DNA from: an uncultured Bacillota bacterium
Lineage (GTDB): Bacteria > Bacillota_I > Bacilli_A > RF39 > UBA660
Direction of reading: 5' to 3'
NCBI GenBank assembly: GCA_947650795.1
Contig: CANSWR010000011.1
Location: 1 to 35,110 of the forward strand
Length of the DNA stretch: 35,110 bases
The notes beneath the pieces are model-generated. The model made no database searches. It was not told the origin of the DNA and saw nothing but the letters and a program-made list of their open reading frames with translations. A program made the position numbers and the translations under genes. This document shows positions 1 to 35,110 of this stretch, piece after piece. How positions within the stretch are numbered: the first letter of the stretch is position 1; every line of letters begins with the position of its first letter.

Positions 1-418
1 AAGTAAACAAAACTAAAAAGATTTAACAGCATTTATTTTAAAATTAACAGCAATATTAAAAATCGATTCTTATACAATTTTGTTATTTTGGAAATCTAAA
101 TAATTAGTTAAAAATTTATAAACTAATAGTGAATGTTGCAAATACTGATTTTTATTTGTTTTATTGACAATTCTAACAAAAATGAGCAAAATAAAATACA
201 TAAATAAAGTGTGTATATTATAGATTTCTCAATTTTAAAACACTTAGTGTTAATCAAGGTATTAATAGTACTTATCAACAGAGTACTACCAATATGATTT
301 TTAGATAAGATGTAGGCAAAGTTTTTAAGTTTAATTTTAGCAATCCAACAAATTTTTATGATAACACAAGAGTTATTCATATATTATAGTACTTGACACA
401 TATTTGAAAGTAGGTAAA
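1..418. other. flank without a supported gene
   Basis: I see no convincing gene here. The open frames lack ribosome sites and read as low-complexity Ile/Asn/Lys protein. The stretch lies outside the tRNA-Lys scar and precedes two decayed genes, so it is probably eroding chromosomal or old-element DNA. Confidence 0.5.
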
Positions 419-817
419 ATGAAAAAAATAATTTTTAATTCTTTAATTTTATTATTGATTATAATTGTATTAATGTTCATTATTGGAAAAAGAATACAAA
501 ATAAAAGTGAAAAAATCCAAAATAAAAATGAAAATCACTATAGAATAATGAGTGAAGATGTTTCAGAATTTAGTGACTTTGATGAAAATAATAAATAAAA
601 GATTTTTGACTCATATAAGAATTATATGTATTTAGTTAGGAAAATAAATTTAGTCTATATTAAAAATGATGGAAGTAAAGTTTCATTTTTAGAAGCATTA
701 GAAAAAATATATAACTTTAAAAGAACTAACAAGTCATATGAATTTATTTTCAGATGAAGAACTATTTTACAAATATGATGGTACAAGTGAGATTTCAAAA
801 GATAAATTTATGTGATG
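419..817 (+). pseudogene. disrupted small membrane-protein gene
   Basis: The intact first part (419-598, ATG after AAGTAGG) encodes 59 residues with one hydrophobic helix near residues 8-24, then a charged tail. Directly after the TAA at 596-598 the same frame stays open for about 52 more codons, to a TGA at 755-757. A shifted frame then continues coherent sequence (FSDEELFYKYDGTSEISKDK) to about 817. I read this as one longer membrane-anchored protein broken by a nonsense codon and a frameshift. The family is not recognised. The first 59 codons could still be made as a short peptide. Confidence 0.45.
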
Positions 818-932
818 ATAAAATAATCGTTGATACATTTGAAAGTGATATTAAATGCTGGTAATAATCAACTTTAAATAATAAAGCAAGTAAGTTAGTG
901 TATAGTTAAGTAACAATAATAAAAAATATGAT

Positions 933-1170
933 TTACCTAAAATATCATTTCATGAATTAAGACACACTTTTTTTCTATGTTAAATGTAAATGATATTGAC
1001 CCTGTTACCCTTCAAACTTATTAGGGCATGCAAATCCAAATTTTTCATTAGAACGCTATAGACATCCACTTGAAAAGAATATACTAGCAAGTATAAATGC
1101 GTTTGAAAATATATTAGAGACTTATAAATTTTGCTCTATGGCACAAAAATATGACACAACAAAGAAATGA
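933..1170 (+). pseudogene. relic tyrosine integrase, C-terminal fragment
   Basis: Reading across two frameshifts gives the end of a phage integrase. HELRHT, the catalytic HxLRH block, is at about 951-968. Then come SMLNVNDIDPVTLQTY, a GHANPNFSLERY segment holding the GH motif and tyrosine nucleophile, and a short tail. A T-run near 970 and the TAG at about 1020 mark the breaks. The N-terminal half is not recognisable upstream. It lies just outside the tRNA-Lys scar, so it probably belonged to an older element at the same site. Confidence 0.75.
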
Positions 1171-1184
1171 ATTTATAATATAAA

Positions 1185-1216
1185 ATAAAAAATTCCTAAT
1201 CTTAGATATTTAGGAA
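1185..1216 (-). terminator. terminator downstream of the tRNA-Lys remnant
   Basis: On the minus strand a stem of TTCCTAA paired with TTAGGAA (1193-1199 and 1210-1216, 10-nt loop) is followed by a run of T. It sits 20 bp past the CCA end of the tRNA fragment, so it is probably the original tRNA terminator. It would now also end integrase read-through. Confidence 0.6.
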
Positions 1217-1236
1217 CTTTGCACAAATTATATAAA

Positions 1237-1283
1237 TGGTGGTTCCTTAGGGATTCGAACCCTAGACCCACCGATTAAGAGTC
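1237..1283 (-). other. attachment-site scar: 3' part of tRNA-Lys(CTT)
   Basis: Read on the minus strand, this is the last part of a tRNA: anticodon loop CTCTTAA (anticodon CTT at 1277-1279), T-arm TAGGG-TTCGAAT-CCCTA, acceptor strand AGGAACC, discriminator A and encoded CCA at 1237-1239. Upstream (above 1283) the sequence no longer fits a tRNA: the anticodon stem loses pairing and there is no D-arm or 5' acceptor strand. Phages that integrate into tRNA 3' ends leave this kind of partial copy at one border. The intact tRNA-Lys is expected at the other border, beyond the right end of the window. Confidence 0.85.
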
Positions 1284-1323
1284 ATAATTGACTCCCTATA
1301 AACCCTTAAATTGCCCTAATCTT

Positions 1324-1343
1324 GTTAGTAACGCGTTAGTAAC
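1324..1343. repeat. paired 9-bp direct repeat next to att, possible integrase arm sites
   Basis: GTTAGTAAC occurs at 1324-1332 and again at 1335-1343 with a 2-bp gap; the junction makes the palindrome TAACGCGTTA. It lies between the integrase stop and the tRNA scar, where tyrosine integrases usually have arm-type binding sites. That assignment is inferred from position. Confidence 0.5.
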
Positions 1344-1345
1344 AG

Positions 1346-2353
1346 TTATTTTAGTTTTTCCACCTCCTCAATTAATTTTTGAATTGGAATATGAGTATAT
1401 GTATTATCAGTTAAATCAGAAATGGCATGTCCCATTATTAGTTTTCTACATAAGTCATCCATTCCATGCAATTTTGCGAGAGTAGCAAAGGTATGCCTCG
1501 TGTCGTATGGTATATATATTTCTTCTAAATCTAAGTTATTAAGAGATTTATCAAAATTCTTTTTAAAAGCTTTATAAGAAATCCTTTTTCCTTTTGTTAA
1601 TTCAAATAAATATGTTTCGTTACTCTTGTAATGCTTTTTTATTATTGCTTTTATTTTAGAATGTATAGGAATAATTCTATCTTTTCCTGCTTTAGTCTTT
1701 GAACCAGTTTTTAAGTAATTATCTTCTAAGAAAACATTTTCTTTTTTTAAAGTTAAAAGTTCGTTTGTTCTAGCACCTGTATATATATAAACAAGAATGA
1801 TGTCTATAAAATAATTATTTGAGTTTTTATTAATTGCCTCTAAATCTTTGTCAGAAATATTCTTGTGTAAGTTAGATTCACTCTTTGAACCTATATATAC
1901 GTCCTTAGCGTAATTTTTCTTGACTCCTAGTTCTATTTCTTCAGCATACTTAAATAAAGTCGTAAAAACGATTTTTATATATGATTTACTTGTATAACTT
2001 AAATTACACTCGTCTATTAGGTTTTGAATGTCTTGTTTACGTAAAGTTGCAAAAATCCTACTATGCAAAGATTTTGAATGAACATAAAATGCAGTTTTAT
2101 AGTTGTTTTTTGAACTTTGGGACTTATTATAAGTAGGAATCCATTTCTCAAATAACTCAAGAACTGTTAGTTTAGAATTATCAACATTATAGGGATTACT
2201 TAAATAACTATCTAAAAATTCGATTGCTTGTCTAGGTTTAGCAAAAGTATTAATTACAGTTTGTTTGCCATTTACAGTAACTGCTACAGCATAAGGTTTT
2301 CTTCTCTTGCCAGACAGTTTATAAACACTTCCCATTCCATTTGCTCTTTTCAC
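1346..2353 (-). CDS. int: phage tyrosine recombinase (integrase)
   Basis: 335 residues, the usual length of Tn916/phage-type integrases. It would catalyse site-specific integration and excision at the tRNA-Lys site. The N-terminus (about 1-55, GMGSVYKLSGKRRKPYAV) looks like an arm-binding domain. A SAM-like core-binding region follows at about 60-150, then the catalytic domain: Arg in GARTNELL, RHT in YDTRHTFATL, GH in LIMGHA and the nucleophile Tyr in NTYTH. The first His of the usual HxLRH block is Tyr here (YDTRH). The start is GTG, preceded by AAGGAG. The gene ends about 60 bp from the scar, as expected. Confidence 0.93.
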   Translation of the reverse strand: MKRANGMGSVYKLSGKRRKPYAVAVTVNGKQTVINTFAKPRQAIEFLDSYLSNPYNVDNSKLTVLELFEKWIPTYNKSQSSKNNYKTAFYVHSKSLHSRIFATLRKQDIQNLIDECNLSYTSKSYIKIVFTTLFKYAEEIELGVKKNYAKDVYIGSKSESNLHKNISDKDLEAINKNSNNYFIDIILVYIYTGARTNELLTLKKENVFLEDNYLKTGSKTKAGKDRIIPIHSKIKAIIKKHYKSNETYLFELTKGKRISYKAFKKNFDKSLNNLDLEEIYIPYDTRHTFATLAKLHGMDDLCRKLIMGHAISDLTDNTYTHIPIQKLIEEVEKLK

Positions 2354-2370
2354 TAAATATCATCTCCTTA

Positions 2371-2399
2371 TTGTATTTAATTTAAAAATTTGATACAAT
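2371..2399 (+). promoter_or_regulatory. candidate plus-strand promoter upstream of integrase
   Basis: TTGTAT (2371-2376), a 17-bp spacer and TACAAT (2394-2399). The box pair is almost palindromic and also reads as a promoter on the minus strand. That minus version would put the integrase ribosome site right at the transcription start, so the plus reading is the more sensible one. It would drive the candidate RNA at 2406-2497. Confidence 0.45.
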
Positions 2400-2405
2400 A
2401 AAGTC

Positions 2406-2497
2406 ACACAAAAAAGAATTGTCTTTAGTCGGATTAATTTTATTTGTGTACGCTTTATTGCGTTTCCCTTATTGCTCGAACAATAGGGGAGTTTTTT
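2406..2497 (+). ncRNA. candidate small antisense RNA, divergent from integrase
   Basis: A plus-strand transcript of about 90 nt is bounded by the promoter-like boxes at 2371-2399 and a hairpin terminator at 2466-2497, and has no coding potential. It contains TTGTCTTTAGTCGGATT (2419-2435), the exact reverse complement of 17 nt in the leader of the excisionase-like gene (17280-17296), directly beside that gene's ribosome site. Base pairing in trans could block excisionase translation. The shared sequence might instead be a DNA site for Int or Xis. Transcription is predicted only. Confidence 0.45.
2466..2497 (+). terminator. intrinsic terminator, plus strand
   Basis: CCCTTATTG (2466-2474) pairs with CAATAGGGG (2481-2489) around a 6-nt loop, with one G-T wobble, and is followed by TTTTTT at 2492-2497. 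No plus-strand gene lies upstream, which is the main reason to suspect a small RNA here. Confidence 0.7.
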
Positions 2498-2576
2498 GTT
2501 ATGAAACTATGTTTCACAAATTGATTTTTACAAAAACTATAATATATAAAAGTCAATAGTTTATTGAATATTTTAC

Positions 2577-2610
2577 AAAAATTTACATACACTTAATATT
2601 TGTCAAGACA
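2577..2610 (+). repeat. left copy of the boundary direct repeat
   Basis: AAAATTTACATACACT followed by a looser block ending in TTGTCAAG. The same order (AAAATTTACATACACT, then TTGACAAG) occurs in direct orientation at about 13666-13693. The two copies bracket the filamentous-phage genes, which suggests attL/attR-like ends. The part TTTACATA resembles a Firmicutes Xer half-site, but the other half is a poor match. Confidence 0.5.
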
Positions 2611-2712
2611 TTTGAACATATTTTTACATAAAAAAGAGTATTTAGTAAGCACTAAATATTAAGTTATTTTATTATTGTAATTTTTTAATATTATAATTGT
2701 ATATCTTTACTA

Positions 2713-3762
2713 TCAATCAAGTATTATTGCTTCTGGTATTTCTATTTTATTTCCAAAATATTCTTCTAGCTTTTCTATAGGTGTATAATTACATTTCCAA
2801 CGTTTCTTATTATTAAATTCTTTTAAAAATTTATTAGTATAAAAAAGAAGTGAATCATTATCTATTATATCATCCCATCCTAAACATTCACGTTCAATTA
2901 CATTATGAAAACTTTCAACATCGCTTTGTGCTGTACAATGTCCTGGTATAATCGTTTTATGTTCTCTATAGTTTTCTTCTATAAATTCTGTTACTATACT
3001 TTTCTTCATTACACCTACATATGCACCATGACGTTTTCTATTTGTATTTTCACTTCCATTATCCGTCTGTATATTTATTTCTTTAAGTTTAATACTTGGT
3101 ATACTTTTAAAGAATTTATGTACTACTTTTTCAAAAAATATTTTACTATTAGTAACACTTTTTTCATAAGCATAACTAACAAAAGCAAATCCTGTAGCAA
3201 TATCTCTAAATGTAAATTCATACTTTGCTAAATTTTTTTCTTTAAAATAAGGTTTTAAAGAATCAATATCAGTTAAATATTTAACATCTACTTGTACTCT
3301 TTCAAATGGTTTAAGATCTTTCTTCCAAGAAATATCTCCTCCATTTGTTTTACTGTCTTTTCTCTTTTTCTTTTTTCCTATTGCTTCTTTAACATACTTA
3401 TTACAAGTAACATAACTTATTGAATCTTCTAAATTTAACGAACGATATATTTTAGTAGATTTTATTTGACATTTTCTTTTATTTTTACTATTTGCTAATT
3501 CTTTTATTTTTGATATTATCTCATTAGAAAGCTTTTTGGGACTATTATGAGGTTTTTTTGATTTATCATATAAACCAGCTCTACCTTTAGCTAAATAACG
3601 CCCTCTCCACCTTTTAACGGTATTCCTGGACATTCTATAAAACTTAGCTGTTCTATTAACTCCGTTTTCCATACAATCTTTAACTATTTCTTCTCTAAAA
3701 TCTACTATATACTCCTTATTATTACTATTTTTCACTACTTCATTATAACTAATAAATTTCAT
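2713..3762 (-). CDS. DDE transposase, IS481-like (HTH plus rve core)
   Basis: 349 residues. The N-terminus is helix-turn-helix (about 20-60, ENGVNRTAKFYRMSRNTVKRW), followed by a second basic segment. The retroviral-integrase-type catalytic core has Asp in VQVDVKYL (about 158), Asp in IQTDNGSE (about 234) and Glu in SDVESFHNV (about 285). The frame is intact. No convincing terminal inverted repeats sit close to the gene, so it may not be a free insertion sequence. Some filamentous phages, such as Spiroplasma SpV1-type, carry a transposase as integration enzyme, and this may be the same. The start follows AGGAG. Confidence 0.85.
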   Translation of the reverse strand: MKFISYNEVVKNSNNKEYIVDFREEIVKDCMENGVNRTAKFYRMSRNTVKRWRGRYLAKGRAGLYDKSKKPHNSPKKLSNEIISKIKELANSKNKRKCQIKSTKIYRSLNLEDSISYVTCNKYVKEAIGKKKKRKDSKTNGGDISWKKDLKPFERVQVDVKYLTDIDSLKPYFKEKNLAKYEFTFRDIATGFAFVSYAYEKSVTNSKIFFEKVVHKFFKSIPSIKLKEINIQTDNGSENTNRKRHGAYVGVMKKSIVTEFIEENYREHKTIIPGHCTAQSDVESFHNVIERECLGWDDIIDNDSLLFYTNKFLKEFNNKKRWKCNYTPIEKLEEYFGNKIEIPEAIILD

Positions 3763-3796
3763 AAATATCTCCTCTTAACAATAAAATTATAACATT

Positions 3797-3934
3797 CTAT
3801 ATACTCTCTTTAATAATTAATTTACCATCTTTACAAACTACATAAAAATATTCTCCAGTTTCTGATAATATTTTTAATATTTCGCTAGAATTAAGTAATA
3901 CTTCTAAATTTATGCTTTTTTCTAAAACTTTCAT
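3797..3934 (-). CDS. small protein of unknown function, 45 aa
   Basis: ATG at 3934 follows a good GAGGTGG site. The product is short, acidic and mostly helical (MKVLEKSINLEVLLNSSEIL...), ending in KESI. It lies between the transposase and the divergent XRE regulator and probably shares the transposase transcript. No family is recognised. The ribosome site and tight placement support it. Confidence 0.5.
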   Translation of the reverse strand: MKVLEKSINLEVLLNSSEILKILSETGEYFYVVCKDGKLIIKESI

Positions 3935-3974
3935 ATTTCCACCTCACTTTGATAATGTATTATAACACTACTTA

Positions 3975-4020
3975 TACAATTAGTCCATATAATATTATAG
4001 ACAAAACGTCCATAATATAA
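3975..4020. promoter_or_regulatory. divergent control region with GTC...GAC operator-like repeats
   Basis: Between the 45-aa gene and the XRE gene lies a near-palindrome beginning GTCCATATAATATTAT and ending AGAC (about 3983-4002). A second GTCCATAATATAAAT follows at about 4009. Both overlap TATAAT-like boxes. This is the arrangement expected for an autoregulating XRE repressor; binding is inferred. Confidence 0.45.
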
Positions 4021-4035
4021 ATAGGTGGTGAAATA

Positions 4036-4266
4036 ATGAAAGAAGAAAATCATTATTATGATATTGCAAGACGTAATATTAAAAAATATAGAGAGTTAAA
4101 AGGTTTAACTCAACAAGAACTTGCTGATAAAGTAGGTGTCTCTATGAACTACATTGCTAAAATCGAAAGTATAAAAATGAAGAAAAGTTTTACTTTAGAA
4201 GTTTTAGGAAGAATAGCAGATGGCTTAAACATTGATATTAGAAAACTTTTTGATGATGTCGACTAA
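4036..4266 (+). CDS. XRE-family transcriptional regulator
   Basis: 76 residues, essentially one Cro/CI-type helix-turn-helix domain (about 12-70; LTQQELADKVGVSMNYIAKIE holds both helices). It follows AGGTGG and diverges from the transposase and 45-aa genes. A short terminator (CTAAC...GTTAG then T-run) begins at its stop. It probably represses the filamentous element's own genes or its integration enzyme. It has no cleavage or dimer domain like the CI-type protein at 15624-15980. Confidence 0.85.
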   Translation: MKEENHYYDIARRNIKKYRELKGLTQQELADKVGVSMNYIAKIESIKMKKSFTLEVLGRIADGLNIDIRKLFDDVD

Positions 4267-4287
4267 CTAATGTTAGTTTTTTCTTTT
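4263..4287 (+). terminator. terminator of the XRE gene
   Basis: CTAAC and GTTAG flank a 4-nt loop overlapping the stop codon, followed by TTTTTTCTTTTT. Confidence 0.6.
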
Positions 4288-4289
4288 TC

Positions 4290-4841
4290 GAAAAAAATGT
4301 CGACAGAGTATAACACAGTACTTCTAAATAGAAGTACTATAAAAAGGCACACAGCACAATAAAAAAATTTTAAATTTTTTTATTGCTATTTAGAAGCAAT
4401 CTGTGTTTCTTTAAAGTCGTGCCTTTTTTCGTTTTTTCTTTTTTTATTAAAATTGTATGAATTAACATAAAAAGCGAAATTGCTATTCTTAAAATCTTTC
4501 GTATACACTTATAAAGATTTTAACGCTTTTCATTTTTGTAAGTACATTTTCCTATTATTTTTTACTGAAGTAAATTAAAATTCATAACCAAAATTATTTG
4601 TTTAATTAACTTATAGGCAAATAAAATAAACGTTTTATTTTAAAACTATGGAGCTACAAAAGTTTTATATTTGAACCAGGTACCCACAAAGCAGTTCAAG
4701 AAGTGGTGCGAAAAGCAGTGTGATCACTACAAAGAAGTTGCGAAAAGTTTACTGAAAGTACAAATAAGAGTATTAAAAAAAATTCGTCCTTGACTTCATG
4801 TGAAGAAAAAAAATTGTTCAATGAACGAAAGGAGGAATAAC
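4290..4841. other. hairpin-rich non-coding region, candidate complementary-strand origin or packaging signal
   Basis: No gene is seen in about 550 bp, but structure is dense. A perfect 10-bp palindrome is at 4317-4338. A nested hairpin spans 4341-4428: outer AAAAAGGCAC/GTGCCTTTTT, middle CACAG/CTGTG, inner 14-bp stem 4357-4370/4372-4385. A second nested hairpin runs 4470-4530 (AAAAGCG/CGCTTTT outside, AAAATCTTT/AAAGATTTT inside). CTTCTAAATAG at 4321 recurs inverted at 4386. ssDNA phages keep such hairpins as minus-strand origin and packaging signals. From 4575 the sequence belongs to the left arm of a long inverted repeat. Confidence 0.6.
4575..4803. repeat. left arm of a long imperfect inverted repeat
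   Basis: Segments here recur inverted in 5152-5350: AAATTATTTGTTT (4591-4603 with 5333-5345), ATAGGCA (4613 with 5316), CAAAAGTTTT...ATTTGAA (4657-4675 with 5261-5281), CACAAAG.AGT, and ATTCG...TCCTTGAC...CATGTGA (4782-4803 with 5152-5181). Order and spacing are conserved. The identity is partial, so the duplication is old or selected in parts. The arms flank the 93-aa gene. Confidence 0.6.
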
Positions 4842-5123
4842 ATGTATTACAATGTAGTAAAAATTCTCGGAAGTATATATGGATATCATACAACTGAAGC
4901 CTACAATAAAACATATTGTCTATGTATCAGAACTTCTACATCCGAGAATTCAAATCAAAATGATTTTGTTCTTTTAGTAGCCTATACAAATGAGGAAACA
5001 AAAGTAAAACTAGCAAAAGAAAAAGAAATATATAAGAGAGAAGCTGAATTCATTGGTTATCTTGATCAAATAGACTATGTTAACGTTTTAATAATTAACA
5101 AAATCAAATTTTTAGACGAATGA
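4842..5123 (+). CDS. hypothetical protein, 93 aa, enclosed by inverted repeats
   Basis: ATG follows AAAGGAGG with good spacing. The product starts MYYNVVKILGSIYGYHTTEAYN, is mixed alpha/beta in appearance, and has a Lys/Glu-rich stretch at about 54-70 and no membrane helix. It is encoded opposite to the filamentous structural genes and framed by the two arms of the 4575-4803/5152-5350 inverted repeat, so it may be a regulatory or accessory gene of the replication region. A CGAATGA/TCATTCG hairpin follows its stop. Family not recognised. Confidence 0.7.
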   Translation: MYYNVVKILGSIYGYHTTEAYNKTYCLCIRTSTSENSNQNDFVLLVAYTNEETKVKLAKEKEIYKREAEFIGYLDQIDYVNVLIINKIKFLDE

Positions 5124-5151
5124 CTTCATTCGTTCTTGAATTAATTAGTAT

Positions 5152-5350
5152 ATCACATGGTCAAGGATAAAACATGCGAATTTTTAACAAAGTGACTTTT
5201 CTTACAACTGTAGAATCGTGACACTTCTTCCCGCATAAAAAGGGTACTACTTTGTGCCTAATTCAAATACAAAAACTTTTGAAAAAGTAAGTAAAACAAA
5301 AACGTTTAAATTACATGCCTATTAGATTAACAAAACAAATAATTTAGTTA
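5152..5350. repeat. right arm of the long inverted repeat, otherwise non-coding
   Basis: This is the inverted counterpart of 4575-4803. It is part of the roughly 320 bp between the 93-aa gene and the terminator of the minus-strand operon. No gene is seen in it. Confidence 0.55.
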
Positions 5351-5404
5351 TTAAGTAATTCATACGTAAATTTAACGAAAATTTTAACAAAAATGCAATT
5401 TTAA

Positions 5405-5432
5405 TAGAAAAAAACAAGGGAAGAAACCCTTG
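5405..5432 (-). terminator. terminator of the filamentous-phage operon
   Basis: On the minus strand CAAGGG (5432-5427) pairs with CCCTTG (5420-5415), loop 6 nt, followed by about seven T. It closes the long leftward operon just after the 81-aa gene. Confidence 0.85.
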
Positions 5433-5444
5433 ATAATTTAAAAA

Positions 5445-5690
5445 TTACTTTTCTATAAAATAATCACATGAAGCTATATTCATATGCTCTACAAAATCAT
5501 AAACAAGAACTTCTACATGATAACCTTTTACTAAATCTCTAAATATTGTAACTCTATCTCTAAAATACAATCTTGCTACCCATAATAAATTAGTTCTAAA
5601 CAAAACTTTTTCTTCTTTTATACTTCGTGAATAACTTAAATCATCATATAAATAATAAATAATTTCATATCTTTGCTTAATATAAATCAC
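5445..5690 (-). CDS. hypothetical protein downstream of Rep, 81 aa
   Basis: It overlaps the end of the Rep gene by 4 bp (ATGA type), so translation is probably coupled. The product is soluble and rich in aromatic and charged residues (IKQRYEIIYYLYDDLSYS...), with no membrane helix. As the last gene before the operon terminator it may help replication, but I recognise no family. Confidence 0.75.
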   Translation of the reverse strand: MIYIKQRYEIIYYLYDDLSYSRSIKEEKVLFRTNLLWVARLYFRDRVTIFRDLVKGYHVEVLVYDFVEHMNIASCDYFIEK

Positions 5691-6964
5691 TTCCTAATTA
5701 AAATCTCTTTAACATTTTCTACATAATCTCTTATATCTGCCATATCTAATACACTTAAATTATGACTAAGTCTATATTCATTAATAAATTGCAAATCTTT
5801 ATCAGTAAGCCTATCACTTCCAATCATAAACAAATTATATAAATATTTACTACTTTGTTCGTCAGTAGTTAAGTCTGGAATTTCAGCAAGCATTACACAA
5901 AAATTACTAAATGATACACTTTTATCAATCCAAGCTTTCTTTTTTGTGATTGAAGACTCAATAGGCATATTTTGAAATTGTATTTTATTACAATTATTAA
6001 GAAACTCTTTCCACCAAGGTTGTAATTCCCATCTTGAGCGAGTAGTATCTGTTGCACTACGAATTTTAAAACTAATATAATTATTAATAATACTTTTAAT
6101 ATAATCGTTAAATGATTCACAATCTATACGTACATTAATTGAAGATATACAACCATATTTTTCAGAATGATATAAAAAATTAGCAACTACTGAGTGAGCT
6201 TTTTCATTCCTAAACCTAGTTTCAAAACGATTCCAATGTTTTATGTTTTCATTAACAAAAACATTACTACATCTACGTTCTTTTAACTTGTCATAAAAAG
6301 TAAATTGTATATCAGAACTCCTAGAACCAAACTGTATAGTATGACCAATATTATCTAAACTAATTAGATCATCTTTTTTTATAGATAAACTACTTCTAAA
6401 CCTTGTAACAACTTCGACTTCTTGAATACAACTAGCTATTCTTTCTAATGTCCAATACTTTCCCTCATAATCATCAAAACTAACATCTACACGTGTATAA
6501 TGTGGCTTATATGCTTTAATTTTATAAAATAACTCATCATATTGAACATTCAAATCTTCTAACTCTCTACATGCAGTACCACTAAGTAATATATGAACTC
6601 CCATTTCTGGACGAGTGTCTGAACCTAGAACTTTAATATTCTTATAGCTATAAACAAACTGATAACCATAAAGTGGTGTAAATTCATTATATAATACTTC
6701 AGTTCTAGGAACTCTAAACAAATACCAGAATAAATCATAATAATTATTAATTCTTTTTATATTACTATTTCCCATATAATAATCTTCCTCTTTTTTAGCA
6801 ATATAATCTTTTAAATCTTCATCAATAAATGTAGTAAAAGGGAATATTGTAACTTGAATCCAATCAAAAAGTAAAAACTCCCGTGGAAACGTACCAGTTG
6901 CATTTATTACCCCCCTATTAGTGTGGGGGGCTAAGTGCAAATTAAAATTTGCATCTTGTACCAT
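5687..6964 (-). CDS. rep: rolling-circle replication initiator, Rep_trans family
   Basis: 425 residues from the ATG at 6964, chosen because GAGGTG lies 7 nt before it. The pattern fits the Rep_trans family (pT181 RepC, ICEBs1/Tn916 relaxases, CTX-phage RstA-like): TRVDVSFDDY at about 160, GHTIQFGSRSSD with FTFYDKLKER (likely catalytic Tyr) at about 207-232, then HWNRFETRFRNE. It would nick the double-stranded form and prime rolling-circle synthesis. Its own 5' end contains the C6/G6 nick-site-like hairpin at 6910-6930, as in pT181-type elements, where the origin lies inside rep. It sits directly after the Zot gene in the operon. Confidence 0.88.
   Translation of the reverse strand: MVQDANFNLHLAPHTNRGVINATGTFPREFLLFDWIQVTIFPFTTFIDEDLKDYIAKKEEDYYMGNSNIKRINNYYDLFWYLFRVPRTEVLYNEFTPLYGYQFVYSYKNIKVLGSDTRPEMGVHILLSGTACRELEDLNVQYDELFYKIKAYKPHYTRVDVSFDDYEGKYWTLERIASCIQEVEVVTRFRSSLSIKKDDLISLDNIGHTIQFGSRSSDIQFTFYDKLKERRCSNVFVNENIKHWNRFETRFRNEKAHSVVANFLYHSEKYGCISSINVRIDCESFNDYIKSIINNYISFKIRSATDTTRSRWELQPWWKEFLNNCNKIQFQNMPIESSITKKKAWIDKSVSFSNFCVMLAEIPDLTTDEQSSKYLYNLFMIGSDRLTDKDLQFINEYRLSHNLSVLDMADIRDYVENVKEILIRK
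6910..6930 (-). other. probable double-strand origin / nick site (C6-loop-G6 hairpin)
   Basis: On the minus strand six C (6930-6925), loop ACACTAATA (6924-6916), six G (6915-6910): a perfect GC stem in DNA that is otherwise extremely AT-rich, inside the start of rep. From memory, the pT181 origin loop is ACTCTAATA in a GC hairpin within repC, cut between T and AATA. ICEBs1 and Tn916 transfer origins carry a similar C-run/G-run hairpin. The matching cut here would fall between 6920 and 6919. Confidence 0.72.
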
Positions 6965-7016
6965 ATTATTATACACCTCTCATATAAAGTGTCGTGTCGC
7001 GTGGTACGCGACTACG

Positions 7017-7739
7017 TCACTTCTTTTCTATATTAAAATTGTTTTTTATATCTTCTAATGATAAAGACAGATTGAAATAAGGATCACTCTCAAAATATGG
7101 TTCTACTTCAACTAACTTATTCATATATTTAGTATCATAACTATTAAATACTTTCTTATATCTAAAAAATTTAAACTTACATGAAAAATCATAAACACAA
7201 TCTTCTTTTTTTACTTTAGTACTTTTACCATAATCATCAAAATTATAATAAACATCATACTTAAATAAACATACACCAATAAAAGGAATCTTAATAAACT
7301 TTTTAATTTTATAAAATTCATCACACAGTACTCTAACTTGTTTAACCAAACGACTAGGGTGCTGACACACTACATAAATATCTTTAATACCGAAATGCCT
7401 ATGAAACTGAAATGTCTTTGAAATCTCTTTAGGAAAATCTTTATAATCTAAACTGTCAATTACACTATGAAATTCATCAAATATATAAATACTATCCGGA
7501 ATATGCTTTTTAAACACTTTAAAATCATTTATACTTACTTTTCTTGAATATATATTCTTATTTTTTTTATTATTTCTAACTTTATAATTAGTTAACTTAA
7601 CAGGAAAATTAGTAAAAACATTATTAATTTTAAACTTTCTTTTAAATCTATTTTCTTTCTTATATTTTTTCTTTGCTATATAAGTACAAAATAATGTCTT
7701 ACCTGTTCCTGGAACTCCTCCAACAAATATTACACTCAT
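7017..7739 (-). CDS. Zot/pI-like morphogenesis ATPase
   Basis: 240 residues. The P-loop GVPGTGKT is at residues 8-15 and the Walker B IYIFDEFH at about 82-89; SRLVKQVRVLCDEFYKI follows, as in the zonular-occludens-toxin/gpI family. That family drives assembly and extrusion of filamentous phage at the inner membrane. A clear C-terminal membrane helix is not seen. It is preceded by the 57-aa gene (stop and start 1 bp apart) and followed by Rep. This is the strongest marker that the element is a filamentous phage. Confidence 0.92.
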   Translation of the reverse strand: MSVIFVGGVPGTGKTLFCTYIAKKKYKKENRFKRKFKINNVFTNFPVKLTNYKVRNNKKNKNIYSRKVSINDFKVFKKHIPDSIYIFDEFHSVIDSLDYKDFPKEISKTFQFHRHFGIKDIYVVCQHPSRLVKQVRVLCDEFYKIKKFIKIPFIGVCLFKYDVYYNFDDYGKSTKVKKEDCVYDFSCKFKFFRYKKVFNSYDTKYMNKLVEVEPYFESDPYFNLSLSLEDIKNNFNIEKK

Positions 7740-7913
7740 TTATTTAACCTCAAAATAATCAATTCTTTTAATATGTTCAAATGTAGTACAATATATATAA
7801 CCTATAGTATGATATATATCATAAGTTTCAACAATTCTTTCTTCAACAACATAATCATTTACCATAATATTATATTTTCTTATAAATAACTTATATTTTT
7901 TAATTTTAGTCAT
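7740..7913 (-). CDS. small protein, 57 aa
   Basis: ATG at 7913 follows AAAGGAT. The TAA ends 1 bp before the Zot start. The product is basic at the N-terminus (MTKIKKYKLFIRKYN) with a Tyr-rich centre and no membrane helix. It is part of a run of tiny genes between the pIII-like protein and Zot. Function unknown. Confidence 0.6.
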   Translation of the reverse strand: MTKIKKYKLFIRKYNIMVNDYVVEERIVETYDIYHTIGYIYCTTFEHIKRIDYFEVK

Positions 7914-7961
7914 TATTATAACAATCCTTTCATATTAATTTCTATATTCTTTAAATATTCA

Positions 7962-8153
7962 TTAAAAATAATCATCGATAAATTCAAAATATAATTTTTT
8001 CCATTTTTTATTATAAAATTTTACTTCATAAGTATATGGTCCAACACACTCTATAGTGTTTATTATATCTGATATAAAATTATCAAAATTATTATAGAAA
8101 ATAACTTCTCCATTATATAAAAATTTAATAGAAGCTTTATAACTATAACTCAT
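7962..8153 (-). CDS. small protein, 63 aa
   Basis: MSYSYKASIKFLYNGEVIFY..., aromatic-rich and soluble, ending FEFIDDYF. It begins a few bases after the end of the 53-aa membrane protein gene. It resembles the 55-aa protein at 8310-8477 in size and beta-like composition. No family recognised. Confidence 0.6.
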   Translation of the reverse strand: MSYSYKASIKFLYNGEVIFYNNFDNFISDIINTIECVGPYTYEVKFYNKKWKKLYFEFIDDYF

Positions 8154-8158
8154 TTACA

Positions 8159-8320
8159 TCAACTCCTATCTTTTATATTACTTTCTAAATTCTTTAAATC
8201 TTTATTTAATTTTCTTATAGAAAATAAATCAATAATAGTATCTATTAATAAACGTGCAATATAACAAAAACCAATAATTAATATAAAGAATACAATAAAA
8301 CCTAAAAACTTAAACACCAT
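8159..8320 (-). CDS. small membrane protein, 53 aa
   Basis: MVFKFLGFIVFFILIIGFCY gives one strong membrane helix at about 4-26, followed by a basic helical tail (SIRKLNKDLKNLESNIKDRS). Its start overlaps the end of the 55-aa gene (8310-8477) by 11 bp. Size and topology fit a minor coat or assembly protein of a filamentous phage. That role is inferred. Confidence 0.6.
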   Translation of the reverse strand: MVFKFLGFIVFFILIIGFCYIARLLIDTIIDLFSIRKLNKDLKNLESNIKDRS

Positions 8321-8477
8321 TTATTTCACTAACTCCAATCTTTTCTACATAATCAATTTTATAAGTAAAATTACAAGTATCATTTTTACTTATATATTCT
8401 CTAGCTAAATCTAAAGTATCAAATAAACCAATAAAGCCAGCAAGCAAACCATACTTATTTTTATATAATAAATACAT
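8310..8477 (-). CDS. small protein, 55 aa
   Basis: ATG at 8477 lies just after a GGTGGTG site. The sequence MYLLYKNKYGLLAGFIGLFD then DTLDLAREYISKND resembles short single-domain phage proteins with a beta-hairpin and one helix. It overlaps the next membrane-protein gene, so it is probably co-translated. Function unknown. Confidence 0.55.
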   Translation of the reverse strand: MYLLYKNKYGLLAGFIGLFDTLDLAREYISKNDTCNFTYKIDYVEKIGVSEINGV

Positions 8478-8490
8478 AAAACACCACCAC

Positions 8491-9321
8491 CTATCTAAAT
8501 AACATACTTATACCTTTATAAATAAACTTTAATAATATATAACAACAGAAACCTAAAAAACCTAAAAATAATATATTAAACAATAATGTAACCACTAATT
8601 TTTCAAAATCCGTAAATGTACTTAAATCAAATAATTCCAATACTTTGAATTCTTGTATATCTTCAAAAGTATAAAATAAATAAAAATCTTTTACTGGAGG
8701 AATTACCAAACTTTTATCAATCTCTTTAAATGAATAAGTTACCTCAAAAGGTGTTAAACTAAAATATTTTTCCATCTCTGGCAAAATCCAATCAGTAATA
8801 CTAAAGCTAAAATTAGAAACAAAATTTTCAATAACATATTGATAAGTACCGTCTTCTAAATAAGCAATCATTTGATTATCACTAGCATAATTTAAATGTG
8901 GGACTATTAAAGAATAATGATTATCTTTTATATTTGAACGATTATTTTTAAAGAAAGAAAAATGAACTCTTCCAAGTTTATCATCAAAATTTTTATTAAA
9001 AGTAACAAAATCTTGACCATCTTTTATACTTCCAGAAGAATAAAAATTGTCTATTAATTCATAAGTAATACTTTTATAATCAATATAAATAATCTTGCCT
9101 TTTAAATCTTCATTAAGAGGAATAGGTATATAATCAGATAATAATGATTCTCCTAAATAATATTTATCATTAACTTTATAAATCTTATCAATTGTTTCTG
9201 CACTTGCAGTTGGCAAAGATTCTAACTCTATTATTTCATAATCAAAATAGTTTTCTTGAGCATTAGCACCAGGAATAAATATAAATAGACTCATTAATAA
9301 TAATACAACTTTATATTTCAT
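8491..9321 (-). CDS. secreted, C-terminally anchored protein, pIII/attachment-like candidate
   Basis: 276 residues. A signal peptide (MKYKVVLLLMSLFIFIPGANAQ, cut probably after ANA) is followed by an external region of about 220 residues, a membrane helix near 247-268 (LLFNILFLGFLGFCCYILL) and a basic end (KFIYKGISMLFR). This topology is that of filamentous-phage minor coat/adsorption proteins, which stay anchored until assembly. No family match is recognised in the ectodomain. It follows the 136-aa membrane protein in the operon. Confidence 0.75.
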   Translation of the reverse strand: MKYKVVLLLMSLFIFIPGANAQENYFDYEIIELESLPTASAETIDKIYKVNDKYYLGESLLSDYIPIPLNEDLKGKIIYIDYKSITYELIDNFYSSGSIKDGQDFVTFNKNFDDKLGRVHFSFFKNNRSNIKDNHYSLIVPHLNYASDNQMIAYLEDGTYQYVIENFVSNFSFSITDWILPEMEKYFSLTPFEVTYSFKEIDKSLVIPPVKDFYLFYTFEDIQEFKVLELFDLSTFTDFEKLVVTLLFNILFLGFLGFCCYILLKFIYKGISMLFR

Positions 9322-9325
9322 AAAA

Positions 9326-9736
9326 TCACCATTCTCGTCCTTTTAATCTATGAGTAGCTACAACACTAAAATTAGCTGGTCTAGTTTTTTCTCTTTTACC
9401 AGTTTTTGGATTAAATTTTCTATAAGAACTAACACTCCTTGTAACAACTTTATCTGGAAAAGTAGTTACATAATTAACTTTCACAGATTCATTAACATAA
9501 TTAAGTTTATCTCGTTTATTTTCAATATTAGTAAATTTTTCATTTAAAATAGAACCCATTCTTAAAGTAGTATCAATATTATAATTACCAAAAGTTAAAA
9601 ATGAAATTAACCAACCAAGTAAACCAAAACCAATTATAAAATGTAATAAACTTAAATTGCCTAAAATATAAAAATTTAAAGCAAAAGAAGTAACTTGACC
9701 AATTTTTTCAAAAATCCAATAAATAATTTCTAACAT
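9326..9736 (-). CDS. membrane protein, 136 aa, candidate minor structural/assembly protein
   Basis: Two hydrophobic segments (about 10-30 and 30-50) are followed by a polar, basic C-terminal half (RSVSSYRKFNPKTGKREKTRP) ending LKGREW. The start overlaps the end of the 56-aa coat-like gene region (ATG 2 bp from its TAG). The order coat-like peptide, this protein, anchored secreted protein mirrors the structural block of filamentous phages. The exact role is unknown. Confidence 0.7.
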   Translation of the reverse strand: MLEIIYWIFEKIGQVTSFALNFYILGNLSLLHFIIGFGLLGWLISFLTFGNYNIDTTLRMGSILNEKFTNIENKRDKLNYVNESVKVNYVTTFPDKVVTRSVSSYRKFNPKTGKREKTRPANFSVVATHRLKGREW

Positions 9737-9737
9737 A

Positions 9738-9908
9738 CTACCACCTCAATAACTTCTTAAAAAACATAAAGAAACTATATACAACCATTAAGAATAAAAA
9801 AGCAAAAACTACAGCAACTATGTCATAAAGAAATGACATACTAGGAGATAAATCTCCTATAATCATAATAGCTAATTCTTTAAATGTAACTATATCTAAA
9901 AACAACAT
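9738..9908 (-). CDS. coat-like one-span peptide, 56 aa
   Basis: ATG at 9908 follows a good AAAGGAG site. The N-terminus carries acidic residues, a long hydrophobic helix spans about 29-50 (IVAVVFAFLFLMVVYSFFMFF), and the end is basic (KKLLRW). That is the layout of a filamentous coat or minor coat subunit (pVIII, pVII or pIX). With the 67-aa protein at 12948-13151 there are two coat-like candidates; which one is major cannot be told here. Confidence 0.7.
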   Translation of the reverse strand: MLFLDIVTFKELAIMIIGDLSPSMSFLYDIVAVVFAFLFLMVVYSFFMFFKKLLRW

Positions 9909-10010
9909 ATTAATGCTCCTTTCGTAAACTAAGCCTGTAAAGACTTAATTTATTTTAATTATTTTTTATAAATAAATGATAGAATAAAAATCAAGAAAAG
10001 AGGAATGTAT

Positions 10011-10295
10011 ATGGAAACTATAATAATAATTGGAATAATAATTTTTATATTTATATCTCCTGGTATAATTTTCAATAAAGAAACGGAAAACTTAAAAGAC
10101 ATTGAAAATTTAAAAAAAATAGAAAATAGAGAACTTAATATTGTAGAGCTTAATTATTATCAATTAAAAGAATTAATGAAAATTAGAAAAATGATAAGAT
10201 TTATTTTAACAACTGTTATAATAACATTCATAATCAAAATCATTTTACCAATTTTAGGTATATCAAGTATAATAGAAATATTTAATAATTTTTGA
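10011..10295 (+). CDS. two-span membrane protein encoded against the operon, 94 aa
   Basis: The start is ATG 10011 rather than 10005, because AAGAGG then has normal spacing. A hydrophobic helix lies at the N-terminus (METIIIIGIIIFIFISPGII) and another near 63-84; between them is a charged Lys/Glu/Asn region. It is the only plus-strand gene inside the structural block and ends base-to-base against the convergent pIII-like gene. Independent transcription and small membrane-protein form suggest an immunity, superinfection-exclusion or host-fitness gene; this is inference from context. Confidence 0.7.
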   Translation: METIIIIGIIIFIFISPGIIFNKETENLKDIENLKKIENRELNIVELNYYQLKELMKIRKMIRFILTTVIITFIIKIILPILGISSIIEIFNNF

Positions 10296-11885
10296 TTATA
10301 AAATAGATGTTATAATCTTCAAAATTAATACTATAGCAGATATTATAAAAACAAATATTAAAACACTTTGAATTTCTAATGGAAGATTATTTAGTAAACT
10401 AGAAGATAAAGAAACAATATACCCAGAAGCTTCAACAAATGTAGAACTTAATCCTTTAAGACCACTAATTAAATTAGGTGCATTAAAATCTAAAAAATCA
10501 ATACTATTTCCTTGATTTATATTTTCTGGATCTGACCATTGACTATTATTAGAACCTTCAATAGTAATTGTATTGCCACTATTAGGATTAGTATATTCAA
10601 TGGATTCATTATTAATTTGAGCTTTATAACAGTTGGGATTATAAATAACCTGCCTAATAAATTTATTATCTTTAGCCCAAAATCTATAACTAAACTTAAT
10701 AAAATCTTCATCATTAAGAATTTTAAAATCTCCAGTTGAACTATCAATAACTTTAACCAAAGGATTAATAAGAATATTAGAAAATTCTTTGGTTTTATAA
10801 ATAGAATAATAACTACCTAAATAACCAAACTTATCATCATTTGAAATTGTATGATAATAAACATTAAACTCATCAGTATAATTAGAATAAACATATAATC
10901 CGTAGTCCTTTAAAGTACAATTTTTAATAGGATAAAGACTAACATTAGAAGATAAAGAAAAATCTGCAGTTTTATAGTTACTAGGAATTTTATTTTCATT
11001 TTGATAATAAAATAATACATTTAGAAGAGACTTAAATCCAACTTTTTGACTAATAATAGGATTTTTCAAAAGATAATCTAAACCAGATGAAGTTGCAATA
11101 TTATCTTCATTAAAGCATTTATTTTTTATACAAAGATTTTGAGCATATAAAGTAACGTAAGGAGAATTAATATTATATGTTTGTGAACTTTTATAAAATT
11201 TACTATACAATAAAGCAAAATCACTACCATCATAAGTCTCTGAACCGAAAATCCACCAACCAGAACTTAACCAATTATAACTAAACTTATATTTTTCTGG
11301 AAATTCAACTAAAGCTGCAAAACGAGTTGATATTTTATGAGGTTCAAATCCCATAACATAATAGTTATAATCAAACTCATAACTTAAAAAATTAGAACCA
11401 TTAAACCAAAAAATATATACATCTCCATTATTTTGAGTATCAAGAAAATTAACATTAGCATAAATAGAATTATTCTCATTTTTAAAATAATAAGAAGAAA
11501 CATAATTTCTAAACATTACAATCGCATGAGTAGCATTATCTGGAATAACAAATTTATCTTCATTAATAGCATTAAAATAATCTATTTCACTAGCAGTATA
11601 AATTAAAATATCAGAGTTTAAAGAAGAAAAAGTTTTACTAATTAAGCCACCTAAATAACTTTCTATATCATAACCAATAAATTCTAACATTTTATAAAAA
11701 TCTGTTTTTTCACTTTTCTCTTTAAAATAATTAAAAACTACTGTATCATTCCAAGGTAAAACTTTTTTAAGAGAAAGTGTACCATCAGATATATTAACAC
11801 CATAAGTATTAGAAATAGCATTTATATTAAAAGAAAAAATGAAAAAACATACTAACAAAGTAAACGTTAAATATATCTTTTTCAT
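10296..11885 (-). CDS. large secreted, C-terminally anchored adsorption protein (pIII-like)
   Basis: 529 residues. The signal peptide is MKKIYLTFTLLVCFFIFSFNINA. A long external region follows, rich in Asn, Ser, Tyr and Phe with paired cysteines (for example LCIKNKCF). Near 440-455 is an Asn/Gly-rich linker, then ISGLKGLSSTFVEASGYIVSLSS, and a terminal membrane helix at about 505-525 (VLIFVFIISAIVLILKI). Topology, size and position fit the receptor-binding minor coat protein gpIII. Upstream lie a strong hairpin and an AGAGAGG site. No ectodomain family is recognised. Confidence 0.8.
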   Translation of the reverse strand: MKKIYLTFTLLVCFFIFSFNINAISNTYGVNISDGTLSLKKVLPWNDTVVFNYFKEKSEKTDFYKMLEFIGYDIESYLGGLISKTFSSLNSDILIYTASEIDYFNAINEDKFVIPDNATHAIVMFRNYVSSYYFKNENNSIYANVNFLDTQNNGDVYIFWFNGSNFLSYEFDYNYYVMGFEPHKISTRFAALVEFPEKYKFSYNWLSSGWWIFGSETYDGSDFALLYSKFYKSSQTYNINSPYVTLYAQNLCIKNKCFNEDNIATSSGLDYLLKNPIISQKVGFKSLLNVLFYYQNENKIPSNYKTADFSLSSNVSLYPIKNCTLKDYGLYVYSNYTDEFNVYYHTISNDDKFGYLGSYYSIYKTKEFSNILINPLVKVIDSSTGDFKILNDEDFIKFSYRFWAKDNKFIRQVIYNPNCYKAQINNESIEYTNPNSGNTITIEGSNNSQWSDPENINQGNSIDFLDFNAPNLISGLKGLSSTFVEASGYIVSLSSSLLNNLPLEIQSVLIFVFIISAIVLILKIITSIL

Positions 11886-11918
11886 TTCTAATCGACCTCT
11901 CTTTTTATGGTAGATAAC

Positions 11919-11943
11919 TCAATGAAATATAACATTTCATTGA
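11919..11943 (-). other. 10-bp hairpin in the leader of the pIII-like gene
   Basis: TCAATGAAAT (11919-11928) pairs perfectly with ATTTCATTGA (11934-11943) around 5 nt. It sits about 35 nt before the start of the pIII-like gene with no T-run, so it is more likely an RNA stability or translation element than a terminator. Confidence 0.6.
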
Positions 11944-11978
11944 TATAAACCATTTTAATTTTTATTTAATTAGTATCA

Positions 11979-12024
11979 AGGGTTGCCCTACGGCGTATTG
12001 CTACGCTTGCCCCTTGACACTAAT
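11979..12024 (-). promoter_or_regulatory. strong hairpin between coat block and pIII-like gene
   Basis: ATTAGTATCAAGGG (11979-11992) pairs over 14 bp with CCCTTGACACTAAT (12011-12024). The single imperfect pair is a G-U wobble on the minus strand but a mismatch on the plus strand, so the minus-strand form is selected. A smaller GCGTA/TACGC hairpin sits in the loop, and AAGTGCC/GGCACTT follows at about 12030-12044. Ff phages have a strong central terminator at this place, between coat gene and gene III. Lack of a T-run makes RNA processing or packaging-signal roles equally possible. Confidence 0.6.
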
Positions 12025-12041
12025 ATTTAAGTGCCTGGCAC

Positions 12042-12218
12042 TTATCTTACGTTACTAAAAGGGTCTTGTGCCTTTTCAATAACTTCAATATTATTTTCAA
12101 ACTTATCATATATCAAATCTTGTAATTTTCTACTTCTAAATACAAAAATTAAAAAGAATATTAAACATACATTAAGTGATATACTTATTCCTAACAATAA
12201 ACATAATATACTAATCAT
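12042..12218 (-). CDS. small membrane protein, 58 aa
   Basis: The ATG at 12218 overlaps the end of the preceding gene by 8 bp. The product has one long hydrophobic helix (MISILCLLLGISISLNVCLIFFLIFVF) and a basic/acidic tail (RSRKLQDLIYDKFENNIEVIEK). It is probably a membrane-held assembly or minor coat protein, by context only. Confidence 0.6.
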   Translation of the reverse strand: MISILCLLLGISISLNVCLIFFLIFVFRSRKLQDLIYDKFENNIEVIEKAQDPFSNVR

Positions 12219-12498
12219 TTTTATTAACACTTTCTAACTTAGAACGATAAGATTCGCATTCGCCCAAAATATAATTATTCTCCAAATAATATTCAACACA
12301 ATAAGTTTCTGTATTACTATTACCATGTTTCTCTAAGTATTTAATTCTTTCACTTAAAGAAGAACAAACTAAATGACATACAAATAATAATAAAATAAAT
12401 AAAACAAATAAGATAAAAATGGGAGTTTCATAATCAGAAGAATTAAACTCTAAAGATTCTAATCTTTCATTAATTCTTGTTAAGTCACTTTTCTTCAT
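12211..12498 (-). CDS. membrane protein, 95 aa
   Basis: The start is set at the ATG of MKKSDLTRINERLE (12498), 5-6 nt after AGAGGT and overlapping the end of the 93-aa gene. A short polar N-terminus precedes one hydrophobic helix (about 27-48, TPIFILFVLFILLLFVCHLV), then a cysteine-containing polar tail. It belongs to the coat-side gene cluster. Function unknown. Confidence 0.6.
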   Translation of the reverse strand: MKKSDLTRINERLESLEFNSSDYETPIFILFVLFILLLFVCHLVCSSLSERIKYLEKHGNSNTETYCVEYYLENNYILGECESYRSKLESVNKND

Positions 12499-12766
12499 TA
12501 ATACCTCTAACAAAACTATATTGGTCTACTAATGTTCTTGAAATAAAACATAAATGTTTGTTAACAATTTTAATAGCTGCTTTAAATTCATAAAAAACAG
12601 ATTCACTTATAACTTCTTTAGTAAGATAATATCTTTTTAAAAACTCTTCATAAGTTAACAATTCTATATAAAACTCATATGCAAATAAATCAATACTACC
12701 AGCTAAAACCCTTTCTCTAATACTTCTCAAATTTTCTTTTACTTCTTCTAAACTTAATTCTTTCAT
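12485..12766 (-). CDS. hypothetical soluble helical protein, 93 aa
   Basis: MKELSLEEVKENLRSIRERV... is mostly helical, without signal or membrane helix. Its ATG overlaps the stop of the preceding 44-aa gene (ATGA). It lies directly downstream of the major coat candidate in the same operon. No family recognised. Confidence 0.65.
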   Translation of the reverse strand: MKELSLEEVKENLRSIRERVLAGSIDLFAYEFYIELLTYEEFLKRYYLTKEVISESVFYEFKAAIKIVNKHLCFISRTLVDQYSFVRGINEEK

Positions 12767-12897
12767 AATCTTTTAACCTTTTTTAAACCTTTCTTAAATA
12801 ATAAATTAATAATTCTTCCTTTAATAACATCGTAATAAACAATAAATTGAACTAAATCAAAAATAAACATTAATATAATTAATAAATTGATAATCAT
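12763..12897 (-). CDS. small membrane protein, 44 aa
   Basis: MIINLLIILMFIFDLVQFIV forms one hydrophobic helix. A strongly basic C-terminus follows (KKGLKKVKRL). ATGA overlap with the next gene supports real translation. A one-span peptide with basic inner tail suits a filamentous minor coat protein (pVII/pIX-like). No ribosome site as strong as its neighbours is seen. Confidence 0.55.
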   Translation of the reverse strand: MIINLLIILMFIFDLVQFIVYYDVIKGRIINLLFKKGLKKVKRL

Positions 12898-12947
12898 AAA
12901 TTAAAAAACAAATTTGTTGTGCCTTTTTTCCTCACACATTTTCGATA

Positions 12948-13151
12948 CTAACGAGCAAGTGTGAAAATTGCCTTAAAGAATCTTACAACAACATAAGCAA
13001 GAGTTATACCTATTGGTATCATTAATAATGGTTGAGACATTATCAATGATACTAACTCTCCTAATTGACTCATTAAGTAAGTGAATACTGCACCTAATGT
13101 TTCAAGTAGTCCGCTTATTGATGTTGCTCCTGCAACTTCTGCTAACAACAT
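12948..13151 (-). CDS. major coat protein candidate (pVIII-like), 67 aa
   Basis: The product is MLLAEVAGATSISGLLETL..., an amphipathic acidic N-terminal helix, then a long hydrophobic helix (about 41-60, PLLMIPIGITLAYVVVRFF), then a basic end (KAIFTLAR). This is the architecture of filamentous major coat proteins: acidic outside, hydrophobic middle, basic residues facing DNA. No classical cleavable signal is obvious. It has a GTGAGG ribosome site and follows the ssDNA-binding protein gene, as coat genes follow gV in Ff phages. Codon use is less A-rich than its neighbours, typical of a highly expressed gene. Confidence 0.78.
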   Translation of the reverse strand: MLLAEVAGATSISGLLETLGAVFTYLMSQLGELVSLIMSQPLLMIPIGITLAYVVVRFFKAIFTLAR

Positions 13152-13295
13152 ATTTGCTTTTACCTCACTTTCTATAAATTTTAAAATTTATATTAAGATA
13201 CTTAAAAGTCTCTTAATATTTAAGGAACAGAGGTAGGCTGTTTGCTCTAAGTATTACACATTTAACCTTGTCCAGTACAACAAGCACCTAATAAA

Positions 13296-13577
13296 CTATT
13301 TATCTTTATATCTTATATTTGTAACTCTTGATTTCTTACCAAGTTGTGTTTCAATACTTACATCAACAGTAACAGGAAATTTAACATTTTTAGGTAATGA
13401 ATTAATAAATGCCATACCACACTCATACGTTATATTTTCAGTTGCAACATCACAACCAACTGCATCTTTTTGAGTAGTAGGATTTAAGTCCATTAAAGTT
13501 ACCTTACAACCTTCAATAATCTCTCCAGTTTTATCATCTAGAAAACTATAAGGAGCGGCTTTTAAACAATAATACAT
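13296..13577 (-). CDS. ssDNA-binding protein, gpV-like
   Basis: 93 residues from ATG 13577; an ATG 12 nt upstream would overlap the AAAGG site. The product starts MYYCLKAAPYSFLDDKTGEIIEGCKVTLMDL, where the F-x-D-x-x-T-G-E-x-x-x-G-x-x-V pattern is typical of small OB-fold phage ssDNA-binding proteins. It continues with beta-rich sequence and a basic tail (KKSRVTNIRYKDK). In a filamentous phage it would coat the displaced single strand and switch replication toward packaging. It is the first gene of the leftward structural operon. Confidence 0.72.
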   Translation of the reverse strand: MYYCLKAAPYSFLDDKTGEIIEGCKVTLMDLNPTTQKDAVGCDVATENITYECGMAFINSLPKNVKFPVTVDVSIETQLGKKSRVTNIRYKDK

Positions 13578-13665
13578 AAATAATAACATCCTTTCTGACC
13601 AAATAAATTATAAATAAAATAAAAATAGATACTTACCTCATGGTCTATATCTATTTTAAAACTTC

Positions 13666-13693
13666 AAAATTTACATACACTATAATTGACAAG
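13666..13693 (+). repeat. right copy of the boundary direct repeat
   Basis: AAAATTTACATACACT followed by ATAATTGACAAG. It matches the copy at 2577-2610 in the same orientation and lies between the first filamentous gene and the immunity region of the dsDNA prophage. It also overlaps the -35 box of the promoter at 13686-13715. Confidence 0.5.
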
Positions 13694-13715
13694 TAATATA
13701 GATTTATGCTATACT
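13686..13715 (+). promoter_or_regulatory. strong plus-strand promoter
   Basis: TTGACA at 13686-13691, 18-bp spacer, TATACT at 13710-13715. Transcription would begin near 13722 and reach the terminator at 13809-13830, with no protein gene between. Confidence 0.75.
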
Positions 13716-13721
13716 ACTTGT

Positions 13722-13830
13722 ACCGGAAGCGAAAACGCTTTGTCATGGTGGACAGATTTATGTTGGTCTGTATGACTAAGTGTATGTATGTACACCACAT
13801 AAACTGGGAAGTGGAGCAATCCACTTTTTA
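13722..13830 (+). ncRNA. candidate structured small RNA, about 109 nt
   Basis: It has its own promoter (13686-13715) and an intrinsic terminator. Visible helices: AAGCG/CGCTT around AAAA near 13729-13742, ACAGA/TCTGT, and a terminal AAGTGGA/TCCACTT. GTCAT/ATGAC and TGGTG/CACCA pairings are also possible. It is more GC-rich than its surroundings and has no credible open frame. It runs toward the 3' end of the DUF3800 gene. It may be a regulatory RNA of either element or a single-stranded origin of the filamentous phage; I do not recognise a known RNA family. Confidence 0.6.
13809..13830 (+). terminator. intrinsic terminator of the small RNA
   Basis: AAGTGGA (13809-13815), loop GCAA, TCCACTT (13820-13826), then T-rich sequence. 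It ends exactly at the 3' border of the convergent DUF3800 gene. Confidence 0.75.
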
Positions 13831-14526
13831 TTATGGAAAGAATTTAATAATGTTAATCCCATTTATATCTTGATTACCAATCATATTTCGCCATATATTA
13901 TTCGCTACAATATCTGAAGCTTGAATTATAATGCTATCTTTAGAATTTTGTGAATAAATCTTAACTGATAAATTGCTGAATAAAATAGGAGTAGTTTTGA
14001 AACCATAATTATAATTGATAATACCTTTTACTAATTCTTCATATATACCTTCATCCAATTTATATCTTCCATTAGTTTTTGCACTTTCTTGGTCCATATT
14101 TATTATTAGTATAACAGGTTTATAAGGATCTATTTTTTTATCTGTTATTAAATCTATAATAATATCTTTTATTAATAATTTAATAACATAATCTCTATAT
14201 CTTCCTTTTGCATTTTTGCTAAATAAAATATCTTGTTTTTGGATTTGAGAGTTATTTACTACCAGTCCAGCTGTACTATACCTATGTATAAATCTTAAAA
14301 GCCTTAACCTGTCTTTACTTTGTAATGTATGTCCTTTAAGTTCTTCAACATCTTTATATATATCTTTTTTTGATATTGTATTTCTAATATTTTTATAAAG
14401 TGCTTTAAAACGTTCTAATTCTTTCTTGTCTGTAAAGAAAAGACCAGCATATACTAAATATTTTTCTCTATTATTTAACTTTCCACTATCATCTAAAGAA
14501 ATATATATTATTTGTTCTTTATTAAT
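13831..14526 (-). CDS. DUF3800 protein with an apparent ATT start, 231 aa
   Basis: The frame reads (M)NKEQIIYISLDDSGKLNNR... with the DDSG motif of the DUF3800 family near residue 11. TDKKELERFK follows, and DIVANNIW near the end fits the conserved late Asp of that RNase-H-like family. The first ATG lies only at 14097, deep in the domain. An in-frame TGA just upstream leaves ATA or ATT; ATT at 14526 has ideal 9-nt spacing from AGGAGG and overlaps the stop of the preceding 55-aa gene, so coupled start on ATT is likely. Role unknown; the family is common in mobile elements and suspected in defence. Confidence 0.75.
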   Translation of the reverse strand: MNKEQIIYISLDDSGKLNNREKYLVYAGLFFTDKKELERFKALYKNIRNTISKKDIYKDVEELKGHTLQSKDRLRLLRFIHRYSTAGLVVNNSQIQKQDILFSKNAKGRYRDYVIKLLIKDIIIDLITDKKIDPYKPVILIINMDQESAKTNGRYKLDEGIYEELVKGIINYNYGFKTTPILFSNLSVKIYSQNSKDSIIIQASDIVANNIWRNMIGNQDINGINIIKFFP

Positions 14527-14689
14527 TTTTATTCACCTCCTCATTAGTATCTCTCTCAACAATTCTATAAGTAATTTTTACATTATGTCTATCTTCTAAG
14601 ATTTTTATTATTGTATCTATTACTTTGTCAGCATGTTCTACCGTAAAAGGTATTTTTTTTAATTTATAGTTAGTATCTAATTTTTTCAT
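14522..14689 (-). CDS. small protein, 55 aa, coupled to DUF3800 gene
   Basis: MKKLDTNYKLKKIPFTVEHADK... ending EEVNKN, helical and charged. Its ATG overlaps the TGA of the zinc-ribbon gene (ATGA) and its tail carries the AGGAGG site of the DUF3800 gene, so the three are probably translationally linked. No family recognised. Confidence 0.6.
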   Translation of the reverse strand: MKKLDTNYKLKKIPFTVEHADKVIDTIIKILEDRHNVKITYRIVERDTNEEVNKN

Positions 14690-15243
14690 TTTAATGTAGC
14701 ACTATTAATAGTTACTTGTGCAAAAGTTCCGTTTCCACCACTTATTTTTCCTGTGAAACTTATTTCGTCTCCTTTATTAAGTTTGGCAATTTGTGAAGTT
14801 TGACTTTCTTCAAAATAAACAGTAGTTTTACAAGTAGCTATTTCCATACAATTAAATCTTAAATAAACAGCAGGATCGCCAAATATCTCGCTAACACTGT
14901 CTACGGTTCCCTTAAAATCATAATATTTATTTTCATATTTTTCTTTTGCTCTTATTTCATTTTCTTTATATTCTTCATAAATAGTGTTAAACTCAATATA
15001 TCCATAATTAGTAGTATCTTCTTCTTTTTTGAAAATATCGCCTAAACTTGAGAAACTATTATAAAACCATATTCCTAATAAAATGAACACGATTATAAGT
15101 AAAATTTGTGCCCTTGAATTAGGATTTTTATTCTTTGATATTTTTTCATCGTTTTGACTTGAATTAATATTTTTTCCACAGTTTAAACAAATATCTGCAC
15201 CATCTTTTAATTCCTTACCACAATTACTGCAAAATTTATTCAT
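14686..15243 (-). CDS. zinc-ribbon membrane protein with OB-like outer domain
   Basis: 185 residues. An N-terminal zinc ribbon (CSNCGKELKDGADICLNCG, four Cys) is followed by a polar linker, one membrane helix at about 46-63 (ILLIIVFILLGIWFYNSF) and a C-terminal domain. That domain looks like the tRNA_anti-like OB fold, with a conserved Cys pair (CMEIATCKT). Such proteins occur in the lysogeny modules of low-GC phages; the function is unknown. It lies directly downstream of ImmA in the leftward operon. Confidence 0.8.
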   Translation of the reverse strand: MNKFCSNCGKELKDGADICLNCGKNINSSQNDEKISKNKNPNSRAQILLIIVFILLGIWFYNSFSSLGDIFKKEEDTTNYGYIEFNTIYEEYKENEIRAKEKYENKYYDFKGTVDSVSEIFGDPAVYLRFNCMEIATCKTTVYFEESQTSQIAKLNKGDEISFTGKISGGNGTFAQVTINSATLK

Positions 15244-15246
15244 TTT

Positions 15247-15618
15247 TTACCTCTTTTCTAAATCGCATATTTCTTTTTTGATACATTTTATATATTCATC
15301 AGCCTCATCTTCTAAATCATTCCTACAACACATTAATAAATAATCTTTATTACATTGTTCCAATTGACATAATTCAATGTGCGCTAATTCATGTATAATA
15401 GTATCCTTAATCTTCTTCTTTGACTTGTATTTATTAATTATTACTGTATATATACCTCTATATAATAAAACGTATCCATTAACTTCTGGAACTAATTTTG
15501 TGTAGAGTTTTTTTGCGTTATAATAATTTAACAAATCTTCGTCAGTAATAACCCCCATAAGTACATTTTTAATATTCATACCTAACACCTCACAATCGTT
15601 AAGTATCTCTATAAGCAT
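15247..15618 (-). CDS. ImmA/IrrE-type metallopeptidase
   Basis: 123 residues with the zinc-binding HELAH motif (about 75-79) and downstream Glu/Asp (LEDEADEY) typical of ImmA. Family members cleave the CI/ImmR-type repressor and so lift lysogenic repression, as in ICEBs1. It is just downstream of the repressor gene (5 bp gap), the standard pairing. A paired acidic region and Cys residues near the end are not diagnostic. Confidence 0.88.
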   Translation of the reverse strand: MLIEILNDCEVLGMNIKNVLMGVITDEDLLNYYNAKKLYTKLVPEVNGYVLLYRGIYTVIINKYKSKKKIKDTIIHELAHIELCQLEQCNKDYLLMCCRNDLEDEADEYIKCIKKEICDLEKR

Positions 15619-15623
15619 ACTTA

Positions 15624-15980
15624 TTATTCTTTACCATCCAATTCCTTATCAATTTCATTTATGATTGATTTAGTAACATTGATTATAACTTTTTGTTTTT
15701 CTTCTGATAAGTCACTTATTTGACTAAATAGAATATCTAGTTCTTCAGTTTTTTTCTTCTTTTCGCGATTTTCTATTAGATCTGATTTTTCTATATTGAA
15801 ATAATTTGCTAACATTTCAATTTTATCTATTCTTGGATATGCAGTACCATTAGTCCATTCTCTAACTGTTGTATAATTAAAATCTAAGTCACTACAAAGC
15901 TTATTTCTATCAACATTATTTATTTTCATATAGTAATTTAAGTTGTCGGCAAATATTTCTTTATTTCCTAAATCGCTCAA
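15624..15980 (-). CDS. CI/ImmR-like phage repressor
   Basis: An HTH_3 domain spans about 12-65 (NVDRNKLCSDLDFNYTTVREWTNG), followed by a helical tail, about 118 residues in all. I place the start at TTG 15980 (MSDLGNKEIFADNL), 8 nt after AAAGGGG; the GTG at 15989 lies inside the ribosome site. No peptidase domain is present, so control by the neighbouring ImmA is likely. Its promoter (TTGTTT-17-TATAAT, minus, 16035-16007) overlaps operator 16011-16025. Confidence 0.88.
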   Translation of the reverse strand: MSDLGNKEIFADNLNYYMKINNVDRNKLCSDLDFNYTTVREWTNGTAYPRIDKIEMLANYFNIEKSDLIENREKKKKTEELDILFSQISDLSEEKQKVIINVTKSIINEIDKELDGKE

Positions 15981-16006
15981 CAGTATCACCCCTTTCCTTG
16001 TACCTA

Positions 16007-16104
16007 ATTATACAATTAAATTGTAAAAAAAACAAGTTTTTTTATAAAAAAGTGCAATTTATTTGCAAAAACATGTTGACATTGCAATTTAATCGCAATA
16101 TAAT
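16007..16104. promoter_or_regulatory. CI/Cro divergent promoters with three operators
   Basis: Operators follow the pattern TTGCAATTTAATTGCAA: 16011-16025 (TACAATTAAATTGTA), 16053-16067 (TGCAATTTATTTGCA) and 16082-16098. The rightward promoter is TTGACA (16076-16081), 17 bp, TATAAT (16099-16104), and the third operator fills the whole spacer. The leftward promoter (TATAAT on the minus strand at 16012-16007) overlaps the first operator. This fits a bistable CI/Cro switch. Confidence 0.85.
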
Positions 16105-16128
16105 TGTAGTTGTTAGGAGGGAAGAAAA

Positions 16129-16374
16129 ATGAGATTGACTTTAAAAGCATTAAGAGCAAATAGTGGCATGACTCAAATAGAAACAGCGGAATTACTTGGA
16201 ATATCAGAAAGTACGTTGAACAATTATGAGAACTACAAATCATTTCCAGATGTTCCAATAATAGAAAAAATATTAAAATTATTTAATGTTTCTTATAATG
16301 ATGTTATTTTTTTACCACAAAATTGCAATTTAATTGCAAAAGATAATGTGTTAACTGAACAAGAAGGAGGCTAA
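16129..16374 (+). CDS. Cro-like XRE regulator
   Basis: 81 residues with one helix-turn-helix domain (MTQIETAELLGISESTLNNYE, about 14-34). It begins 8 nt after AGGAGG and is transcribed from the operator-controlled promoter at 16076-16104. Its 3' end carries a further, near-perfect operator copy (16323-16339), which encodes NCNLIAK in frame. It probably represses the CI promoter and opens the lytic programme. Confidence 0.88.
   Translation: MRLTLKALRANSGMTQIETAELLGISESTLNNYENYKSFPDVPIIEKILKLFNVSYNDVIFLPQNCNLIAKDNVLTEQEGG
16323..16339. promoter_or_regulatory. operator copy inside the cro-like gene
   Basis: TTGCAATTTAATTGCAA, symmetrical except for its central base, is the best match of all four copies to the operator pattern. 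It lies about 220 bp downstream of the rightward promoter. It could support DNA looping or a roadblock. Confidence 0.65.
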
Positions 16375-16375
16375 T

Positions 16376-16531
16376 ATGGAAGATAAATATATAGAAGATC
16401 TTATAAATGAAATGTTAGATATGATTAAAGAAAATTATGAAAAAGAAAAAATAATTCCTAATCCAGTAGATTTAGAAACTATTTTAAAATTAATTGAATT
16501 AAAAGAAAAATTACAAAACAACCACCTATAA
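16376..16531 (+). CDS. small acidic phage protein, 51 aa
   Basis: ATG follows AAGGAGG immediately after the cro-like stop. MEDKYIEDLINEMLDMIKEN... is helical and charged, ending KLQNNHL. It is probably the second gene of the early operon. Its 3' end overlaps the convergent tail-anchored gene by about 53 bp. Family not recognised. Confidence 0.6.
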   Translation: MEDKYIEDLINEMLDMIKENYEKEKIIPNPVDLETILKLIELKEKLQNNHL

Positions 16532-16814
16532 ACCATGTTAATATTTGTGGCCAATGAGGAGATATCCAATTTTTTATAAAATTACTTCTAGTTTCATCTT
16601 TATAATCTTTTATAAAAAGTTTACCATGAATAGTTATTTTATAAGAATTATATAAAGTTCGTTGGATTAATTTATCTTTATACATTTGACATTCTACTAG
16701 AGAATAAACATCTTTAAAAGACTTATCAAATTTATTCATTATTTCTCTAGCGTATACGAATTTATCTGGATTTTCATTTAAAAATAATAGAATTTTATAT
16801 ATTTGGCTTTTCAT
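16479..16814 (-). CDS. tail-anchored winged-helix-like protein, possible exclusion factor
   Basis: 111 residues from ATG 16814 (7 nt after GGAAG; an ATG 6 nt upstream would touch that site). The soluble part looks like a winged helix (YKILLFLNENPDKFVYAREIMNKF... then LIQRTLYNSYKITIHGKLFI). A C-terminal membrane helix follows at about 90-110 (ILTWFIGGCFVIFLLIQLIL). A minus-strand TATAAT lies at 16843-16838. It is a minus-strand gene within the rightward early region, so it is probably expressed in the lysogen. Superinfection exclusion is a guess from location and topology. Confidence 0.65.
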   Translation of the reverse strand: MKSQIYKILLFLNENPDKFVYAREIMNKFDKSFKDVYSLVECQMYKDKLIQRTLYNSYKITIHGKLFIKDYKDETRSNFIKNWISPHWPQILTWFIGGCFVIFLLIQLILK

Positions 16815-16885
16815 AAGCATACTTCCTTTCAAAGTAATTATAACAAAGGAGTAAGAAAAAATAAATTTAATAAGAGGAGAGAAAA

Positions 16886-17152
16886 ATGAAATTACGAAAA
16901 GAAACAGTCGAAGAGATAAATTATTCAATAGGTGGATTAATGAATTTATATTTAGATAATCCAAATGAAGAACCTATAACATTAGAAGATGCTATTAATT
17001 ATGTTTATGATGAACTTATGGGAAATGCTTCAAATGGAAGATTTGGAATAACGACAGCGGTTAAATTTGATGGTAAAGAAAACATTAGAGAATTTATTAA
17101 AAATAATTTATTAGAAGAAAAAGATACTATAAAATTCAAAAATATACAGTAA
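16886..17152 (+). CDS. hypothetical early phage protein, 88 aa
   Basis: MKLRKETVEEINYSIGGLMN..., acidic, soluble, with a conserved-looking LEDAINYVYDELMGNA helix. It has an AGAGGAG ribosome site. Its stop codon overlaps a TACAGTA/TACTGTA hairpin (17145-17163). It lies upstream of the structured excisionase leader. No family recognised. Confidence 0.65.
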   Translation: MKLRKETVEEINYSIGGLMNLYLDNPNEEPITLEDAINYVYDELMGNASNGRFGITTAVKFDGKENIREFIKNNLLEEKDTIKFKNIQ

Positions 17153-17171
17153 CTGATACTGTAATGAGATA

Positions 17172-17275
17172 TCTAAGTGTTCTAAAGAGTGACCTAATTA
17201 TATTTCGTTCAATACACCTTACATATACTTTTTTTGAACAGTTTGTCCGTTAGGTTGCTCCTTAGGACACTTAGA
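17172..17275 (+). promoter_or_regulatory. long leader hairpin upstream of the excisionase-like gene
   Basis: A 26-bp stem (17172-17197 with 17250-17275) is continuous except for one A-C mismatch. Three of its pairs are G-U wobbles in the plus-strand RNA, so the RNA structure is favoured over simple DNA symmetry. A GTTCAA/TTGAAC helix (17207-17212 with 17234-17239) caps the loop. The 17-nt segment complementary to the candidate RNA at 2406-2497 and the AGGAG ribosome site follow directly. Confidence 0.7.
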
Positions 17276-17306
17276 GAAAAATCCGACTAAAGACAAAGGA
17301 GAAAAA

Positions 17307-17579
17307 ATGAAAGAACTTTTAAAAGATTATACTAACGTACCAGTTGATGTAGCAGCAAAGTTACTTAATGTAAGCAAACCTTTCATATATCGAGGGTTAC
17401 AAAAAGGAACATTACCAATTGGCACAGCAGTACAAATATCAAATGAAAAATACACTTACCACATTAGTCCTGGTTTATTAATTGACTATATTGAGGGTAG
17501 TGAAAATAAGTATCAAGAATTAAAAAATATGATAGAAAAAGCATTAGAAAGGGACAAATATGACAAAGAAAATAATTAA
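17307..17579 (+). CDS. excisionase-like / HTH DNA-binding protein
   Basis: 90 residues. An N-terminal MerR/Xis-type winged-helix pattern (VPVDVAAKLLNVSKPFIYRGLQKGTLPIG) is followed by a beta-hairpin (ISNEKYTYHISP) and an acidic helical tail. Proteins of this type recognise bent DNA and act as excisionases or early regulators. The heavily structured leader (hairpin plus possible antisense target) suggests strong post-transcriptional control. Excisionase function is inferred, not proven. Confidence 0.7.
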   Translation: MKELLKDYTNVPVDVAAKLLNVSKPFIYRGLQKGTLPIGTAVQISNEKYTYHISPGLLIDYIEGSENKYQELKNMIEKALERDKYDKENN

Positions 17580-17694
17580 ATATTTTTACGAAAATGAAGC
17601 AGAACATCAAGATCATAAATTAGAAGAAATAATAGTAATAACAGCTATACTACTTACTGTAGTAAACACAATTATTAGATTAATTGTAATATAA
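17560..17694 (+). CDS. small membrane protein, 44 aa
   Basis: The ATG overlaps the end of the excisionase-like gene by 20 bp. A polar N-terminus (MTKKIIKYFYENEAEHQDHK) precedes one hydrophobic helix at about 24-43 (IIVITAILLTVVNTIIRLIV). Similar short one-span proteins are common in early phage operons. Function unknown. Confidence 0.5.
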   Translation: MTKKIIKYFYENEAEHQDHKLEEIIVITAILLTVVNTIIRLIVI

Positions 17695-17719
17695 AAGAAA
17701 AAAGAACACGCAAAGTTCT

Positions 17720-17749
17720 CTTCGTAAGTAATTATAACACTTACGAAGA
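17720..17749. repeat. 10-bp perfect inverted repeat around a minus-strand TATAAT
   Basis: CTTCGTAAGT and ACTTACGAAG flank AATTATAAC. On the minus strand the centre reads TATAAT, with TTGATT 17 bp upstream, so this looks like a repressor-covered promoter firing leftward. No T-run fits a plus-strand terminator. The regulator and target are unknown. Confidence 0.5.
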
Positions 17750-17774
17750 AAAAAATCAAATTGAGGAGAGAGAA

Positions 17775-18011
17775 ATGGATTTCACAAAAGAAGATATAAA
17801 AAAGTATATAGAAAAAAGAAATAAATTAGAACAATGTCTATACGCTGAAAAAGCATATGGAAAAGCAAGTAAAACCACTTTGAGAACAATAGAAGAATTA
17901 GATAGGATTATTCATTATGATGATTACTTGAACTATTCAAAAGAATTAAAAAAGAAAGTGGATTATTATGAAGCTTTATTAAAAAGACATAATATAAGTT
18001 ATTTAAAATAG
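17775..18011 (+). CDS. hypothetical phage protein, 78 aa
   Basis: MDFTKEDIKKYIEKRNKLEQ..., strongly helical and charged, probably a short coiled coil (ELDRIIHYDDYLNYSKELKKKVDYYEALLKRH). It has a GAGGAGAG ribosome site and lies just upstream of the replication initiator. No family recognised. Confidence 0.65.
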   Translation: MDFTKEDIKKYIEKRNKLEQCLYAEKAYGKASKTTLRTIEELDRIIHYDDYLNYSKELKKKVDYYEALLKRHNISYLK

Positions 18012-18058
18012 GGTAAAAAACATAGATTTTGGTTGAATTTAAAATAAAAGGAGAAATA

Positions 18059-18742
18059 ATGGCAATTTTAAAAAGCGAAATAAGGAATAAATTCACTAAT
18101 ATCCCTAATTCTATTATCCAAGAAAATGAACTTAGTGATGGAGACTTTAGATTACTTATTTACTTATATTCTTTACCAGATGGATGGAAAATAAACCAAG
18201 GATATTTAGGACAAAAATTAGGTTGTAATCGTAGAAATATTAACGCAAAATTAAGTCGAATAAAAGATGCTGGATATTTAGAAATTATACCAAAAAAGAA
18301 TGATAAAACTACTGATTATATTTATCTATTAAAAGCAAAAAGGGGTGTGTCAATAAATGACGTGTCATCTAGCGACGTGTCGGTAAATGACTCATATATA
18401 AATAATAATATAATAAATACTAAAGAAATAAATAACAACTATAACAATAACATAAATAGTCTAAATAATAGTAGTAGTTGTTTTGATTTCTTTCAAAGTA
18501 ATTTTATAAATGCTACACCATATGAATTTTCTGTTATAGAAACTTTAGTAGAAACTTATGGAAACGGATTAGTGTTAGAAGCATTAAAGAAATCGTTAGA
18601 AGCAGGAAAAAGAAATCTTAACTACACTAAAGGAACTTTAAAGAATTGGAAGAGAGATGGAATAAAAATTTTAGAGGAAATAAAAGAAACTTCAAAATCA
18701 AAAGTTACTAAAAGTGAAGATGGTTCATTCAAAATAAATTAG
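18059..18742 (+). CDS. phage replication initiator, winged helix plus DnaD-like domain
   Basis: 227 residues from ATG 18059 (after AAAGGAG). The N-terminal winged helix (about 10-95; LSDGDFRLLIYLYSLPDGWKI... GCNRRNINAKLSRIKDAGYL) is the origin-binding part. A low-complexity Asn/Ser linker (about 100-150) follows, then a DnaD-type helical domain (TPYEFSVIETLVETYGNGLVLEALKKSLE... TKGTLKNWKRDGI) that recruits the helicase. The linker DNA holds three 15-bp iterons followed by a very AT-rich stretch. The helicase gene follows immediately. Confidence 0.88.
   Translation: MAILKSEIRNKFTNIPNSIIQENELSDGDFRLLIYLYSLPDGWKINQGYLGQKLGCNRRNINAKLSRIKDAGYLEIIPKKNDKTTDYIYLLKAKRGVSINDVSSSDVSVNDSYINNNIINTKEINNNYNNNINSLNNSSSCFDFFQSNFINATPYEFSVIETLVETYGNGLVLEALKKSLEAGKRNLNYTKGTLKNWKRDGIKILEEIKETSKSKVTKSEDGSFKIN
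18347..18391 (+). repeat. three 15-bp iterons inside the initiator gene, probable phage origin
   Basis: Tandem units begin at 18347, 18362 and 18377: GTGTCAATAAATGAC, GTGTCATCTAGCGAC, GTGTCGGTAAATGAC. They encode the pentads VSIND, VSSSD, VSVND. Right after them lies about 90 bp of nearly pure A/T, a natural unwinding element. An origin within the initiator's linker is the lambda O arrangement. Confidence 0.72.
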
Positions 18743-18755
18743 TGGGAGGCAGAAG

Positions 18756-20066
18756 ATGTATAACAAGTTAACACCAATAGAGCAAGTAGAAAGAGAATTA
18801 ATAGCATTAATATTTAACAAAAATGAAATTGTAGACTTATTACAAATTAAACCTAAATATTTACTAACTAAAATAAACGAAAAAATTTTAGAAGAAATGA
18901 TAGTGTGTTATAAAAAGCATAAGATAATTAATTTAACATTAATGGATGGACTTAATACAGCAGAACTTGTAGAAACTTCTATAGATATTATTGACTGTGA
19001 TATGTACTACTTAAATGATTGGGAAAGACAATTACAATGTGCACAAGAACAAATACTTAATAGGTATAAAGAAAAAGTAATAAAAGACTTATTCAAAGAA
19101 TTAGAAGTAGGAAAAGTTAATTATGAAGAATATCAAGACAAAATGGATAAGATAGGAAAAATTCAAATAACATCTACAAATAGCAACAGAATGAAAACTA
19201 TCAATGATATAGATACTACTTATGAAGAAAAAACTTACATCAGGTCAGGATGTGATTATCTTGATAAAAAAATGAAAGGTTTTGCATTAAGTCAGTTAAG
19301 TGTGTGGAGTGGTTCTAATGCTTCAGCAAAATCTACTTACTTAAATCAAATAGCGCTTGAAAGTATTAAACAAGGTTATAAGGTTGGAATATTTAGTGGC
19401 GAACTTACAGACAAAGATTTACTAAGTTGGATTACATTAAACGCAGCGGGAAAAGATAACATAAAGCAGAATGAAGAAAAGGGATACTATTATGTATTCA
19501 AAACTATCAAAGAAAGAATACTTAAATGGTTAAATAACAAATTATTCATTTATAACAACGATTATGGAAATGATGCAAGAGAAATATTGCAAAGTGTTGA
19601 AAACTGTGTAAATAAGAACGATGTAAAAGTTTTGATACTTGATAATTTAATGGCAATGAATTTATCAAAGTTTGGAGACCAAAAATATGATATGCAAACC
19701 AAATTAATAACTGAACTAAGCGCAATGGCTAAAAGATTAAATGTACATATTCACTTTGTATGCCATCCAAGAAAATCAACTGCATTTTTGAGAAAGATAG
19801 ATATATCAGGAAGTGCTGATTTAACTAATATAGCTAATAATGTACTGATTATGCACAGAGTAAATAGTGATTTTAAAAAAAGTTTTCGTGATTGGGCAAA
19901 TTTAAAAGAAAATGAAGATCATCCAATATTTCATTATTCAAATGTTATTGAAATATGTAAAAACAGAGACCTTGGAATACAAGATGAAATGATAGGTTTA
20001 TATTTTGAGCAAGGTAGTAAGAGATTATTAAATTATCAAGGAGAGGAAAAAGATTATGGTTATTAA
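18756..20066 (+). CDS. replicative DNA helicase, DnaB/RecA-like fold
   Basis: 436 residues. The N-terminal helical domain (about 5-110) is DnaB-like (EQVERELIALIFNKNEIVDLL). A RecA-type core begins at about 160: Walker A region SGSNASAKSTYL (about 184-195), Walker B VLILDNLMAMN (about 294), the SAMAKRLNVHIHFVCHPRKS segment and the SGSADLTNIANNVLIMHR motif of the DnaB/Twinkle group. The usual GK of Walker A is AK here. It would unwind the phage fork after loading by the DnaD-like initiator directly upstream. Confidence 0.9.
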   Translation: MYNKLTPIEQVERELIALIFNKNEIVDLLQIKPKYLLTKINEKILEEMIVCYKKHKIINLTLMDGLNTAELVETSIDIIDCDMYYLNDWERQLQCAQEQILNRYKEKVIKDLFKELEVGKVNYEEYQDKMDKIGKIQITSTNSNRMKTINDIDTTYEEKTYIRSGCDYLDKKMKGFALSQLSVWSGSNASAKSTYLNQIALESIKQGYKVGIFSGELTDKDLLSWITLNAAGKDNIKQNEEKGYYYVFKTIKERILKWLNNKLFIYNNDYGNDAREILQSVENCVNKNDVKVLILDNLMAMNLSKFGDQKYDMQTKLITELSAMAKRLNVHIHFVCHPRKSTAFLRKIDISGSADLTNIANNVLIMHRVNSDFKKSFRDWANLKENEDHPIFHYSNVIEICKNRDLGIQDEMIGLYFEQGSKRLLNYQGEEKDYGY

Positions 20067-20163
20067 TATTTGGGAACTTTACGAAGAAGAAAAGAAAAAA
20101 ATAAAAGATACAAACAACTATGATGAGAAACTAAAAGAGGTAATTGAAAGGTTAGGTGTTTAG
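20056..20163 (+). CDS. very small acidic protein, 35 aa
   Basis: The ATG lies inside the last codons of the helicase in another frame (11-bp overlap). The TAG abuts the next ATG at 20164. MVINIWELYEEEKKKIKDTN... is helical. Its tight fit between two genes supports translation; function unknown. Confidence 0.45.
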   Translation: MVINIWELYEEEKKKIKDTNNYDEKLKEVIERLGV

Positions 20164-20364
20164 ATGTATGAACAAATAGACCCACCAGAAAGCAAAGATA
20201 AATGTTATGCAATCTTGGTTGAAGTAAGTGCAGCAGCAGAAGTAATAGTATATGCAGAAGATGTGAAAGAAGCAAAAATGAAAGCACTAGCAAATATTTA
20301 TGAAGAAATAGATATAAAAGAAATAGAAGTAGAAGATATTTTAAAAATAGAGGAGATGGAATAA
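20164..20364 (+). CDS. hypothetical protein, 66 aa
   Basis: MYEQIDPPESKDKCYAILVE..., acidic, with a beta-strand-rich start (CYAILVEVSAAAEVIVYAED) and a helical end (EEIDIKEIEVEDILKIEE). Its last base overlaps the ATG of the next gene. It sits directly upstream of the candidate variable protein. No family recognised. Confidence 0.65.
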   Translation: MYEQIDPPESKDKCYAILVEVSAAAEVIVYAEDVKEAKMKALANIYEEIDIKEIEVEDILKIEEME

Positions 20365-20984
20365 TGATAGAAGAGAGATTAAGAAAATTAGAAGAAAAAG
20401 TATTTGGAAAAATAACACTAAAAAAAGGAGACTATGTAGAAATAGGTGGAATCTTATTTAGATGTTATAACGAAAAACAAAGACTATGTACAACAGTAGA
20501 AGAACTAACTGAAGAAGTAGTACAAAACAGTGCTGAACAAAACGGAACAGTAAATAAAAAATGTATAAAAGAAAATAGAGTAATGTTTAACTCAAATGTA
20601 ATAGACGGTGAATACGGAAGTAGTGTAATTAGAAAAGTATTACAAGGTTTTGAAAAGAAATATTTAGATACATCAAAGCTTAGAAATGTTTACGGAAAAG
20701 ATAGTGTAAGATTACTTAAAAAAGAGGAAATAGCTGAGTTAGGCGAAGAATTACATAGAAGTATAGAACACTGGTATTGGACTATGAGTTATCGCTCTAG
20801 CGATTCCGACACTTGGGCGAACGTGTTCATTGTGTGTGGTTCTGTTTATCCTGGCCGCTTGGATAGCGCGTACGTCCTTAGCACTGATGGAGTCGTTCGT
20901 CCAGTAGTGTCTTTGAAATCTAATGTACTACTAACTGGTGATGGTTCAAAAGAAAATCCATATTTAATAAAAAGTGAAAGTTAA
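20364..20984 (+). CDS. DUF6273-like C-type-lectin-type protein, candidate hypervariable (DGR target)
   Basis: 206 residues. A short coiled coil (MIEERLRKLEEKVFG) is followed by a GDYVEIGGILFRCYN strand and a DUF6273-like C-terminal domain, with YWTMSYRSS... and the closing motif GVVRPVVSLKSNVLLTGDGSKENPY. Related gut-phage proteins have Asn-rich variable stretches between YW and GVRP. Here that stretch (about 134-180) is encoded by DNA with very few A and mostly C/T-ending codons, unlike the rest of the gene, as expected if template AAY codons had been mutagenised. A 9-bp hairpin follows the gene. No signal peptide is seen; the location in the early operon is unusual. Confidence 0.72.
   Translation: MIEERLRKLEEKVFGKITLKKGDYVEIGGILFRCYNEKQRLCTTVEELTEEVVQNSAEQNGTVNKKCIKENRVMFNSNVIDGEYGSSVIRKVLQGFEKKYLDTSKLRNVYGKDSVRLLKKEEIAELGEELHRSIEHWYWTMSYRSSDSDTWANVFIVCGSVYPGRLDSAYVLSTDGVVRPVVSLKSNVLLTGDGSKENPYLIKSES
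20771..20910 (+). other. candidate variable region of a diversity-generating retroelement
   Basis: Counted by eye over 20791-20910, A is 18 of 120 and G+C 63 of 120, while flanking coding DNA is dominated by A. The compositional step is abrupt at both ends. Codons such as CGC, TCT, AGC, GAT, TCC, GAC, ACT, GGC, GTC end in C or T almost throughout, the trace left when AAC/AAT template codons are changed at their adenines. Confidence 0.6.
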
Positions 20985-20988
20985 AATA

Positions 20989-21010
20989 GTTGAGAGAACC
21001 ATCTCTCAAC
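20989..21010 (+). other. 9-bp stem, 4-nt loop hairpin downstream of the variable gene
   Basis: GTTGAGAGA (20989-20997), loop ACCA, TCTCTCAAC (21002-21010). No T-run follows, so it is not a normal terminator. In the Bordetella phage system a 7-10 bp stem with a 4-nt loop just downstream of the variable region is needed for target recognition. This hairpin has that geometry, though not the same loop sequence. Confidence 0.6.
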
Positions 21011-21029
21011 CGTAACTATAGGAGGAATA

Positions 21030-21227
21030 ATGATAGAGGTTTGTAATAAATTAAATGAATGTTTTAAACAAGCTAGTGATTTAAGTAAAATTATAGACAA
21101 AATGACGGATTATACAAATTTTGAAACACATATAAAGTTATGTAATAAAGAAGAAAAGTTATGGAAGAAATATGAGTTCTTCAAAGGACTTTATGAAGCA
21201 ATGAAACGAGTAGCGGAGGTAATATAG
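21030..21227 (+). CDS. hypothetical protein, 65 aa
   Basis: MIEVCNKLNECFKQASDLSK..., helical with three Cys, following a clear AGGAGG site. It starts the gene block after the variable protein. No family recognised. Confidence 0.6.
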   Translation: MIEVCNKLNECFKQASDLSKIIDKMTDYTNFETHIKLCNKEEKLWKKYEFFKGLYEAMKRVAEVI

Positions 21228-21503
21228 ATGGAAAATAAAAAAGGACTTACAAAAGAAATATGGGAATTAGACTCAAATAAGATGTATGTAATAGATGATT
21301 TTGGGAATATTTTTGAAGATGATTACGATTATTCAAAATATATTGAAAATGATTATGAAGGAATAGAAGATGGCCTAGAAAATTGGATATCTGAAATGTG
21401 TGAAAAAACTTCATTAGAATTTGGTTCAACATTAATAAAAAAAGAAATAGACACTTTAAAGGATAATATAGAATTTTATAAGGAGAGATTAAAACAATGC
21501 TAA
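21228..21503 (+). CDS. hypothetical acidic protein, 91 aa
   Basis: It begins at the base after the previous stop. It is highly acidic in its first half (DDFGNIFEDDYDYSKYIENDYEGIEDG) with a helical, coiled-coil-like C-terminus. Acidic proteins beside annealing proteins sometimes act as DNA mimics or nuclease partners. No direct evidence here. Confidence 0.6.
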   Translation: MENKKGLTKEIWELDSNKMYVIDDFGNIFEDDYDYSKYIENDYEGIEDGLENWISEMCEKTSLEFGSTLIKKEIDTLKDNIEFYKERLKQC

Positions 21504-22144
21504 AAAAATATGAAGAATTAAGGAAAGTTGATGTAAGTAAGTATGTTGACAAACGTGATGGCTGTGATTATCTTAACTGGGCGAAAGTGGTGGATTTACT
21601 TCATGAAAATGGAGCAGAGAAAGTATATTTTGAACCAGTAGTAAATAAACAGACAGGAAGTAGTTTATTTATGACTGAGCAAGTATTTACTGATAGTAAA
21701 AATAACACTAATAGAGTATATGAAACTGCCGTAAAAATAGTAATAGATAATATAGAATTTATACAAAGAGGACCAGTAACAAATGGATCTAATCCAGTTA
21801 AAGATAATTCAATGAGTCAGCAAAGATTATGGAATTGTCAAACAAGATTATTTGTAAAAGGTGTTGCAATAAGAACTGGTTTAGGCTTTGATTTATGGTT
21901 AAAAGAAGAAGATAGAAACGAAAAAGATGACTGGGAAAATGATTTGACAAAACACAATATCATAAAAATAGCTGAAAGAGTAAAAGAAAAACTAACATCT
22001 AAAATGCAATTAGGATTAACTTTTGAAGAAATAGCAGAACAGTTGAATACTGATTCGGATGGATTAAAAGCTTATCTAAGTTATTATAATATTTTAAGTA
22101 AATTAGAAATGGCACTTGATAAAATTGATAAAAAACAAGGATAG
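21497..22144 (+). CDS. DUF1071 (Sak3-like) single-strand annealing protein
   Basis: 215 residues, with a 7-bp overlap with the preceding gene. Family hallmarks: VDVSKYVDKRDGCDYLNWAKVVDLL at the start, FEPVV, TAVKIVIDN, then QQRLWNCQTRLFVKGVAIRTGLGFDLW. Such proteins anneal single strands in phage recombination and usually pair with a nuclease, here the YqaJ-like gene that follows. The C-terminal portion is helical and lysine-rich. Confidence 0.82.
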   Translation: MLKKYEELRKVDVSKYVDKRDGCDYLNWAKVVDLLHENGAEKVYFEPVVNKQTGSSLFMTEQVFTDSKNNTNRVYETAVKIVIDNIEFIQRGPVTNGSNPVKDNSMSQQRLWNCQTRLFVKGVAIRTGLGFDLWLKEEDRNEKDDWENDLTKHNIIKIAERVKEKLTSKMQLGLTFEEIAEQLNTDSDGLKAYLSYYNILSKLEMALDKIDKKQG

Positions 22145-22733
22145 AACTGGATATATTGGTGCATCAGATACAAAGTTTGTTATAGGAAACTGGAATACAA
22201 AAACATTTAGAGATTGGTGGCTAGAGAAACTAGGAGTTACAAATAGACATTTTGGCAACAAATTTACAATGGCAGGAACTAACTATGAACATAAAATAAT
22301 TGATGCACTTAATATACCTAGCATAGAAAAAGATAAGCAAATAATAATTGGAAAATTAAGAGTTAATTTAGATGCTAATACAAAAGAGAAAATACATGAA
22401 ATAAAGACTTATCAATATGAGAAAGGTTTTGATATAAAAAAACATAAAGATTATATAAACCAAGTCCAAGTTCAAATGTATGTAAGTGGTATTTATAGTG
22501 CTGAGATAGATGCCTATGGATTATTAGAGAGTGATTATAAAAACTATTTTAATGAAATTGATTTAGATAGGTTATCTAAACATGAAATAGAATATGATAA
22601 AGACTTTATTAACAACACTTATTTACTTAGAATAACATATTTAACTTATTGCTTAGAAAAAGGCAAATTTCCAAATATAGAAGATATGGAGAGTGAAGCA
22701 TGGAATATACAGGAAAAGTACAAGACTTCATAA
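22116..22733 (+). CDS. YqaJ-type (lambda exonuclease fold) nuclease
   Basis: 205 residues with the ordered motifs of the viral recombinase exonuclease: TGYIGASDTKFVIGN (near 11-25), FTMAGTNYEH (Glu near 56), then Asp-Asn in VNLDAN and IHEIKTYQ (catalytic ExK) and INQVQVQMYVSGI. It would resect double-strand ends to feed the annealing protein. The start is a TTG (22116 or 22125), overlapping the annealing protein gene; no good ATG exists, so the N-terminus is uncertain. Confidence 0.82.
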   Translation: MIKLIKNKDRTGYIGASDTKFVIGNWNTKTFRDWWLEKLGVTNRHFGNKFTMAGTNYEHKIIDALNIPSIEKDKQIIIGKLRVNLDANTKEKIHEIKTYQYEKGFDIKKHKDYINQVQVQMYVSGIYSAEIDAYGLLESDYKNYFNEIDLDRLSKHEIEYDKDFINNTYLLRITYLTYCLEKGKFPNIEDMESEAWNIQEKYKTS

Positions 22734-23179
22734 GAGAACTGTTTAAACTAGATACGAATAAAATTTATAAGTTTACAGCAAAAGAAAATAAGAAAAAGAG
22801 AAGTTTAAATGCTAATTCATTCTATTGGGTGCTACTTCAAGAACTAGCAGAGAAATTAAATTTACCTAAAGAAGAAATATATAGACAGCATATTAGAGAA
22901 TTAGGAGCATTTATATCCTTGCACATTCAAGACAATGGATTAGAAGAGTTTTTGGAAAAATGGAGCAGTAATGGTATTGGTTGGGTATGTGAAGTTGATA
23001 ACAGTAAAATAGATGGTTGTGCAACAGTATTTGCTTACTACGGTAGTTCTACATATGATACTAAACAAATGAGTAGACTTATAGAACAATTAATACAAGA
23101 TTGCCATCAGTTGGGAATACTTACTCCTCAAGATAAAGAAATAGAAAGAATTATAGAAGAATGGAGCAATAGAAAATGA
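22700..23179 (+). CDS. NinB-like recombination protein
   Basis: 159 residues. KENKKKRSLNANSFYWVLLQELAEKL and YYGSSTYDTKQMSRLIEQLIQDC are characteristic of a phage protein group related to NinB (lambda Orf), which aids recombination by binding SSB and ssDNA. It overlaps the nuclease gene by 34 bp, again suggesting coupled recombination functions. Confidence 0.75.
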   Translation: MEYTGKVQDFIRELFKLDTNKIYKFTAKENKKKRSLNANSFYWVLLQELAEKLNLPKEEIYRQHIRELGAFISLHIQDNGLEEFLEKWSSNGIGWVCEVDNSKIDGCATVFAYYGSSTYDTKQMSRLIEQLIQDCHQLGILTPQDKEIERIIEEWSNRK

Positions 23180-23373
23180 TAGGAAAAATATATGGAGAAA
23201 CAGTAAATGTAACACCACTTGCAAAAGGTTGCTTAATATTAGTAATGCTTTTATTAGGGTTAATGATAATAGATCAGTTACAAACAATAATACACCACTA
23301 CAGAATAAATAAATTAGAATTAAAAAATAGGAGAAAGAATGGAAATATTACCAGGCCAAATCATAACTTATGA
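23176..23373 (+). CDS. small membrane protein, 65 aa
   Basis: It has a 4-bp ATGA overlap with the previous gene. One hydrophobic helix spans about 15-36 (GCLILVMLLLGLMIIDQL), followed by a basic tail (NKLELKNRRKNG). Function unknown; the reading frame is tightly packed between neighbours. Confidence 0.6.
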   Translation: MIGKIYGETVNVTPLAKGCLILVMLLLGLMIIDQLQTIIHHYRINKLELKNRRKNGNITRPNHNL

Positions 23374-23683
23374 AACTAGAAGAGAATCATTTGATAAAGT
23401 AGATAAAGAAAAAAGATATAGGCAAATAGAATATATCTTATCAAGATATACTAATGGACTAACAGCTAAAGAAATAGCAGTTGTAATGAAAAAGTTAAAC
23501 TATACAAATAATGATGATAGGAATAACGCAGCACCTAGGCTTACTGAATTAATGTACTTAGGTAGAGTAATACCTTTAGATATAAAAAGAATATGTAAAT
23601 ATACTGGAAAGTCTGTGACAGTATATAAACTTAAAGAAGAACCTAGACAATTAAATATATTTGATGAGGAAGTGATAATATGA
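23339..23683 (+). CDS. winged-helix-like phage protein with a possible clamp-binding tail
   Basis: 114 residues. The centre looks like a winged helix (KRYRQIEYILSRYTNGLTAKEIAVVMKKL ... NAAPRLTELMYLGRV). The C-terminus carries RQLNIFDEE; QLNIF matches the QLxLF pattern that binds the bacterial beta sliding clamp. It starts after TAGGAG and overlaps the membrane protein gene by 35 bp. The role may be fork-associated; this is inference. Confidence 0.68.
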   Translation: MEILPGQIITYETRRESFDKVDKEKRYRQIEYILSRYTNGLTAKEIAVVMKKLNYTNNDDRNNAAPRLTELMYLGRVIPLDIKRICKYTGKSVTVYKLKEEPRQLNIFDEEVII

Positions 23684-23814
23684 GAGACGAAAATCTAAAA
23701 AATATAGTAGCATATTTAAAACATTTAGCAGAAAGTAAAGATTTAAAAATATCAATATTAGTAAGCAAAGAAGTAAAAGAGTTAATTATAGTCAAGGAGG
23801 AAGAAGATGAATAA
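23680..23814 (+). CDS. small protein, 44 aa
   Basis: MRDENLKNIVAYLKHLAESK... ending VKEEEDE. ATG overlaps the preceding stop region and its end overlaps the SSB start by 8 bp, whose AAGGAGGAAG site lies in its tail. Helical, acidic; family unknown. Confidence 0.55.
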   Translation: MRDENLKNIVAYLKHLAESKDLKISILVSKEVKELIIVKEEEDE

Positions 23815-24235
23815 AGTAATATTAGTTGGAAGAATATCAAGAGAAATAACATATAGAGTATCACAATCAGGTATTAAAGCATCGCAAAGTAGCATAGCGG
23901 TAAATAGGCCATTTAAGAATAAAGACGGAAACATAGATGCAGATTTTATAAACTTTACAGCATTTGGAGATAGAGCAGAAAACTTAAGTAAATATTGTTC
24001 CAAAGGAGATTTAATAAGTATAGAAGGAAGAATACAAACAAGAAGTTATGATGCACAAGATGGGAGTAAAAGATATGTTACAGAAGTGATGGCAGAGAAT
24101 ATAGAATATTTGGCACATAAATCAAACGAAGCAAGAGATATACAAGAAAATTCATCATCAGTTCCTATACAAGAAGACCCTTTCTCACAATTTGGAAGTG
24201 AAGTAGCACTTAGTGATGACGATTTACCATTTTAG
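23807..24235 (+). CDS. ssb: single-stranded DNA-binding protein
   Basis: 142 residues. The OB fold at about 1-105 starts MNKVILVGRISREITYR, with FINFTAFGDRAENLSKYCSKGDLISIEGRI matching bacterial SSB. A flexible linker follows and then the acidic tip SDDDLPF, the docking peptide for repair and replication proteins. This is the dsDNA prophage's own SSB, distinct from the gpV-like protein of the filamentous element. Confidence 0.95.
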   Translation: MNKVILVGRISREITYRVSQSGIKASQSSIAVNRPFKNKDGNIDADFINFTAFGDRAENLSKYCSKGDLISIEGRIQTRSYDAQDGSKRYVTEVMAENIEYLAHKSNEARDIQENSSSVPIQEDPFSQFGSEVALSDDDLPF

Positions 24236-24246
24236 AGGTGTGGAAA

Positions 24247-25038
24247 ATGAGTAAAGTAGAATTATATAATGACCATTTCGAGAATGCCAAACGCTATAAT
24301 ATACAACATGCACAACTTATAATAGCAGATTTGCCTTATAATCTAGGCAATAATGCTTATGCGAGTAATCCCAGTTGGTACATAAATGGCGACAATAAAA
24401 ATGGAGAAAGCGAGCTCGCTGGTAAATCATTCTTTGATACTGATGAAAATTTTAAAATAAACAACTTTTTTGATTTTTGCACTAGATATTTAAAGAAAGA
24501 ACCAAAAGATAAGGTTGAAAGAGGAAAAAGCAGTAATGCTCCAGCAATGATTATATTTTGCGCTTTTGAACAAATCCCTTTAGTAATAGATGAAGGCAAA
24601 AAACACGGACTTATGAAATCATATCCATTAATATTTACTAAAAACTATTCGGCGCAGGTATTAAAGGCTAATATGAAAATAGTAGGAGCTACAGAATACG
24701 CAGTAGTACTATACAGAGATAAACTACCTAAGTTTAGAAATAATGGAAAAATGATATTTAATTGGTTTGAGTGGAAAAGAGATTCAAGTAAAGAATATCC
24801 AAAAATACATCCAACACAAAAACCAGTAAATTTACTTAAAAGACTAATAGAAATATTTACAGATGAGGGAGATGTAGTTATAGATCCAGTAGCAGGTAGT
24901 GGAAGTACTTTAAGAGCATGTGCAGAATTAAATAGAAATTGTTATGGATTTGAAATTAAAAAAGATTTTTACAAAAAAGCAAATGAACAGATGTTATCTA
25001 ATATAAAAGTACAAACAACAATATTTGATAATTTATAA
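24247..25038 (+). CDS. DNA adenine methyltransferase, site-specific
   Basis: 263 residues from ATG 24247 (7 nt after GAGGTG; the GTG at 24238 lies in that site). Catalytic motif IV is DLPYNLG (about 30), and the S-adenosylmethionine motif DPVAGSGSTLRACAELNRNCYGFE is near the end (about 218-240). This order (catalytic first) is the beta class of N6-adenine or N4-cytosine enzymes. HPTQKPVNLLKRLIE is typical. No partner nuclease is present, so it is likely an orphan that shields phage DNA from host restriction. Confidence 0.9.
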   Translation: MSKVELYNDHFENAKRYNIQHAQLIIADLPYNLGNNAYASNPSWYINGDNKNGESELAGKSFFDTDENFKINNFFDFCTRYLKKEPKDKVERGKSSNAPAMIIFCAFEQIPLVIDEGKKHGLMKSYPLIFTKNYSAQVLKANMKIVGATEYAVVLYRDKLPKFRNNGKMIFNWFEWKRDSSKEYPKIHPTQKPVNLLKRLIEIFTDEGDVVIDPVAGSGSTLRACAELNRNCYGFEIKKDFYKKANEQMLSNIKVQTTIFDNL

Positions 25039-25082
25039 ACAAAAGGGGTTTTGGTTGCTCAAACAAGAAAGGAGTAACTAAT

Positions 25083-25433
25083 ATGATAAATAAAGATAAA
25101 TTTATAGCATTTCTAAAATACGTAGGAATATTAAACGAAAGATATCACGCAAAATTATATAAATATTATCAGCGTTGTTACAACAAACAATACAGAGTCT
25201 CAAGATATAAAGATTATATGTATTTCTTAGGAATAAGTGAAGAAATGGAAAATATAACAGATTATCTTACCAAATCACAATTTCGTGCAAAAATGGATAT
25301 AGAAGTGAGTAAATATGGAAATAAAGGAGTTTGGGGTAAAGAGTTAAATAGGAGAAAGGAAAAGAAACAAGAGACTGAAACCAAACCAGAAAAAATTGTA
25401 AAGAGTTTATTGTGTTTCTTAGGAGAATTATAA
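25083..25433 (+). CDS. hypothetical protein, 116 aa
   Basis: Basic, rich in Tyr, Lys and Arg (FLKYVGILNERYHAKLYKYYQRCYNKQYRVSR), with a charged coiled tail (NRRKEKKQETETKPEKIVKSLL). It has a clear AAAGGAG site. Its composition suggests nucleic-acid binding. No family recognised. Confidence 0.6.
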   Translation: MINKDKFIAFLKYVGILNERYHAKLYKYYQRCYNKQYRVSRYKDYMYFLGISEEMENITDYLTKSQFRAKMDIEVSKYGNKGVWGKELNRRKEKKQETETKPEKIVKSLLCFLGEL

Positions 25434-25473
25434 AAGATAGGAGAATTTATGAGAAAAGTAAAGAGTGGTAAGT

Positions 25474-25887
25474 ATGAATAAAGAAGAAAGAAAAAGATAT
25501 GTATTAGCACAATTAAATAGTTTGCCAAATGCTTTTCAATACATAGAAATTACTAATTATATAGACTCATTAGAACAAGAAAACCAACATCTAAAAGAAC
25601 GAAAAAATAAAGCATTAAATTATATTAAAAATTATAATTCTATGGAATTAAGATATCAAGACAAAAAAACTAAAGATACATTGGATATAATTAAAAATAT
25701 ATTGAATAATAGATTATATTATGATGATAAAGAAATTACAGAATTAAAAGAACAACTCAAACAAAGAGATGAAGTTATTGATGAGGCAATAAAATATATA
25801 AAATATCATGATGAAATGTGTGAAGCACAACAAGAAGAATTGGATATATTAGATATCTTACAAAAATACAAAGGAGATAAGAAATGA
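25474..25887 (+). CDS. hypothetical coiled-coil protein, 137 aa
   Basis: Start placed at ATG 25474 (MNKEERKRYVLAQLNSL), since the GTG 9 nt upstream has no better site. It is mostly alpha-helical with coiled-coil stretches (IDSLEQENQHLKERKNK and ITELKEQLKQRDEVIDEAIKYI). It ends overlapping the next ATG by 4 bp. This type of helical protein is common in phage early regions; function unknown. Confidence 0.65.
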   Translation: MNKEERKRYVLAQLNSLPNAFQYIEITNYIDSLEQENQHLKERKNKALNYIKNYNSMELRYQDKKTKDTLDIIKNILNNRLYYDDKEITELKEQLKQRDEVIDEAIKYIKYHDEMCEAQQEELDILDILQKYKGDKK

Positions 25888-26138
25888 ATAAAGAAGAATT
25901 TTATCATATAGGAAGAGGCAGTTTGAATTTGAATGGTAAATTCTATTATGGATTAGATTATGAAATTACTGATTTTATGAAGAACATTGAAGAAAAAAAC
26001 ATCAATTACAAACAAGCACTAAACGAAACAAAAGAAAAGTTATTGTGTTATGGAGAGACCTTTGATAGTGATATGCACCAACAATTCCAAAGAGATTGTT
26101 TACAAATAATAGATAAAGTTTTAGATAATGAGAAATAA
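25884..26138 (+). CDS. hypothetical protein, 84 aa
   Basis: MNKEEFYHIGRGSLNLNGKF..., 4-bp overlap on its left side and a 1-bp overlap on its right side. A short N-terminal strand region precedes a helical C-terminus. No family recognised. Confidence 0.6.
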   Translation: MNKEEFYHIGRGSLNLNGKFYYGLDYEITDFMKNIEEKNINYKQALNETKEKLLCYGETFDSDMHQQFQRDCLQIIDKVLDNEK

Positions 26139-26335
26139 TGAGTGAATTAGAACTTGCAAAAAGAATAATTATCATATATTTAAGAGGCAATATAAATGCT
26201 GAAACTTTAAGTACTTTGTATGAGATACAACATGGAAACAAAAAAGAATTGAAGGAACATATTGACACTTTAAAAGATATATTTGAAGTTGCAAGTAAAG
26301 AATTAGAAAAGGAATTGGAGAATAGTAATAAATAA
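26138..26335 (+). CDS. hypothetical helical protein, 65 aa
   Basis: MSELELAKRIIIIYLRGNIN..., helical and acidic, sharing single bases with both neighbours (26138 and 26335). It is probably translated by coupling. Function unknown. Confidence 0.6.
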   Translation: MSELELAKRIIIIYLRGNINAETLSTLYEIQHGNKKELKEHIDTLKDIFEVASKELEKELENSNK

Positions 26336-26703
26336 TGCGTGAGATTTTATTTAAAGCAAAAAGAGAAGATAATAACAAATGGGTATATGGTTATTATAGT
26401 AAAACTGATTTGGGGACTTTTATTAATCAATATCGAGTAGATTATGATGATGAATGTACTTATTGTAAAGATTATGAAGTAATACCAAAAACAATATGTG
26501 AGTACACAGGGCTTAAAGATAAAAATGGTGCGAAAATATTCGAGGGAGATATTTTAAGAGAATATGGCAATGAAATTGAAGATTGGATAGTTTCTTATGA
26601 ATATGGAAGTTTTTGGGGAACTTGCGACAATGTTAGTGAACATTTATGGGAAATAAGCGATTATGAAGTAATAGGAAATATATTTGATAAGGAAGTGAAA
26701 TAG
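26335..26703 (+). CDS. YopX family protein
   Basis: 122 residues with the family's pattern: REILFKAKREDNNKWVYGYY, TICEYTGLKDKNGAKIFEGDIL, a central tryptophan region and the YEVIGNIFD end. YopX proteins are widespread in prophages of Bacillota; their molecular role is unknown. It sits among other short accessory genes. Confidence 0.9.
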   Translation: MREILFKAKREDNNKWVYGYYSKTDLGTFINQYRVDYDDECTYCKDYEVIPKTICEYTGLKDKNGAKIFEGDILREYGNEIEDWIVSYEYGSFWGTCDNVSEHLWEISDYEVIGNIFDKEVK

Positions 26704-27009
26704 ATGAAACTAATTAAAAATTGGAAAGAATTATCACAAGTGCCACCTAATGATAAATATAAAATAATTGTTGACGAAGACATGCGTTGTGGCTGGATAG
26801 TACCTGTTTATGATGAAAAAGATGATGAAAATGACTTTATTTGTCATTGTGAAGATAAAAATGAACTTGACACTAAAGAATTTTATAAAAAACATATATA
26901 CTTATCAACTCATACATTTTACGGAAGTCAGTACAAGTATTCAACAAAAATTTTACAAGAGCATGGATTTGAAATAGAAATAGATAATTGGGATAAGGAA
27001 GTGAAATAA
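26704..27009 (+). CDS. hypothetical protein, 101 aa
   Basis: It begins at the base after the YopX stop. MKLIKNWKELSQVPPNDKYK..., with Cys/His in MRCGWIV and FICHCED, ends DNWDKEVK. That final KEVK tail matches the preceding YopX end (DKEVK). No family recognised; the next gene, RtcB, starts 1 bp later. Confidence 0.62.
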   Translation: MKLIKNWKELSQVPPNDKYKIIVDEDMRCGWIVPVYDEKDDENDFICHCEDKNELDTKEFYKKHIYLSTHTFYGSQYKYSTKILQEHGFEIEIDNWDKEVK

Positions 27010-27010
27010 G

Positions 27011-28216
27011 ATGGAAGATTTAAAAATATTTACCAAAAATATAGAAGAAACAGCAAAGCAACAAATAGACTTGTTGTTGAAACAAAAAGCATTTAAAGAT
27101 TGTAAAATAAGAATAATGCCAGATGTTCATGCTGGAGCAGGATGTGTTATTGGCTTTACTGGTAATTTAGGAGATAAAGTAATACCTAATATCGTAGGAG
27201 TTGACATTGGTTGTGGAATACTATGTGTAGAACTTGGTAATATTGAAATAGATTTAAAAAGATTAGATGAAGTTATCCATAAATTTGTTCCTAGTGGTAT
27301 GAATGTACACAAAGAACAAAGATATAAATTTATTGAAATGGAACAATTATATTGTTTAAAAGAGTTAAAAAATAAAGATAATTGGTTAGAAAAAAGTTTA
27401 GGTACTCTTGGAGGTGGGAATCATTTTATAGAAGTAGATGTTGATAATGATAATAATAAATATTTAGTTATACATACTGGTTCAAGAAATTTAGGTAAAC
27501 AAGTAGCTGAAATATATCAAAATAAAGCTATAGAAAACTGTTCTTATAAAGAAGAAATGAAAAAAGAAATAAACGATACTATTAATTCACTTAAAGAACA
27601 AGGTAAGCAGCAAGAAATACAACAATCAATAATTGATATACATAAAAAATATGAAGGTAAAACTAAATTACCAAAAGATTTATGCTATTTAGAAGGAAAA
27701 TTAAGAGAAGATTATTTACATGATATGAAACTATGTCAAAAATTTGCAGTTAAGAATAGGAACGAAATAGCAGACAATATAATGTATCATTATTTCGGTT
27801 CATGTGAAAGTCCATACAAAGATAGATTTGAAACAATACATAACTACATATCATTTGAAGATAATATTGTTCGTAAAGGTGCAATCTCAGCTAAGAAAGG
27901 TGAACGAGTACTAATTCCAATGAATATGCGTGATGGTTGTATTATTGGAATAGGGAAGGGCAATGAAGATTGGAACTGCTCAGCTCCTCATGGAGCAGGT
28001 AGAATAATGTCAAGAAATCAAGCAAGAGAAACTCTTGATATAGAAGAATATAAAAATTCTATGCAAAACATTTATACAACATCAGTTAATGAAGAAACAA
28101 TAGATGAAGCACCATTTGTTTATAAACCAATGCAAGAAATAATTGATTGTATAGGAGATACTGTTGAAATAAAAAGAATTATAAAACCAATTTATAATTT
28201 TAAAGCTAATGAATGA
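27011..28216 (+). CDS. rtcB: RtcB-family RNA ligase
   Basis: 401 residues, a normal length for compact RtcB. Motifs in order: MPDVHAGAGCVIG (metal site, about 36), VGVDIGCGILC (metal Cys, about 62), GTLGGGNHFIEVD (about 134), HTGSRNLGKQVAE (about 156), and SAPHGAGRIMSRNQA (about 327-341) with the His that becomes guanylylated. RtcB joins 2',3'-cyclic-phosphate or 3'-phosphate to 5'-OH RNA ends with GTP and Mn. In a phage it could repair tRNAs cut by host anticodon nucleases. All key residues appear intact. Confidence 0.93.
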   Translation: MEDLKIFTKNIEETAKQQIDLLLKQKAFKDCKIRIMPDVHAGAGCVIGFTGNLGDKVIPNIVGVDIGCGILCVELGNIEIDLKRLDEVIHKFVPSGMNVHKEQRYKFIEMEQLYCLKELKNKDNWLEKSLGTLGGGNHFIEVDVDNDNNKYLVIHTGSRNLGKQVAEIYQNKAIENCSYKEEMKKEINDTINSLKEQGKQQEIQQSIIDIHKKYEGKTKLPKDLCYLEGKLREDYLHDMKLCQKFAVKNRNEIADNIMYHYFGSCESPYKDRFETIHNYISFEDNIVRKGAISAKKGERVLIPMNMRDGCIIGIGKGNEDWNCSAPHGAGRIMSRNQARETLDIEEYKNSMQNIYTTSVNEETIDEAPFVYKPMQEIIDCIGDTVEIKRIIKPIYNFKANE

Positions 28217-28228
28217 GAGGTGTAAGAT

Positions 28229-28614
28229 ATGAAAGTGATTGAACTGTTAAATAAAATAGCAAATGGAGAAGAAGTACCAAGAAAGATTAAATATAGAAAA
28301 ATATTTATAAATATAATAACCAGTATAACAATTATTATTTGGAAAATAAAAGCATATGTGGATTACATTCATTATTTAACTATTTATGTACTGATGGGGA
28401 CTTAAATGAGAAAATAGAGATTTTAGAAATCATAGAAGATAAACCTGAAAAGATAGAAAAAATAAAAATAAATGATAAGTATATTGAATATTTTGAAAAA
28501 GATGAAACTAGACATTATATGAATATAAATAGAAAAGATAGAAATATTTATATTCCAAAGATAAATGAAGTCATAGACAAATTAAATTATCTATTAGAAA
28601 AGAGTGATAAATAA
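28229..28614 (+). pseudogene. frameshifted phage gene (about 128 aa if repaired)
   Basis: The start is ATG 28229 after GAGGTG: MKVIELLNKIANGEEVPRKIKYR. At the A-run near 28290 the frame drifts. The next frame carries on the expected sequence (KNIYKYNNQYNNYYLENKS... through NDGDLNEKIEILEIIEDKPEKIEKI) to LLEKSDK at 28614. The head resembles a common phage family beginning MKVI-LL-I-NGEEVP-KIKY. One missing base explains it. It may be a true mutation or an assembly error in a homopolymer. Without repair only a downstream TTG at 28339 could open the second half. Confidence 0.7.
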
Positions 28615-28844
28615 TGTTAAAAATAAAAGAGTGTCCATACTGCCATAGTAAAGATGGTTATTATCAAAAAATAACTTATAGTGGCAACGGTATTTATAGA
28701 TATGGTTTTATAAATGACATAGGAGAACAAGAAAGTATTGAAAATGGCGATATGTATGATTATTTATCAAGTAAATCATCAAAATATTATTATTGTTTAA
28801 ATTGTAATAAAAGGCTTGGTTTAGTAGAGAAAGAAAAGAGGTAA
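28614..28844 (+). CDS. small zinc-ribbon protein, 76 aa
   Basis: Two Cys pairs, CPYC near residue 7 and CLNC near residue 62, frame a polar, Tyr/Ser-rich insert. This is a zinc ribbon split by about 50 residues. It starts overlapping the stop of the preceding reading frame by 1 bp. Function unknown. Confidence 0.7.
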   Translation: MLKIKECPYCHSKDGYYQKITYSGNGIYRYGFINDIGEQESIENGDMYDYLSSKSSKYYYCLNCNKRLGLVEKEKR

Positions 28845-28848
28845 TAGG

Positions 28849-29121
28849 ATGAAAAGATTTTTTAAAGATAAAAGAATAATAACATTAATTGCTATTGTAA
28901 TAGTACTAATAGTAGCATTATTTATGACAACAGGGTGCAATCAAAATATGTTAGATTTCAATATGACTTTTGATTATGCTGAATGCTATTTGAATGGAGA
29001 ATACACTAAATATGAAATTAAAAAGTGGAGTGATTATGATGGAGAGCAAATACAAATAGTAACTAAAGATGGTAAAACTTATTTAGTTAGCATGAACTAT
29101 TGCAAATTAGTAAAGGAGTAA
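28849..29121 (+). CDS. small lipoprotein, 90 aa
   Basis: A basic start (MKRFFKDKRI), a hydrophobic stretch (ITLIAIVIVLIVALFM) and a lipobox TTGC at about 27-30 predict lipid attachment outside the membrane. A short domain with YNGE/KTYLVSMNYC follows. Comparable phage lipoproteins can alter the surface and block reinfection; that role is inferred only. Confidence 0.72.
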   Translation: MKRFFKDKRIITLIAIVIVLIVALFMTTGCNQNMLDFNMTFDYAECYLNGEYTKYEIKKWSDYDGEQIQIVTKDGKTYLVSMNYCKLVKE

Positions 29122-29125
29122 GCAA

Positions 29126-29476
29126 ATGAAAGATAAATTATTAAAAATTATAAATCACTATGGAGTTAGAGTACAACTAAAATATATGCAAACTGAAATA
29201 TTTGAGTTTATAGAGGCTGTACTTGAATTTGAGAATTGCAATGATTCTTACAATGAAGATTATGACAACAAAGAAATATTTGTAAATAAATTACAAAAAT
29301 TAAGAGGGCATATTGCTGAAGAATTAGCAGATGTTAAAGTAATGTTAAATCAGTTTCAAGAACACTACTTAATTTCAGATGAACGTATAGAAAATATTAT
29401 GAATGAGAAGATAGAAAGACAATTAAAAAGAATAGGGAAAGAAAATGAAGATTTAAAGAAATTGAATATAGAATAG
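29126..29476 (+). CDS. MazG-like nucleotide pyrophosphohydrolase-family protein
   Basis: 116 residues, all helical. TEIFEFIEAVLEF (Glu-rich helix) and HIAEELADVKVMLNQF match the EExxE...ExxD metal-binding pattern of the MazG/dUTPase-like helical fold. It would hydrolyse non-canonical or regulatory nucleotides. Such phage proteins often lower (p)ppGpp or aberrant dNTPs; the substrate is unknown. Confidence 0.72.
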   Translation: MKDKLLKIINHYGVRVQLKYMQTEIFEFIEAVLEFENCNDSYNEDYDNKEIFVNKLQKLRGHIAEELADVKVMLNQFQEHYLISDERIENIMNEKIERQLKRIGKENEDLKKLNIE

Positions 29477-29491
29477 GAGAGTGACTTAAAT

Positions 29492-29872
29492 GTGGATATA
29501 ATAGAAGAAATAACAAATATATCTAAATCCTTAAATAAAGTCCAAAATTATATGAGAAATTTACCATCACAATTAGAAAAATTAAATTGGAAATTATTAG
29601 ATTTAGAGCATTTGATAGAAAATAATACTTTAACCACTAAGGAATGCTATAGAATAGTACGTGAAATAAAGAAAGTAAGAATTGAGAGAAGAAAAGTAAA
29701 AAATGATATAGAATTGTATAATAGTTTTAAAGAAAATCAAAACAAATTAACAACAATAGAAAACAGACAATTCTTATTAGCTGAACTAAACAAAATTAAA
29801 AAAAGTTTAGGCACTAAATACAAAAATAGAGTATACACAGAAGAAGAGATAAAAGAAATATTAGGAGTGTGA
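29492..29872 (+). CDS. hypothetical helical protein, 126 aa
   Basis: The start is GTG 29492; the overlapping ATG leads to an immediate stop in another frame. AGGAGAG lies somewhat far upstream. The whole sequence is charged and helical (SKSLNKVQNYMRNLPSQLEKL ... KKSLGTKYKNRVYTEEEIKEIL). No family recognised. Confidence 0.58.
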   Translation: MDIIEEITNISKSLNKVQNYMRNLPSQLEKLNWKLLDLEHLIENNTLTTKECYRIVREIKKVRIERRKVKNDIELYNSFKENQNKLTTIENRQFLLAELNKIKKSLGTKYKNRVYTEEEIKEILGV

Positions 29873-29878
29873 TATTAA

Positions 29879-30310
29879 ATGTCAAATATTAAAACATTAA
29901 CAATATTTGAAGCTTATAAAGAAATAAAAAGAATAGAGAGAAAAATAGACTTAATAAAGACATTAAGAGAAACTACAGGCGAGCTATCATCTTCTAAACT
30001 AAAAGAGGATACTGTACAACTAAGTTTTATTAGTAATGATGCTATTCTTAATGCAGTATCTAAAAAAGATGGATATAAAGAAGTATTGCAACAGTTATAT
30101 AAAGCAAAAGCAGGATATGAAAAGTATATAGCGGATGAAATTGAAGATAGAAAGATTACTGACCCACAAATAGTAGTTGGATATCTTAGAGATTATAAAA
30201 GAGAAAAATGGGATAAAATATCAAGAATAATGAAATATGATAAAAGACAATGCCATAGATTATATGACGAATACAAAGGAAAAACACCGCAAGATAATTG
30301 CACTTTTTGA
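29879..30310 (+). CDS. late-gene transcription regulator, ArpU/RinA-type candidate
   Basis: 143 residues. A helical N-terminal half precedes a C-terminal HTH: IVVGYLRDYKREKWDKISRIMKYDKRQCHRLYDEYKGKTP resembles sigma-like region-4 HTHs of phage late activators. The position, last gene before the late promoter region and terminase block, is the classic place for ArpU/RinA proteins. Two TGTCAC repeats just after its stop are possible binding sites. Confidence 0.72.
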   Translation: MSNIKTLTIFEAYKEIKRIERKIDLIKTLRETTGELSSSKLKEDTVQLSFISNDAILNAVSKKDGYKEVLQQLYKAKAGYEKYIADEIEDRKITDPQIVVGYLRDYKREKWDKISRIMKYDKRQCHRLYDEYKGKTPQDNCTF

Positions 30311-30314
30311 AAGA

Positions 30315-30356
30315 TGTCACACTTTGTCACATTTTATATGTTAAAATGTCTATAAT
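30315..30356 (+). promoter_or_regulatory. putative late promoter region with 10-bp phased TGTCAC repeats
   Basis: TGTCAC occurs at 30315-30320 and 30325-30330, exactly one helical turn apart, and TATAAT at 30351-30356. A -35 box is not well placed, as in activator-dependent late promoters. The neighbouring ArpU/RinA-type gene would supply the activator. Confidence 0.55.
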
Positions 30357-30538
30357 GGAATAATTATAAGATTATTTCATTAAGTTACACTTAGCTAACC
30401 CCTTTTTATTCTTTTTTCTAAAAAGGAAACGCTATTTAATAGATAGCGTAGAGATAGTATGTCCACTTGGGCGAGCGTAATAGTTTAACGGGTTATAACT
30501 CTTATACTATTTCTACAGTATCTATTAGATACAATAAT
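30357..30538 (+). other. structured non-coding stretch before the tRNA-like gene
   Basis: No protein gene is seen. Perfect stems: CGCTAT/ATAGCG (30430-30448), ATAGTAT/ATACTAT (30454-30460 with 30504-30510) enclosing an AGTT...AACT hairpin that looks like a tRNA D-arm, and GTATCT/AGATAC near 30518-30532. It may be the processed 5' leader of the late transcript, possibly with a decayed second tRNA. Confidence 0.45.
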
Positions 30539-30539
30539 C

Positions 30540-30610
30540 GCTTGTGAAGTGTAATGGTTTTGCATAACGGATTCATACTCCGTAGGAGGGGTTCAATTCC
30601 CACACAAGCA
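30540..30610 (+). tRNA. tRNA-like gene with CAT anticodon (Met/Ile2 type)
   Basis: Acceptor GCTTGTG (30540-30546) pairs fully with CACAAGC (30603-30609), and ACCA follows the discriminator. The anticodon arm is ACGGA-TTCATAC-TCCGT with CAT at 30574-30576. A D-arm with the GG pair and a T-loop (GGTTCAATTCC) are recognisable, but the T-stem or loop is irregular (short loop or mismatched pairs). It may be functional, or degraded and used for processing. Phage tRNAs often stand at this position before the terminase genes. Confidence 0.6.
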
Positions 30611-30671
30611 ACCAAATGAAATTTAAGAGCATAGAAATATGTTCTTTTTATTATGAAATGGAGATGATAAT

Positions 30672-30761
30672 ATACAAACATTATTAAAGACAATATTCAT
30701 AATCAGTTTAATAGCAAGCACAGTAGTGATTTGTATATTGAATTATTATAAAGATAAATGA
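30672..30761 (+). CDS. possible 29-aa membrane peptide with an ATA start
   Basis: The frame reads QTLLKTIFIISLIASTVVI then CILNYYKDK, one clean membrane helix. The only candidate start after the upstream in-frame stop is ATA 30672, 8 nt after GGAG. Its TGA overlaps an ATG at 30758. The hydrophobic pattern is not random-looking, but the start codon is doubtful. Confidence 0.3.
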   Translation: MQTLLKTIFIISLIASTVVICILNYYKDK

Positions 30762-30778
30762 AAGAGAGGAAGAAGAAA

Positions 30779-31087
30779 ATGAAAAAAGTTAAAGTAAAAG
30801 CAAATTTTATTGATAAATATAAAACAACCAGAAAAGAGAACGAAACACTAGAAATAGAAGAAAACAGAGTAGATAATTTAGTTAAAAAAGGATATATAAA
30901 AGTAATAGAGGATTCTAATGATGAAAATACAGATGATATTACAGAAGAAGTAGTACAAGTTGTAGCTAAAGCAATAAAGGAAGAAGCAAAAGAACAAAAA
31001 AAGAGTATAGAAGAAATAATTACAGAAATAGACAAAGAATCAAAACAAGACAAAAAGAAAGTAAATAAGAAGATATCTAATAAGTAG
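30779..31087 (+). CDS. hypothetical charged phage protein, 102 aa
   Basis: Start ATG 30779, 8 nt after AGAGAGGA. The N-terminus (KVKVKANFIDKYKTTRKENETLEIEENRVDNLVKKGYIKVIE) is the short beta-rich module found in head-tail-region phage proteins. A long Lys/Glu-rich tail follows and is probably disordered or coiled coil. It directly precedes the small terminase gene. Confidence 0.68.
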   Translation: MKKVKVKANFIDKYKTTRKENETLEIEENRVDNLVKKGYIKVIEDSNDENTDDITEEVVQVVAKAIKEEAKEQKKSIEEIITEIDKESKQDKKKVNKKISNK

Positions 31088-31096
31088 GTGGTATAT

Positions 31097-31462
31097 ATGG
31101 CTAATATAGAAAATTTAAAACCAATTAAAACACTAAGCAGCGAAGAAGCAAAGAAAAGAGGGTCTAAAGGAGGAAAAGCAAGTGTAAAAGCAAAAAGAGA
31201 AAGAAAAGCTATGAGAGAGCAATTAGAAATGCTATTAAATTTGCCCATAAAAGATATCAAGATACAAAAGAAAGTAACTGATTTAGGCATATCATCGAGT
31301 GAAATAAATAATCAAATGGCTATGACAGTTGCATTATATCAAGAAGCATTACTAGGAAACACAAAAGCTTACGAATTAATTAGAGATACAATAGGAGAAA
31401 AACCTGTAGAACAAGTTAAAAACTTGAATCCGCCAGTAATAAACATAGAAAGGCCAAAATGA
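31097..31462 (+). CDS. small terminase subunit candidate / DNA-packaging protein
   Basis: 121 residues from ATG 31097 (after AGGTGG). The KKRGSKGGKASVKAKRERKAMREQLEMLL block and the EINNQMAMTVALYQEALLGNTKAYELIRDTIGEKP helix match phage proteins that stand before large terminases and act as small subunits. It overlaps the large terminase gene by 4 bp. Confidence 0.75.
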   Translation: MANIENLKPIKTLSSEEAKKRGSKGGKASVKAKRERKAMREQLEMLLNLPIKDIKIQKKVTDLGISSSEINNQMAMTVALYQEALLGNTKAYELIRDTIGEKPVEQVKNLNPPVINIERPK

Positions 31463-32736
31463 TAAATCCTTATGGATTGATAGCAAAACACTTCTATGAT
31501 TTATTAGATGATGTTTTAAATAATAAACATACTCATTACTGGTTAAAAGGAGGACGTGGAAGTACAAAGTCAAGTTTTATAGGAATTGTAATCCCACTTT
31601 TAATGATGATAGATGCTCAAAACGGAATACATTCTAATGCAGTAGCTCTTAGAAAAGTCGGAGATACTTTAGCGGATAGCGTTTATACTCAAATATTATG
31701 GGGGATTGAACAATTGGGAGTATCTGATTATTGGGAAGCAAAAGTAAGTCCGTTAAAACTAATTTATACGCCTACAGGCCAAGAAATAAGATTTAGGAGT
31801 GCTAATAATAAAGATGATCATAGAAAGATAAAATCGACAAAATTTAAAAAAGGTTTTTGTAAATATGTATGGTATGAAGAATTAGATGAGTTCTTTGGTA
31901 TGCCAGAGATAAGAAACGTTAATCAGTCTTTGCTAAGAGGCGGTACTGGATATAAAGTATTTTATTCATATAATCCACCTAAGATGTTATCAAATTGGGT
32001 AAATACAGAAGTAATAATTGAAAGAAAAGACAGATTTGTACATTCTAGCACTTATTTAGATATTCCTCCTGAATGGCTAGGAGAAGAGTTCTTTATAGAA
32101 GCTAATACATTAAAAGAACAAGATGAACTAGCTTATAGAAATGAATATTTAGGAGAGGCCACAGGAACAGGTGGGGCAGTATTTACAAATATAACATTAA
32201 GGCCTATAACAGAAGAAGAAATAAAACATTTTGATAATATAGCAGATGGAATAGACTTTGGATATGCAGTAGATCCAGCATGCTATGGTCAAAATCATTT
32301 TGATAAGACGAGAAAACGTCTTTTTATTTTTAATGAGATTTATAAGATAAACTTGTCTAATAGAAAGTTGTGGGAAGAAATAGTTAAAATCAAAATCGGT
32401 AGTTCACATATAACTGCCGATAGTGCAGAACCTAAAAGTATAGAAGAGCTTAATTCTTATGGTAAGTTAAAAGTTAAAGGAGCGAAAAAAGGTCCTGATA
32501 GTGTAGAATTTGGGATAAAGTGGTTACAAGATTTATTTGAAATAATTATAGATCCAGAAAGATGTCCTAACACTGCTAGAGAGTTTAAAACATACGAGTA
32601 TGATAAAGACAAATATGGTAATTTTATAAGCAAATTCCCTGATATAAACAATCATAGTATAGATATGACAAGATATTCAAGAGAAAATGATATGAAATAT
32701 AGTAAATCTAAATTTGGTTATACAAAAATAGTATAG
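31459..32736 (+). CDS. terminase large subunit, PBSX type
   Basis: 425 residues. The ATPase N-half has Walker A GGRGSTKSS (about 29-37) and Walker B KYVWYEELDEF (about 135). The RNase-H-like nuclease half has GIDFGYAVDPAC (about 268), ADSAEPKSIEELN (about 318) and INNHSIDMTRYS near the end. It cuts concatemers and pumps DNA into the prohead. The Thr in STKS (instead of Gly) is common in PBSX-type enzymes. It is full length. Confidence 0.95.
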   Translation: MINPYGLIAKHFYDLLDDVLNNKHTHYWLKGGRGSTKSSFIGIVIPLLMMIDAQNGIHSNAVALRKVGDTLADSVYTQILWGIEQLGVSDYWEAKVSPLKLIYTPTGQEIRFRSANNKDDHRKIKSTKFKKGFCKYVWYEELDEFFGMPEIRNVNQSLLRGGTGYKVFYSYNPPKMLSNWVNTEVIIERKDRFVHSSTYLDIPPEWLGEEFFIEANTLKEQDELAYRNEYLGEATGTGGAVFTNITLRPITEEEIKHFDNIADGIDFGYAVDPACYGQNHFDKTRKRLFIFNEIYKINLSNRKLWEEIVKIKIGSSHITADSAEPKSIEELNSYGKLKVKGAKKGPDSVEFGIKWLQDLFEIIIDPERCPNTAREFKTYEYDKDKYGNFISKFPDINNHSIDMTRYSRENDMKYSKSKFGYTKIV

Positions 32737-32749
32737 GAGGTAAGATAAA

Positions 32750-34264
32750 ATGTTACAATATAATAAAGATTATATGATTAATCCATTAAACATATCTAAC
32801 ATTTTAGAAGATGCTAAACCTGAATGGGAAAAAAGAAAAAAACTATATAAAATGAAAGTGAGAAAAAATAAACCTTCGGATTTAGTCGCAGAAAGTGATA
32901 GTGAGATGAAAGAACCATTTGAGGCTGTTATTTCTAATATGGTAAATGGTTACGTAGGTGGAAAAGCACCTAAATACCAAGTGGAAGAAATGCCTACAAA
33001 AGAAAAACAAAATATTCTTATAAAGTTATTTAACAAAGTATTTAATAAAAATGGAAACGTAAGAAAAGAATATCAAATATTCATAGATTATATAAGGGAT
33101 TACAATGATGATCCTTTTTTCTATTTTAATTTAATTCAAAGTTATAATGATATGACAGCAGCTTATGGAATATATTATGAAAATAATAACAATGAAATAG
33201 TATATGCTAATGTTGATGCAAGACAGACAATAGCAATATATGATTATTCTACACCAGTTAACAAAATAGGATTACTGAGACATTGGCAAGAAAAAGATTC
33301 TAATGGCGAAGAGTTTGATGTAGTAGTATTAATTACTAAAGAGTATAAATATCATTATAGAAATAGTAAATTACAAGCAAAAGATTTTTATGAAGAAGAA
33401 GGAAAGAGAGAAGATTGTAACTGGGGATGTGTTCCATGTATAGCAATTGAAAATCCTGACGGTTTAGCATGTTTTGAACTGTCAAAACCCAATATATGTG
33501 CTTATGAAAGAAATATGAATAATGCCAAAAACACATTTCAATATAATGACGATGCTAAACTAATGGTAACAGGGTATTCTCCAAATGAAGATACCTTAAT
33601 AGAAGAAAAAGATGAAAATGGAAAAATAGTTTATGAAGAAAATGGAGAACCTAAATGGATTAAAAATAAGAAAAGACAAAAAGAAGATGAACTAGTATTA
33701 CAAGCACCTGTATTTTATGCCGAAGAAGGTGGAGATATCAAATGGGTAGAAAAAAATATTAATGATGCTGCTGTGCAAAATTATAGAAAAACTCTAGTTG
33801 ATTTAATATTTATGTTTAGCAATTGTCCGAATATTAATGATCTAGGTTTTACAAATGCTGATAATAGTTCGGCACTTGAAAAGAAGTTTTTTCCTTTAGA
33901 ACAATCTATAACTTATTTAGATAAAACTATTAGAAAAGAATTACTTGCTATGTGGGAAGCTTTTACAGAAAGAATAAATTTAAAAAAAGGAACTAAATAT
34001 GACTTTAGAAATTTAAAAATAACATTACAAAGAAATATGCCTACAGACAAAAAGGCCGAAACTGATAGGGTTCTTTCATTACAAGGTGTTGTTTCTAATG
34101 AAACGCTTTTAAATATGTTACCAGATGAGTTAGACGCATCTAGTGAACTTGAAAAAATAAAAAAACAAAATGACGAGATGTTAGAAGAAAATATGAAAAA
34201 AATAGAAGCATTTAGAAATGGAGAGAAAGAAGAGACAGAAGAAACAGAAAAGCAGGTGTTGTAA
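32750..34264 (+). CDS. portal protein, SPP1 gp6 type
   Basis: 504 residues, the normal size. EPFEAVISNMVNGYVGGKAPKYQ, a YNDMTAAYGIYYE stretch, DARQTIAIYDYS and the helical KKFFPLEQSITYLDKTIRKEL region are typical of the Phage_prot_Gp6 family. It forms the dodecameric vertex ring through which DNA enters. The gene has an AGGAGG site 14 bp after the terminase stop and ends in a Glu-rich tail. Confidence 0.93.
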   Translation: MLQYNKDYMINPLNISNILEDAKPEWEKRKKLYKMKVRKNKPSDLVAESDSEMKEPFEAVISNMVNGYVGGKAPKYQVEEMPTKEKQNILIKLFNKVFNKNGNVRKEYQIFIDYIRDYNDDPFFYFNLIQSYNDMTAAYGIYYENNNNEIVYANVDARQTIAIYDYSTPVNKIGLLRHWQEKDSNGEEFDVVVLITKEYKYHYRNSKLQAKDFYEEEGKREDCNWGCVPCIAIENPDGLACFELSKPNICAYERNMNNAKNTFQYNDDAKLMVTGYSPNEDTLIEEKDENGKIVYEENGEPKWIKNKKRQKEDELVLQAPVFYAEEGGDIKWVEKNINDAAVQNYRKTLVDLIFMFSNCPNINDLGFTNADNSSALEKKFFPLEQSITYLDKTIRKELLAMWEAFTERINLKKGTKYDFRNLKITLQRNMPTDKKAETDRVLSLQGVVSNETLLNMLPDELDASSELEKIKKQNDEMLEENMKKIEAFRNGEKEETEETEKQVL

Positions 34265-35083
34265 ATGAAAAATCAGACAATACTAAATAAAAGATGGACT
34301 TTTACTAATTTAAAATTAAAAGAATATGAAAAGTTATATAAAAAAATTAATTTAGATTCGCAAGATGAAATACAATATATATTTAAAGATGTTGAATTTT
34401 CATTTAAAGATTTTAATAAGACTATTACTACTAATCAAAGAAACAAATTTATTAGATTAGTAGAAAAATGGAAAAAAGAAGGATTATTAAAAGGTTATTT
34501 TGGGTACGTAATCGTGTCAACTATAAGAAAAAATATTATAACTAATAAAGAATTGTTGCAATTGTTATTATGGAGTGTGTTTCTTAAAGAAAGAAAAAAG
34601 TTAGAAATACATGAAAAAAAATTATTTACTAGTATATGCGAAAATTTCTATAATCAGGGAAGAGAAGAGTTAAAAACAAAGAAAAAAAGTAAATGGAGTA
34701 TAACATGGAATTATATTTATTCTTTATTATGTATTCCTTATGTTAAGGGGAGTAGTTGGAATAATTATATTGAAGCAATATCATTAACTAATGCTCAGGA
34801 ATTGCAACAACAAGTAATGATAAACTTACAACAAGGGAAAAAATTAGATATAGAAAATACTGTATTTCAAAATATAATTAAAAAACAAAAAAATAGATAT
34901 ATCTGCATAAATGGTAATAAATATAGTGGAGCATTAGATAGTCAAATCTCTGTAATAGCTAATAAATCATATTTAAAAGTGGCAGAAGATATAAAAAATA
35001 AAAATCAACAAGTAAGATTTATTGCTGAAATGGATGATAGAACAACTAAAATGTGTAAGGGGATGTTGAAAGTTAATGATTAA
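34265..35083 (+). CDS. head morphogenesis / minor capsid protein, apparently truncated
   Basis: 272 residues, starting 1 bp after portal. A helical N-terminal region leads into a C-terminal SPP1 gp7/MuF-like motif: QVRFIAEMDDRTTKMCK. In relatives this is followed by a SLDG-type continuation and more than 30 further residues. Here the frame shifts character to GMLKVND and stops. The last codons form one arm of a terminator-like hairpin. Either a short variant or a broken gene; the family assignment is firm, the end is odd. Confidence 0.82.
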   Translation: MKNQTILNKRWTFTNLKLKEYEKLYKKINLDSQDEIQYIFKDVEFSFKDFNKTITTNQRNKFIRLVEKWKKEGLLKGYFGYVIVSTIRKNIITNKELLQLLLWSVFLKERKKLEIHEKKLFTSICENFYNQGREELKTKKKSKWSITWNYIYSLLCIPYVKGSSWNNYIEAISLTNAQELQQQVMINLQQGKKLDIENTVFQNIIKKQKNRYICINGNKYSGALDSQISVIANKSYLKVAEDIKNKNQQVRFIAEMDDRTTKMCKGMLKVND

Positions 35084-35104
35084 CTTTCACATCTTCTTTT
35101 TTTG
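35067..35104 (+). terminator. terminator-like hairpin overlapping the end of the head gene
   Basis: TGAAAGTTAA (35067-35076), loop TGA, TTAACTTTCA (35080-35089), then CATCTTC and a run of seven T. A terminator in the middle of a phage head operon is unexpected. Confidence 0.65.
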
Positions 35105-35110
35105 TTATTA

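Follow-up and report, generated by a model that had tools for sequence, protein, structure and literature searches.

The question raised by this locus is why one short stretch of a phage gene has so little adenine and so much G+C, and by what route such a stretch could have been rewritten. The window, i.e. the whole analysed DNA of 35,110 nucleotides (contig CANSWR010000011.1 of an uncultured Bacillota bacterium), contains a temperate phage, and the patch most probably represents the variable region (VR) of a target of a diversity-generating retroelement (DGR). The phage has no reverse transcriptase (RT) of its own, and in the reading that we favour (probability about 0.8) a host DGR acts on it in trans with arrays of templates. 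The following features of the window are relevant:

1346..2353, minus strand: integrase (phrog_1, 7.8e-42)
18756..20066, plus strand: phage DnaB-like helicase (phrog_239, phrog_19)
20364..20984, plus strand: probable DGR target gene of the temperate phage (206 aa, phrog_9958-like)
20784..20888, plus strand: variable region, with low A, C/T-ending codons and the framework common to the array units
20889..20902, plus strand: GGAGTCGTTCGTCC, the constant 3' end of the VR, common to the array units
20989..21010, no strand assigned: hairpin GTTGAGAGA-ACCA-TCTCTCAAC with a 9-bp stem and the 4-nt loop ACCA
21497..22733, plus strand: phage Sak-like annealing protein and RecE-like exonuclease (context)
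31459..34264, plus strand: phage terminase large subunit and portal (context)

The base composition was first described in the original prediction, which had counted 18 A and 63 G+C over 20791-20910 and had noted almost only C/T-ending codons. Both claims held, the first one exactly. The 120 bases consist of 18 A, 35 G, 28 C and 39 T (G+C 63/120). When 3,967 other coding 120-mers of the same strand of the window were used as controls, their A fraction had a mean of 0.444 and a minimum of 0.275 and their G+C reached 0.433 at the top; not one of the 3,967 approached A <= 0.15 or G+C >= 0.525. Within 20787-20903, 31 of 39 codons end with T or C, and in the remainder of the gene 100 of 168 codons end with A. 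The sequence GGAGTCGTTCGTCC was found within one mismatch at 77 places of the genome and its reversed control pattern at none. Its position at 20889..20902 would correspond to the initiation-of-mutagenic-homing site, which is inferred from sequence alone. Since the window VR shares this constant end and the framework VF.V.GS..PG.L....V with the array units, it fits a DGR target.

On one side of the target gene is the gene of the replicative helicase, and on the other are those for Sak/RecE recombination. The temperate phage has the integrase, the DnaB-like helicase, the Sak-like and RecE-like recombination genes, an SSB, the terminase and the portal, and no RT was found on its contig. The gene was absent from IMG/VR and from the GenBank phages when both were searched. 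Two phage homologues were detected (L069:8287-8892 and L155:10829-11524). The former lies in another prophage of the window genome, distinct from that of the window (contig C22, phrog_9958). The latter belongs to a temperate phage of the sister genome G001 (C3:30000-48000) with a module resembling that of the window; this phage has three VR target genes (8582-9184, 10829-11524 and 15331-15753) and no RT within the stretch seen. Compared to the C22 homologue, the DNA of the window VR differs at 27/102 positions and the rest of the gene at 122/500, so the VR DNA has not diverged more than the remainder, which counts against the DGR reading; in the VR the amino acid changes are located at AAY-type positions and the framework is unchanged. 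Two further regions of the window were observed. On the minus strand, 5445-12766 looks by eye like the gene set of an integrated filamentous phage, with a replication-type protein, a Zot-like ATPase with the P-loop GVPGTGKT and a large secreted protein, and this is a resemblance only. At 27011-28216, a phage RtcB-like RNA ligase (phrog_1075) is found.

The assignment to a DUF6273-like domain, also part of the original prediction, was not supported for the window protein, for which no Pfam match, DUF6273 included, was obtained. A target protein of a sister genome scored 19.9 bits with DUF6273, under the curated cut-off of 23.5. No sequence match to the window protein was found in the PDB. For a check of the C-type-lectin fold an AlphaFold model was inspected; since its pLDDT was only 34, no fold search was done with this protein.

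The requirement for an RT was then addressed by a whole-genome search, which revealed two enzymes, on contigs C2 and C6. The C6 enzyme contains IGNMTSQ and YMDD and is of the DGR type by motif evidence, without a tree; the marker of DGR RTs is (I/V/L)GxxxSQ in motif 4 together with YxDD (PMC3521204). The gene directly before it is Avd-like by two models, Pfam bAvd (E 1.4e-7) and NCBIfam DivGenRetAVD (3.5e-8), neither of which reached the curated cut-off. The C2 enzyme (L003, 1853-2914) was rejected as a DGR RT because it is retron-like, scoring 232.9 bits with the St85 family model, just under the cut-off. C2 also carries one array, and directly 3' of the DGR RT on C6 a small MutS domain I-like protein is encoded (L004, 6424-6834). 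The DGR RT and Avd are on C6 and template-like units are on other contigs, so the action on the phage gene would come from elsewhere. This supports the original prediction, which had seen no RT or template repeat near the patch; a genome without RT or template would have refuted it, and this check was run and did not do so.

The genome contains about 65 matches to the patch, mostly in tandem series. Six tandem arrays comprise 79 VR-like units, 68 of which match a template-RNA model, with a spacing of roughly 250-420 bp in most cases. The units are not full genes, as the frame usually ends within about 100 bases past the core. A length modulo 3 was kept in 71 of the 73 anchored cores, and 72/73 have no stop in the VR frame. 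As no stop codon has the form NNY, the absence of stops is partly built in and was rejected as a proof of selection on its own, so the reading frame and synonymous changes were added. At framework codons without A, 211/372 changes were at the third position (z 9.6), far above expectation. From the frame, the stop-free cores and the third-position excess it follows that the units carry protein information that was once under selection, either in the unit itself or in the genes of origin.

The prediction of one AAY-rich template copy has to be corrected, as tandem arrays of dozens of units were found instead. A single AAY-rich template repeat (TR) was not detected in the window genome; its units are mostly A-poor and the highest AAY count is 10. 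Across the genus, the A content of the cores falls from 0.39 (G002) to about 0.22-0.23, with 0.23 in the window genome. Some units are mosaics that have half a core in common with others. A 3' polarity of the tracts common to array cores was not established (12 vs 5 at 20 nt, 1 vs 2 at 35 nt), as the pairs were too few. At 9074-10229 of L063 (contig C46) three identical cores (9196, 9869 and 10205) with one different unit between them were observed, which we interpret as a recent tandem duplication at the contig end. A -10-like box precedes 32/50 units, compared to 7 in a background stretch; this is only suggestive because the genome is AT-rich. The assemblies are fragmented drafts and the arrays end at contig ends.

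The units share a putative RNA structure. An inner hairpin in the 3' flank is enclosed by a helix of TTTCTCT and AGAGAAA, and AATATTATCC is the pairing partner of the 5' leader GGATAATATT. Compensatory changes were found for 9 of the 16 pairs in the flank. Genus-wide, all helices scored above every one of 2,000 shuffles. In the window genome alone this was true for the two hairpin helices; the leader-flank helix was not significant there, since 72/2,000 shuffles reached it. The leader had been found with a motif that favours pairing bases, and the shuffle test ignores relatedness. A covariance model had matches in 9/9 genomes of the genus (68 in the window genome, 29 in G001, and 16, 6, 6, 3, 2, 1 and 1 in the others) and one each in two other sampled genomes of the family. 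No Rfam family matched the unit RNA. The sequence itself shows that RT and Avd occur together in one genome, that the arrays exist and that the RNA covaries; the transcription of the units and the binding of their RNA by RT-Avd are inferred, as no expression or activity data exist.

Whether units and genes stand in an adenine-restricted relation was seen in the sister genomes. The G003 gene next to avd-RT differs from the unit L139-1219 at 16 positions, all 16 at template A. For a second G003 gene, paired with another unit, this was 15/15, for a third 19/20, and for a prophage gene of G001 (L155) compared to the host unit L144+11071 it was 13/15. Therefore, different genes pair with different units. 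The copied tracts start with ATGAGTCCG and end with CGTCCAG. That particular units and particular target genes differ by A changes is shown for the sister genomes; in the window genome the relation is not clean. Each of G001 and G003 has roughly 30-35 genes with the variable domain, which is unusually many for one DGR RT.

The same relation was observed between units. Between the neighbouring G001 units L141-2390 and L141-2725 there are 11 differences, of which 10 are at A in L141-2725 and 0 in the reverse direction, and a similar pair in G003 gave 7/8 and 0. L141-2390 represents a copy of L141-2725 mutated at A, and units are targets as well as templates. Such unit-to-unit mutagenesis explains how arrays drift from AAY-rich to A-poor with the constant positions kept. 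In G001, six or seven units are AAY-rich and about 19 A-poor. A gene on C6 that encodes 491 aa has a VR identical to the A-poor unit L302-3118 (C49) at 130/131 positions, with an A in the template against a T in the gene as the sole mismatch. The identity begins with ATGAGTCCG and ends with CGTCCAG, the borders of the VR, and the unit has an RNA flank of its own behind it. Hence, there is an A-poor unit that nearly equals an expressed VR. The transfer probably went from unit to gene; the opposite transfer followed by a single change would give the same picture.

For the window VR itself, an A-only template was not found among the units of the assembly, and in this respect the original prediction was not fulfilled. 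The best unit has 11 mismatches at A and 5 elsewhere, with 2 where the VR has the A. Since A changes alone do not derive the window VR from any unit, the final step for this gene is inferred. Its own template is missing from the assembly, whose arrays extend to the contig ends. The patch is still likely to be the VR of a temperate-phage gene of the kind that is rewritten by a DGR.

The hairpin was predicted as a 9-bp stem with a 4-nt loop 80-100 bp downstream, and it is found at 20989-21010, 85 bases past the VR end. By analogy with BPP-1 (PMC3240598) it is a candidate target hairpin or cruciform. It is unlike that of BPP-1 because the loop is not GRNA and because of the 85 bp distance. The region downstream of the VR was examined in the window, L139, L087 and L170. 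In textbook DGRs of the family, hairpins with an ACCC loop occupy a similar position, and at many host targets a perfect hairpin is absent.

The origin of the arrays can be approached with 80 related loci, mostly from uncultured Bacilli. Their usual layout is a VR gene, one TR about 300 bp further on, avd and RT. These one-TR loci show almost only A changes (e.g. 21/21 and 20/20 at A). Tandem TRs occur in L162 (three), L170 (three) and L194 (two), and the units of L162 have the same RNA layout as the array units. Tandem duplication of a TR followed by dispersal would be the simplest path to the arrays.

In the mechanism that we propose, the DGR would be provided in trans by the host, which has a single Avd and a single DGR RT together with, in place of one TR, small template RNA genes in tandem arrays. 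A unit would begin with a 5' leader, continue with the VR-like core and close with a structured 3' part, with which the leader pairs. RT-Avd would copy the unit, mutating the template adenines, and the cDNA would replace the target VR between ATGAGTCCG and CGTCCAG. That the window gene was rewritten by this route is inferred, as activity data are lacking, and the A-poor units may be a stored repertoire of ready-made variants. A bolder version, which we can neither favour nor discount, is a DGR with a heritable archive. Here, mutated cDNAs would home into template units as well as target genes, and the arrays would store proven variable loops for later copying back into genes of the host and of prophages; new variants would come from AAY-rich units and old ones would be replayed from A-poor units.

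The rival that survives best, although we hold it for clearly less probable than not, regards the arrays as burnt-out templates. After tandem duplication of the TR, self-homing would have eroded the adenines, leaving mostly inactive relics in the window genome, with function retained in just a few AAY-rich ones that may lie in assembly gaps. The unit-to-unit A mutagenesis, the drop of the core A content across the genus and the low maximal AAY count in the window genome are in favour of it. Against it, the A-poor units keep the reading frame, the framework codons and the RNA structure, and one of them matches an expressed gene almost perfectly.

An improbable alternative is antigenic variation by silent cassettes, in which the arrays are DNA donors for a RecA-type gene conversion, as in pilS and vls, and the RT has no part in it or is a historical remnant. 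The A-poor VR-like units, the mosaics and the near-identity of L302-3118 to a gene would agree with this. However, the differences are A-only and one-directional, most array units have a covarying RNA structure, the copied tract stops exactly at the template borders, and relatives have single-TR versions with RT and Avd. The hallmark of silent cassettes, a transfer without base-specific mutation or an RNA intermediate, was not met, given the adenine-restricted differences and the covarying RNA. Finally, that the patch is just a horizontally acquired or selected stretch of other base composition without DGR action is hardly tenable: the lack of a clean template for the window VR would permit it, but the framework and constant 3' end recur at 77 places of the genome and homologous phage and host genes stand in an A-only relation to array units.

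If the preferred reading, a host DGR acting in trans from template arrays, is correct, then tens of template RNAs, roughly 30 target genes in some genomes, prophage targets without RT and rewritten templates would tie random hypermutation to the storage of variants. What is known of DGRs is random mutation from one or few templates, and the question of a DGR memory would become testable. A search confined to the neighbourhood of the RT overlooks most of such a network. The literature that we found describes DGRs with single or few TRs, multiple VRs and targets in trans. Tandem template arrays or A-poor template stores were not encountered in the literature searched (bioRxiv and most subscription papers were outside the scope), and priority is not established.

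Like the canonical DGR of the Bordetella phage BPP-1 type, with VR, hairpin, one TR, avd and RT, the system has an RT with (I/V/L)GxxxSQ and YxDD, an Avd, adenine-directed changes, a constant 3' end and a hairpin past the VR, and canonical one-TR versions occur in related bacteria. It differs in its templates, of which the window genome has 68-79, many of them A-poor, as separate RNA genes arrayed in tandem at a distance from the RT, and in the hairpin loop (ACCA/ACCC here, GRNA in the canonical DGR; PMC3240598). Targets in trans and more than one template per genome are shared with remote-target and multi-TR DGRs: Thiohalocapsa PB-PSB1 has nine DGR loci and 15 targets (PMC10907252), and Yan 2019 found mostly one TR per DGR, with six unique TRs in one atypical case (PMC6642488). 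Neisseria pilS and Borrelia vls are systems of gene conversion from silent cassettes. As in these, arrays of in-frame protein segments feed expressed genes, whereas the units described here encode a conserved structured RNA and their transfer is marked by adenine changes.
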